In this document: piece by piece, positions 1 to 64,000 of the stretch
Numbering within the stretch: position 1 is the first letter of the stretch
Layout of the letters: each line of letters begins with the position of its first letter
Assembly (NCBI GenBank): GCA_947650285.1
Contig: CANTFL010001260.1
Span: 234,112-298,111, forward strand
Source: Hyaloperonospora brassicae
Lineage: Eukaryota > Oomycota > Peronosporomycetes > Peronosporales > Peronosporaceae
DNA: 64,000 nt
Reading direction: 5' to 3'
Made by a program: the position numbers and the translations under genes
Notes under the pieces: generated by a model
Seen by the model: only the letters and a program-made list of their open reading frames with translations
Told to the model about the DNA's origin: nothing
Database searches by the model: none

Positions 1-286
1 CGTCCGTCCATTTGTCGGTCCGTCCGTCCATTTGTCGGTCCGTCCGTCTGTCGATCGGTCGGTTGGTTGGTCAGTCTGTCCGCAGTTAAGCTAAGCGCAT
101 GTGAGCAGATCTTCCGCCTCGTGCACCCCCACCACCACTCCCACCAGTTCACTCTCTCGCAGCCACACTCTCGACATGCAAACGAACAATTTATTGACTA
201 CTGAACGCTCAACGGACCGATCGTTTGATCGATCGATCGATCGATCGACCGAACGTCCCCACGACCGACTTCCAGCAGAGAATCCC
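1..286. repeat. Simple-sequence repeats at window edge
   Basis: The first 60 bases are an imperfect tandem repeat built on GTCC and TTTGTCGG blocks. Positions 227-249 are a GATC tetranucleotide run. No coding signal is visible. This lies just downstream of the minus-strand gene that ends at 287, so it may include that gene's 3' flank. Confidence 0.7.
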
Positions 287-2392
287 TTACAACAATCGCT
301 CACTCTTGACCGCAGTGCCACTCGTTGGCGACTGCTGCTGGTGCTGTTGCTGGAGCTTCATCATCTGCTTCTTCTGGCGCAGCTTCTGCGGTCGCTTGTC
401 GCCAAAGAGCGAACGAAAGCGGGACCGCAGCTGTGATGCCGTGAACTTGGCGAGCGGCGCGTACTCGTCGACGCCCGTGCGGCCCGTGGCGAGCATCTCC
501 CAGCACACCTTCGACAGGTGCCGACAGCGCGGGTCTTTCACGGCGTACTCGAGCTGGCGGATGTTGTCTTCGCTCCACGCGTCCATCTTCACGGGGCTGT
601 TGGCCGGGAGCTCAAACTGCCGGAGGTAGGCGTGCTGCAGCTCCGTGCCCGTGAACTGCGTCAGCGGCGCGAATCGGTCGTCTTTCATCCCGCCGGACGC
701 GAGCACCGACCAGTAGATCTTCTTGCCCCGACGGCACGGGTTCGGCCGGGCCATGTTCACGGCTTCGTACAGCAGCTGCAGGTGCTCTTGCGGCAGCAGC
801 CGGAGCGGCGCGTTCGATCCGGCAGCAGGCGACACTCTATCCCCAAACGTCACGCCCGCACCCGTTCCAAAGAGGGCGTCGGACGGCGAGCTGAGGAGGT
901 GGTTGCCACTGCCGTCCGCCTCGCGGCTGAGACCCGATACAGCGTAGCGCTGTTGCTGCTGCTGCTGCTGTTGTTGTTGCAGCTGTAGCCTCTCGGCGTC
1001 CGTGGGCTCAATGAGCGCGTCGAGGAAACTGTCGTACGCCTGCACGTCAAACTCGTTGTCGCGCTGGATGTCCAGCGGCTGGAGGAAGGCACTGGACGAG
1101 CCGGCCGTGTAGACGTTGGGGCCATGACCGCCGTAGCTCTCGAGCTGCAGCTGTTGCTGCTGCTGGTGTTGTTCGTGATGGTGTAACTGCTGCTGCTGCT
1201 GCTGTTGTTGCTGGAGGGCGACGGCGGCGGCGATGCAGTGGGTCAGGAGGCGGCTGTGGCCGGTCTTGAACCCCGCGAGCGCCTGGTGGTCGTGCCCGAT
1301 GAACTCGAGGTCCCGCACGCTCGCGTAGCCGAGTCGGCAGAGGTACTCGGCGTACTTGAAGCTCGGCGCTCGCGGGATGCCGCAGAGCTCGAGCCACTTG
1401 GACACGGTCGAAGACGAAGCCGACGAGAGGTCCATTGGGCCCTGGAACTGCCGCGCGTAGAAGCTGCGACGCGCTTGTCGCCACACGACAGGAGCGTCCG
1501 TCAGCCCCGCGCGCTGGAGCTCTGGCACAGTGGCAAACGCCAGCGCCAGGACCGAGTCGAAGCCGTCCTGTGCCAGACGCCGCGCGGCTGCGGCCGAGTC
1601 CTGGGGGAGCTGCAGGTTCTGGAGGAAGAGCAGCACGTCGGTGTCGTGGGCGGTCGCGACGTCGTAGGCGTCGGCGATGTTGTAGCCATTGGCTGCGCCC
1701 GAGTCGGGCAGTGCCGCCGTGGGACGTGCTGCTGATCCTATTGCAGTGGAGGAAGTGGTACTGCAGCTGCTGCTGCGGGTGGTGGGCGTCGAGGCAAAGA
1801 GCGACGAGAGCGGACCGGAGGAGGAGGTCAGGTTGGTGGGCGTCGGCACGCTGCTGCCGAGTTCAAAGCCGGCAAAGTCGAGTTTCAAGTCGGGGAACGC
1901 CGACGAGGGCGACGGCGGCGCGGACGGCCGTTGCCGTTTGCGGTGGCGCTGCAGCTGCTGCTGCTGCTGCTGGGCGTCGCTTTCGAAGGGCGTGACGGTC
2001 ACGGCCGTCGTGAGTTGCTTGAGCTCCGGCCACGACGAGAGCGCTGTGCCAGCCGCTGACGAGACAAAGACGTCGTCGTGGAGGGCCGTGCTATAGCTGC
2101 TACTGGTCGTCGTGCCCCGGCGGCTACAGCTCCGGTCGTCACAAGTGGTGCGAGGGCTGTTGGTGGGCTGCATGAGCGAAGAGGGAGGGGACACTGGGCG
2201 ACGGGCAGAGGGCACCTCGACTCGTTTGCCGTCCTCTGGTGTGCCAGGGGTCAGTGTGGGTGAGGCCCCGAAGGCGAAATCGATTGTGGTTGTCGTCGCT
2301 GCTACTGCTACTGATGCGATCGTCGGCGTCGTCCTGGTGAAAACCCAACGCCGACGCGGCCGATCCCGTGTCCCTTGTCCAAAAAACTGCAT
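287..2392 (-). CDS. PolyQ protein with SAM-like and SANT/Myb-like segments
   Basis: Intronless 701-residue ORF with an ATG at 2390-2392 and a TAA at 287-289; an in-frame Met at residue 74 is an alternative start. The N-terminal ~240 residues are Ser/Thr/Pro-rich and look disordered. Residues ~250-312 and ~329-392 are two helical segments resembling SAM domains (e.g. WLELCGIP, then LCRLGYASVRDLEFIG). Residues ~530-590 and ~603-662 are two related helical segments with the spaced Trp/Phe pattern of SANT/Myb repeats; each holds a matching core (YWSVLASGG and CWEMLATGR) followed by APLxxFT. Gln runs occur near 141-146, 394-402, 411-414, 472-481 and 681-687. Composition and domains suggest a nuclear regulatory or DNA-binding protein (inference). 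This is the only clearly host-type gene outside the cutinase array. The domain names rest on pattern recognition, so an oomycete-specific family is possible. Confidence 0.75.
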   Translation of the reverse strand: MQFFGQGTRDRPRRRWVFTRTTPTIASVAVAATTTTIDFAFGASPTLTPGTPEDGKRVEVPSARRPVSPPSSLMQPTNSPRTTCDDRSCSRRGTTTSSSYSTALHDDVFVSSAAGTALSSWPELKQLTTAVTVTPFESDAQQQQQQLQRHRKRQRPSAPPSPSSAFPDLKLDFAGFELGSSVPTPTNLTSSSGPLSSLFASTPTTRSSSCSTTSSTAIGSAARPTAALPDSGAANGYNIADAYDVATAHDTDVLLFLQNLQLPQDSAAAARRLAQDGFDSVLALAFATVPELQRAGLTDAPVVWRQARRSFYARQFQGPMDLSSASSSTVSKWLELCGIPRAPSFKYAEYLCRLGYASVRDLEFIGHDHQALAGFKTGHSRLLTHCIAAAVALQQQQQQQQQLHHHEQHQQQQQLQLESYGGHGPNVYTAGSSSAFLQPLDIQRDNEFDVQAYDSFLDALIEPTDAERLQLQQQQQQQQQQRYAVSGLSREADGSGNHLLSSPSDALFGTGAGVTFGDRVSPAAGSNAPLRLLPQEHLQLLYEAVNMARPNPCRRGKKIYWSVLASGGMKDDRFAPLTQFTGTELQHAYLRQFELPANSPVKMDAWSEDNIRQLEYAVKDPRCRHLSKVCWEMLATGRTGVDEYAPLAKFTASQLRSRFRSLFGDKRPQKLRQKKQMMKLQQQHQQQSPTSGTAVKSERLL

Positions 2393-5300
2393 CTTTCGCG
2401 GCGACGCCCAGAAACGGGACTGCGCGCAACATCCTTCGTCGACAAAGAGCGGTCAGGCCGAGTCAGCGCCGCGCAGGTGTATCCGTGCGCCTATGTATAC
2501 ATACACTTGCATGCAGATCCATCGCGCGATCGACACTGGGCGAGCACTTGCTGTATCTTCTGGCGCAAATGAGACTTGGACGCGTCGCTTTTCTCCCCCC
2601 CGTACGTGCTGCACGGCGCACTGCTTTGACAGCGATTCCCTTTGCGCGGAGTGGCGCATCTACCCCAAAGCTGGTAACAAGTTGCGATTCCTGAGGTAGC
2701 CGGTGCCAGCATCGTGTTGATTTCATAGATAATAAATAAGCGGCGCATGGGGTGATGCATTGGACCAAAAGTCCCCAAAAGTCGACTATAATGTTGGGAT
2801 GACGAGCTCCTAACAGATGCACGAAATCGATTGTACCGGATGTCGTTGCTCGACCGAGCAGCTATCGATCGCACTTGACGGCACTTGGCGTCTGTCAAGC
2901 ATGGAGCAATGCATGCAAAGCCGACGTGTCACGGTTGTTACGCTGTAGGTCGGGTAGAGACAGTCGTTCGCGCGCGTGTCGCCTCTTGTTCGCAGATACT
3001 TGAGAAACGCCGCAGATCGAGCACGTGAGCCCAGCGATCGTCCAGTGCAATAGCGCTCCTGCGACCGCTATCTCGGACGTGACACAACCATCAGCAGTCA
3101 CCGACAGACAGTCGAGCGGGGAATTTCGTTGCGTGTCCTGAGCGTCGGCAGCGACGACCGTGCCGTGTGACCAGGCAGTACCGCTCGATCTCAAGTAAGC
3201 GCATGTCGGCTCGGCTCTATTCTACTCGGCGCTATTGAAGGTATATTACAGCCCTCCTGGCTCTACGCCGCACGTATCATGCGACCCGTCTCCACACGGC
3301 TGGTGCAGCACAGCCAGATCGCCAGATCGTGGCCGCGACTGGCAAGTGCGCTGATGGCTGGCGCCGGCAACCATGCATGCGATATCGCGCTGCCAGCAGG
3401 TATCGTGTCTCCCCGCTTCGGACAGCAGCAGCAGCACGTGGTCGATGCAGTTGGTTTGCCTCAGCTCGAGCTCGTCGCAGCAGTACGTTCGAGAGCGGCT
3501 GCAAAATTTCGCGTCACACGCAATGTGAAACGTGACTCACTTCGCTGCCCGTCTGCTTGTAAAGCTCTTGCGGGAAGCAGCCGCAAGGGTACCTTTGGGA
3601 CATGGGACGTGTCGCGAGCCCTGCTCTTTCGCACGCGTACGACGCGTAGGCACATTGCCACCAGCACTTTGGACTCGGCACAGGAACGCTGGCTGAAAAA
3701 CGGCCACATGCACCCACGGCCGAACGCTCGAGGGAGGATTTTTCGCTCGCTTGCTTGTAGCTTGTCGCGTGCTGCGACGCGAGCGAGGCAGATACCGCAG
3801 CGATAGCCGGGTAACGACGTCGAAGCTGTAGAGTAGCAGCAGGTCCTGTCTGTAGCTTCTTCGTGGGATCCCTGTGGTCGACACGACGTCAGGCCGTGGG
3901 ACCAGCCTGCTGCCACGCCGCACTTCTGCCGCAGCAGACGTTGCACTATCCGAATATCACCGATTTCGAACAAGTCGGTGACTCGGGGCGATGGACAGGT
4001 GCTATCGCCACGGGCGTCGCACTCATCCTCGGATCGCGCGAGCAGCCACCGTTGCAGGATATGTGGCTCGAACGCGATTCCGACACGGACAGAAGGAGAA
4101 GGAGAAGGAAAAGGAGAGGAAGAAGACGAAATAATCTCGTATAATCGACTGTCTGATCCTCTCTCTCTAGAAGAAGAAGAAGAAGAAGAAGGAGAAGAGG
4201 CACTGTTTCGAGATGCGACAGGCTTCAAATCGAATCCAGCCCACAACAGCGGCGCGTGTGCCTTCGTAGAGGTAATTAATCCATTGGGTCAGCGCGAGCG
4301 GGAGACATCCTTGAAGAAAAAGGATGGAAGACGCGAGGGCCGCGCGGTTAGCATAGCAAGGACTCCTGTCCTTTCAGCGAGCATCGACGTCGTCGTTCAT
4401 TACGCCACCAGAAAAACGCATCCTCACAATCTGTGCCGAGCCATCAAGCAAGAGAAGAGGACTGGGCCAGTGGCACTCCAACGATAAGTCCGTCCCTTTC
4501 TTGACGCTGCGTCGAATCTCCCGTAAAAGCTAGCCGCGCCTTGTCTCCTCACAAAGCAATGGAGGATAGTACACTCGGTCTCAGCATCTCCCCCTCCACG
4601 CTGTGGTGCTGCTAGGACGGGGGTGCTGAACGCGATGATGCAAAGACACGCGGCCGTCACCTGTGCAAGTCTCTCTGAAGCAGCAATTACAGCTACAGGC
4701 ACTCGATCAGGCGCGATGAACAGCTGTGGCGATCTCTATTCCGAATAAGCGACCAGAATACTTCAAGAAAGCTGCATGTGCGCACCATCCCGACGTAGCC
4801 GCCACACGACAGCTTCTAGCAAACGGAAGGCGTACTGCATCAACGCGAGGCAACATGTCCAAGTGCGTTTGTAGCGAATCGACGATCGAATGATGACACT
4901 CGTCATGCTGTCGACCCCAGCTGAGAGCATGTCGGCTAGACGACGCCAAAATCTACGGCACAGCAACGTGTATCCAACTATGCGAGCAGAGGACCCACCA
5001 CGGACGCAGTAGTCACGGCCAGTCCGCAACGTCCCGCCGCGTATGGTGTGTCAAACATTGAAAGAAAGCTTGACCGATCGCTGACTCAAGGAATACTGTA
5101 CCAACGCGGGATGGCCGTGCAGGCAAAGAGGCGTCGCCGGTAACGTCGTTACAATCCCCATCCGAAGCTCCGACAGTGGGGCTGGCATCACGGCCGATAT
5201 GGCAATGACAACCGTGGCCCCGGTGTGTTCAAGCTTCGTTGTCCGTCGTAAGCCAACGTGTGGAAGGCTGCGTCCGTGCGTAAGACACTGTCGATCCTAC

Positions 5301-6296
5301 CGTAGTGGAGGGTTCTTGCTGCTAAGCGCCGCGCACGTGCCTCCCGCGGGATACTGAGTCGACCGATTGTAGAAAGAAACTCAGTGTGAAGCTACAATGG
5401 AGTAGGAGTAGTCCTCCTCCTCCACCCCAGTTACTTGAGCCGACCGCGTCGTACTTCAAACAAGCATCGTCTATCATGCGAAACATGTGCTTCAATATGC
5501 AAAAGCACGTGCATCGAAACGCACGATTTGCATCGGGCCTGTTCTTGCGTCATGTGGATATTCATTTGCCGTGGTCGCTGGCTTCCACCAGCAGCCGCCA
5601 CGCTGTCGGCTCAAGGTACACCCAGGACAGATGTGTCCTGGTATCGACGCCGGTTGGATACCCTTGTGCTCAATAAACCGTTGCTGTCCCCCGCAAAAAG
5701 GCGCAGCCATCATGCCTTGCAGAACCAGTCGTTGGGGTAGAGTCGAGGACGAGCGATGACCGATACGGTGCCACCACTAGACCTTGACGCTTTCGGCGTG
5801 ACGCATTGCTGCCTCTTCTAGCCGCAAGTCCGTGTGTGCAGGCCATCGCTTCCATGGGGTGTGAGACGAGTGCTCATCACTGTGGACGGTCGACATTCAT
5901 CGTCTGGGAGCTTCAAGTTGAAGCTGGCAGGAGAACCAAGGTCCCTCTCCGCTCCAGCACGTCGCTTCTTCATCCTGTATCGCGTCAGTGGACAATGGAA
6001 ATGTTTAAGTCCATACTGTGCGTCAACAGCAGCCCTGCTGCATTGACCTGCAGTAGGGTACATCTGCTTTCGTTGTGTGTGTCGCAGCTGCTGTGGCAAT
6101 GGGCTTGTGAATGGCAAATGGCCATGTAGACGAAGCAAACTGCCCATTTCGTAGTCTGCCCATCATGTCGCCAAGGGCATCACTCGACCCCATGTCTGGA
6201 GTGAGTGTATGTAGCTTTCCACCTCCAGACAGTGCCTTCTACTCATCTTTGCTGCGGTAGTGCCGAAGATGGCGTGCTTAACGACTAACTACTCAG
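2393..6296. other. No recognisable gene
   Basis: ORFs here are short, overlap on both strands and show no family motif. The longest, on the minus strand at 3461-4246, draws much of its length from purine-rich simple repeats (poly-Ser when translated) and I do not accept it as a gene. The promoter of the gene at 287-2392 must lie at the left end, but I could not pin an initiator. Some minus-strand fragments around 4.7-5.0 kb could be old transposon sequence. Confidence 0.5.
4091..4200. repeat. Purine-rich GGA/GAA microsatellites
   Basis: Two purine tracts are visible: GGAGAA-type at 4091-4130 and GAA at about 4169-4200. They create spurious Ser-rich translations on the minus strand. Confidence 0.85.
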
Positions 6297-9200
6297 TCTT
6301 GTTGTTGTCGTTGTTGTTGTTGAAATTGAGGCATATTGAGGAACGATTGGCGACCAGCAATACCCTGTCCAGATAAATGTAGTTATGTGGTGTCACGGCC
6401 TTCAGCATCCGACAATGCGACCGCACGAACGACATGCCGTCAGGCTATGATCGGGTGATCCGCCGAGGCCCTTCCGCGGGCGGCAGGAGTTCTGTCTGGC
6501 TTCGACAGAGAGTGGTGTCTCGAGCCAATAGTTGCCTTCCGGTAAAGTGCGGCGAAGTGTGGCTGGCGCGGCGAGCGGGACAGTCGAAGTTGAGTGATGA
6601 CCGTGGCACTATCCCCAACAGCATGCACAAGAGTAAAGCTGCTGTCTTTCGTTCGCTGCAAACCGTGGACGAGGCCGTAGTATGCAGTCATGTTATCCGT
6701 CGCATGAGATGGTCGGGTGGAAAGTGCCGCAAGGTCAGGAAGTGGGGTGGAGGCGACGCGAAGTGGTACAAAATCGCATTAGCCAGCGCTGAGCGGACTC
6801 GAGCTAGAACGAAATATCGGGTATCGCCACCGAATTGGTACGTCGAGCCTCGACGAAAGGGGATTGCTCTTTGCAAACCGGATGAGCAATTGCGTTGTGG
6901 CTCTCATCGGATATCGTCGTTGCGTTGCCTATCCGTCGTAGCCGCTCTAGCCAAATGGCGTGGGTTGTCATCGACACAATAACTACTCGGTGTTTGTGTG
7001 CGTATATCGTCGCGTCGAAGCGCCACTCAAGCATACGCTTCTGGTATCGTTACACCTTCAAACGTGCGATCGCTCAGCAAGCAAAGGCTACCAACACAGA
7101 TGTTCCAGGCGGTAGTGTCGAGCGAATACAAGAGCCCAAAGTGTTCTCTTCCATCTTCGTCGCGACCATGCGAGTCAATGATCTCAACGACAGGGACGTT
7201 GTAGAAATGTCCAACGCATGGGTCAAATGGACATAATCAGAAGGTCCCGGTCCTTAACGCCATAAAACACTGGCCTCATAAGCTCCATGCATATACTCTA
7301 TAGGTCCAGATCCTCAACGCCGCGGAGGATCTTAGACCAGCAGTGGTAAAAAAAGTTGTCTCACCCGGTGGATTGTAACTCGCAAGTGTCGTGGGGGACA
7401 TCTTAGTAGAGTGCACGACGACAGGCTGTTCTGGCTCTCAAAAGCACGATTGTCCTTTGGTAGACATCTCGGAAATCGACAGTCGCTCACGTCATCCGAG
7501 CAATGACGAGTGCGCTGGTGAATGCTGGTAGCAGAGCCCTAGAATCCTCATGATGTGAGCGGCTTCGCTAACGTGGACGTTGTCATCCAAAGGGGGGGGT
7601 GGATTTGGCATGATGCGTAGCGACATTTGAAAAGGATGCGCGCACTTGAAACACCGTAAGCAAACGCCGTGAAGGGCGGTACCGTCTCAGGACCTGCATC
7701 TGCCGTGTGGTGGGTGCATCGCAATGCCGTGCTTGACGTCCTGCCAGCGTCAGTTCTCCTTTACGGTGCGCTTGTTACCATATCGAGTCGAGATATGCCC
7801 CACGTTTTTGATAGAGGTTGATCGATACTCTTTCCTACGAGCACAAGATTGATGCGGCGTCGTGGCTTCCACCTCTGTCGCACAGCTGCAGCCATCAGTG
7901 CATGCTGCCTTCATTAACAGTAGCTGAGCTTGTTAGTCGGAACATCTGCATTATGCCTCAACACCCTCAGCACGCCCTCTCCACGATCTCGATCCAGTGG
8001 ACTATAGCAAGTCTGTTACTTATGTGACTTTGACCGGAGTGGCACGCCGTTGATACGCACAGCTTCCAGATGAGGAAGAAACGTGACGGCCTCACCTATC
8101 AGTCACTTACGCAATACATCATGATACTAGCCATACTTCCGTCTATGCGAACGCAGTACCGATGCTAAAGACGCAGATACTAAACTCTACAAGTCCAGGA
8201 CCGTGAAAAAGATGGAAGATACGTCAGTCTTGATGCTTTTTTGCGTCGACTTGATGGGTTGTGTCGCTCCTCTATCGCCTTTGATTTCGATGACAAAACG
8301 TGCGATTGAAAGATTAGCGGTACACCATTCCACGCCGATGTCTGCAACATGGCAGCAGGTATAACATGCTTCGCTCTTCGTAGCAGTCAAGCGATACGTG
8401 TTGTGCAGTGCATGGATACGCTCTTGCACGACGTAGGACCGGCTTTCTCGTGAGGCTTCTGTAGGACCAGATGAAGTCGAGCAAAGGAGCTACTAGTCCT
8501 ACATTATATGTTCTCAGCAGGCTAAGCACCTAAACGCTTCACAATATGCGAACATCGTGTTGTTGTGATTGACACACTCATAGAGGACTCAGCGATGTTT
8601 GCTGCTGAGACTTACCTGTCGTCGAATGACGCGCTAATGTAGTAGCACCTCACGCCTCGGCTAACAGTAAGTCTGTCTGAAATGTCGGAGAAAGATTTTG
8701 AGGTGCCTTCGCTGAGCAATGCAACAACAAATGTTCCACTACCATATTCATCATTTACATATGCATGTACAGGAAGAAGCACGACTCACTGCTGGTCGTA
8801 CTTGCTGGCGTGTAGTGAGACCAAGCACAACAGATTGGCTGAATGCTACCGTAGTACAATACAGAAAGGCTTTACACTTCTTCAGTGCGTGACCGTTGGA
8901 GGAGGGCTAGACAGTGCACGAGTGCGCTCGTGTTGCATTGTGCGCTCTGCTCCGACTTTTCGACCTGGTGAATCTTGTACAGCCTTACAACTCTAGCTTG
9001 ACTTTTTAGCCGGAGATCATAAGTGTTCCCAGCCTGGAATCATGCCATGCATGGTGAAAAGCGCATTGGACGATCGCTCGATGAATGAATAGAATACAGA
9101 GGCTAGAGCGAGGAGAGATTATATCTCAGCGTAACGGTCGTTTGAGCGCGTACTGCTTGTTGATGATTCTGTTTAGATACTACACAAAGTTTTAAATCAC

Positions 9201-9584
9201 CACGTGAACTGGAGATACATGGGGCGATAAACAAAAGCATCAATTATATTCACAGCAGCAACGATCTTGAAAAGGAGAAAGGAGAAACAGAGCACCATAG
9301 TACTAAGGCGTGTGTAAGCGGCATTATCCTATTTAATGGACAAAGCGATCCCCAAGCATTCTCCACTTACAATCATGCGTGCAGCTGATCTTAGTTTTGT
9401 CATAATCCATCGGCCCCGCTAAAGTATTGTGTATCAGAACCTCGCACGACATGCGAACAACAACACCTCGTGCAGATCGATTCACGTACCAGCAATCGAG
9501 CTCACATTGGTCGGGAAGATGCGGAAGCATATCGACAATCACCGACCAATGGAAGTCCAGCTGCTCACATGAATCGATTTGCAC
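6297..9584 (-). mobile_element. Decayed LINE remnant (RT to RNase H), CAA-type tail
   Basis: On the minus strand the 3' end is a CAA-rich tail (6297-6330) preceded by a short block that matches the 3' end of the LINE at 44333-47925. Moving 5', an RNase H fragment with VGDSATVITQL lies at 6440-6691. A fragment with STYQFGG and LARVRSALA follows (6688-6876), then IWLERLRR (about 6940). A weaker match to the post-RT region lies at 8187-8429, and a weak match to the RT stretch just before the GIRQG motif lies near 9430. Frames change many times, so it is a dead copy. Segment order agrees with the younger LINE but spacing does not everywhere, suggesting internal indels. The 5' limit is uncertain. 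Confidence 0.7.
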
Positions 9585-10065
9585 ATATGCCTCGGTATTT
9601 TGTCAGCAGCGAACCTTTCGATGCTACCTCTGTCCTTCCTACCTTCTTTCATGCGCAACAAGGAAGTTTTACCGACTGGTAGCGCCGCAACTTTCCTAGC
9701 TGGAAGAGCTTATCGTCTGAATGCCTTCGTCAATATATTCTTTTTTACTTTACATTCAAGCACGAGTGACATGTACATGTCGCAGAGCTTTTAGTGTAAC
9801 ATTGCCAATCGAGGAGGTGGTGTCGACCATTATGCATATTTGACTGCTCGCTCGTCGATAATCTATCGTAATGCACAATTGACGTAATTGAGACTTCACA
9901 TTGGCGAATTGCTGCATCACTTATGGAATGCCGCAACAAAGATTGGATGTGTGTTGCCACGCACTCGGGACCTAGTGATGCAAACGATAAAAGCTGTCAC
10001 ACGCCGACAGGAATTGAGTGATTGAGCTCCATTGAGGTACTCAATCGATCTGTAATGGATAGGTT
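9585..10065. other. Intergenic, no feature seen
   Basis: Only short shadow ORFs are present. This may be the 5' continuation of the LINE remnant or the original insertion site of the Ty3 element. Confidence 0.4.
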
Positions 10066-10070
10066 AGGAG

Positions 10071-10461
10071 TGTAACGGGGCACACCCTTGCGTGAACTTA
10101 ACGCAAGGGTATCGGTGCCCCGACAGACGTACACAAGGCAAGCGAGCAGGCGTAGATAGGGTGAAAGCAGAACTGTTATATTAATATAATTAAGTCTTTG
10201 AACTACTGTCTCTTTGTTCGACTTAACTCAATTATGCTAATATAACTGAGTGTATGGTGACGTCTCGTCACCACTCATTGCGCGCGTCTTGCGGCGATTG
10301 GTGGGTTGATATCATCAAGATATCAACCAATGAACAGACTCTTTGGTCGACCCATCAATACCACCACTTCGATGATATTGTTTAAAGAATATTCAACTTC
10401 GTATTCTTTATTGTCACTTTCCTTAAAGTGACAATTCCATGTAACGGGCTGCCCCGTTACA
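10071..10461 (-). repeat. 3' LTR of the Ty3 element
   Basis: 391 bp with 10-bp inverted ends. It contains several perfect hairpins: stems at 10084-10093/10101-10110, 10304-10313/10319-10328 and 10411-10420/10425-10434. An outer stem GGGGCAC/GTGCCCC encloses the first of these. Confidence 0.95.
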
Positions 10462-10474
10462 TCACCCCCCTTAA
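10462..10474 (-). promoter_or_regulatory. Polypurine tract
   Basis: On the minus strand AAGGGGGGTGA lies directly before the 3' LTR, the expected place for the plus-strand primer. Confidence 0.7.
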
Positions 10475-10592
10475 CTGATAGTCACCGTGTGGCTATCGAA
10501 AATTATGGCGGCCACCCGTTGGTCACCATTGGAACAGGGAGCACTTGTTGGGTCAGTTCCATTCACTTTCCGCTCGACCTCACATAGTTAAC

Positions 10593-12198
10593 ATGTCTAT
10601 GCGGGGTGACTCAAGGCACACAGAGTCTGTGCCTGTGACAGCTTCTGCGGCAGACGATTCGTCGTCTGCTGCTCGTTCTTCGCCTGCAGCAAGAGGTGCT
10701 GCAGGTGCACGCGGCACAGCACCGCGTGCGCATGATGACCCCGACATTGAGGTCATCTACTCTGGCGAGTCAGACGTGTCTGACTCGGGCAATGCTGCAG
10801 AGGCGTCTCGATCACCGGCGACGACTCAGTGTTCGCCAAGGCCACTGCCGAACGAACGGACTCGTGAGTTGCAACACAGTCTGTTCGGCAGTGATGACGA
10901 ATCCGGTGATGAGTATGTTTGCTCATCACTGCAATCAGCTCGTGCTCCTTCGCACGAGCGACTTGACGATGGTGCAACCCATCGTCATACTGACAACCGT
11001 GGTACCGACAAGGGTACCACTGTGAAGCGTGATGAGCTGAAGCCGTGGCTTTCGCCTGAACGTCTCATCAATAGCTTGTCTCACGAGACAAGCCAACACC
11101 ATCGAATACCCTTATTCGATGCGACTGAGCTTCACGGCTTGACTCCCAGCGCGAGCAACTTTCGCGCTGAGGAAGACTTTTATCTCGATGTCTTCCTTAG
11201 ACATCGATGGTACAACAGCAACCAAAAGCGTGACAAAGCCTCGCTTTTGGCTGCGTGGAACGCGTTCGTCCAAAACGTAAAGAATTTTGGACGAGAAGGG
11301 TGGCTCAAGAAACTTGAGGCGACACGCCTCAGGTTCGAAAAGCGAACGCCAACCGGTGCCAGGTACCGGTTGCACTGTTTGTCAAGTGAGGCAGGCATTC
11401 CTTGCCTCACATGGGGAGACCCTTGTGCGAGTTGTGTTTGACAACTCGCAGCGTGCACATAGGGACGTGTATTTCCTAAGTTTACCCTGGGGAAGGGCAC
11501 CCATCTCGGAGGAGAAGCGTGACGCGATTGCAAACTTGCAATACGTCTACAATCGCCTAGGGCGCGTGTTTACCGATGGGCCCGAGGACTCATCGGATAG
11601 GTCTCGTCATACTGGCGGACGAGACCTTCAACATCCATCAACAGCTGAGAGCGGGGCTCCCAGCTGTTCCAAGAGGGTGGATACCCCCGCCACTGGACGA
11701 GGTAGCTCGTCCTTGATCCTGAATCGTCACGGTGATTCAAGATACGCTCCACTAGAAAGCGTTGACCACCGTGCGCATCCACCAAAGGATGTGGTGGAAG
11801 AGGAAAGACCTCCTCCAGAGCCCCAGGCCCACCATCTCGACCCTTACGAGATGGATCGCGCAATCGATGAATTGCGCGATGACTTGAAGCACGAGCGCGA
11901 CTGGCGCTACGCTTTGTCTGATACCGTGCGGAAGAACCGCAAGGATCACGAGGCTGATCGGGCGAGGGATCGCGCCGATCATGCCACGGCGCAGCTTCAG
12001 GTCGAGCGGGATGTCCGCTCCCTATTCGGCGAGCTGGCGACAGCTCGCGGGGAGATATCTCGGTTAAGGTACGAGGTATCATATCTGCGCGACCAGACGG
12101 ATCGTCTGGAGCGCGAACGCAAGAAATTGATGGATGTTCTTGAACGTGGGGGATATCTTCATCGGAAGAAGAAGGCTCGTACTGACAGTACGGCCTGA
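10593..12198 (+). pseudogene. Antisense accessory ORF of the Ty3 element (one frameshift)
   Basis: A long ORF lies on the strand opposite to gag-pol, just inside the 3' LTR. ATG at 10593 opens a frame that runs to a stop at 11439-11441. A second frame, open from before 11287, runs to a stop at 12196-12198. Joined by one indel near 11.40-11.44 kb they would give about 535 residues. The N-terminus is Ser/Ala/Asp-rich and acidic (DDPDIEVIYSGESDVSDSG). A middle part with FYLDVFLRHRWYNSNQKRDK looks globular. The C-terminus (about 11850-12190) is a strong heptad coiled coil ending in a basic stretch (RKKKAR). The last ~630 bases overlap pol antisense, including the chromodomain. I recognise no family. 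Antisense extra ORFs are known in some plant LTR elements; whether this one is homologous is unknown. Confidence 0.65.
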
Positions 12199-13360
12199 GC
12201 CTCCCCACGTAAAACGTAGGATGCGTGCGCATCTTACGTGGCAATTCGAGTGTGTATGCATTGCCCTTGCAATGCAACACTCGAAATGGCCCAATGTACT
12301 TCGGCAGTAGTTTTATACTGCCGACACTAGTGACTGCGTGTCCAGGTAAGTTTACCGTAGACAGTAGTACTTGGTCGTTAACTTTAAATGAAAGAACATA
12401 TGCTCTTCCATTCTTGTCTGCGTACCATTTCTGACGGTCCACCGCATTTGCGATGGCGTCCTGAACGAAACGGACTACCGCTTCTCGAGTCAGCAGGAAG
12501 TTCTCTGCTGACTCTTTGTTTTGTCTTTCAGTGCGCTTCTTGCGCACTGCTAAGAGATTGTTCTCTTCTTCAGCGAGGTTGTCTTCTTCCTCGCTGGAAT
12601 AATCGTTGACGATGCTGAATATACCAGCATCGTCATCATCATACGAGTCAGTAATAGCGTCATCGCTATTGTTGAGGTGATCTTCTTCATCGATGTAGAC
12701 TTGATCGACATCGGCATCATACTTGACGACGTTAGCGTCGACACGTGATGAGCAAGAGCCAAAACGGTTTTTGCTCGAGCGAGTCCCTCTCCCCCTTATC
12801 CAAGAGTCACACTCTAGAAGGGTGGGCACACGTGGATGGCGTAGGCCATTCACGTAAAACGGTGTGTGCTGTGTGGAAGCATGCACCGAATTATTTATTG
12901 CGAATTCCACCATGGGTAGGAATTCGCTCCAACTCGAAAACGAGTGGACATATCCTCGAAAGATCTCTTCGGGGACACGATTTGCACGTTCCGTCTGACC
13001 ATCTGTTTCGGGATGGTCAGAAGTGGGCATCTTCAATCGTGTTCCAAGAGAACGGAACACGGTTTGCCACAATTCCGTCGTGAACCGAGAGTCACGGTCG
13101 GATACGAGTTCACGGGGTAACCCGTGGAGTCTAAAGACCGTGTCTAGAAATACACAAGAATAAATTTGAGCCTTGATCGACTCAGGGACAGCAGCAAGAT
13201 GGACCATCTTGCTGAACCGGTCAACAAACACAAGAATACCATTATTCTTGTGAGCGTCTTCAGGAAACCCGAAGACGAAGTCCATTGAAACGGACTGCCA
13301 GCACTCTGTCGGAACAGGCAGAGGATCCAATGGCGCACGGGATGAAGGACTAGGCTTCAC
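11570..13360 (-). CDS. pol: integrase core, GPF module, chromodomain
   Basis: A 596-residue open frame, in phase with the RNase H part. The D,D,E catalytic residues are seen in SMDFVFG (D27), SDRDSRF (D88/D90) and QTERANR (E124). A long acidic insertion (about residues 209-275, rich in Asp and Glu) lies between the core and the C-terminal GPY/F module ([10 protein letters not shown], 350-359). A Pro/Arg/Ser-rich linker precedes a chromodomain at 533-586 ([23 protein letters not shown]), which classes the element as a chromovirus. The chromodomain presumably steers integration to modified histones (family knowledge). The segment from 12198 down is also read on the other strand. Translation as listed begins only after the upstream stop, so this is a fragment of pol. 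Confidence 0.9.
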
Positions 13361-13375
13361 TCGTTGACAAACCTC

Positions 13376-13864
13376 TTAAGCACGTATGTACTTGCGGACA
13401 AACTGATACTGGCGTGGCCAGTAAAAGTCACGACTTACCGTGAGGTAAGTCTTTTCTCTACCACGATGGCAGCCTGTTGGGGCATCGTGACACTCATACA
13501 TGATGCGTAAACGCAAATCATGATGAGCGGGTACGATGACACGAGGCGTGTCGTCGGCAACAGCTGTATAGTACAGCAATCCGTTGAGTGTACTATACTG
13601 ATCCGATGAGGATCGGTACAAAGCTGGTAAATTCCTCATGGATTTACTGGATGGATTCACCAGATGATCCATCAATCGCAGAAGATCCTTATCTTCCGCG
13701 TATGACTTTCGTACGTCTTCAAGTAAACTTGACGAAGGGACACTGACTGACAGTGTCGCAACAGTGGGCTTATCCTCACTGTTGATTTGTGCGTCCGGCT
13801 CGAAATCGGGCCGGCGCGAAAGCGCATCAGCGACGACATTGAGTCGTCCTGGTTTATACTCCAC
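13376..13864 (-). pseudogene. pol: RNase H end and integrase zinc domain
   Basis: Same frame as 14036-14395. It contains the RNase H/connection motif ADALSRRP and then the integrase HHCC region (HHDLRLRIMYECHD...). A TAA at 13376-13378 stands at the position of the first Cys of the CxxC pair; the second (EVCQRVKP) follows in frame. Confidence 0.85.
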
Positions 13865-14035
13865 GGAGAAGTTATACTATGCGAAGAAAGACAGCCACCT
13901 CGCCATCCTTTGCGAGAGGTGTGGGCTGTTTACGGCCGTGCGTAATGACGCATGGTCCGTATAGACAACAAACGGTCGATCTCCCAAGAGATAGACGCGA
14001 AACTTAGCCAGTGCGTACTTCATGTCAAGGAGTTC

Positions 14036-14395
14036 CTAATTATGCATTGGGTAATTGCGCTCAGATGCTTGCAGCTGTCGCGACTGATAACAGATGACGC
14101 GCTCCGCGCCATTTGCGTCGAATTGCATTAACGCACAGCCGATTGCAAAATCGCTGGCGTCACAGACCACATGAAATGGTCTCTCCTGATCTGCAACCGA
14201 CAAGATCGGCGATTGCATCAAGATTTGCTTGATACCCTCAAAGGAACGCTGGCACTCAGCGTTCCATGACCACTTGACATCTTTCTTGAGCAAGCAAGAA
14301 AGATGAACAGTCATCTCGGCGTAGTTGCGCGAGTACTTGTGCAAGTACGCCGCTAGACCAAGGAACTTTCTTAGTCCCTTGACATCGACTGGCAC
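14036..14395 (-). pseudogene. pol: RT thumb and RNase H
   Basis: Continues pol after the frameshift. LRKFLGLAAYLHKYSRNYAE is the usual RT end, and VVCDASDFAIGCAL marks the RNase H start with its catalytic Asp. A TAG at 14036-14038 interrupts the frame where a Lys-Glu-Leu-Leu-like stretch is usual. The frame then runs on through a YTDHASL motif to a second TAG at 13877-13879. Confidence 0.85.
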
Positions 14396-16413
14396 TGGCC
14401 AGTCGCTGATCGCCTTGATCTTTCCGGATCAGGGCGTACGCCGTGTTTACCCACGATGCACCCAAGAAGTGGTATTTCGCTAGCCGCGAATATACACTTC
14501 TTGAGGTTGGCGTACAACTTATGCTTGCGCATAAGTTGAAGAACCTGACGAACGTGAGTTCTGTGAACTTCAACGTCCGTCTTTCCGTCTATATCCCGGC
14601 TATGGACGAGCACATCGTCGAAGTAACTCGGTTCGAAGTCTCGCACCGGTCTCAACAGATCTGTAACACATCTGTTGAATGTTGCAGGGGCATTGCTCAG
14701 CCCCTGTGGCATCACTAGCCACTCCCACAGCATCCCGCTGGGGGTACTCACTGCCGTGAACGGGATGTCCCGTTCACGCATCAGGATCTGATAGAACCCA
14801 TCCACCAGATCCATGGACGAAAAGATGGTACTCTTTGACATACCATCTATGATTACGTCCTTCCTCGGTATTGGCGTCTGAGCCGGTACCGTTGCAGCGT
14901 TCAACTTGTTGAACGCGTGCACTATCCTCCACCCTACTGTGGCCTTTCGCACACATAAAGTCGGAGAGCTGTGATGGGATGTTGATTCCCTCACATGGCC
15001 CGCTGCTAAGCGATCGGCAAAGAAATTGTAGATCGCTAGTACTTGTTCACGAGGCAGTGGCCACTGCTTCATGACACGGTACTTCGAGACCGGTTTGAGC
15101 TCGATCTTGTGTCGAGTGCCTTTGTCCTTAGGCAACTCGCAAGGTACGGATTCAGGGAACACATCCATGAATTCGATCAAATCCTTATACAAAGGATTTG
15201 CCTGAAGTGACTCCCAGGATTGAGATATGTATCGCTCAATCCGAGTCTTCTCATCGAGGACACTTTCATCCATCGATGAGCTGCTGAGAACCCGTTCGTT
15301 CTCAGCAAATACTGTCGCCGACCGATTATCGGCCACATAATCATCCTCTGTTACGAGTATGCAGATCTGCTTGACTTTGCCACTACGCAGATCACGCAAG
15401 AACCGTTTCGGTTCTAGCGTTGTCAACTGAGTTATCTCCGAAGTTAACTTCGGAGGCACAATCAGATCAAGCGTATAAGCGCCTACGCTTGATCCGTCAT
15501 TAAACAAGACGTTTAACGTCTCGGTTACTTCCTGGGAACTTCTTTTCACAGGTTGCTGATGGCCTAATCCTTCAGCAAGTGACTCTTGAGGAATTCATTC
15601 CTCAAGTACGTGGGGACTTATTACCTCGACGTCTTCTGACTGTGGCTGTGCAACCACAGTCAGGGACCGATCTTCTACGGTCGACTCTCCAGTCGACCTA
15701 GGATTTTTATGTTGCCCTTTAAAGGCAACAGGTATCTTTTGGCTAAGATGCTACCCGCTAGGCATGCATCCATGTCCCGGTCCACGCGACTTATTCGAGT
15801 GGTGGACCTTCGGCGCCGCCAGTACTTCTGTACAGCTGCCGGGAGCTTGCTCCATAGTGTAGTGATCAACTACACTGTGATCTTGTGCAGTCGTGCTAAC
15901 GACCGTACCGCAAGTGAGGCCATCGAACTCACTCGCATAACATCCACACGCTTGTGGACGCTCCAAGATGTTCATCAGATGGCCATCTGATGAACAAGCG
16001 GCAGGCATCTTCACGGATCGATGCTGCCAGCTCACCCTTGGCTCGTACTTTCTGAGCCAAGATAATCCCAGGATGACATCAAATTTGTCATCCAGATCCA
16101 GTACGATGAAGTCATCATCGTACGGTTCGCCCTCCAACGTGAAGTGGATTCCGACTACACGTTTCTTGACGGTAATCGATGCACCTGTTGCAAGGCGCAC
16201 CGTCATCCTCGTGAGGGGAATGTCGCGCTCAACGAACTTGAGCCTACGACCCTCTTGTGACTGGCGACGAACAAAGTTGTTCGACGCCCCACAGTCTACT
16301 AGGGCACGAAGCGACAAATCATTTGTCGCTTCCAACTTCAAGGTGATGAGCGAAACGTCATCACCAGGTGCAGAGACACACAATGATTGTGTATCTGGAG
16401 CAACTTTCGTCAA
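14371..16413 (-). pseudogene. pol: aspartic protease and reverse transcriptase
   Basis: One reading frame, open upstream of 16413, is interrupted by TAG at 15751-15753 and TGA at 15595-15597. The protease part (15751-16413) has the retropepsin active-site variant LVDCGAS and the ILGLSWL motif typical of Ty3 proteases. The RT part (14371-15549) has SSMDLVDGFYQ with the first catalytic Asp, VMPQGLSNAP, and the catalytic YFDD about residues 309-312. VHAFNKLN stands where Ty3 RTs usually have a VxDYRxLN-like motif. The frame is lost by an indel near 14.39-14.41 kb, beyond which RT continues in another frame. Confidence 0.85.
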
Positions 16414-16463
16414 GAGATTTGCAAATTCTCTTGCGGTTGCTGGATCAGTACGGCACTCCGCCC

Positions 16464-17618
16464 CTACTGACCCCGTCCATTGTTTGATGGTTCGTTTCGC
16501 TGTTGCGGCTTCGCAACAGCGCTGGACCCACGCCCATTGCCCTTTCTGGCAAATGGACGACCATTTCGCTCAGTACTGTTTGGTACTGGGCGTGGAGCAC
16601 TTCACTCGTATGCGTAGTGCCCTAACTTCTGACAGCGATTGCACCTCTGCAATCGCTTGTTGTTTGAAGAGCGAGGTCTCTTGCTCTCAACATAGCAGAG
16701 GTCCATTGGTTCTGGACCTCCTATCTCTTGTCGTCTTGGTGGACGATAAGAGTTTGAGCTAGTATGAGCCGGTCTCATGCTAAAGTCTTCCTGTTCCGCG
16801 GCTGATATCGCATCTACCAGCGTATTCAGCTCAAGGCGGAACAGGTGGCTCCTGATGTGCTCTTTTGAGAGCCCTTGCATGAACACCGTAATCAACGTGT
16901 GTTCATGAACTGGGTTAGCAGTTATAATACTCGCGAGGAGTCGTATATGTTGAGCGTAAGCGTGCACATCACTCTTACCCTGCTCGATTTTCAGGAGCTC
17001 ATAACGAGCCCTGAACTCAGCCCGTGGCGGCCCAAACGTTTGTCTGAGCCGGGACCTGAAGTCATCTAGCGACCTACACACATTTGGGTCGCTACTCTCG
17101 AGCCCCAGGGACCAAGTTTTGGCACGACCTGCCAAGTGGGTCTGAGCAAATGTGAGTTTCATTTGCTCATCTTCGATGCGACGAGCCCTTAAGACTCTGT
17201 CGAGTTCGACAAACCACAGTAATAGGAAGTCCTCCAGGACTCCACTGTACTTGGAGATGTCAACCTTCATGACCTTGGGACGACGCGCATGTGCCGTCCC
17301 TCCCACAGCAGCATGGAATTGCTGCTGTCTCAACAGCTCTGTCTGTTGAGCACTGAGTTCTCTCAACTGCTCGGCCTGTTGAGAGCCTTGCTGGTGAAGC
17401 AAGGCTACTTTCTCCCTTTCGGCGACAAGTTCATTTTGAATGAACTTGGCGATAGCGGCATGTTGTTGGTCTCTGTCTAGAGACTCCAACATGGAGCTAA
17501 TGGCGAAATCGCCTACGGTAGAACTCATTCGTTCTACTGCACTCCATTTGATGTCACTCAAATGGTTAAACCCTTCACGCGTGGCGTGAAAGGTCTCTTC
17601 ATCATCCAACATGTTCAT
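16464..17618 (-). pseudogene. gag with internal TGA in zinc knuckle
   Basis: Frame opens with ATG at 17616-17618 and closes with TAG at 16464-16466 (about 384 codons). It starts with a Gln/Glu-rich coiled-coil stretch (residues ~50-100). The capsid-type region of Ty3 Gag follows, with KYSG near residue 120, then LAGRAKTW and an RARYELLKIEQG segment. A CCHC zinc knuckle (CNRC...GHYAYE) comes near residue 325. The codon expected to supply the last Cys of the knuckle is TGA (16602-16604), splitting the frame; about 45 further codons, rich in Arg/Asn/Gly, follow. The start codon sits in a perfect 10-bp hairpin (17603-17612/17617-17626). The pol frame lies -1 relative to gag. Confidence 0.85.
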
Positions 17619-17642
17619 GTTGGATGTTGTGGTCCTTGGAAG

Positions 17643-17660
17643 GACTCTAAAGTGCTACCA
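17643..17660 (-). promoter_or_regulatory. Putative primer-binding site
   Basis: On the minus strand, two bases after the 5' LTR, the sequence TGGTAGCACTTTAGAG begins with TGG, the complement of a tRNA CCA end. I could not assign the tRNA. Confidence 0.55.
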
Positions 17661-17662
17661 GA

Positions 17663-18053
17663 TGTAACGGGGCATACCCTTGCGTGAACTTTACGCAAGG
17701 GTATCGGTGCCCCGACAGACGTACACAAGGCAAGCAAGCAGGCGTAGATAGGGTGAAAGCAGAACTGTTATATTAATATAATTAAGTCTTTGAACTACTG
17801 TCTCTTTGTTCGACTTAACTCAATTATGCTAATATAACTGAGTGTATGGTGACGTCTCGTCACCACTCATTGCGCGCGTCTTGCGGCGATTGGTGGGTTG
17901 ATATCATCAAGATATCAACCAATGAACAGACTCTTTGGTCGACCCTTCAATACCACCACTTCGATGATATTGCTTAAAGAATATTCAACTTCATATTCTT
18001 TATTGTCACTTTCCTTAAAGTGACAATTCCATGTAACGGGCTGCCCCGTTACA
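17663..18053 (-). repeat. 5' LTR of the Ty3 element
   Basis: Same length and ends as the LTR at 10071-10461. The six differences I count fall in loops or unpaired positions; one lengthens a stem. It should contain the element's promoter on the minus strand. Confidence 0.95.
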
Positions 18054-18247
18054 AGGAGTTTGTACCACTAAGAAAAATGTGTGTGTGGGGATCTCGCTTC
18101 TACTCTTAAGCTGAGACTACCGCGTGCACGCTGCAAAGATGTACACGTGCTCGAGTCACGTGCTACTGAAAAAGTCAGTCACTTCCGTGCTCGTTGAGCA
18201 GATGCTGTTTCAGGTCTGCTATTAGTGGCCGGTATTTATGCGCACAC

Positions 18248-18690
18248 TGTAACGGGGTAGCCTGTGACATGAAATTGTCATAAAGAAGAAAATGACAATA
18301 AAGAATATTACGTTGGATATTATTTTTAATAAGATTACGAAGCACAGTGATTTTGTTGGGATGACCGAAGGGTCTACTCATTGGATGACATTGTGACTAT
18401 TTCAACCCACCAATCGCTGCTACACGCGCGCAATGGGTGGTGAAAAGACGTCATCATACACTTAGTCACAGTAATATAATTAAGTCAGGACAAAATAAAG
18501 AACAAGAGTTATAGGACTTAATTGTATTAAATGACAGTTTCACTTTTACCACTACTACAGTCTTTAACCTTAGTTGCTTACCTTCCTATGTATTGGTGAA
18601 ATACATAGCAGGGCACTGACCTTCACTGTTGTCATTGAAAGTTAACTACGTACTAACAAAGCAGTACGTAGTTGTCGGTGCCCCGTTCCA
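18248..18690 (-). mobile_element. Older solo LTR related to the Ty3 element
   Basis: A 443-bp sequence, read on the minus strand, begins TGGAACGGGG and ends CCCCGTTACA. It aligns along its length with the 391-bp LTRs but is strongly diverged. CACAC flanks it on both sides (18243-18247 and 18691-18695), an exact 5-bp target duplication, so it arose by LTR-LTR recombination. It keeps hairpins at the same places with different stems (e.g. 18644-18654/18663-18673 and 18586-18593/18601-18608). Confidence 0.85.
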
Positions 18691-20570
18691 CACACATTTG
18701 GTGCGACGTACGCGAATCCATCGCGCAGCTTGCAGCCCTGTCCGCCATCTCGTCGTAATCTCGGTAGTGTCGCGACTAGCTGATGATACCCAGTCCCTTG
18801 GAACATCATCTCGCCGTCATGTACGGTAGTACTAGCGAAGCTACCACATCTCCTTGCCATAGGAAGCTTATTATCAAGAGCCAATAGTACCTTGACAATG
18901 GGACTTAACTAGCTCTCTGATCTGCGACTCAACTAGGTTTAGCAGCAGCGACTCAACGAATTTACTCAGACCACTAAGATTCTAGTCCTGGTCCAAGGGG
19001 CTCGGGAATGGCGTGTGGATTCAGGCATTAAGATGTTTTGGCCAACTTGTCTTCCCCTGTCTGAGTGGTCAGAATCCAATTTGTGAACTATAGTATGGAA
19101 ATTGCTGTTAGTGGTTTTCTATATATTAATAGACTGGGGAGCGCTTAGGCGGGTAGTTTGGTATGCGAAGTATGATTATGAATTGGCTTGCTAGTTCTAT
19201 TATTAATAGCGTCTCATATGATCAATTATACCAAGTGTAAAGACTCTATACTTTAACAAGGCGTCCAACTCTTGTGATCAAAAGACGCCTTTGAAGGCAC
19301 GTGTCCTGATAGATCAAATGGCGTACCCATGCTTATAGAGTTTTTTTACACGGAAATTAATCCTGCGTATAAATAAATGTAAGGTTTTACTCTCTACTAG
19401 AGTAAAACCCTTTAACGTGTCTTTAAAGGCTAAAAGGACACTGATACGTGGTACATCACATTGTATACGTACCTGTGCCATGAATGTCCTACCACAGTGT
19501 ACCACCGATGTACTTCTTTACTTGAATGTTAAATCCAGGAATAAACATGTATCCCTTCTTCCCAAGGCGTCAGCAATGGTAGAAGGTGTAACCTCAGGGT
19601 CGCGCACATATTCACACGCTAGTATAGCGCCATCAGGCTGTGAGTGACATAATCTACGTAGTATCCTCGATATGGCCGTCAACTACGATATTGAAACCAT
19701 GTTTTAAGTGAAAAATCATCCACAAGCTGCTTGGTACAGCCGGATGCACAAAAATTGTTGCCCGGACAAGAAGCAGATAACACACTGTCAGCGCTGAGTA
19801 ATACGCAAGACTAAGATTCCAAAATGATAACAAATATGATCGACGATCAAGAAACGTACGACACCGTGGTGGACAAGAGTGATTGCGCACGGTCGAAGGC
19901 AATTGCGTCTTTGCAGGCTAGACAACAGAATGTATGATCAATCAAAGACAAGAGCCAGAACTAAAACCGAGATGGCAAAGAGCGAAGCCAAATCGGTTAA
20001 TCTAGACGTAAGAGCCCGCCTGACCGGTTTTATTTGGTTACACGCTTTAATCATTGAAACTGTATTCGTACAACTATATATAATTAGTGTACGCAAGAAA
20101 CCCTTCATTATTAAAATTGACAGCCGCAAGCGCCCGCGAGAGACAAAATTTAAATAATACCACAGCTTTTTTTCGTATAAGTTCTGCAATTAAATAATGA
20201 GTTTCTTTTACAGTACCTCCCCGAGGTATTGAACGACTTTAAATCATTCTTAATGATAAATATACTGAATTTTCTATATTTTCATACTAAATATAGCAAT
20301 GTTCAAGCCTTACACGAACGAATTTGAAAGAACAATGTTCGTGGAACGAAGTAGGGAAATAAGAACCTTAAAAATATTGTTCTCGAGGTTTTGTAGCTTC
20401 GTCCGTAATATCGTTCTTCGCCGGGAAATACGCTAGCGTGTGAACTGCAGAGTGGGACGATTTCTCTTCTTGTCGGTCTTGTTGGCAGAAATTTATGATA
20501 ATAGTAAAGCGGTAATCTATTATCATCTCGGCAGATAATATATATATGTATATATTGCAGTCTTCCGACG
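18691..20570. other. No gene; one hairpin-rich block
   Basis: No ORF resembles a known family. Around 19240-19450 there are further perfect hairpins of the kind seen in the Ty3 element (for example a 10-bp stem around 19383-19409), suggesting an old fragment of a related element. From 19.7 to 20.5 kb the sequence is AT-rich. Confidence 0.4.
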
Positions 20571-21420
20571 ATGGTGCTAACTCGCGCTCAAGATGCTGCT
20601 CGGAGCGCTGTGGAGATCGATGTTGACGTGGAAATAGACGACGGAGAGATCAATGTCGCTGGTGCTGACCGTAGCGTAGCGCTTGTCGTTGCTGATCAAG
20701 CACTTCACCCTCAGCGTCATGGACCACGTCTCTGCGCTCACACAGCAGTTTCTCCTACAGATCCAGGTGCTGGCAAGAGAGCATGGTGTCTTGAAGTACC
20801 AACAGGAAGGGCAAAACCACGCCCAGAACGCCGCGTTGATGGCTGTGCCAGCCTCAACAGAGATCAGGGTAAGGGAGCTCACGATCCAACAACGTAGCAT
20901 TGCTTTAAATATTGCAGACGCGCTGGCGGCCACGCAAGCCAGCCTCCGATAACAACTACAACACCTGTAGAACGTACAAGATGAACGAGGCGGTCAAATC
21001 GAAAGCTACGTTAGTGATCGACTTACCCAGGCGAGCCAAGACGTACAATACGAATTCTACCAGAAGATGATGCTGATGGAGCGCAACATGGACGGCACTC
21101 TATCGCGGATAATGGAGCAAGTCCAAAATCTTATCAAAGACAAGTTAATTAAGGATAATCTCAAAGCAAAGACAGCACAGATGGTGCAGACACAAATGGA
21201 GAAGTCTACTGATCATGCTGCGGCCGAAATTAATGGAGCATGTGCTCAAACTCGTCGATGAAAAGCTTACAGAGGCTCACGATGGAACAAGTCTCACACA
21301 ATAGGCACAGCATATTGTCTAACAGCAAGTCGAACTTTCAAAAGAGGGCATTGCAGAGGAATTTATGATATATGTGCAGCAGCTTGTCGAGGGCAAACTA
21401 GCCTTAGCTCTTCGTGAAAT
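20571..21420 (+). pseudogene. Decayed coiled-coil, Gag-like ORF, 5' part
   Basis: ATG at 20571 starts a frame (MVLTRAQDAARSAVEIDVDV) that shifts near 20.69 kb. It then continues with in-frame stops through a long helical stretch (LIKHFTLSVMDHVSALTQQF; NMDGTLSRIMEQVQNLIKDK). The heptad-like pattern and adjacent LTRs suggest a retroelement Gag, but no zinc knuckle is seen. It is cut at 21420 by the LTR at 21421-23375. Confidence 0.45.
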
Positions 21421-23375
21421 TGTGGTAATACCCGGATCGAATGATGGGACGTGGATCGGTGGCCACCCAGTTATGGCGTCACTCACTGGTGGAAAAATGA
21501 TGCCAAGGGACCTAGCGATCCAATGAGGAGATGGATAGCGATCTCAACGGGGATCGACGATCCGATCCAAGTGTCGCCAGACTGATGGATATGGAACGAC
21601 CGGGGATAGAGAGATCTGGGACAAGAGGACAAGTAGAACGATTTCCATGGAGCGATCTAGGACGAGGAAGTGGGACGAAGCTATACAATTTACCTGAATG
21701 TTGGTCAAGGAGAAGGATGCGTGTGGAGCGATCTGGGACGAGGAAGTGGGACGAAGCTATACAATTTACCTGAATGTTGGTCAAGGAGAAAGATACGTAT
21801 AGCAACGGTCGTGGATATTGTGGCCAAGTCATTAAGGAAAGATGCATCTGGGACCAGGTGATGCGATGCGATATGACTCTGGGACGAAAGTGTTACATTC
21901 TACAGATCGGTAATACTCTTTACCGATCTCACAATGGAAATACTGATTTAGGTTAATTTTAGCCCGATCTGGAAACGTGGATACTCGTGGAGGTCCATGG
22001 AGCTATGTGGAGAGTCTCGTGGGCCAGATAAACCCTGAAGGGTGATATTGGAGCACATACAATGAACAGAAGAACATCTACTGCTGAATTGTACCGTGTA
22101 GATCTCAACGATAAAAATTTGGGCACCAGATCGGTCAGGTTCCCTGCTGACTATGGATATATCGATAATGAGGCTTTGGAATCATGATGAATATATTTGT
22201 TGAAGGTCCATGAGTGATGTCGCAACAGTTCAGACCGAAAGAGCCAGTGGAAGCCGGTTGAATCGACGTCGCAAAATGGATTTAGCCACATTTGGCACTT
22301 AAGTACTATTTCGGACCTTTTGGCACCAAAATTGGGAATTTGGTATCGTATTTGGGATTTGGTTTCCATTGGTGTTTAGGTACGATATCGAGGATATTGG
22401 CGCTATCTTAGGAGTACAGGTCATGAAATTTCGACACGTGTTCAAGGGGGCGATCCAGCTTAAAGGTGATATCGGTTTGGAGAGTGACCTACAGCTTGGA
22501 ATAGGCTTAAAGATAGGTTGGCTAGTAATTTGGTTGGTTAATAAACAGACTTGAGCTCTACTTCTTCTGCTCACGACGCGCGCTCCCTCCCTCTCTTCAA
22601 GGCAAGATTTCTTTGGCTTCCCCGACGGTTTGAGGCACGCGTGTTGTTGGGACATTGAAGGCCGATCTTGGATTGTTCGCCAAGATTGAGAAGAGCGATC
22701 TCGGGAAGTTTGGCCCGGATCGATCAAGTACTCACACTCAACCCAACTGCTAGGGTAGCAGCGACAAGGAAAAGGATTTTGGTTACAATATTGAGATACG
22801 GCTCAAGTGGTCAGAAGATCTGGACAAGGAGTTCAAGACAAGACCGAGCGATATCGAAGCGATCCACAAGCCAGATCGGCCCGTTCCATTTTGGCGAAAC
22901 AGGACACCTGTCTGCCCACATTGCGCACTTCCTGCAAGATCGGCCGATCCCAAGACCAGGTCGGACCGATCCCAAGGCAAGATCGACGCAAGATTACTAT
23001 TTGCTGAGTGAAGATTTTCGCACAGCAAAGACCCCGATCCCGAAGACAAATCGAGATCGGTGTGATTCGAAATCAAGATCGCGACACCTTTAAATAGAGA
23101 TCGTCGCGACTCAAGATCAAGATCGCAGAACCCCAGTTCGCGGTGTGAAGATTTCCGCATCGAGAGCGAACTCTCAACCCCAACGTTCAGCGAGATCGAC
23201 ATCTCCCAAGGCCATTACGAAGAGCTCAAGCCAGCTCAACCAACGGGTACACAAGGTAAGCACAAGGCTATACAACAAGGCACGGATCGGAGTACCCCCT
23301 CCATATGTCGGCAATTCCGGGCAAATAGAAGATCTAACCTTACATCTGCAAATGTGTGAGATCGACTTCGCCACA
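21421..23375 (+). mobile_element. LTR of a second family, long form (copy A)
   Basis: A 1955-bp sequence begins TGTGG and ends CCACA. It is matched in inverted orientation by 28921-30704 over essentially its whole length. Local GATCT/GATCG-rich sequence is characteristic of the family. Flanking tetramers are AAAT and AAAC, an imperfect duplication at best. It probably lies as a solo LTR inside the Gag-like sequence that surrounds it. Confidence 0.7.
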
Positions 23376-24545
23376 AAACCAGCATAATACACGAGACGAG
23401 CGAGATGGTGAAGCATCAAGTGGATATGGCGGCGGAAGGCGTTGCATCTGTAATTCAGAGCTCAGTGACGTTAGACCTTCAACAGACGTGCGATTCAATT
23501 TGCGATAAGTGGTTGCGGTGCGGTGTCGATTTAGATGGGCTTCGTTACGAATCTGTACGCTACTTCGTTGCAGAAACAACAACGAACGAAAACCTTTAAG
23601 CAATAACACGCATCCACAAAATTCTTACTAATACGCAAGCCGCGATAATTTTACAATTGCAGCGTCAAGTAGACGTGACGACGACTATACATGCGCACGT
23701 CAAGACGAATTGCGCGCATGTGAATAGGCAAAGCCAGAAAAGTATTGCCGGACTTATCAGTAATATTTCAAGTCACGTGAAAAAGGAGGTGGATAAGTGC
23801 ATCAATGTTCTACAGAGCAAGGCTCTTTAGTCCGGTCTAGACACGCTGCGGCAAGGTGATGCACTAACCAAGCACCCCATTTTCTCAATACACCATAGAG
23901 CACAGCTTGCAGCCGGCTATTGATGTCATCTGCGTGACAGTTACGGAGGGCGTGAGTGAGCTTTCGTCTGAATATGAGCGCCATAGGATCCGAACGACCC
24001 GCTACGAGCCCGATTGGACCAGCGACGGCCGAGGAGACTCTGACGGACACACTAAAGTCGAGAAGAGGATGCTAGAAGCATGGAAGAAATCCTATCGACA
24101 TGCACCACGACCTGTAGCTCTTGTTTAACTGCCTAAAGGAGGGATCTGTCCATTCATCAACCTTGATGATGAGTCAAAGGTGCCAAAATCGTCGGAGAGG
24201 GACCAGCAACATACAGTTAATATGGTGCTCATAAGTGCTGCGACACAGAAAGAGGATAAAGCGCTGCAAACATTGTCAACAGCTAGTTCTTTTTTAAAGA
24301 CGTCACCCGAGTTGAATAGGGTGGTGGTAGTAAGGCCACATGAGGCCGTGGCTGCGGGGACTATTATTTCGTCACAAACCGAGGGGTGTCAAGAATGTTC
24401 GACACCACTTCGGCCGACAGCAATTAGCCTCGTGCAATTGCAGCCACTTCGCGTGCGCACTCGAGGTCATGCATGCCACCCAGATCATCGAGCGCGAGAA
24501 CCAAAATTAAGTGTACTCGTGCCAGAGCAGCAGCTTTCAGTATAA
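23376..24545 (+). pseudogene. Decayed coiled-coil, Gag-like ORF, 3' part
   Basis: Helical fragments occur in changing frames: MVKHQVDMAAEGVASVIQSS at 23405, then QAAIILQLQRQVDVTT, then segments to 24545. The style matches the region before the LTR at 21421, so both may be one gene split by that LTR (inference). There is no catalytic motif. Confidence 0.4.
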
Positions 24546-25720
24546 GTGAGAGCGGAGAAGACAGAACCAAGCTACTTGTCGATTAAAATGTAAATGTTGT
24601 TATTTCTTGAAAAGTTTACGAGTTCGACTTCTTTTCCTTGAAGTCGCCAGGTTGTGACATGCAATCAGCGAAATCGTCCAAAATGTCGCTTGTCATCTCG
24701 CCTAGGTCATAGTCCATTTTTTCGTTGATGGAGAAGATGAAGCTGGTAGGTGTATATAAGTAATACTGTCCTCTAAAGTTTTCCTTACACTACAGTAAGT
24801 CAACATAGACGCTTATTTTGTCGGGGAATAAGAACATATCGATGTTGTGCCCATTAAATGTTGTGCGCTGTGAAAGATACCATCTGCTCTGTACCACCAA
24901 AATCACGCTCAATCTGACACGAAGATGATGGTTCTGAGAACAGCACTCTCACATCTTTTTGGTGAAATACGGTAGTCGCCTTCGTTCTCGCGGCTTTGCC
25001 AAAACTCAAGTACTAATTCCTTTGGTGTGTAGTCTTTCTTTCGTGCAATATCAACAGGATCCTCCAGCCATCGATCAATTTCCTCTTCTGCGCGCCGGTC
25101 CTGCCGACTTACAGTTGGCGGTCGACTTGATCTCGGCACGAATTCTTCTTCCAGACGGCTGAGGTGCACAACAGGTAGATGTGTTAAAAAAGGCCGCGGG
25201 TTCACTTACTGCCGTAAGTAAGTTCTATATTTTGCTTCGGTATTTTGCGCTCACATCATTCTTCCTGGTCACAGCCTCCCCTGCGCTTTTTCTATGATGA
25301 CGGCACGTAGAATTCAGTGCACGATTGAGACTCCTCTCCCTTCGATTATATACAAGGTGGAGTTTTGACTAAATTCCCAATACAAGGTGATATTCGTGGA
25401 ATTGCTTATAATTGAAATATCTGCTGAAGAAGCGTTCGTCCAATGCTTCTCGTAATTGCGTCCGTAAATTCGTAGCCAGTGGCGTGAGTCACTTGCAGGG
25501 ATCTATCGCGTCTTTTTGTCGGTTTATAGGTAGTGTGGTAAAGACTGATAAGGGTCGAGGTCGTGAATACGCGATAAATACAAATGTACGAGTATTTTTA
25601 CTTGAACAAGACGCTCTTCTCGACATGTTTGCTTGATATAACCAATTTGGTTCTTCATAGACAGCACCTGGACCAAGTCGCCATGGTGATTAGTCAACGG
25701 AAGATCTGGTGGTCGCTGGT
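24546..25720. other. No gene recognised
   Basis: Only short ORFs on both strands. A charged minus-strand fragment at 24909-25205 (SRQDRRAEEEIDRWLEDPVD) could be transposon debris but shows no diagnostic motif. Confidence 0.4.
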
Positions 25721-26591
25721 TGTGATAAGTGTAAAGTAAAACGATCATGAGATTTTTACCGTTGAGTCAGGACGTGGGAGCTCACAGATCGCAGGCGTCA
25801 ATTAAGTCCGAAAAAAATTGTGATTGGAGGAACACTGTCTGAGATTGGTGGATCACGGCCAAGATCAGATCTCTCGAATTCAATCTGATCTCTACAAGTC
25901 TGGTGTGGGTCACGCCAAGTTTTTAGAGAGAACACACTTGATGTAAATTACCTAGGTACTAGTGGGCGATACACTTGAGAGGAAGACGCGTGGCTTCGAA
26001 CTCGGTGATATGGATAAAACTAGATATGTGTTAGGTTTTGGTTTTGATTGGTTAACATTAAACGGATTTCAATTTGCTTCTAAGTACACATGTCGACTTA
26101 TCTTCTGGGTTGGATCATTGGCCACCCGACGTCAAAGAAAGTCGCATACTTATATCAAGTGATATCCCTGAATTGTTTTCTAGGGATCAAGGACTCTTTA
26201 CAAACCCCAACTGCGATCGGACGCAGTCGACAAGTGAAGGCAAAGGGTGCGAGATCGCGATACAGCTTGAGTGGTCAGAAAGATTGCGGATCAAGAATTT
26301 ACTTTGGACAAGGCGATCTATTGGAGATCAAGGTGACTCATATCGAGCACCTTACGAGTACACCCGCTATTGTGGGAAGGTTTACACGCGACAGCAACAA
26401 TCCCAACCACGGTTAAGCTTAACATCGACTTAATTACACCTGGAAGAACGTAACCCGACCCACCGACGGGTACACAAGGTTAACGAAGAATACAGCACGA
26501 AATTGGGGTACCTTCTACGTTCTTCGGTCGTCCAGGCGCCAGTGGAGAATGTGGATCGACTCTTTAAAAGAGCGATTACCACTCTACCACA
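25721..26591 (+). mobile_element. LTR of the second family, short form (copy B)
   Basis: An 871-bp sequence begins TGTGATAAG and ends CCACA. It is closely similar, in inverted orientation, to 39565-40482. It shares a block around CGGGTACACAAGGT and the CCACA end with the long form, so both belong to one superfamily. No target duplication is visible. Confidence 0.65.
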
Positions 26592-28100
26592 AGTGCTTTA
26601 CGATCTCTATCTCTATATCATGCCGTTACTGCAGGACATTTATCAAGAATTCTTTTGAATGAACGTGTTATGCTTTAAAAAAATGTAACGTAGAATACCC
26701 AACAAGTCGTGTGGAGGCAGTCTTAGACTTACTGCGCTCAAAAAAAAGGTTCCCGGTGACAGACACCACCCTGACCTGATAAAGTCATTTTAATCATCCG
26801 TGATATCAATTCCGCCATCTCCCAGTAAGCTGCAGCACCAGCAGCTCTATTTCAACCACATGATGACGTCGTAGCAGCGTAATCCCTGTCTGCATATCAC
26901 CTCCCGGTGTAAATTGAGCTCTCTGCACAGCATCGATATCACGTCCCCCCTGAGTCGCTCGTATCCCCATAAAAATCGGTCGTCGCTAAGCTTAAGTCTT
27001 CGAGCATGTTCTCCAGCCATCCTAGGGAGAGCTTTGAAATGCCGCCATCACGATCTCCATATGCGGGGTTAAACTTGCTTGTTCCCAAAAGAAGTGACTT
27101 GTGCTGCCAGGCTTTGTCTACCAGGTAAACGCGCAACCCAAGAAACTTGCCATGCGTTGTTTTGCAAGCTCAAAACTCTGCCACGATCGTAAAGTTCGGG
27201 TATTCCTCTCGGTTCTCCTGAAGATAGCTAGTGATCTATTGCAGCGTTCAAGAATACGGCTTCAAGATTGATTCCTTCTCCTCCTTCGTAGTCATCTTGG
27301 CCTTCATCTCGTCCTTTTAGAGTAGCGCTTGAAGAAGTCTTGCCTCTTCGTACTCAACAACCACCGGAAAATGCCAAGTTTTGATTTATAATCATGATAG
27401 TGGTCATCAGAACGTTTAGCCAGGTTGGGTTGATTAAATACGGGACGAACGGTGACCAATGGACGTAATTGTGGTCGTGTTTGCGCGTCTTGACGGTCAC
27501 TGTTTCCGGTTTTGGTGATCCAAAGTTGTGCATATTCTAAAGATGCTTCACGGCCACGGTCATTTTTCCAGCATAGAGCTTAAACAGTTTTCCCCCGAAT
27601 TTTAACTCGCCTCGTCGCCCAAACAAGCCCGCGCGAAGACCTCCTTTCCGTTCTCGATGTACTTGACCCGAATACCCCATATGAATATACATGAATTCTC
27701 ATTTGGTCGTGGAGGCACCAAACCGAAGCGTTCGAGGACCTAAAAATCTTCCATTGCTGAGAGGAACGCAAAAAGTGGTTCTGACAGGACTTTACGCGGT
27801 GCCATCTGTGTTTCTTCGGATGTCCTTGTGAGCAGGCCTGCGTTGGAAAACGATGTGGTCTGTGGTTTGTTCACCAGCGTAGGCTTGCTTTTGTTTACCC
27901 CTGCTGTGGTCACCAGTTTGTCGGCTGTACTTCGAGCGGGTCGAAAGCTCACCACACGTGGGCGCAGGCCGTAATTTGGTCCGAAAACTTCCTGATTGGG
28001 CCTAATATATTTCAGTGCGGTTGTGGATGATCGTGCTGTTTTCAGCCATATCAATGCGTAGGATACGGACACGCCAGAACCCCTTAAATACAAATGCGCG
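26592..28100 (-). mobile_element. Probable hAT-like transposase remnant
   Basis: Minus-strand fragments read, from N to C: a segment with GNSDRQDAQTR-like charged sequence and broken zinc-finger-like spacing at 27.4-27.7 kb, then VYLVDKAWQHKSLLLGTSKF and FYGDTSDSGG at 26939-27136. The latter pattern (motif, then T-S-D-S-G-G) resembles transposases of the hAT superfamily as I remember them. Many stops and frameshifts are present. The assignment is tentative and ends are not defined. Confidence 0.4.
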
Positions 28101-28920
28101 AGAGCTAATGTCGGGGGGGGGGGAAACTTTAAGAAATTTTTCGTTCAATCGAACTCTAGCGAAGAGAAACTTAAATCGATTTTCGTGTTCCCTGTTTTTT
28201 GTAGAAGCGTTTTTCACCGATTTTTATGCCCCCCTACCCTATTTCTAAGATTTAACAATAGTAAACGGTGCAAATCTCTACATTACATTACATATCGTAC
28301 AGTTGTGTATCATATGGAATAGGGTAAGATAAAGTACCAGTATTACAGTGTCTCAAAGCAAGTGTGTATATTTATCGTTTCTTGTAAGCAATTTTATTTA
28401 AAGCAACTATTCGTCATGGTGCGACCATCCATTTAATAACGTTACATCAATTACACCTGTCATCTATAAATTACAATAGTAACCCAAGCCTCTCTTTCTA
28501 TATCGACCTCGCCAATTCGATGTCAAAATTTGCCGTCCGAAAGTTGTCGGAAATAAATTATATGGACAGTAAGATTCCCATGGCAAAATCGCTGGATCAC
28601 ACCTGCCTAATATACATGCAGTTACATATTATTTGGATAGTAGATGCCGGATCAAGTAGAGGGTAACTCAATAAATATAATATCCAACACTAAGAATGAC
28701 GAAAAAATAAACCACACATTATCGATTAAGGTACAGATCTTATTTTATTGTCTGTTCGACGCTCTGCCTTTAAACTTTTCGGCAACCATTATATCGAACA
28801 AGTAAGACATGTTTTAGGACAACATGTAATCTTTTGCTTTTAAATTGTATCGAGCTCGCTAAGGTACAGAGAGTCATATTATTTTTTCAATCCAGATGGC
28901 ACGTTCTCACTGAGTGCTAT
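28101..28920. other. AT-rich, no feature seen
   Basis: No coherent ORF, repeat or RNA signature was found apart from a short poly-G run near 28120. Confidence 0.5.
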
Positions 28921-30704
28921 TGTGGTGAAGTCGATCTCACACATTTGCAGATGTAAGGTTAGATCTTCTATTTGCCCAGAATTGCCGACATATGGAGGGG
29001 GTACTCCGATCCTTGCCTTGTTGTATAGCCTTGTGCTTACCTTGTGTACCCGTTGGTTGGGCTGGCTTGAGCTCTTCGTAATGGCCTTGGGAGATGTCGA
29101 TCTCGCTGAACGTTGGGGTTGAGAGTTCGCTCTCGAAGCGGAAATCTTCACACCGCGAACTGGGGTTCTGCGATCTTGATCTTGAGTCGCGACGATATCT
29201 ATTTAAAGGTGTCGCGATCTTGATTTTGGATCACACCGATCTCGATTTGTCTTCGGGATCGGGGTCTTTGCTGTGCGAAAATCTTCACTCAGCAAATAGT
29301 AATCTTGCGTCGATCTTGCCTTGGGATCGGTCCGATCTGGTCTTGGGATTGGCCGATCTTGCAGGAAGTGAGCAATGTGGGCAGACAGGTGTCCTGTTTC
29401 GCCAAAATGGAACGGGCCGATCTGGCTTGTGGATCGCTTCGATATCGCTCGGTCTTGTCTTGAACTCCTTGTCCAGATCTTCTGACCACTTGAGCCGTAT
29501 CTCAATATTGTAACCAAAATCCTTTTCCTTGTCGCTGCTACCCTAGCAGTTGAGTTGAGTGTGAGTACTTGATCGATCCGGGCCAAACTTCCCGAGATCG
29601 CTCTTCTCAATCTTGGCGAACAATCCAAGATCGGCCTTCAATGTCCCAACAACACGCGTGCCTCAAACCGTCGGGGAAGCCAAAGAAATCTTGCCTTGAA
29701 GAGAGGGAGGGAGCGCGCGTCGTGAGCAGAAGAAGTAGAGCTCAAGTCTGTTTTATTAACCAACCAAATTACTAGCCAACCTATCTTTAAGCCTATTCCA
29801 AGCTGTAGGTCACTCTCCAAACCGATATCACCTTTAAGCTGGATCGCCCCCTTGAACACGTGTCGAAATTTCATGACCTGTACTCCTAAGATAGCGCCAA
29901 TATCCTCGATATCGTACCTAAACACCAATGGAAACCAAATCCCAAATACGATACCAAATTCCCAATTTTGGTGCCAAAAGGTCCGAAATAGTACTTAAGT
30001 GCCAAATGTGGCTAAATCCATTTTGCGACGTCGATTCAACCGGCTTCCACTGGCTCTTTCGGTCTGAACTTTTGCGACATCACTCATGGACCTTCAACAA
30101 ATATATTCATCATGATTCCAAAGCCTCATTATCGATATATCCATAGTCAGCAGGGAACCTGACCGATCTGGTGCCCAAATTTTTATCGTTGAGATCTACA
30201 CGGTACAATTCAGCAGTAGATGTTCTTCTGTTCATTGTATGTGCTCCAATATCACCCTTCAGGGTTTATCTGGCCCACGAGACTCTCCACATAGCTCCAT
30301 GGACCTCCACGAGTATTCACGTTTCCAGATCGGGCTAAAATTAACCTAAATCAGTATTTCCATTGTGAGATCGGTAAAGAGTATTACCGATCTGTAGAAT
30401 GTAACACCTTCGTCCCAGAGTCATATCGCACCACCTGGTTCCAGATGTACCTTTGGCAATCATATATATAATGCGACTCGTCCCAGATTAGTCCTTTGAT
30501 ATCATCCCTTTCTTCTCCTTGTCCCAAATCGTTCCATGTTCATCATTCTGGCGACACCTGGATCGGATCGCTGATCCCCGCTGGAACCACCTTTCGTCTC
30601 TTATTGGATCGCTAGATCACTGGGTGTTTTTTTCGCCAGTAAGAACTGCTTAACTGATTGGTCACCGATCTACGTCCCAAAATTCGATAAGTGACTTTGC
30701 CACA
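28921..30704 (-). mobile_element. Solo LTR of the second family, long form (copy A')
   Basis: A 1784-bp inverted counterpart of 21421-23375, running TGTGG...CCACA. CTAT flanks it on both sides (28917-28920 and 30705-30708), a perfect 4-bp duplication, so this is a solo LTR. The shared ORF-like stretches with copy A are not genes; they are LTR sequence open by chance. Confidence 0.75.
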
Positions 30705-33700
30705 CTATCTTCGATTGTGCAGATGTATAAAACGCCGTCGTGTAGAATATCTACATCTTAGTTTACTGTTACTCTTCACCTTCTCATTCGATGATGACCT
30801 AATGTGAATCGGTAAACTTCGTAGAAGCGCATAAGCATAAATAGCCGAGTGAGTTCTCGATCAATTCAGCCGAAAACATGAGACAATGAGTTATGTAAAT
30901 ATACCTTCTTTATTGGTGAAAATACAAACGATTCTGTGATGTAGGGCTTGAAAAGTAGCTTGTTTTATTGATGTAAAATAGGGTAAATTGCTTATTGCAT
31001 GTACCGACTGATTGATGGCCAATATAGGCATGTGATAAGTACCCAATCAACTCGTGTTGAGCGGACGTCTCCTCAAGGTATTGAATTGATAATACACGTA
31101 TGCGGTTATTGCGCATTATTGTCGATTCATAAGTGGCTATATATATATATATATATATATATATGGGTATTAGCTATTCTGTGAGTAAGCGGGGTACAAA
31201 TGTTAAAACTGATTCGTAAAATAGGTGGACCAAATTCTTTGCAAGCAACTGGGAAAACAGCAAGGTTAAAAGATCAAGCCAATCAGATTAAGAGCACACC
31301 TCACTTCTGTGATTGACACTGGCATGTGAAAGCATGCATAATTAACCTTAATCCAACGCTTCTAACATTTTGCGAGCATCCCTCAATCTAGTGATTAGTT
31401 TTCATAACTATCACAATGCACAGCATCTACATAATAACTATGAGAGGAGATATTCTGATTTTCGTTTCGCCTTTTTAAAAATGTTTAGCTCACGTAGTGC
31501 ACCGTTCGTTAAGATGTCTTGATCCCTTAGTTAGAGCCTTAAAGGTTGATAATATAACTTGCGGATGAATTTGACATGGGGTAACGCTGCATAGTATCCT
31601 TATAAAAGATCATGGGTCGATCGTTTATCGAGACCGCATGAAAGGTGGCTTCTCGATAGGCAAATAATAATTGTTATCATTTGATAAATTTTGGTACCAC
31701 TTTTTTTCACGTGATATAGAATCACTGCACAAAACGAACCCTTTAGAACTTTATGCCAACCCTCGCGATCTTGGCGGTATAATGTAAAAAGCATATTGTG
31801 CTTTTAAAAGCAATGTTAAGTATAGTGTGCTAGTACTATTGCTCATCATTCCCAAGTATTTTAGATATTAGGCCTTTATCGAGTCGTTTGACGTGCGATC
31901 GTAAATGTCTTCAATGCCAGATGAGTTTTTACCAGGTAACGGATAGCATGTCATTAAAGCAGGAATATGATCATTATCTAATAATTTACAACTAAGTTGC
32001 TGGATCTGACCTATGCATACGGCTTTTCTGCCCATTTGGTATACGTTTTGCAAAATTAAAATATATTGAATGCATGTCTTGTCTTACTATTTTGATTTTG
32101 CACTTTTAAACACGTAATTAATCCTGTTGCTTGTACTGATATATTTGCGCAGATATCCATACGAAGCAAAAATTAAAAATGTCGTCAGATTGCTACAACA
32201 AAGCGACGAATTTTGAATGTCGTCGATGCATTTTAATTTGCGTAAATGTCCAAAAGAAATAAGGATCTTAGATATTATTACCAAGTGATCCAAATTTAAG
32301 CTATAAGACAACACAAAAAGGCATATGTCGGGATCGCGGGGAAGATCGTATTTAAAAATCCAAACAATTGAAGTTTTCAATTCATGTACATAGCGGTCGC
32401 AAGAAAACAAGAACGTGTTTTATCAATTATTATCCAAGGCTTGGACTTATTATCTATTTACATAATCAGTTCTGCTGACGCATGCTCTTCTTCCGTATAA
32501 ATACCTTCTTTATTCAAATTTGCATGGGGCACCATTTTAGTGGATTGTATCCAAGTAGCCCAGGTATTTTACTGCGATAGAGATACTTGATTTACAAAGT
32601 GTAATTGTATTTTCGTTGATCACCGATTACTTTCCTCTACATACCCTGATGATGACCATGATACATTCATGTTAATTGGTAATTCTTATTGACATCGATA
32701 TGTGTCCGAGATAGTGATCGACCGACGGTTGAATCCAAATATGTGATCCACATGGATACCGTGATTCACATTACATACATTCTCTTTCCTCAGTCTCAGA
32801 ACCATTAGAATGTTATCCCTCTCTTGGATTTTGATCCTCCATCTCTCCTATATAGGCCAATTAGCCGATTAGCCGATCTGAATGATTTTAATTTTAAGCA
32901 AAATTCTCTGACATATCGTTCCCAATCCATTTTTAGTCAATTTACAATAGATACGGCAAGTATTTCTACGCGGAATATAATCCATCTACTTTCACTCGGC
33001 GATCATTGTTCTGGCAAATATCGATCGATAATTTCTTTTAATCAGTGCCTTTAATTTTACTAGATATTGATCTATGCGGTATTATGTATGTAATGCTTGT
33101 GAAATCCTTTTATACAAAAATTTTCCCGGAGAAGTGGATTGAATAAAGATCGATGCAGTTCATAATTTTCCCAAACTTTAAAAATTTATACCATCCCTAA
33201 GAGCCCCTAGTTGGACTCGATCGTGCCTTATGTAGAACGTTATAGAAATGATCTTAAGCAAATTATTTTAAGCAGAGTTTCGAAGTAGTATCGGTTTGGA
33301 CGTACATGATCAGTGAAAGCAAGTGTTTCGTCGAGTGCGTATTGATGACGTAGTATACGACGCCGTATATATCTTGTCACGATACGATCCCGTCATAATG
33401 GAAGGTATCAATCAACTCTGTGATTGAGACGAGCCGGACAATCTGATATTCAGACACATTTAAAAAATTGTCAAGTGACGCGATGGTGGGCCTTACCCGA
33501 TAACCGCCATTCATCTAGCACGAATCCATTTCACCGGTGGCCTGTAATCATAAAAACGTCGACTTCCACGTTTCTTTATAAATTCACGTGAGTGTGAGGG
33601 CAAGATACTGAGAATAGCAGGATTTAGTAGTATTGGGTAGTGAGGCCTCAGCTAAAAGCGAAAGCTGCAACTGAACCCGAATGAGCGAACAACGAAGTTA

Positions 33701-34200
33701 TACACCTTTATCCCAACGCTACAGCCATTTCTCTACCACGTCAAGTTTGTTCTGCTGTTGCAAAATAAGTTCTTAACAAATGGAAGAACTAGCGACGATA
33801 TGACACCTGACTAAGCGGTTCAACGCGTGTGTATACGAAGAAGTGAGTGAGAAGGTGAGCTCTATATAGGTACGCGTACGTACTACTAGGTCCTGTCGCT
33901 GGTCAGCTGAGTTACCTCATCAGATACTTCTTTTCCAGACGTGGTAGAACTAGGCCCTGGAAAGCAGATCGCCTACAAACATATTCGTGTATCGAGATGA
34001 TCGGATTCCTCGGTGTCAGAACGGGGCCCTGTTATACATGCTAGTCGGTGTGAGAGGCCTCCAGCCAGTGATCGACATCATTGTCGAAAAAAGCCGAAGA
34101 CCCATGACAGTTCCATGGTCGGAGAAAGCGCGCCATTAAAGAACAACTCCTGTGTCCATAGCATAATCGCCAACCGATCCGCCAAGTCGTTGTTTGTGCG
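30705..34200. other. AT-rich, gene-empty stretch
   Basis: No family motif in any frame and no long ORF. It contains a TA dinucleotide microsatellite (31137-31164). This could be very old decayed transposon sequence or unconstrained spacer. Confidence 0.55.
31137..31164. repeat. TA dinucleotide microsatellite
   Basis: An uninterrupted TA run of about 14 units. Confidence 0.95.
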
Positions 34201-37200
34201 ATAAATTGTCCTTAGCTAGCTATAAAAAGATCGTTAGAGATGGTGCGTGAATCGGAATAATCACAACAAGTGAGGCTTGCGAAGAGTGTATACATTTCGA
34301 AGTTGAGAAAGCACTAGCGCACTGTCGCCAATAGTATGCAGAGGTAAAAACTCGCTTTCCTTCGCTTGTCAAAGACCGTGCGCAAGCCTCCATTATTCGC
34401 AACGTCAATTGTGGTATCGGCGTAACCATATGCTATGATCGATACCCATAGGACGCAGGTGGAGTGCGCCTGAAGGTACAGATGGAATACGACGGATCAA
34501 AATCCTCTTAGCGCTGGATTCCAGCGGGATCCTCTGTCAAAAAAGGAGGTACAGCTCTTCTGATCACCGTTCGTGAGGCAAAAAATGCAACGCAGGTGGG
34601 TCGTCGGAGTAGAGGAGAGCATAATGTAATGCTGACCTTACTTGTGCGAAGGGTTGCCCGCCTCCATCCATGTCAGGCTATAGTGTTGACCCACGGAATC
34701 GTCCAACTGACCTTCGAAAGATGGTCTTAGCTCTGGCTGCGTGTATCTCCTGATCCAAGAAGGAGTCCTTTGTGCGATGGAGGCGCTCGATCCAGACGGC
34801 ATGCAGTGTCGTACATACGACAAAAACTTCACATATCGCGGGCTGCTGAGAAGAACGTAACCTGATATATTGACAAATTTGCAACCAATTCGCTGGATTA
34901 TAGAATAGCAGCTGATAAATTTGCGGGATCCCCGGGATGTCTTTGCCCAACACCCAAACGTTAAATGTGCCTTTTTGAGTGAGCCAATCTATCGCCACCG
35001 ATCAAGCGGTTAACCTAGTGGTGACGCGCACTAGGACAATTCCAAAAGATATGGCGCGCAGCACACTTAGGTGCGGGGCACGATCGATAGTAAGTAGCCC
35101 ATATTTCAGAGCGGTAAGCTGTTTCTCTATAGGCGATACAATGTACGGAAGAGGTCGTGAAGGACGTTCACTTTTGCTGGATCTCTCTCTCAGTGATAGA
35201 TGGTTTACCTTACGCCTTCAGGTGAAAATCCTCCTTCTCGACACATTAACCGGGAGGTATATTCACTTCAGCACAGCGCCGACGAGAGATGGTTTTTTAT
35301 GTTTTCTGCAGGGAGGCCGTCATGTTCGACTTCAAGCCCACATGTGTACAACGCGCGTGAGAGCAGGATGCGCGCTCAAGTGGAAACAGTCCCACTGGCC
35401 GTAGCTGCAGCAAGGCTGGCATCGACGAGACTGATGTCACCCCGTATTCCATGACTGTATCGAAACATGTAAGCGATGTACCTTCACTAGTGAGGAGCCA
35501 GTCATAAATTGGTGTGCCTTTGTCGAGTACGCAGTAAATAGACCCGGCTCAAGTGCCCTAATGACAGGCGATGGGAAATTGTACAATAGGTTGAGGGAAA
35601 GGATCCAAAATGACGCCTCGTCGCCATCGATAGGGTCGCCATGTAACGCGTAGGCGATAATAAATCAAGCCAATGCCACTGTGAATGACCGCCTAAGACA
35701 TTGTGTCGCCAAGGCTAGTCTGTATCCTCGCAAATTAAGACCCTTTTAAGGTATAAGCCTACCCCGGCGATCTCTCAGCCAAGACATATCCTGGAGCGTG
35801 GCGTGCACCATTCATCTGTGGTTAAAACGTCCCAATGCCGCTACTACCGCGATCATCCTAGCCCGTAGTTTGTCGTTTGTATCCGACCAACCACAACTGC
35901 GACACTGCCCTCGTCACAATAACCGACCTCGGATCTAGACGTAAACGAGGTTCTCGTCGACAGATCTCCTTGACATAAACTTGACGAGCATGTCTAGCCG
36001 AAGAAAGCTCGACAATGTCGGGAGCCGGTAATCCACAGTGTCGCTCGATATCGAGGGTGCTTGACTTTCGTCCAACAAGACGTGATGTAAGCCGGACCCG
36101 ACGCAATAGATCCCATAAGAATTCACCAAGATAGAAAATTGCGTGACAAGCCGTGTCTTCCCCTCGTCCAACCGTTGTTTCCGCCATAGCCATCAGTTCC
36201 GTTTGAATACACGGCACCACTAGCCCACCTTGCTGGTTAGTAGTGATTACATTTTAGAAGGGACCCAGGGTCATAGCATCTTACTATCAAAAATGTCCAT
36301 ACGAAGCCTAGAATTAATTAATGCGAACGGGCAGCAGCAACACCAGGGTGCAAACAACACCGTGCCACAAAGATAATTTCTGGAACCTAAATGGCGCTGT
36401 TGATACGAGATCGTAGTTCCACCGTGAGTAATTGCCCGGGACATTACAAGTCGGCCCCACAAAGAACGGATGTGTTTGTTCTGTTTCTCAGCAACCGCAT
36501 CCTGTTGTCCTACCATGACATTTAAATTCGACAAGACGCATTGGAAGACTGCAAAGAGAGGCAACACGCATCTAGCGGTAGAGCTGATTCACGAGAGTAC
36601 ATCCCAATGACCATTGATTTTGCTCGATTTGTCCGGAGGACCGACGCGTAGCGAAATTATCGAGAATACTAGTACCCTTTGTAGTTGCAGGCCGATCTCG
36701 AATGTAGACAGCGGCATCTCTCGCGTATCCCTAAACTATGAAGTCATTAGCCCGCCCTCTAGATGAGATAGGTACCGAGTGAATGTCTTCCTTCGCTTAA
36801 ATCACCCGATAAATACTATCTTGGGCAAGAATGAATCGAAGCGGTGCAAGGGACAATCCTTGACGAACGCCACAATCAACTTCACGGCGACTTGATCAAC
36901 CTCGATATACGAGAAAATGGCACTTTGTATTGCGGTGTAATGGTAATACGACTGAGACAAAGTCGAAAGAAAACCCAAGCCATACAGCGCCGACATTAGA
37001 TATGGACATTACAGTATATCTTAAGCTTTGACCAAATCAAGAAGCAGAACATTTGCTCCATATAGATTGCTATTTTAGGGTTGGTGCTTTGAGTACCGGC
37101 GTGAAAGTATCAATCGCAGTATAGCTCGATCTCTGCGGGCCATCAGAAACTTGAGCTGGCAGAACAAGATGCAAGAGCATCGTCCCCATCTTAAATGAGA

Positions 37201-38790
37201 GAATACAGGTTGACATCTTGTTTTCGTTGTTGAGAAGCGCGATCGAGCAATGACCAAGCGGCAAGACAAAAGCCGCAGATTTTATCAAACACTGCATAGT
37301 CACTTAATCCACGCCGGGAACACGCTGCACTTGATCCATATGGTGTTCAAAGTAGCGAGAACAGGTGCTGGAGAGTCCTCTTGATATCTATAAAACGTGT
37401 AGTTGAGTTTATTCGGCAACGTGTCTTCCCCATTATTATGCCTTATTAAATCCTCACTCACTTCGTTCGTAAAAATGTCTGAGTTCACAGTAGAGTCATC
37501 AAATCGGTCCGTAGGGGTCACCTGGTAATAGACGCTGTGGTCGCGTCGGGTCAAGCAAAAGACTGAGTTATAGTATGCTCCCGGCCGTCGGCCACTTCAC
37601 TAGCCAATTCATGAGACCGATCCGACCCGTATGTAGCCTTTCCAGTCAGTAAAATGATAGTGTTGTTTTAATAATGTTCCAGAAACCCAAGCGCAGAAAC
37701 GTCAAGAAGTCGAGCCTGGAGAGTATGTGTGCTAAACGAGTAGACGGTCCTACTAAATTCGCTGTCAGAATAGTCGAAACTATGCAATGTTACGTTTGAG
37801 TTTCGCAAAATTGTCGACGGGTCCAGATTGATCGTACACCCTTTTCTTACGCGCTAGTAATAGGTATGAAGAATGCGCCACCAAAAAATCTGCATCCAGT
37901 CGGGCACGTAGAGAACTCAGCCGCTTTCTATAGATTTTTGTTACACCTTAGTGCGCGTTTCGGTCGTCGCCAAAAAATTTTTGCGGAAATTCATCTTTTC
38001 GTTGTTCTACTGGTCGGCTAATATACGTCCTGTGTCATATTGCGACGTCGGAGCAGAATCAGTTTGGTTAACTTGAAGCTGTCCAACGCAATGGGCTCAA
38101 ATACTGTGATGTTCGAGGCATTTTGCGCACATCCTGGAACAGAATAGACCCACCTCGGTTTGGGTCCTCACACGGCATGATGTGGCGCTCCAATCCGGAT
38201 ACTTAATCCATTGTGGTCAGCTGCTAGACCAGGAAACGACAACTAGACGTCTTAAATTATATTAGCATGTAGATAACTCACACACCACTGATCAAGTAGT
38301 GAACTAGCCGATTCGACGCCCGAGAACGTATAGAAAAAATTGTGAGTAGGAGCCTGAAAAGCGGATCTGGCTCCGACCAACTCCGCTTTTCAGGCTCCTA
38401 CTCACTATATTTTATATTGCATCTTCAAGGATGTCGCTAAGATGTGCACGATAGATAATTATTTTGAGCGCCCAAGAATCATGTCTGCCTGGAATCGAGC
38501 CAAAAGAATGGTCAAGTTGCGGGACTATGTGCAGTTGAAGCCCGCCCTGGAAACAGGGACCCTTCGTATCGCGAAGGAAAATATAGAAGCTTATTAAAAA
38601 GCGCTTCGTGGTCAGTCTTATCACTTGCAGTGTGAACGTTGATAACAAGAACGGAGTAGCCCAAAAGATAAATTTTAACATGCATCCGGTGCGGTTTCCA
38701 ATGCTCCTCGAGCCACGTATCATGTTCCGTAATTGATGAGAACGGATTTTATAAAATCGCCACGCTTCCAAGAGAGAACTAGGCATCTGT
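34200..38790 (-). mobile_element. Decayed LINE remnant with endonuclease, RT and RNase H
   Basis: Minus-strand order: an apurinic-type endonuclease fragment at 38412-38786 (PQLDHSFGSIPGRHDSWALK, then AHLSDILED). Next the RT start at 37070-37303 (SIALLNNENKMSTCIL, then AIDTF), matching the younger LINE's PIALLNSDYKIFTKIL. A weaker RT fragment lies at 36802-36996. Near 34.8 kb is HAVWIERLHRTKDS. Near 34.3 kb is an RNase H fragment reading IGDSALVLSQL in a shifted frame. Spacing from RT to the IWIERL motif (about 2.1 kb) matches the younger LINE. It is more complete at the 5' end than the other two LINEs. All reading frames are broken. Confidence 0.75.
38342..38405. repeat. Isolated 24-bp perfect hairpin
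   Basis: Left arm 38342-38365, a 16-base spacer, and right arm 38382-38405 form a 24-bp perfect inverted repeat starting GTGAGTAGGAGCC. It sits at the edge of the endonuclease part of the LINE remnant, though LINEs have no such structure. A collapsed foldback or MITE insertion is the likeliest explanation. Confidence 0.9.
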
Positions 38791-39564
38791 CCACCGTTTT
38801 CGTACGGTCACGTCCATGAATGCCCATGTAGAGTCTTACAGCTAGTACAAATTTGTCGAATGTCAAATAGTGACCAGGGTTTCTTGTAAAATAACCAAGT
38901 CAAAAGCTATCCGTGTTTTGCATTGTAAAACGTGACTAAACCATGTTTTGTAGAGTTTTAGATGCTTGGAAAATCCCGCGACGCTCTGCGGATGGAAACC
39001 GATGGCTTATTTTAGCGGCCTCCGGGTAGTCTTCGATTTAAGCCGACGACGATGTCGGGAAAGGCCTGTCGCGGGGGGGGACTGAATAGAATAAGTCCTG
39101 AATATCGGATGAAGTCTCCCTGTATTATTATACAGAGAAGGACGTCGAACTGCATCCGCAAAGAAACTGTCCCTTGGCGCAGCCGAAAGATCCCAAACAA
39201 GGTGGTGCCACCAGCTGACCATCTCGGGCGACAAGGTAGTGCAGGTTTTCATTCGGTAGGTTTGCATAAAATGCTTGTAACAGACGTGCACACCTTTTTA
39301 GAGAGGTATTATAGCACATGTAAGCTCTGCAACGTCACCACATTAATCTTAAAGTCATGGGGTGCGAGTTGTGGTAGTAAGGCGTAGGGAATATTGATAA
39401 TTGTCGAACGATCTTAGTCAGCACGCGGTTCTACAACAGTAGCATTCAGCTAATCATGCTGAATTATCCTAAATAGTCCCCAAGGTTAGATATTGTCAGT
39501 ATTTTTCGATATAATCTGACTGGTTTAACCATCTGCCGTCGCCGCCCGACCCGCGGCACAGTTC
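38791..39564. other. No gene recognised
   Basis: Possibly the 5' continuation of the LINE remnant, since a minus-strand ORF fragment at 39007-39291 is open, but no motif is visible. Confidence 0.35.
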
Positions 39565-40482
39565 TGTGGTGGAGTGATGATCGATCTTTTAAAGAGTCGA
39601 TCCCCATTCTCCACTGGCGCCTGGACGACCGACGAACGTATAAGGTATTATAATTTTGTTCTGTATTCTTCGTTACACTTGTGTACCCGTCGGTGGGTCG
39701 GGTTACGTTCTTCCAGGTGTAATTAAGTCGATGTTAAGCTTAACCGTGGTTGGGATTGTTGCTGTCGCGTGGAAACCTTCCCACAATAGCGGGTGTACTC
39801 GTAAGGTGCTCGATATGAGTCACCTTGATCTCCAATAGATCGCCTTGTCCAAAGTAAATTCTTGATCCGCAATCTTTCTGACCACTCAAGCTGTATCGCG
39901 ATCTCGCACCCTTTGCCTTCACTTGTCGACTGCGTCCGATCGCAGTTGGGGTTTGTAAAGAGTCCTTGATCCGTGGAAAACAATTCAGGGATATCACTTG
40001 ATATAAGTATGCGACTTTCTTTGACGTCGGGTGGCCAATGATCCAACCCAGAAGATAAGTCGACATGTGTACGTAGAAGCAAATTGAAATCCGTTTAATG
40101 TTAACCAATCAAAACCAAAACCTAACACATATCTAGTTTTATCCATATCACCGAGTTCGAAGCCACGCGTCTTCCTCTCAAGTGTATCGCCCACTTGTAC
40201 CTAGGTAATTTACATCAAGTGTGTTCTCTCTAAAAACTTGGCGTGACCCACACCAGACTTGTAGAGATCAGATCGAGATCGAGAGATTAGTTCGAGATCC
40301 AGAGTTCGGATTTGGATCGATAGATCTGATTGAGATCGAGAAATCTGATCGTGCCTGTGAGCCATCCATCTCAGACATTATTCTTCCAACCAAATCTTTT
40401 TTGGGGCTTTACTGACGCCTGCTATCTGTAAGATCACACGTTCCAACTCAACGAAAAAAAAACTCTTGATTGCTTTACCACA
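39565..40482 (-). mobile_element. LTR of the second family, short form (copy B')
   Basis: A 918-bp inverted counterpart of 25721-26591, ending TGTGG/CCACA. Flanking tetramers are GTTC and ATTC, one mismatch from a duplication. Confidence 0.65.
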
Positions 40483-42400
40483 ATTCCGAATGTTTCACAT
40501 CGGCGTGTGTGGAGATTTGCCGGATCACATCCGGTTTATACTTGCTGTCAATACCATTTCCGAAGGAACGCCGAGTGCTACCCGGCATCGAGGCGAGGTA
40601 AGCAACATGATACGGCAGATCCATGAAAAGCGCCTCCAGGCCAACGTGAACGAATTTAAAGCACGCATTTCGGTCATTTGGTCCAACTGGCGATGTAGCC
40701 GGTAGTAAAGACATGACTTTGTGCTGCCCGACCCGATTCCGAATCGAAGATAGGTTTGCGAAAATTTTTCGTAATCTTCGGCATGGCGGCTGCCGCTTCC
40801 TCAGCAGACGAATTGTTCGGGACCTTGATCACTCTTGTGGCGCGCAAGGTATGATCGCGATCGGCATAAATTCTTAATTAATATATCGTTGATCGAATAT
40901 TCACCTGGGCACCCTGAGCTTCCTGACAGGCGCGAGGAAGGGACGATATAGCACTGTTATCTTTGTCTTAGTCAGCTAGTATTCCGGACGACGCCTTGGA
41001 TAATTTTCAATAAACTCAGCTAAATCCGCTGAAGGAGGAAGACTAGCGGCGCAGGGTGTTAGAGTAACCGCTCCGCCAGACAGATCATTTATGTACATCT
41101 ACATGTACTTTGAAACTGGTTCGCTTGACACCCTTGACTTGTACCCGACTCAAGACATCGGGTTCCGCTCCACTTTACAGCGCTCCAAGAGCTGTTGAAT
41201 AAATATCTTCTCAGCGACATACTGCGGTATGCGCGATTGAGGAGGTACAATTGAAATCTTCTTACCTTACAGGTACACACTAAAAAATATTAAGCATAAG
41301 CACCCGCGTAGCCCGCGGTTCGTTCAGACCCAAACCCAAGGCTAAGACGGAGGTATGATGGCCCCCATCGTCCATACCGCAAGAGCCTCCCCCTCCAGCG
41401 GAATTGCCGGACGCATATCATCGTCGGCTTTCTACTATCACGTCCTGGTGGCTGTGCGTGTCAGTACGGCCCTACGTTCACGCGGTGAATCCCAATATAC
41501 AGCACCAGAGCCGGCTAAGTCGCATACGCTAGCTCTACCACCCAGACGCAAGTTGACAACTACGTGGTCAGAATTGTTGAGGCCGTGGCTGCTGAAGTCG
41601 CCAGAACCGGTGATGCAAACTGCTTTAGGGCCCGGGTCGGTCGAATGGCGGCGTTAGGTCGGCGAAATATATCGAATTTCGGTCGGCGAAACTCGTCGAA
41701 TCCCGGACGGCTACGATCGACGAGCTCCGATGGGCTTAAATTGTTTAAGCCGGGGTTTTCGCCGAGTCCGCTGATCGCAGTCGCGTACGATAGACGCCCA
41801 GCTTCCGCCTTAAGTACGAGACCCGGACCCTCTGTCCCGTGCATTTCCCCACTGACTTTGAGGCGCACGGATGGGACCTTATCATTTCCTTTGTCCCACC
41901 CTGGATCCTCGGAGATTATTGGAAGGGACCCTCCTGCATGTGCACGCCATTCCTACAACTCGGTATAATCGCAGCGCAATGCATTTCAATGCCGTCGGCA
42001 GTGCGTGTGATCGGTTAGAACCCTTACTCGTGCAAAGATGATGGGTCTGCACACTAGGTCGCATAATTGGAAGGTTTATGTATATATACATTAAAATTTT
42101 CACGTGTGTGTCTACGGATACTTTTTGTCACCTTATAATTCAATAGCACGCGCTAATGGAATGATAAGTCAAGCACTCAGTAAGTCGTTAATCGATGCGA
42201 AGATGCGTACAAATCATATGTGACAGTGCACAGAAACTTTTGTCGATCCGAAGACTTACGCATCATAACATTTCGACTGTACAAAGGGTGCGATGTAGAG
42301 GAAAGAATGTTGAAACTATGCTGCATTCAAGTTTTGTACATGGAAAATGTAGCTAACCTTCACGATGCTTTTATCATCCTGCACCTGGATCATGAAATCT
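40483..42400. other. No gene recognised
   Basis: Several overlapping ORFs of 60-134 codons occur, including 41355-41657 and 41564-41968 in a GC-richer patch, with no recognisable domain. A short direct repeat around GGTCGGCGAAA lies near 41655-41700. This may be decayed coding sequence of a retroelement. Confidence 0.4.
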
Positions 42401-42930
42401 ATCATTAAGTAAGATTGAGAAGTGATATAGAGCAGCAGATGACCCGTGTATAATTGTCCACTTTGTAACGAAGTACAATCTTACCTGATAACTGGTAAGA
42501 CTTTGTGTTGATAACCAAAGGCTACGTACAAGGCTACGTACTCCCGACGTCACGTACACGTAGTGCGAGGAAGCTCGAATAAAAAATAGAGAGGCAAGCT
42601 AATTTAAGGAAAAATGTAGTTTTGAATTTAATATAGTTTAGTTTTTGGAAAAACCATATTTGATTTGATCTAACTATGTAAAATTACAATCTTCTATGTA
42701 AGTTTTTTGCTCGCCACCCATAGCTCGCGAACAGCAGCAATTATTAATTAATTTAGTTGATGTAGCGTCGACATCAAACATTAAGTGGATCACTTAAGAA
42801 TATAACCCATAGGGTAGTATTTCGCCAACATTTCCTCTTATCGAGTAATGATTATTGAATAATACACAGATAAATATTATCAAATGTGTGATTCATTCGT
42901 ATCAATTTAATGAAACGGGCTCGACCGTTC
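42400..42930 (+). mobile_element. LTR-like fragment abutting the cutinase array
   Basis: At 42909-42930 the sequence runs GAAACGGGCTCGACCGTTCCA, closely like the terminal GTAACGGGCTGCCCCGTTACA of the Ty3 LTR. Upstream are short perfect hairpins of the same style (for example stems around 42480-42502 and 42756-42777). I read this as the 3' end of a diverged LTR of the same group. Its 5' limit is unclear. Confidence 0.4.
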
Positions 42931-42989
42931 CACACATAAATTCTTTATAGCTAGACCTTATCAAGAAATTTCAGTCTGCATGACTGGCA

Positions 42990-43503
42990 CCCCATTACCG
43001 TCTTCGTGCTGGGCGGGTACTCGCAAGGAGCCAGCGTCGTATCCATCTCTCTCGGCATCAGTACGATGCTCGGTTCTGGAGAAGCCATCCCGGAGACCTT
43101 GGCGCCTAAAATCAGCGCGATCGTCACGTTCGGCAACCCTCTGAAGCTCACGGGTCAGACGATCGATAGTTCGAGTCAGACGTACGCGTCCAAGGCGATT
43201 GAATTCTGCAACATGGGCGACCCGGTGTGCGGCGGCGGCTTCAACACAATGGCGCACATGATGTACGCAACGGACGGAAGCGTGGCGACCGCAGCACAAA
43301 AAGCTGCTGCATTGGTACAAGGCAACGCGGGGGTGCGTGGCAACGCGGGAGCGCAGGGTGGCGGAAGCCCCCCGAGTAACGCGGGATTGCAGGGCAGTCC
43401 GGGAGTGCAAGGCGGCGAGGGCTTCCAGGGCAACGCGGGGTTCCCGGGTAACTCACGGTTCTCGGGTAACTCAGGGTTCCCGGGATTCGGGTTTCCCAGG
43501 TAA
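42990..43503 (+). pseudogene. Cutinase copy 1, 5'-truncated
   Basis: Homology to the full-length copies starts near 42990, at about residue 100 of the 269-residue protein, so the signal peptide and first third are missing. The nucleophile motif GYSQG and the downstream Asp and His regions remain, and the frame is open to the stop at 43501-43503. Unrelated sequence precedes it, in frame but without an obvious start or signal peptide. The first few codons differ at silent sites from the other copies. It marks the left border of the array. Confidence 0.9.
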
Positions 43504-44402
43504 CTCAGAGTCCCCGGGCAACGCGGAGGCGCCGCGTGAATTATTTCTGTATGCTCTAGCTGAGTCTTTTGATCGATATGATGATACGTAATTGTGGAGC
43601 TCAAAACAATGTGTATACGTGTATCAAGTGTTCCATGTTTGTTGCGTCGTGTCGGATAAGTTAGTTCGTTGTGTCGTGTCGGATGAGTAAGTTACAGGTA
43701 CGTCATCAATGGCAGGGCCAGAGTCTGGTGAGTTTCTTTTGAACAAGTACAGCTTCGAATGGCAAGAGTGCTTTGCATCGTGTGGTAGACGATCGCGCCA
43801 CACTGATGGTCAGATGAACGGACGAGCTAGCGGACAGGCAGATAGGCAGAAGAACGGACGAACACGCGGACAGGTAGGTAGTCAGGTAGACAGATCGACA
43901 GACAGACGGGCGCGTCGTACATGCATTATTTCATGATCCTTCTCTTTTCTTTCCGTCCGTTTCGAAACAAAGTTTCTACCTTTCTTGACGGTCAGAAAGG
44001 TTACGTAGACATCCTACCAACCCGTTCCTACCCTATTCAGGTCGAGACTTTACATTCCGAACCGCTCGCAGCTACTGATCGGTCCTTGCTAGTAGCGCTT
44101 GCGTGGCTCGATACTGCCATGTCATAGGCAAATCCAGATGATTCGGACAGCGTTTGGAAGCCAACCAGGTTCGAGTCCTTTTCGTTCATTGCATCGTCGG
44201 AGATATGCATTGCACCGCTTCGAGAGGTGATCCACATCGATAGGAGAGCGACGTGAATGACCTCTGTAAGTGACGAGAATCACGTATTCACGTTAGTTAG
44301 AGAGGTCATTCACGTCACTTAGAGAGGTCGTTATAGTTTTTAGAAGGATTTCTCTGAAGAACTTGCACCCATCCTGTTGGAATTATACACTAGATGGCTT
44401 GA

Positions 44403-45547
44403 GTGTGGAGTGACGCCTTGCTCATTTGGCGAGGCCAACATCACTGTCTCAAGAAATCATCAACGTCTTCTCGACCGCTAGACCATCGGCCAATCGCTTT
44501 ACTCAACAGCGATTACAAGATTTTTACTAAAATATTAGCTACCAGGCTACGAGCGATGCTGCCATTCGTGGTCGACACTGCACAAGTTGGATTTGTACCA
44601 GGTCGCAATATCGCGACTGCTCTCGATATATTTGCTGCGACGAAGATCGCGGCAACGACTGAAGAAGCCACAAAAGATGCAATTGTCCTCCTTTTGGACT
44701 TTGCTAAAGCGTACGACACCTTGCAGCGACCCTATTTACTAGCGGTTCTCAAATGGTTGGGGTTTTCGCAGAAATTTGTCGCCATCGTATCCGCGCTCCA
44801 CGCGAACACTACATGCAAGTTCTTGGTCAATGGATTTCTGTCGCGAAAGGTCAAGATGAACTGCGGCATCCGACAGGGTTTCCCAATGGCTCCTTTGCTT
44901 TTCATTCTCGCACTGGACAGCGCGTACAAGGTTTTTCAATACGTTCAGATATTCATGGAGTACGAATCGCTTCACCTGGAAGGGAAGAAACTATTGTTAT
45001 CTCTGGTTATGCAGATGACACGGCCGTTTATCTCGCCCACTATCGGGAGATTCCTAAGGTGCTTGAAATATTTGGAGCTTTTCAAAATGTGTCGGGGTTG
45101 GCTATAAACAAGAACAAGTCGATCGTCGTTCAGCTAGGGAGTCAAACGACACTGTCACCGGATCACACACTCGGTCTAACGTTACTGAACACAGCTAACC
45201 ACTGCCGTTATCTTGGGGTTCAAGTTGGGCATGGCGATTTTTCTACTATCAACTGGGACATCTGTATCCAAGCAGTATGGGCACGTTTAGCTTTGGCTCG
45301 TCAAAAGACGCATTCGGTCGAACAGCGTTCCCACCTGGTTCGATCCATTGCTGTACCCAAATTCCTGTACGTTGCTCGGCACTGCTGGCCGTCGAAGGCT
45401 ATTATTTTCCGACCAAGCAAGCTAAATAAAGATTTTATCTGGGGCACCCGAGACGGAAAAATGAACAGACCATGGGTCCCTGCTGAACAAACAGAACTAC
45501 CGATCGCGCAGGGGGGCTTGCGGCACCATGTATTACGACTGAGCTGA
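44403..45547 (+). pseudogene. LINE reverse transcriptase
   Basis: One frame (44403 to about 44930) carries PIALLNSDYKIFTKIL, VGFVPGRNI, LLLDFAKAYDTL with the first catalytic Asp, and CGIRQGFPMAPLLF. A frameshift near 44.93-44.99 kb moves the catalytic YADDTAVY into a second frame, which runs to a stop at 45547. The 5' part of the ORF is missing because of truncation. Confidence 0.9.
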
Positions 45548-45623
45548 TCACGATGGCTGCAAAAACTGTTGGGAAATGGGCTGCTTCATCCGGATACCTT
45601 GATCGCCTTATTGGGGACGCCTT

Positions 45624-46442
45624 ATGGGGGGAGGCAAGACCCAATCCGTTTACATTACCCCAAATTGGTCTGGAACAGTATCAATCCGCATTAAACCCAC
45701 ATTGTGGGAAACTGGAGCGGCCGTTGTTGGTGTATCGGTGGCTGAACATGCTCGAGGCGGAATCGCTGAGCGTGTGAGTGGGAGGGCAAAATGCTTTCTG
45801 CCCAAATTTCATGACACATTTCACAGCGATGGTAGCGTTGTAGTGGATGCCACGAACGTCTTGAACCTTCACACTTTCACAGATAGAGCGACAGAAGTGG
45901 ATCACCTCGGTCGAGTAGACCTGCGATGGTTACAGCATGCATCGCTCAAAAATCTTTCTTGGCTATTGTCCCGAGATGGAGTGCAATACGACCTCAAGAG
46001 TGCAAGTTTTGCGACAGGAAAATATACACTTGGAGATGCCCTTACATGGACATGGATATGTCCGGGAAAAGTGCGCTTCACACCAAGAACGGAGATCACT
46101 ACAACGATTCATACCGCTAAGACTCGCCAATTCGCGGAATTCTGCCACGCATTGTTGTACAATTTTCCTGAGCTACTAGTTTTTTCGGTTCCAACAGGTA
46201 CACTGACATCGTACATGGAGAGACCACCCCACCATACTAGATGTGTCTTGAACGACAGTGGCAAGAACCTTACGGTCTGTACTAAGAACAAAACTCAATC
46301 AATTACACCGGTAAATACCATGGTGGACTGTGACCAGGTGGCTTCTCGCGCAGGTACACTGTGCAGCCCACCCGACTATGACACGGATCACGCAAATATG
46401 GACAGGCACATGGCGCTGGAAACCCCGTGCTCAGGCACTTAA
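45624..46442 (+). pseudogene. LINE post-RT region
   Basis: An open frame between the RT and the RNase H ORF. It contains GSVVVDATNVLNLHTFTDRA and neighbouring sequence typical of the linker of this LINE family; no catalytic motif is expected. It is in a different frame from both neighbours, so at least two further indels separate the three parts. Confidence 0.7.
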
Positions 46443-47703
46443 GAAAATTGCGTCGAGGTTGCGACACACGGCAGGCATCATCAATCGTGATCAACGATCT
46501 CAAAGCCGTAACTACGCACTTGTAACACACAGTCTCGAACTGGTGCCTTGGCGTGATATACGCCGTATCCGTGCCACATCTCCGTATGTCTCGCAAACGC
46601 TGTACCGACTCAAGTGTAACCGTTTTCCACTCTGGAACCGATCTGCAAACAACCTGTCGTGTCCAGCCCCCGAATGCTCTTCACAAGACTACGCCCCGGT
46701 TGTTCATATTTTCTGGGAATGCCCCGTAGCCGAGAGACGCTGGAGATGCGTTTGCGAGGTCTGGAGCCGAATTGGTCGTTTTACTGATGCTGAATTACCG
46801 GTAAACATTTTTTCACTAGAACTTTCCCGTACTCCAGAACGTGCGTGGGTTATCGCTCAAGCCTCATTAAATGCGTGCGACAGGACACTGGACGCTCGAG
46901 AAGCCTGCTATGAAGCTCCAACCGAACTATGGCGCTTTGTAGTGTCGATTACTTTTCTCACAATATGGTTGGAGCGGCTCAGACGCATCGAGGATCCTAC
47001 ACTGTCAGTGGAGACCCATCATGCGGTCGCCCAATCCAGGCTACGTAGAGCGCTCTCATGCTTCAGGAACTCCACCTACCAACCTGGAGGTGGTACATCT
47101 GAACAAGTGCTGGCGAGAATGCGCTCAGCTTTGGCAGATGACCTTCTACAACACACTGGGACCCCAATACTGCTGCTAAACGCTCAACCAGCCTTTGCAA
47201 CGAACCTGTATTTGCTATTCTTCAATTGTGATTTACGGGATAACCCCGGACCAGGAGACTCAGGCTCCGGCATTGTCTGTGTTCACCCACAGACACATGC
47301 CGCTACAATCGTCTGGATGGCTAGTATATCACTTCGAGTGGGGACGACTACAAACAATTCGGCTGGATATAATGGTCTCATTCAAGGCCTACGGCAGGCA
47401 AAACACAGCGAATTCCTACCGTTGCATGTCATCGGGGACAATGTAATGGTAATTAATCAACTCCGATGGTATCGCTCACCTCGCAAGCCGAACCTAGCCG
47501 CACTGTACCGACAAGCGCGAGCATTGGCTGACGATGTATCAGTCGCCAGCTGGGCTCACCACATCCGGGAATATAATATGATGGCAGAAGTCGCAGCGAA
47601 CACTGCGATGAATACCAAGACAACTCTTCAAGTTCACGATCTGACAGATAGGAACATCTATACGGACATCACGCATCACATACAGCACGAAGTCAACCAC
47701 TGA
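46330..47703 (+). pseudogene. LINE zinc motif and RNase H
   Basis: A 457-residue open stretch. A CCHC zinc-binding motif (CPAPEC...HIFWEC) follows LYRLKCNRFPLW. IWLERLRRIED lies mid-protein. The C-terminal RNase H contains DNPGPG and VIGDNVMVINQL. Compared with the usual RNase HI pattern, the first catalytic Asp (xFDG) reads FNC here and the catalytic Glu (AEY) reads AGY, so the nuclease looks inactive. RNase H at the C-terminus is known in I-, R1- and Tad-like LINE groups; I cannot name the exact clade. Confidence 0.8.
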
Positions 47704-48812
47704 CTCGAGACATCAGTCGAACTCGACCGTGGATCGAATAATCGCAACATGCAAACTCCCCGCGAATGGGCATTGCCAGAACAGCTAATGTTGGTCAGGA
47801 GAACTGCTCCTCACACGATAGCGACTTCACTCATCATAGAAAGCAACACCAGATAGTTTAATCTCTCTGGAAGGGTACTGTTGGTCGATAACGTTCCTCA
47901 ATATACTTCACCTTCAACAACAACAACTTAGAGAGGTCGTTCACGTCGCTTGGAGAGGTGACTCACGTAAGATGATAGGTTAATATTGCAGTGCAGTTGT
48001 CTGCTCGTTCGTACAAAGGGTCCTCTCAGGTGGTGGGCCGTACCATTGCGTCTATTTTTCTCGCACGTTTTCGAAAGGATCTTGGGCTCGTTTCTAGGGT
48101 CAATTCGAACCGGCGTTCAATTAACTGGTGCGGTTGTAAATACCCACGGTACCGACCAGATGGTAAGTCCTTCCGTTTACAAACGCTGTAGAAGAAAAGG
48201 ATGGCCGCCACCACGTAAAAACATCCGCGTAAAAGTCCGTCGCATTACTTGCAGGTGGGAGAACGCTGAGCAGCAGGTTGTGGTCAGACTGTGGGCACGT
48301 CCACCACCGCCGCCGCTCACGTGTTGAGGACAAAAGCTCTGCCGAGCAGACTCGCCGGTCTCACCACAGTCGCCTCGATGTGTGAAACGGCATTTGACGC
48401 TACAACCGAACTGTAAAGTGACGCCATAGAGAGCGGCCAAGTTGATAGACCGACTGACCGACGAAGGAGTTTACAAAACTGGGCTTTACCAGTGCTAATG
48501 CTCATTGCTGATACGGATGGCATGAGTGTTGAGCAAGCATTGACACAATGATGCCAATACCATCGACGGATCATGGCGGTCGATGAGACACCGCCTTCTT
48601 CACTTTCTACATCTCATCAAGTAGAAATGAAAGCACTAGCTGAACGAGCGGTGGACAGACCAGCGAATAAGGTACCGTACCTCCGTCGTGTCTGTCGCCC
48701 GTCGTGTTGACCTGACCAGTCCAACACGACCGGTGAAACTACGGTACATACCGTCAAACAGCCCTTGCACTGATGACAGCGCGGTAGATACCATGAAACA
48801 TCCCTCGGACTG

Positions 48813-49115
48813 ATGACAGTGGCACCGAAGCAGCACAAGAAAGATAGGCTCGCAAGCAATAGGGGAGGCGTATTAATCGGAACTCCCCGTTTGTGTTCTG
48901 CACCTCGTCTGCGGTGGCGTGCGGCAATGTCAGAGCGCGGCAACAGTCTGCCACCTTTGCAGCAGCCGGACGAGAAGAAAAAAATGCAGACTTTCGGCTC
49001 TGCTTCAGACGGTGGGACGCTTGTCCCACGTGTCAGTGCGTCGAGCGAGTTTGACTCCACCAAGCGGTCATTTCTACCTCGCGGACGGCCACGTAAATTG
49101 TATCCTGACTGGTGA
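48813..49115 (+). CDS. Unit spacer ORF of 100 codons, unknown
   Basis: A small ORF recurs in every unit (55528-55830, 58826-59128 and 62131-62433 at full length; broken at 52271-52513). It starts MTVAPKQHKKDRLASNRGG and ends RGRPRKLYPDW, a basic AT-hook-like end. Between the units the middle third is read in two different frames because of compensating one-base indels. I recognise no domain. It may be a real small gene, a transposon fragment or chance; no start context or neighbour argues strongly either way. Confidence 0.3.
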   Translation: MTVAPKQHKKDRLASNRGGVLIGTPRLCSAPRLRWRAAMSERGNSLPPLQQPDEKKKMQTFGSASDGGTLVPRVSASSEFDSTKRSFLPRGRPRKLYPDW

Positions 49116-49218
49116 AATACGAGCTCCGGGAAAACGGTCAACGCCTTGCTCGTGGTACTGCCTCATCGCGACGTTCGTATCAGCTGATCGAGTAGGTCAT
49201 CGTGGTTGCGGCCAGCAT

Positions 49219-49340
49219 GTGTGTTTGTACACCACGCCACCCGTTGCTACCGTGTGTGTTTGTACACCACGCCACCCGTTGCTACCGTGTTTGTTTGCAC
49301 ACCACGCCACTCGTTGCTACCATGTGTGTTTCTACGGCAC
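49219..49340 (+). repeat. 35-bp tandem repeat upstream of cutinase
   Basis: A 35-bp repeat containing TTTGTACACCACGCCAC and CGTTGCTACC. About three and a half copies lie here and one fewer in units 3-6. The period is not a multiple of three, so it is unlikely to be coding. It sits 220-340 bases before the cutinase start. Confidence 0.9.
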
Positions 49341-49443
49341 ACGGCAACAGTGCGTGGCGCCCTCTCGCATTTACCCGACTACGTCAGTGCGTGGTTGTAC
49401 CTTTACAGTGAAAACGCTTCGCGCTATTGCACGCAGACTTTGT

Positions 49444-49457
49444 CCATTCCTCAAGTT
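49444..49457 (+). promoter_or_regulatory. Inr-like core promoter of the cutinase
   Basis: CCATTCCTCAAGTT agrees at about 12 of 14 positions with the oomycete initiator consensus (TCATTYBNCAWTTT). It lies 117 bases before the ATG. The same site occurs at the same distance before copy 3 (52868) and is also present before copies 4-6. The predicted 5' leader contains CTAT/CTGT tetranucleotide repeats. Confidence 0.4.
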
Positions 49458-49560
49458 CACACGTCCTGTTCAAGCTGAAGGATCTATCTAGTGTCTATCT
49501 GTCGATCCTTCCATCTATCTACCTGTCTATCTGGCGGTCTACCTGTCTACCGACACGATC

Positions 49561-50370
49561 ATGAAGTTCTCTCGGATCTGCACAACGATCGGTTCTCTTC
49601 TCCTACTCGTTGCAGAATCAATCCATCTCGCCCAAGCTCAATGCTCCGACGTCCACGTCATTTTTGCTCGCGGCAGTGGTGAAATGCAAGGTCTCGGTAT
49701 CTGTGGCGAGCCCCTCGTCAGCGGCATCACGTCCAACCTCGGTGGCATGAGCGTCACATCCTATGCAGTGAACTACCTCGCATCGATGGACCAAAGCAGT
49801 GCTGGTCCTGGCGCCACCGACATGACGAACCATGTCACGTCAGTGGCTCAAGCATGCCCCAACACCGTCTTTGTGCTGGGTGGGTACTCGCAAGGAGCCA
49901 GCGTCGTATCCATCTCTCTCGGCATCAGTACGATGCTCGGTTCTGGAGAAGCCATCCCGGAGACCTTGGCGCCTAAAATCAGCGCGATCGTCACGTTCGG
50001 CAACCCTCTGAAGCTCACGGGTCAGACGATCGATAGTTCGAGTCAGACGTACGCGTCCAAGGCGATTGAATTCTGCAACATGGGCGACCCGGTGTGCGGC
50101 GGCGGCTTCAACACAATGGCGCACATGATGTACGCAACGGACGGAAGCGTGGCGACCGCAGCACAAAAAGCTGCTGCATTGGTACAAGGCAACGCGGGGG
50201 TGCGTGGCAACGCGGGAGCGCAGGGTGGCGGAAGCCCCCCGAGTAACGCGGGAGTACAGGGCAGTCCGGGAGTGCAAGGCGGCGAGGGCTTCCAGGGCAA
50301 CGCGGGGTTCCCGGGAAACTCACGGTTCTCGGGTAACTCAGGGTTCCCGGGATTCGGGTTTCCCAGGTAA
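49561..50370 (+). CDS. Secreted cutinase, copy 2
   Basis: A 269-residue cutinase (alpha/beta hydrolase; hydrolyses ester bonds of plant cutin). A signal peptide spans residues 1-26 (MKFSR, hydrophobic LLLLVA, cut after AQA). The catalytic Ser110 is in GYSQG (108-112), Asp176 in GDPVC, and His188 in AHMMY, in the family order. Cys28/Cys99 and Cys172/Cys179 fit the two conserved disulfides; Cys48 is extra. Residues ~209-269 form a Gly/Asn/Pro-rich, collagen-like tail with GNAG repeats that typical cutinases of about 200 residues lack. The start is the first Met before a good signal peptide. This copy has Ile34 where copies 3-6 have Val. Intronless. The enzyme should act outside the cell, probably on plant surfaces. 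Confidence 0.95.
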   Translation: MKFSRICTTIGSLLLLVAESIHLAQAQCSDVHVIFARGSGEMQGLGICGEPLVSGITSNLGGMSVTSYAVNYLASMDQSSAGPGATDMTNHVTSVAQACPNTVFVLGGYSQGASVVSISLGISTMLGSGEAIPETLAPKISAIVTFGNPLKLTGQTIDSSSQTYASKAIEFCNMGDPVCGGGFNTMAHMMYATDGSVATAAQKAAALVQGNAGVRGNAGAQGGGSPPSNAGVQGSPGVQGGEGFQGNAGFPGNSRFSGNSGFPGFGFPR

Positions 50371-50575
50371 CTCAGAGTCCCCGGGCAACGCGGGGGCGCC
50401 GCGTGCATTATTTCTGTATGCTCTGGCTGAGTCTTTTGATCGATATGATGATGCGTAATTGTGGAGCTCAAAACAATGTGTATACGTGTATCAAGTGTTC
50501 CATGTTTGTTGCGTCGTGTCGGATAAGTTAGTTCGTTGTGTCGTGTCGGATGAGTAAGTTACAGGTACGTCATCA

Positions 50576-50972
<397 letters not shown>

Positions 50973-51308
50973 CGCGTCGTACATGTATTATTTCATGACC
51001 GTTCTCTTTTCTTTCCGTCCATTTCGAAACAAAGTTTCTACCTTTCTTGACGGTCAGAAAGGTTACGTAGACATCCTACCAACCCGTTCCTACCCTATTC
51101 AGGTCGAGACTTTACATTCCGAACCGCTCGCAGCTACTGATCGGTCCTTGCTAGTAGCGCTTGCGTGGCTTGATACTGCCATGTCATAGGCAAATCCAGA
51201 TGATTCGGACAGCGTTTGGAAGCCAACCAGGTTCGAGTCCTTTCCATTCATTGCATTGTCGGAGATATGCATTGCACCGCTTCGAGAGGTGATCCACATC
51301 GATAGGAG

Positions 51309-51403
51309 AGCGACGTGAATGACCGCTCTAAGTGACGTGAATCACGTATTCACGTTAGTTAGAGAGGTCATTCACGTCACTTAGAGAGGTCGTTCACGTC
51401 GCT
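51309..51403. repeat. Unit palindrome (34-bp arms)
   Basis: Arms 51309-51342 and 51370-51403 are inverted repeats with about two mismatches, around a 27-base spacer that carries another CACGT repeat. Equivalent palindromes lie at 54566-54660, 57866-57960 and 61169-61263. In the first unit the left arm is more diverged and the right arm (from 44308) is split by the LINE. The arms contain repeated TTCACGTCRCTT and AGAGAGGTC blocks. Confidence 0.9.
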
Positions 51404-52984
51404 TGGAGAGGTGACTCACGTAAGATGATAGGTTAATATTGCAGTGCAGTTGTCTGCTCGTTCGTACAAAGGGTCCTCTCAGGTGGTGGGCCGTACCATT
51501 GCGTCTATTTTTCTCGCACGTTTTCGAAAGGATCTTGGGCTCGTTTCTAGGGTCAATTCGAACCGGCATTCAATCAACTGGTGCGGTTGTAAATACCCAC
51601 GGTACCGACCAGGTGGTAAGCCCTTCCGTTTACAAACGCTGTAGAAGAAAAGGATGGCCGCCACCACGTAAAAACATCCGCGTAAAAGTCCGTCGCATTA
51701 CTTGCAGGTGGGAGAACGCTGAGCGGCAGGTTGTGGTCAGACTGTGGGCACGTCCACCACCGCCACCCACGTGTTGAGGACAAAAGCTCTGCCGAGCAGA
51801 CTCGCCGATCTCGCCACAGTCGCCTCGATGTGTGAAACGGCATTTGACGCTACAACCGAACTGTAAAGTGACGCCATAGAGAGCGGCCAAGTTGGTAGAC
51901 CGACTGACCGACGAAGGAGTTTACAAAACTGGGCTTTACCAGTGCTAATGCTCATTGCTGATACGGATGGCATGGGTGTTGAGCAAGCATTGACACAATG
52001 ATGCCGATACCACGATACCATCAACGGATCATGACGGTCGATGAGGCACTGCCTGCTTCACTTTCTACATCTCGTCAAGTAGAAATGAAAGCACTAGCTG
52101 AACGAGCGGTGGACAGACCAGCGAATAAGGTACCGTACCTCCGTCGTGTCTGTCGCCCGTCGTGTTGACCTGACCAGTCCAACACGACCGGTGAAACTAC
52201 GGCACATACCGTCAAACAGCCCTTGCACTGATGATAGCGCGGTAGATACCATGAAACATCCCTCGGACTGATGACAGTGGCACCGAAGCAGCACAAGAAA
52301 GATAGGCTCGCAAGCAATAGGGGAGGCGGTATTCATCGGAACTCCCCGTTTGTGTTCTCCACCTCGTCTGCGGTGGCGTGCGGTAATGTCAGAGCGCGGC
52401 AACAGTCTGCCACCTTTGCTGCAGCCGAACGAGAAGAAAAAAATGCAGACTTTCGACTCTGCTTCAGATGGTGGGACGCTTGTCCCACGTGTCAGTGCGT
52501 CGAGCGAGTTTGACTCCACCAAGCGGTCATTTCTACCTCGCGGACGGCCACGCAAATTGTATCCTGACTGGTGAAATACGAGCTCCGGGAAAACGGTCAA
52601 CGCCTTGCTTGTGGTACTGCCTCATCGCGACGTTCGTATCAGCTGATCGAGTAGGTCATCGTGGTTGCGGCCAGCATGTGTGTTTGTACACCACGCCACC
52701 CGTTGCTACCGTGATTGTTTGTACACCACGCCACTCGTTGCTACCATGTGTGTTTCTACGGCACACGGCAACAGTGCGTGGCGCCCTCTCGCATTCACCC
52801 GACTACGTCAGTGCGTGGTTGTACCTTTACAGTGAAAACGCTTCGCGCTATTGCACGCAGACTTTGTCCATTCCTCAAGTTCACACGTCCTGCTCAAGCT
52901 GAAGGATCTATCTAGTGTCTATCTGTCGATCCTTCCATCTATCTACCTGTCTATCTGGCGGTCTACCTGTCTACCGACACGATC

Positions 52985-53794
52985 ATGAAGTTCTCTCGGA
53001 TCTGCACAACGATCGGTTCTCTTCTCCTACTCGTTGCAGAATCAATCCATCTCGCCCAAGCTCAATGCTCCGACGTCCACGTCGTTTTTGCTCGCGGCAG
53101 TGGTGAAATGCAAGGTCTCGGTATCTGTGGCGAGCCCCTCGTCAGCGGCATCACGTCCAACCTCGGTGGCATGAGCGTCACATCCTATGCAGTGAACTAC
53201 CTCGCATCGATGGACCAAAGCAGTGCTGGTCCTGGCGCCACCGACATGACGAACCATGTCACGTCAGTGGCTCAAGCATGCCCCAACACCGTCTTTGTGC
53301 TGGGTGGGTACTCGCAAGGAGCCAGCGTCGTATCCATCTCTCTCGGCATCAGTACGATGCTCGGTTCTGGAGAAGCCATCCCGGAGACCTTGGCGCCTAA
53401 AATCAGCGCGATCGTCACGTTCGGCAACCCTCTGAAGCTCACGGGTCAGACGATCGATAGTTCGAGTCAGACGTACGCGTCCAAGGCGATTGAATTCTGC
53501 AACATGGGCGACCCGGTGTGCGGCGGCGGCTTCAACACAATGGCGCACATGATGTACGCAACGGACGGAAGCGTGGCGACCGCAGCACAAAAAGCTGCTG
53601 CATTGGTACAAGGCAACGCGGGGGTGCGTGGCAACGCGGGAGCGCAGGGTGGCGGAAGCCCCCCGAGTAACGCGGGAGTACAGGGCAGTCCGGGAGTGCA
53701 AGGCGGCGAGGGCTTCCAGGGCAACGCGGGGTTCCCGGGAAACTCACGGTTCTCGGGTAACTCAGGGTTCCCGGGATTCGGGTTTCCCAGGTAA
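52985..53794 (+). CDS. Secreted cutinase, copy 3
   Basis: 269 residues, predicted protein identical to copies 4 and 6, with Val at residue 34. Signal peptide, GYSQG, GDPVC and AHMMY are all intact, as is the collagen-like tail. It has the same upstream initiator-like site at 117 bases before ATG. Its downstream repeat tract holds a 52-bp CAGA run rather than the longer tract of copy 2. Confidence 0.95.
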   Translation: MKFSRICTTIGSLLLLVAESIHLAQAQCSDVHVVFARGSGEMQGLGICGEPLVSGITSNLGGMSVTSYAVNYLASMDQSSAGPGATDMTNHVTSVAQACPNTVFVLGGYSQGASVVSISLGISTMLGSGEAIPETLAPKISAIVTFGNPLKLTGQTIDSSSQTYASKAIEFCNMGDPVCGGGFNTMAHMMYATDGSVATAAQKAAALVQGNAGVRGNAGAQGGGSPPSNAGVQGSPGVQGGEGFQGNAGFPGNSRFSGNSGFPGFGFPR

Positions 53795-54174
53795 CTCAGA
53801 GTCCCCGGGCAACGCGGGGGCGCCGCGTGCATTATTTCTGTATGCTCTGGCTGAGTCTTTTGATCGATATGATGATGCGTAATTGTGGAGCTCAAAACAA
53901 TGTGTATACGTGTATCAAGTGTTCCATGTTTGTTGCGTCGTGTCGGATAAGTTAGTTCGTTGTGTCGTGTTGGATGAGTAAGTTACAGGTACGTCATCAA
54001 TGACAGGGCCAGAGTCTGGCGAATTTCTTCTGAACAAGTACAGCTTCGAATGGCAAGAGTGCTTTGCATCATGTGGTAGACAATCGTGCCACACTGATGG
54101 TCAGAAGATCGAGCAAACTAGCGGAGATGCAGATAGGCAGAAGAACGGACGAACAAGCGGACAGGCAGATAGGC

Positions 54175-54226
<52 letters not shown>

Positions 54227-56240
54227 GGGCGCGTCGTACATGTATTATTTCATGACCGTTCTCTTTTCTTTCCGTCCATTTCGAAACAAAGTTTCTACCT
54301 TTCTTGACGGTCAGAAAGGTTACGTAGACATCCTACCAACCCGTTCCTACCCTATTCAGGTCGAGACTTTACATTCCGAACCGCTCGCAGCTACTGATCG
54401 GTCCTTGCTAGTAGCGCTTGCGTGGCTTGATACTGCCATGTCATAGGCAAATCCAGATGATTCGGACAGCGTTTGGAAGCCAACCAGGTTCGAGTCCTTT
54501 CCGTTCATTGCATTGTCGGAGATATGCATTGCACCGCTTCGAGAGGTGATCCACATCGATAGGAGAGCGACGTGAATGACCGCTCTAAGTGACGTGAATC
54601 ACGTATTCACGTTAGTTAGAGAGGTCATTCACGTCACTTAGAGAGGTCGTTCACGTCGCTTGGAGAGGTGACTCACGTAAGATGATAGGTTAATATTGCA
54701 GTGCAGTTGTCTGCTCGTTCGTACAAAGGGTCCTCTCAGGTGGTGGGCCGTACCATTGCGTCTATTTTTCTCGCACGTTTTCGAAAGGATCTTGGGCTCG
54801 TTTCTAGGGTCAATTCGAACCGGCATTCAATCAACTGGTGCGGTTGTAAATACCCACGGTACCGACCAGGTGGTAAGCCCTTCCGTTTACAAACGCTGTA
54901 GAAGAAAAGGATGGCCGCCACCACGTAAAAACATCCGCGTAAAAGTCCGTCGCATTACTTGCAGGTGGGAGAACGCTGAGCGGCAGGTTGTGGTCAGACT
55001 GTGGGCACGTCCACCACCGCCACCCACGTGTTGAGGACAAAAGCTCTGCCGAGCAGACTCGCCGATCTCGCCACAGTCGCCTCGATGTGTGAAACGGCAT
55101 TTGACGCTACAACAGAAGTGTAAAGTGACGCCATAGAGAGCGGCCAAGTTGGTAGACCGACTGACCGACGAAGGAGTTTACAAAACTGGGCTTTACCAGT
55201 GCTAATGCTCATTGCTGATACGGATGGCATGAGTGTTGAGCAAGCATTGACACAATGATGCCGATACCACGATACCATCAACGGATCATGACGGTCGATG
55301 AGGCACTGCCTGCTTCACCTTCTACATCTCATCAAGTAGAAATGAAAGCACTAGCTGAAGGAGCGGTGGACAGACCAGCGAATAAGGTACCGTACCTCCG
55401 TCGTGTCTGTCGCCCGTCGTGTTGACCTGACCAGTCCAACACGACCGGTGAAACTACGGCACATACCGTCAAACAGCCCTTGCACTGATGATAGCGCGGT
55501 AGATACCATGAAACATCCCTCGGACTGATGACAGTGGCACCGAAGCAGCACAAGAAAGATAGGCTCGCAAGCAATAGGGGAGGCGGTATTCATCGGAACT
55601 CCCCGTTTGTGTTCTCCACCTCGTCTGCGGTGGCGTGCGGTAATGTCAGAGCGCGGCAACAGTCTGCCACCTTTGCTGCAGCCGAACGAGAAGAAAAAAT
55701 GCAGACTTTCGACTCTGCTTCAGATGGTGGGACGCTTGTCCCACGTGTCAGTGCGTCGAGCGAGTTTGACTCCACCAAGCGGTCATTTCTACCTCGCGGA
55801 CGGCCACGCAAATTGTATCCTGACTGGTGAAATACGAGCTCCGGGAAAACGGTCAACGCCTTGCTTGTGGTACTGCCTCATCGCGACGTTCGTATCAGCT
55901 GATCGAGTAGGTCATCGTGGTTGCGGCCAGCATGTGTGTTTGTACACCACGCCACCCGTTGCTACCGTGTTTGTTTGTACACCACGCCACTCGTTGCTAC
56001 CATGTGTGTTTCTACGGCACACGGCAACAGTGCGTGGCGCCCTCTCGCATTTACCCGACTACGTCAGTGCGTGGTTGTACCTTTACAGTGAAAACGCTTC
56101 GCGCTATTGCACGCAGACTTTGTCCATTCCTCAAGTTCACACGTCCTGCTCAAGCTGAAGGATCTATCTAGTGTCTATCTGTCGATCCTTCCATCTATCT
56201 ACCTGTCTATCTGGCGGTCTACCTGTCTACCGACACGATC

Positions 56241-57050
56241 ATGAAGTTCTCTCGGATCTGCACAACGATCGGTTCTCTTCTCCTACTCGTTGCAGAATCA
56301 ATCCATCTCGCCCAAGCTCAATGCTCCGACGTCCACGTCGTTTTTGCTCGCGGCAGTGGTGAAATGCAAGGTCTCGGTATCTGTGGCGAGCCCCTCGTCA
56401 GCGGCATCACGTCCAACCTCGGTGGCATGAGCGTCACATCCTATGCAGTGAACTACCTCGCATCGATGGACCAAAGCAGTGCTGGTCCTGGCGCCACCGA
56501 CATGACGAACCATGTCACGTCAGTGGCTCAAGCATGCCCCAACACCGTCTTTGTGCTGGGTGGGTACTCGCAAGGAGCCAGCGTCGTATCCATCTCTCTC
56601 GGCATCAGTACGATGCTCGGTTCTGGAGAAGCCATCCCGGAGACCTTGGCGCCTAAAATCAGCGCGATCGTCACGTTCGGCAACCCTCTGAAGCTCACGG
56701 GTCAGACGATCGATAGTTCGAGTCAGACGTACGCGTCCAAGGCGATTGAATTCTGCAACATGGGCGACCCGGTGTGCGGCGGCGGCTTCAACACAATGGC
56801 GCACATGATGTACGCAACGGACGGAAGCGTGGCGACCGCAGCACAAAAAGCTGCTGCATTGGTACAAGGCAACGCGGGGGTGCGTGGCAACGCGGGAGCG
56901 CAGGGTGGCGGAAGCCCCCCGAGTAACGCGGGAGTGCAGGGCAGTCCGGGAGTGCAAGGCGGCGAGGGCTTCCAGGGCAACGCGGGGTTCCCGGGAAACT
57001 CACGGTTCTCGGGTAACTCAGGGTTCCCGGGATTCGGGTTTCCCAGGTAA
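56241..57050 (+). CDS. Secreted cutinase, copy 4
   Basis: 269 residues, protein identical to copies 3 and 6; a few silent differences lie in the tail-coding part. Catalytic triad and signal peptide are intact. The downstream tract has three copies of a 36-bp minisatellite instead of CAGA repeats. Confidence 0.95.
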   Translation: MKFSRICTTIGSLLLLVAESIHLAQAQCSDVHVVFARGSGEMQGLGICGEPLVSGITSNLGGMSVTSYAVNYLASMDQSSAGPGATDMTNHVTSVAQACPNTVFVLGGYSQGASVVSISLGISTMLGSGEAIPETLAPKISAIVTFGNPLKLTGQTIDSSSQTYASKAIEFCNMGDPVCGGGFNTMAHMMYATDGSVATAAQKAAALVQGNAGVRGNAGAQGGGSPPSNAGVQGSPGVQGGEGFQGNAGFPGNSRFSGNSGFPGFGFPR

Positions 57051-57385
57051 CTCAGAGTCCCCGGGCAACGCGGGGGCGCCGCGTGCATTATTTCTGTATG
57101 CTCTAGCTGAGTCTTTTGATCGATATGATGCGTAATTGTGGAGCTCAAAACAATGTGTATACGTGTATCAAGTGTTCCATGTTTGTTGCGTCGTGTCGGA
57201 TAAGTTAGTTCGTTGTGTCGTGTCGGATGAGTAAGTTACAGGTACGTCATCAATCAATGGCAGGGTCAGAGTCTGGTGAGTTTCTTTTGAACAAGTACAG
57301 CTTCGAATGGCAAGAGTGCTTTGCATCATGTAGTAGACGATCGCGCCACACTGTTGGTCAGAAGATCGAGCAAACTAGCGGAGAT

Positions 57386-57493
57386 GCAGATAGGCAGAAG
57401 AACGGACGAACGAGCGGACAGGCAGATAGGCAGAAGAACGGACGAACGAGCGGACAGGCAGATAGGCAGAAGAACGGACGAACGAGCGGACAG
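57386..57493 (+). repeat. 36-bp minisatellite downstream of cutinase
   Basis: Three exact 36-bp copies starting GCAGATAGGCAGAAG. Unit 5 has three plus a partial copy (60687-60806), unit 2 about two, units 1 and 3 about one. Unit 6 enters the tract at the window end. A 36-bp period keeps frame (12 codons). Confidence 0.95.
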
Positions 57494-59538
57494 GTAGGTA
57501 GTCAGGTAGACAGATCGACAGACAGATGGGCGGTCGTACATGCATTATTTCATGATCCTTCTCTTTTCTTTCCGTCCGTTTCGAAACAAAGTTTCTACCT
57601 TTCTTGACGGTCAGAAAGGTTACGTAGACATCCTACCAACCCGTTCCTACCCTATTCAGGTCGAGACTTTACATTCCGAACCGCTCGCAGCTACTGATCG
57701 GTCCTTGCTAGTAGCGCTTGCGTGGCTTGATACTGCCATGTCATGGGCAAATCCAGATGATTCGGACAGCGTTTGGAAGCCAACCAGGTTCGAGTCCTTT
57801 CCGTTCATTGCATTGTTGGAGATATGCATTGCACCGCTTCGAGAGGTGATCCACATCGATAGGAGAGCGACGTGAATGACCGCTCTAAGTGACGTGAATC
57901 ACGTATTCACGTTAGTTAGAGAGGTCATTCACGTCACTTAGAGAGGTCGTTCACGTCGCTTGGAGAGGTGACTCACGTAAGATGATAGGTTAATATTGCA
58001 GTGCAGTTGTCTGCTCGTTCGTACAAAGGGTCCTCCCAGGTGGTGGGCCGTACCATCGCGTCTATTTTTCTCGCACGTTTTCGAAAGGATCTTGGGCTCG
58101 TTTCTAGGGTCAATTCGAACCGGCATTCAATTAATTGGTGCGGTTGTAAATACCCACGGTACCGACCAGGTGGTAAGCCCTTCCGTTTACAAACGCTAAA
58201 GAAGAAAAGGATGCGCCACCCCGTAAAAACATTCGCGTAAAAGTCCGTCGCATTAGTTGCAGGTGGGAGAACGCTGAGCGGCAGGTTGTGGTCAGACTGT
58301 GGGCACGTCCACCACCGCCGCTCACGTGTTGAGGACAAAAGCTCTGCCGAGCAGACTCGCCGATCTCGCCACAGTCGCCTCGATGTGTGAAACGGCATTT
58401 GACGCTACAACAGAAGTGTAAAGTGACGCCATAGAGAGCGACCAAGTTGGTAGACCGACTGACCGACGAAGGAGTTTACAAAACTGGGCTTCACCAGTGC
58501 TAATGCTCATTGCTGATACGGATGGCATAGGTGTTGAGCAAGCATTGGCACAATGATGCCGATACCACGATACCATCAACGGATCATGACAGTCGATGAG
58601 GCACTGCCTGCTTCACCTTCTACATCTCGTCAAGTAGAAATGAAAGCACTAGCTGAACGAGCGGTGGACAGACCAGCGAATAAGGTACCGTACCTCCGTC
58701 GTGTCTGTCGCCCGTCGTGTTGACCTGACCAGTCCAACACGACCGGTGAAACTACGGCACATACCGTCAAACAGCCCTTGCACTGATGATAGCGCGGTAG
58801 ATACCATGAAACATCCCTCGGACTGATGACAGTGGCACCGAAGCAGCACAAGAAAGATAGGCTCGCAAGCAATAGGGGAGGCGGTATTCATCGGAACTCC
58901 CCGTTTGTGTTCTCCACCTCGTCTGCGGTGGCGTGCGGTAATGTCAGAGCGCGGCAACAGTCTGCCACCTTTGCTGCAGCCGAACGAGAAGAAAAAATGC
59001 AGACTTTCGACTCTGCTTCAGATGGTGGGACGCTTGTCCCACGTGTCAGTGCGTCGAGCGAGTTTGACTCCACCAAGCGGTCATTTCTGCCTCGCGGACG
59101 GCCACGCAAATTGTATCCTGACTGGTGAAATACGAGCTCCGGGAAAACGGTCAACGCCTTGCTCGTGGTACTGCCTCATCGCGACGTTCGTATCAGCTGA
59201 TCGAGTAGGTCATCGTGGTTGCGGCCAGCATGTGTGTTTGTACATCACGCCACCCGTTGCTACCGTGATTGTTTGTACGCCACGCCACTCATTGCTACCA
59301 TGTGTGTTTCTACGGCACACGGCAACAGTGCGTGGCGCCCTCTCGCATTCACCCGACTACGTCAGTGCGTGGTTGTACCTTTACAGTGAAAACGCTTCGC
59401 GCTATTGCACGCAGACTTTGTCCATTCCTCAAGTTCACACGTCCTGCTCAAGCTGAAGGATCTATCTGGTGTCTATCTGTCGATCCTTCTATCTATCTAC
59501 CTGTCTATCTGGCGATCTACCTGTCTATCGACACGATG

Positions 59539-60348
59539 ATGAAGTTCTCTCGGGTCTGCACAACGATCGGTTCTCTTCTCCTACTCGTTGCAGAATCAAT
59601 CCATCTCGCCCAAGCTCAATGCTCCGACGTCCACGTCGTTTTTGCTCGCGGCAGTGGTGAAATGCAAGGTCTCGGTATCTGTGGCGAGCCCCTCGTCAGC
59701 GGCATCACGTCCAACCTCGGCGGCATGAGCGTCACATCCTATGCAGTGAACTACCTCGCATCGATGGACCAAAGCAGTGCTGGTCCTGGTGCCACCGACA
59801 TGACGAACCATGTCACGTCAGTGGCTCAAGCATGCCCCAACACCGTCTTTGTGCTGGGTGGGTACTCGCAAGGAGCCAGCGTCGTATCCATCTCTCTCGG
59901 CATCAGTACGATGCTCGGTTCTGGAGAAGCCATCCCGGAGACCTTGGCGCCTAAAATCAGCGCGATCGTCACGTTCGGCAACCCTCTGAAGCTCACGGGT
60001 CAGACGATCGATAGTTCGAGTCAGACGTACGCGTCCAAGGCGATTGAATTCTGCAACATGGGCGACCCGGTGTGCGGCGGCGGCTTCAACACAATGGCGC
60101 ACATGATGTACGCAACGGACGGAAGCGTGGCGACCGCAGCACAAAAAGCTGCTGCATTGGTACAAGGCAACGCGGGGGTGCGTGGCAACGCGGGAGCGCA
60201 GGGTGGCGGAAGCCCCCCGAGTAACGCGGGAGTGCAGGGCAGTCCGGGAGTGCAAGGCGGCGAGGGCTTCCAGGGCAACGCGGGGTTCCCGGGTAACTCA
60301 CGGTTCTCGGGTAACTCAGGGTTCCCGGGATTCGGGTTTCCCAGGTAA
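59539..60348 (+). CDS. Secreted cutinase, copy 5
   Basis: 269 residues from the ATG at 59539; an ATG one codon earlier (59536) is equally possible because ATGATG replaces ATCATG here. Residue 6 is Val rather than Ile, inside the signal peptide; the mature enzyme is the same as in copies 3, 4 and 6. A TAG found in the other units before the gene is TGG here, so the frame is open far upstream, but the added sequence is repetitive 5' flank and not believable protein. Confidence 0.95.
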   Translation: MKFSRVCTTIGSLLLLVAESIHLAQAQCSDVHVVFARGSGEMQGLGICGEPLVSGITSNLGGMSVTSYAVNYLASMDQSSAGPGATDMTNHVTSVAQACPNTVFVLGGYSQGASVVSISLGISTMLGSGEAIPETLAPKISAIVTFGNPLKLTGQTIDSSSQTYASKAIEFCNMGDPVCGGGFNTMAHMMYATDGSVATAAQKAAALVQGNAGVRGNAGAQGGGSPPSNAGVQGSPGVQGGEGFQGNAGFPGNSRFSGNSGFPGFGFPR

Positions 60349-62843
60349 CTCAGAGTCCCCGGGCAACGCGGGGGCGCCGCGTGCATTATTTCTGTATGCT
60401 CTAGCTGAGTCTTTTGATCGATATGATGATGCGTAATTGTGGAGCTCAAAACAATGTGTATACGTGTATCAAGTGTTCCATGTTTGTTGCGTCGTGTCGG
60501 ATAAGTTAGTTCGTTGTGTCGTGTTGGATGAGTAAGTTACAGGTACGTCATCAATCAATGGCAGGGTCAGAGTCTGGTGAGTTTCTTTTGAACAAGTACA
60601 GCTTCGAATGGCAAGAGTGCTTTGCATCATGTAGTAGACGATCGCGCCACACTGTTGGTCAGAAGATCGAGCAAACTAGCGGAGATGCAGATAGGCAGAA
60701 GAACGGACGAACGAGCGGACAGGCAGATAGGCAGAAGAACGGACGAACGAGCGGACAGGCAGATAGGCAGAAGAACGGACGAACGAGCGGACAGGCAGAT
60801 AGGCAGGTAGACAGATCGACAGACAGATGGGCGCGTCGTACATGTATTATTTCATGATCCGTTCTCTTTTCTTTCCGTCCGTTTCGAAACAAAGTTTCTA
60901 CCTTTCTTGACGGTCAGAAAGGTTACGTAGACATCCTACCAACCCGTTCCTACCCTATTCAGGTCGAGACTTTACATTCCGAACCGCTCGCAGCTACTGA
61001 TCGGTCCTTGCTAGTAGCGCTTGCGTGGCTTGATACTGCCATGTCATGGGCAAATCCAGATGATTCGGACAGCGTTTGGAAGCCAACCAGGTTCGAGTCC
61101 TTTCCGTTCATTGCATTGTCGGAGATATGCATTGCACCGCTTCGAGAGGTGATCCACATCGATAGGAGAGCGACGTGAATGACCGCTCTAAGTGACGTGA
61201 ATCACGTATTCACGTTAGTTAGAGAGGTCATTCACGTCACTTAGAGAGGTCGTTCACGTCGCTTGGAGAGGTGACTCACGTAAGATGATAGGTTAATATT
61301 GCAGTGCAGTTGTCTGCTCGTTCGTACAAAGGGTCCTCTCAGGTGGTGGGCCGTACCATTGCGTCTATTTTTCTCGCACGTTTTCGAAAGGATCTTGGGC
61401 TCGTTTCTAGGGTCAATTCGAACCGGCATTCAATTAACTGGTGCGGTTGTAAATACCCACGGTACCGACCAGGTGGTAAGCCCTTCCGTTTACAAACGCT
61501 GTAGAAGAAAAGGATGGCCGCCACCACGTAAAAACATCCGCGTAAAAGTCCGTCGCATTACTTGCAGGTGGGAGAACGCTGAGCGGCAGGTTGTGGTCAG
61601 ACTGTGGGCACGTCCACCACCGCCACCCACGTGTTGAGGACAAAAGCTCTGCCGAGCAGACTCGCCGATCTCGCCACAGTCGCCTCGATGTGTGAAACGG
61701 CATTTGACGCTACAACCGAACTGTAAAGTGACGCCATAGAGAGCGGCCAAGTTGATAGACCGACTGACCGACGAAGGAGTTTACAAAACTGGGCTTTACC
61801 AGTGCTAATGCTCATTGCTGATACGGATGGCATGAGTGTTGAGCAAGCATTGACACAATGATGCCGATACCACGATACCATCAACGGAACATGACGGTCG
61901 ACGAGGCACTGCCTTCTTCACTTTCTACATCTCATCAAGTAGAAATGAAAGCACTAGCTGAACGAGCGGTGGACAGACCAGCGAATAAGGTACCGTACCT
62001 CCGTCGTGTCTGTCGCCCGTCGTGTTGACCTGACCAGTCCAACACGACCGGTGAAACTACGGCACATACCGTCAAACAGCCCCTGCACTGATGACAGCGC
62101 GGTAGATACCATGAAACATCCCTCGGACTGATGACAGTGGCACCGAAGCAGCACAAGAAAGATAGGCTCGCAAGCAATAGGGGAGGCGTATTCATCGGAA
62201 CTCCCCGTTTGTGTTCTGCACCTCGTCTGCGGTGGCGTGCGGCAATGTCAGAGCGCGGCAACAGTCTGCCACCTTTGCAGCAGCCGAACGAGAAGAAAAA
62301 AATGCAGACTTTCGGCTCTGCTTCAGACGGTGGGACGCTTGTCCCACATGTCAGTGCGTCGAGCGAGTTTGACTCCACCAAGCGGTCATTTCTACCTCGT
62401 GGACGGCCACGTAAATTGTATCCTGACTGGTGAAATACGAGCTCCGGGAAAAAGGTCAACGCCTTGCTTGTGGTACTGCCTCATCGCGACGTTCGTATCA
62501 GCTGATCGAGTAGGTCATCGTGGTTGCGGCCAGCATGTGTGTTTGTACACCACGCCACCCGTTGCTACCGTGTTTGTTTGTACACCACGCCACTCGTTGC
62601 TACCATGTGTGTTTCTACGGCACACGGCAACAGTGCGTGGCGCCCTCTCGCATTTACCCGACTACGTCAGTGCGTGGTTGTACCTTTACAGTGAAAACGC
62701 TTCGCGCTATTGCACGCAGACTTTGTCCATTCCTCAAGTTCACACGTCCTGCTCAAGCTGAAGGATCTATCTAGTGTCTATCTGTCGATCCTTCCATCTA
62801 TCTACCTGTCTATCTGGCGGTCTACCTGTCTACCGACACGATC

Positions 62844-63653
62844 ATGAAGTTCTCTCGGATCTGCACAACGATCGGTTCTCTTCTCCTACTCGTTGCAGAA
62901 TCAATCCATCTCGCCCAAGCTCAATGCTCCGACGTCCACGTCGTTTTTGCTCGCGGCAGTGGTGAAATGCAAGGTCTCGGTATCTGTGGCGAGCCCCTCG
63001 TCAGCGGCATCACGTCCAACCTCGGTGGCATGAGCGTCACATCCTATGCAGTGAACTACCTCGCATCGATGGACCAAAGCAGTGCTGGTCCTGGCGCCAC
63101 CGACATGACGAACCATGTCACGTCAGTGGCTCAAGCATGCCCCAACACCGTCTTTGTGCTGGGTGGGTACTCGCAAGGAGCCAGCGTCGTATCCATCTCT
63201 CTCGGCATCAGTACGATGCTCGGTTCTGGAGAAGCCATCCCGGAGACCTTGGCGCCTAAAATCAGCGCGATCGTCACGTTCGGCAACCCTCTGAAGCTCA
63301 CGGGTCAGACGATCGATAGTTCGAGTCAGACGTACGCGTCCAAGGCGATTGAATTCTGCAACATGGGCGACCCGGTGTGCGGCGGCGGCTTCAACACAAT
63401 GGCGCACATGATGTACGCAACGGACGGAAGCGTGGCGACCGCAGCACAAAAAGCTGCTGCATTGGTACAAGGCAACGCGGGGGTGCGTGGCAACGCGGGA
63501 GCGCAGGGTGGCGGAAGCCCCCCGAGTAACGCGGGAGTACAGGGCAGTCCGGGAGTGCAAGGCGGCGAGGGCTTCCAGGGCAACGCGGGGTTCCCGGGAA
63601 ACTCACGGTTCTCGGGTAACTCAGGGTTCCCGGGATTCGGGTTTCCCAGGTAA
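62844..63653 (+). CDS. Secreted cutinase, copy 6
   Basis: 269 residues, protein identical to copies 3 and 4. All catalytic and cysteine residues are present. The unit is cut by the window end in the downstream repeat tract, so the array may continue. Confidence 0.95.
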   Translation: MKFSRICTTIGSLLLLVAESIHLAQAQCSDVHVVFARGSGEMQGLGICGEPLVSGITSNLGGMSVTSYAVNYLASMDQSSAGPGATDMTNHVTSVAQACPNTVFVLGGYSQGASVVSISLGISTMLGSGEAIPETLAPKISAIVTFGNPLKLTGQTIDSSSQTYASKAIEFCNMGDPVCGGGFNTMAHMMYATDGSVATAAQKAAALVQGNAGVRGNAGAQGGGSPPSNAGVQGSPGVQGGEGFQGNAGFPGNSRFSGNSGFPGFGFPR

Positions 63654-64000
63654 CTCAGAGTCCCCGGGCAACGCGGGGGCGCCGCGTGCATTATTTCTGT
63701 ATGCTCTGGCTGAGTCTTTTGATCGATATGATGATGCGTAATTGTGGAGCTCAAAACAATGTGTATACGTGTATCAAGTGTTCCATGTTTGTTGCGTCGT
63801 GTCGGATAAGTTAGTTCGTTGTGTCGTGTTGGATGAGTAAGTTACAGGTACGTCATCAATGACAGGGCCAGAGTCTGGTGAATTTCTTCTGAACAAGTAC
63901 AGCTTCGAATGGCAAGAGTGCTTTGCATCATGTGGTAGACAATCGTGCCACACTGATGGTCAGAAGATCGAGCAAACTAGCGGAGATGCAGATAGGCAGA

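Follow-up and report, generated by a model that had tools for sequence, protein, structure and literature searches.

In RNA viruses, genome-scale ordered RNA structure (GORS) is reported to run the length of a genome through coding and non-coding sequence alike (PMC3695492, PMC7642675), and the dispersed packaging signals reported for MS2 and other small RNA viruses are many similar stem-loops, possibly read by a capsid protein (PMC4751978, PMC6281560). The Ty3 element described here resembles the former in the spread of its structure and in a folding energy, for its family A, well under that of shuffles, and the latter in the many similar stem-loops found along its length. It is unlike GORS as so described in that its structure consists of discrete short perfect hairpins that give G.U pairs no credit, whose size is typical of the family and whose host is an LTR retrotransposon, and in that the folding z of the related families B and C is unremarkable; unlike the packaging signals as so described, the elements here have no apparent common loop motif. 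Stems of at least 8 bp with loops of 3-10 number 2 in MS2, 6 in Qbeta and 6 in PP7 (3.6-4.2 kb) versus 106 in L021, an 8 kb copy of family A. Quasi-palindrome templated mutation also gives perfect short inverted repeats, but the compensated pairs and the stem divergence that it predicts fit poorly with those observed here. A cursory search of the literature found no description of a comparable hairpin layer in retrotransposons.

The element occupies positions 10071-18053 (7983 bases) of the window, the whole stretch of 64,000 nucleotides of Hyaloperonospora brassicae DNA that was analysed, and is read on the minus strand; its bounds are confirmed by the LTRs and the target duplication. The LTRs are 391 bp long, start with TG and end with CA, and comparison of the two places the 3' LTR, with 6 perfect stems of at least 8 bp inside it, at 10071..10461 and the 5' LTR, which mismatches it at 6/391 positions, at 17663..18053 (both minus strand). 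The outermost 22 bases of the 5' LTR (18032-18053) form a 9-4-9 hairpin, and the 5-bp target-site duplication AGGAG is read at 10066..10070 and at 18054..18058. Two bases past the 5' LTR begins TGGTAGC..., a candidate primer binding site (17648..17660, minus strand), and GTTAAGGGGGGTGA, adjoining the 3' LTR at 10462..10475 (minus strand), is a candidate polypurine tract. The gag open frame (338 aa, 16602..17618, minus strand) was assigned from the ORF and from its counterpart in L021, which matches Retrotrans_gag, Ty3_capsid and, weakly, CCHC knuckles in Pfam. The pol of the window copy is split into several frames on the same strand: the protease region (220 aa, 15751..16413; RVP_2 in the L021 pol), the reverse transcriptase region (392 aa, 14371..15549; RVT_1), the RNase H end with the integrase H2C2 region (162 aa, 13376..13864; RT_RNaseH and Integrase_H2C2), and the integrase core with SH3_Tf2-1 and a tail judged by eye to be chromodomain-like (596 aa, 11570..13360; rve and SH3_Tf2-1). 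The order of Pfam matches in the L021 pol (RVP_2, RVT_1, RT_RNaseH, H2C2, rve) fits Ty3/gypsy; SH3_Tf2-1 is present in families A, B and D2, and PF00385 is listed for many relatives, with no listing for the scanned L021 frame. Chromodomain-type Ty3/gypsy elements of oomycetes, represented by proteins of Phytophthora, Globisporangium and Peronospora, likewise have LTRs, gag, protease, reverse transcriptase, RNase H, integrase and an SH3_Tf2-1 tail. The plus strand carries a conserved antisense gene in two open frames, the first of 298 aa and lying past pol (10545..11441), whose matching frame in L021 has relatives in downy mildews, and the second of 303 aa (11287..12198), with weak coiled-coil matches under the Pfam cut-offs. 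Hairpins occupy the LTRs, the coding sequence and this antisense gene alike.

Perfect Watson-Crick stems with loops of 3-20 were counted in the element and in 30 dinucleotide shuffles of it. The hairpin set of 10071..18053 comprises 86 stems of at least 8 bp (1.7+-1.2 shuffled), and the counts are 113 from 7 bp (8.2+-2.7), 49 from 9 bp (0.1) and 31 from 10 bp (0.0). An earlier note on this DNA had claimed just such a density, and a chance rate near one 8-bp stem in every 4 kb; the first is borne out and the second agrees with the dinucleotide shuffles. In the rest of the window, stems of at least 8 bp number 1 (0.7 shuffled) at 44-48 kb, where the LINE lies, 5 (2.5) at positions 1-8000, 6 (2.5) at 20-30 kb, 3 (2.3) at 32-42 kb and 18 (3.5) in the tandem cutinase units at 48-64 kb, whose five 9-bp stems are a single stem repeated; 18054-20000, which contains a related LTR stretch, has 5 (0.5). 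A hairpin peak at 30-32 kb is chiefly a (TA)n run. Given that the pol of the window copy is broken, codon-preserving shuffles were run on the open pol frames of relatives, where the density again lies far above expectation: 53 stems of at least 8 bp in L021 versus at most 2 in 40 shuffles, 19 in C versus at most 2, 11 in B versus at most 3, and 99 five-bp stems in D2 versus 24.3 (maximum 33). The excess is independent of codon choice, and chance or composition as its cause is ruled out by the two kinds of shuffle. An assembly artefact is likewise ruled out, since all 9 further full copies of family A, on 8 contigs, show the excess.

Folding of the sense RNA was compared with shuffles in 16 windows of 150 nt per element. 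In L021 folding is pervasive, with a mean z of -5.72 and 16/16 windows below -2; the mean z is -2.1 in D2 (8/16 windows below -2), -1.7 in D (7/16), -1.5 in C (4/16) and -1.2 in B (3/16), B and C being no stronger than the LINE-like control L066 (-1.2, 4/16).

The hairpins of the window element mostly span 20-29 bases, most commonly 23-24. The longest among the listed perfect stems, at 15969..15996 in the protease region, has 13 bp and a loop of 2, and scores as 14 bp with loop 0 once short loops are permitted. Of the pairs of an 11-4-11 hairpin in the LTR (10410..10435), 8/11 persist in the related stretch of LTR that lies next to the element, one of them with both arms altered. Families that are 55-65% identical hold some hairpins at equal places, the letters of the stems having changed and the pairing having been kept. 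At the place of the 10-8-10 hairpin of the integrase region (12994..13021, TCTGACCATC/GATGGTCAGA) in the codon alignment, B and C form a hairpin from other stem letters, and the listed stem of 9 bp with a loop of 6 at 12301..12324, which is 11-2-11 in L021, also has homologues in B and C with altered stem letters. Homologous hairpins were found at 5 of 16 B centres in the B/C comparison (0.14 expected from shifts), and number 4 for A/B (0.19), 5 for A/C (0.39) and 5 for A/D (1.0). Hairpin places of A and D2 coincide at the level of chance (3 versus 2.0 expected), and those of B or C coincide with those of D or D2 at that level or not at all. Covariation at some homologous hairpins is shown by these computations.

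The related Ty3 families B, C and D/D2 of the same species also carry an excess, and the typical stem differs between families, being 4-5 bp in D, 8 bp in C, 8-9 bp in B and 8-10 bp in A, a difference not visible from one element. Counted by exact stem length with loops of 3-10 (observed/shuffled), D has 113/60 stems of 4 bp, 66/16 of 5 bp, 10/4 of 6 bp and zero from 7 bp up; D2 has 143/87 of 4 bp, 102/22 of 5 bp, 18/5 of 6 bp and 4 of 7 bp; C has 15/0.2 of 8 bp, 4/0 of 9 bp and 1 of 10 bp; B has 6/0.2 of 8 bp, 6/0.1 of 9 bp and 0 of 10 bp; and A (L021) has 33/0.5 of 8 bp, 31/0.1 of 9 bp, 33/0 of 10 bp and 9/0 of 11 bp or more. A hard ceiling on the stem length of D was reinterpreted, as counts beyond 5 bp drop to about a quarter or less with each extra pair; in D2 the counts of 102, 29 and 4 over successive lengths from 5 bp (loop 2-10) follow the pattern of chance extension. 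The 5-bp excess recurs in 6/6 recounted D loci (44-66 versus 14-17) and in 8/8 loci of the D2 group, plus L077. A further 5-bp excess is present in A (86/39) and, more weakly, in B (27/16) and C (32/17), where stems of this class per kb at least equal each of the 8-10 bp classes and a dip lies at 6-7 bp. A single exclusive stem length per family is thereby weakened, as two lengths, 4 and 5 bp, are in excess in D, and 5-bp stems are in excess in A, B and C as well.

Equal density in unrelated elements of the genome, which the earlier note had set as grounds for rejection, was absent from the six sampled: two Ty3 elements of another lineage (L063, L064), a LINE-like element (L066) and a Copia element (L080) have no hairpin excess in the stem-size count, and L065 and L067 have an excess at 5 bp only (32/20 and 28/19), "LINE-like" being a reading of RVT_1 matches, with a domain scan that covered L065 and L066. 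The 5-bp excess of a LINE-like element resembles that of A, B and C. A host-wide process is unsupported, given the elements with no excess and the mild one of L065 and L067, and among the elements sampled the hairpin excess is restricted to the clade of A, B, C and D/D2. Family loci were the best-scoring Pfam matches (30 of 150 listed) and hand-picked places, L078 being the same place as L056, so that well-preserved families are over-represented; clade members of greater divergence, hairpin-bearing or not, fall outside the sampled families. Stem and loop limits were set per family after viewing the distributions, except in the counts of the window element against shuffles, of the copies and of stem sizes. 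All the hairpin evidence comes from one species; scans of viral contigs and genome contigs yielded no DNA of relatives in other organisms.

Comparison of D and D2 indicates that the stems are constrained: divergence is 5.4% in stems, 15% in loops and 13% in the rest, stems diverging 2.4 times less than other sites, and third codon positions differ at 33/248 in stems versus 201/710 elsewhere. Fixed differences fall at 41/866 stem sites versus 274/2311 other sites and single-copy changes in D at 73/866 versus 205/2311, that is, alike (Fisher p 6e-5 for fixed versus single-copy, stem versus other); the D2 version of this test is weak (p 0.07). These counts use sites covered by at least 4 copies, omit two changes confined to the reference copy and keep in the denominator those D sites that lie past the D2 stretch. 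Changes common to some D copies number 13/866 in stems versus 84/2311 elsewhere, and those common to some D2 copies are not depleted in stems (8/820 versus 13/1760). Constraint on stems between active lineages is shown by these computations, and the most satisfactory explanation of the hairpins is selection acting in the active lineage. As single-copy changes in D strike stems and other sites equally, inserted copies are seemingly not maintained, which argues against selection at the level of double-stranded DNA, where the inverted repeats would be cruciforms or half-site palindromes for dimeric chromatin proteins. Strand symmetry and the lack of credit for G.U would suit such a reading; nevertheless it is very improbable, given also that no arm sequence shared among the stems was seen and that arms of 5 bp are too short for cruciforms. 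In family A, where 8 copies were compared with the L021/L022 state, 2.3% of cells differ in stems, 4.6% in loops and 3.5% elsewhere, and constraint on those 5-bp stems that lie outside the long stems is no more than mild (135/4429 versus 1182/32655 elsewhere). The mostly single-copy changes in A are also depleted in stems, so that selection before insertion and low mutability are inseparable in this family. The LTR pairs of A copies differ at 0-11 of about 390 positions, and the idea that differences between A copies arose mostly after insertion was dropped, as this divergence is below what the internal divergence implies.

A rival account is that no structure is selected and that reverse transcriptase perfects quasi-palindromes, the nascent strand folding back and one arm being copied from the other. 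Such copying would be Watson-Crick only, strand-symmetric, limited to the life cycle of the element and indifferent to the type of mismatch, and a few clustered multi-base differences do occur at the arms. This scenario is improbable, however, and appears to fit poorly for three reasons: first, 28/49 of the hairpins unique to D or D2 lie a single base away from the sequence of the other lineage, a result which alone is compatible with the copying of near-perfect repeats. Second, a simulated rate that keeps 46/61 hairpins gives 10.2+-3.5 compensated hairpins and 8.1% stem divergence, where 3 and 4.8% were observed; signs of arm-to-arm copying amount to these 3 hairpins and the few multi-base switches. 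Third, the arms do not differ, those of A stems having 196 and 194 changes, and this absent asymmetry also rules out directional proofreading by one arm in A.

Given selection on a fold, it may be asked which molecule folds. Relative to perfect stems, the acceptance of stems with one G.U pair is -6 to +10%, similar to that of A.C, and in the control RNA phages (MS2, Qbeta, PP7) acceptance of one G.U is 23-36%. G.U is also about equal to A.C in the phages, at that higher acceptance, and so the equality alone is no proof of DNA. RNA-type pairing that accepts G.U was found neither in the acceptance counts nor in the counts of change types: stem transitions and transversions in A stand at 230:160 versus 988:696 outside stems, and changes that make G.U are rarer in A stems than those that make A.C (odds ratio 0.71, p 0.02). 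Against DNA, G.U exceeds A.C in L021 at k=6 (0.103 versus 0.052); mismatch changes from D to D2 comprise 12 G.U and 7 A.C. When stems were compared with pseudo-stems of the same element, their order favoured DNA stability in 5/5 sets (z of -3.1 in D2, -2.4 in D, -2.2 in A, -0.7 in C and -1.3 in B), D and D2 being non-independent sets; about half of the raw signal is background composition and the remainder is about 0.1 kcal/mol per hairpin. For RNA stability the z is inconsistent (-2.3 in D2, which thus favours RNA too, -0.7 in D, +0.9 in A, +2.5 in C and +0.2 in B).

The main rival to folding of the cDNA is a structured genomic RNA. As in RNA phages and certain RNA viruses, its hairpins would be dispersed packaging signals bound by Gag or a general order that evades silencing. 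The sense RNA does fold beyond shuffles (mean z of -5.7 in L021, -2.1 in D2 and -1.7 in D), all drawn hairpins with loops of at least 3 are predicted to be stable as RNA at 25 C, homologous hairpins covary, and a stem-measuring protein would account for the family-typical sizes. Silencing is a plausible pressure, given that small RNAs are reported to line Gypsy elements in Phytophthora infestans (PMC3522703). This reading is nevertheless somewhat less likely than folding of the cDNA: G.U goes uncredited even in C, where there is energy to spare (median RNA dG -13.1; acceptance of G.U 0.04 and of A.C 0.06), the stem order in A, B and C shows no preference for RNA stability, and no shared loop motif was apparent in the loop letters and first and last bases. 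The one bias lies at the base pair adjoining the loop, with a 5' pyrimidine in 69-76% in D and G-C in 12/19 in C and 6/11 in B.

It is therefore cautiously suggested, at somewhat less than even confidence, that the clade of A, B, C and D/D2 is selected, in coding and non-coding sequence alike, for many short perfect Watson-Crick hairpins of family-typical size, and that these fold chiefly in single-stranded cDNA, the selected molecule being mainly the strand that reverse transcription produces inside the particle. The cDNA part is inferred from the lack of credit for G.U, the likeness of the arms and a stem order that favours DNA stability. The hairpins might compact the naked cDNA strand, shield it or pause its copying, which is a guess, and an element protein such as Gag perhaps sets their preferred size. 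A stronger form, in which strictly Watson-Crick hairpins of family-typical size make up a genome-wide DNA-level structural code in the cDNA that is read by a coevolving, stem-measuring protein of element or host, is rather unlikely, its standing being lowered because A, B and C also bear the 5-bp class. The earlier note had proposed selection for a globally folded RNA or ssDNA and had suggested a check on other copies and related oomycete elements. The hairpins recur in other copies and in related families of this species, and selection on a fold stands on the constraint, the homologues with changed letters, the related families and the controls; the RNA half fares less well, as G.U is treated much like A.C and other mismatches, and its alternative of ssDNA fits somewhat better.

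In summary, descriptions of genome-wide structure exist for RNA viruses, and here a clade of retrotransposons carries a version of it made of discrete short perfect hairpins. These hairpins constrain synonymous choice, and in such elements structure can bias both dating and tests on synonymous sites. If it is the cDNA that folds, reverse-transcription DNA would have a genome-wide structure under selection, and the finding opens to direct test the idea that retroelements give their nucleic acid a form suited to packaging, protection or copying.

Window positions 10071-18053 hold a minus-strand Ty3/gypsy LTR retrotransposon. Its LTRs measure 391 bp and the target duplication 5 bp, and besides gag it has a pol that in this copy is split over several frames. 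The genome (100.6 Mb in 898 contigs) holds at least 45 matches to its LTR; one locus (G000:C93:228276-230324) consists of five tandem LTRs with an identical 23-base spacer between them four times. Past pol, an antisense open frame lies on the plus strand at 10545-12198 (462 aa in L021, the reference copy with an open pol, at L021:6189-7574:-); the 462-aa frame has 25 related proteins, of which those with a species name come from Peronospora matthiolae and Hyaloperonospora arabidopsidis, and it appears to be an antisense gene that these elements conserve. The earlier note described the element as saturated with short perfect hairpins, and this was borne out: stems (perfect Watson-Crick arm pairs) of at least 8 bp with loops of 3-20 bases number 86 against 1.7±1.2 in 30 dinucleotide shuffles, and stems of at least 10 bp 31 against none in 30 such shuffles. 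The rest of the window is at about chance level, except for a (TA)n run, a related LTR stretch and tandem cutinase-like units (18 stems against 3.5 shuffled, partly one stem repeated). The latter, at 43006-63653, comprise four 269-aa frames, a fifth contained in a 359-aa frame, and a partial one; the repeat unit is 3.3-3.4 kb long. The LTR-like stretch (18248-18640, right end approximate) adjoins the element in opposite orientation and is 75-81% similar; one of its hairpins still pairs, with one pair altered on both arms. A lone perfect 24-bp stem with a 16-base loop at 38342-38405 exceeds every other stem listed in the window. In L021 the LTRs, the gag region, pol and the 3' region each have 13-18 hairpins per kb; hairpin spans cover 34% of bases, and hairpin centres have a median spacing of 47.5 bases. 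The claim also fares well against codon-preserving shuffling: the stem excess disappears from pol of L021 and of the related families B, C, D and D2 when synonymous codons are shuffled with the protein fixed, and the excess therefore lies largely in synonymous choice.

Hairpins are spread over copies and families. Nine other full copies of family A, to which the window element, L021 and L061 belong, carry 79-116 stems of at least 8 bp each; among L031-L053 and L056, loci of B (L031-L034, L056/L078) hold 3.5-4.4 and those of C (L035-L053, L071, L075, L079) 6.0-7.1 per kb, and an excess of 5-bp stems is present in every locus counted of D (L054, L055, L057-L060, L077) and D2 (L062, L068-L070, L072-L074, L076). 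No hairpin excess was found in the Copia element L080, LINE-like L066 or two Ty3 loci, L063 and L064, which a very long branch separates from the others. A rough 15-protein tree sets A, B/C and D on different branches amid the other oomycete relatives, and the named relatives in a protein search with family C pol come from Phytophthora, Globisporangium and Peronospora. Stem size is typical of the family: 8-10 bp with loops of 2-10 in A, 8-9 bp in B, 8 bp with loops of 3-4 in C, and 4-5 bp with loops of 3-6 bases in D, where spans of 13-14 are commonest. A (86 against 39±6), B (27 against 16±4) and C (32 against 17±5) are also enriched in stems of exactly 5 bp, and their counts dip at 6-7 bp ahead of the 8-10 bp peak; the enrichment in B and C is no greater than in LINE-like L065 (32 against 20±4).

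When one member of each family was placed in a codon alignment and hairpin places were compared, with the expectation obtained by shifting, 5 of 16 B centres were common to C (0.14 expected), and A shared 4 with B (0.19), 5 with C (0.39), 5 with D (1.0) and 3 with D2 (2.0); for B or C paired with D or D2 the number shared was zero or at chance level. In many common hairpins the letters differ and the pairing is kept, as in TCTGACCATC/GATGGTCAGA of A against GCCCATCC/GGATGGGC of B and C, and core stems are identical in two of the five B/C pairs. Thus a few hairpins persist from family to family, and the majority turn over. Over 2874 gap-free bases, 88.9% identical, D and D2 differ at 5.4% of D stem sites, 15% of loop and 13% of remaining sites, and at third codon positions in 33/248 within stems against 201/710 outside. 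Single-copy changes are as frequent in stems as elsewhere (D 73/866 and 205/2311, D2 30/820 and 67/1760), whereas fixed differences are sparser in stems (D 41/866 against 274/2311, p 6e-5; D2 58/820 against 212/1760, p 0.07), so that the constraint is not accounted for by ordinary mutation of inserted copies; it arises from something in the active life of the element. Changes that only some copies have in common are depleted in the stems of D (13 against 84) and not in those of D2 (8 against 13). In A, with the common state of L021 and L022 as reference, eight copies show changes in 390/16672 stem, 237/5109 loop and 1447/41651 other cells, which are non-independent, L023 and L024 (G000:C764, 29 kb apart) having 171 substitutions in common, as if from one duplicated stretch or one lineage inserted twice; in this family the single-copy changes, too, are fewer in stems. 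An alternative is copying from arm to arm. Of the 49 hairpins found in D or D2 alone, 28 reflect a single-base difference. In a simple simulation using codon-position rates, only 14.8±3.0 of 61 hairpins stay perfect without correction, against 46 observed. The correction rate that gives 46 predicts 8.1% stem divergence (4.8% observed) and 10.2±3.5 hairpins with compensated pairs (3 observed), so that selection, within the limits of this model, accounts better for the data.

As to which molecule folds, there is no enrichment of hairpins containing a single sense-strand G.U in D (L060, read from its antisense count, 15 against 14.6 expected; L054 11 against 15.6) or D2 (19 against 22.7). Acceptance of G.U per option is -6 to +10% of the Watson-Crick rate, with A.C alike, against 17-37% for both in the RNA phages MS2, Qbeta and PP7; equality of G.U and A.C is thus by itself no sign of DNA, yet the elements differ in strictness. 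Transitions and transversions are equally tolerated in A (230:160 in stems, 988:696 outside, p 0.95), changes making sense-strand G.U are rarer in its stems than those making A.C (odds ratio 0.71, p 0.02), and changes are shared evenly by the two arms (196, 194). Relative to pseudo-stems of the same element, and with composition controlled for, stem order favours DNA stability (z D2 -3.1, D -2.4, A -2.2, B -1.3, C -0.7) and is inconsistent for RNA (D2 -2.3, D -0.7, B +0.2, A +0.9, C +2.5); hairpins with loops of at least 3 are stable as either at 25 C. Given the G.U strictness, the mismatch pattern, the equal arms and the stem order, single-stranded cDNA is favoured with modest confidence as the folded molecule, some results pointing the opposite way.

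In the open-access literature, mostly abstracts and including PMC3522703, no description of such hairpins in an LTR retrotransposon was found. The base pair adjoining the loop is biased to a 5' pyrimidine in D and to G-C in B and C, with no bias in A, which together with the family-typical size suggests recognition by a protein differing between families, for which Gag nucleocapsid would be the obvious candidate. During reverse transcription RNase H would leave the first strand bare, and hairpins at about every 50 bases may make it more compact, protect it or set the timing of its copying.
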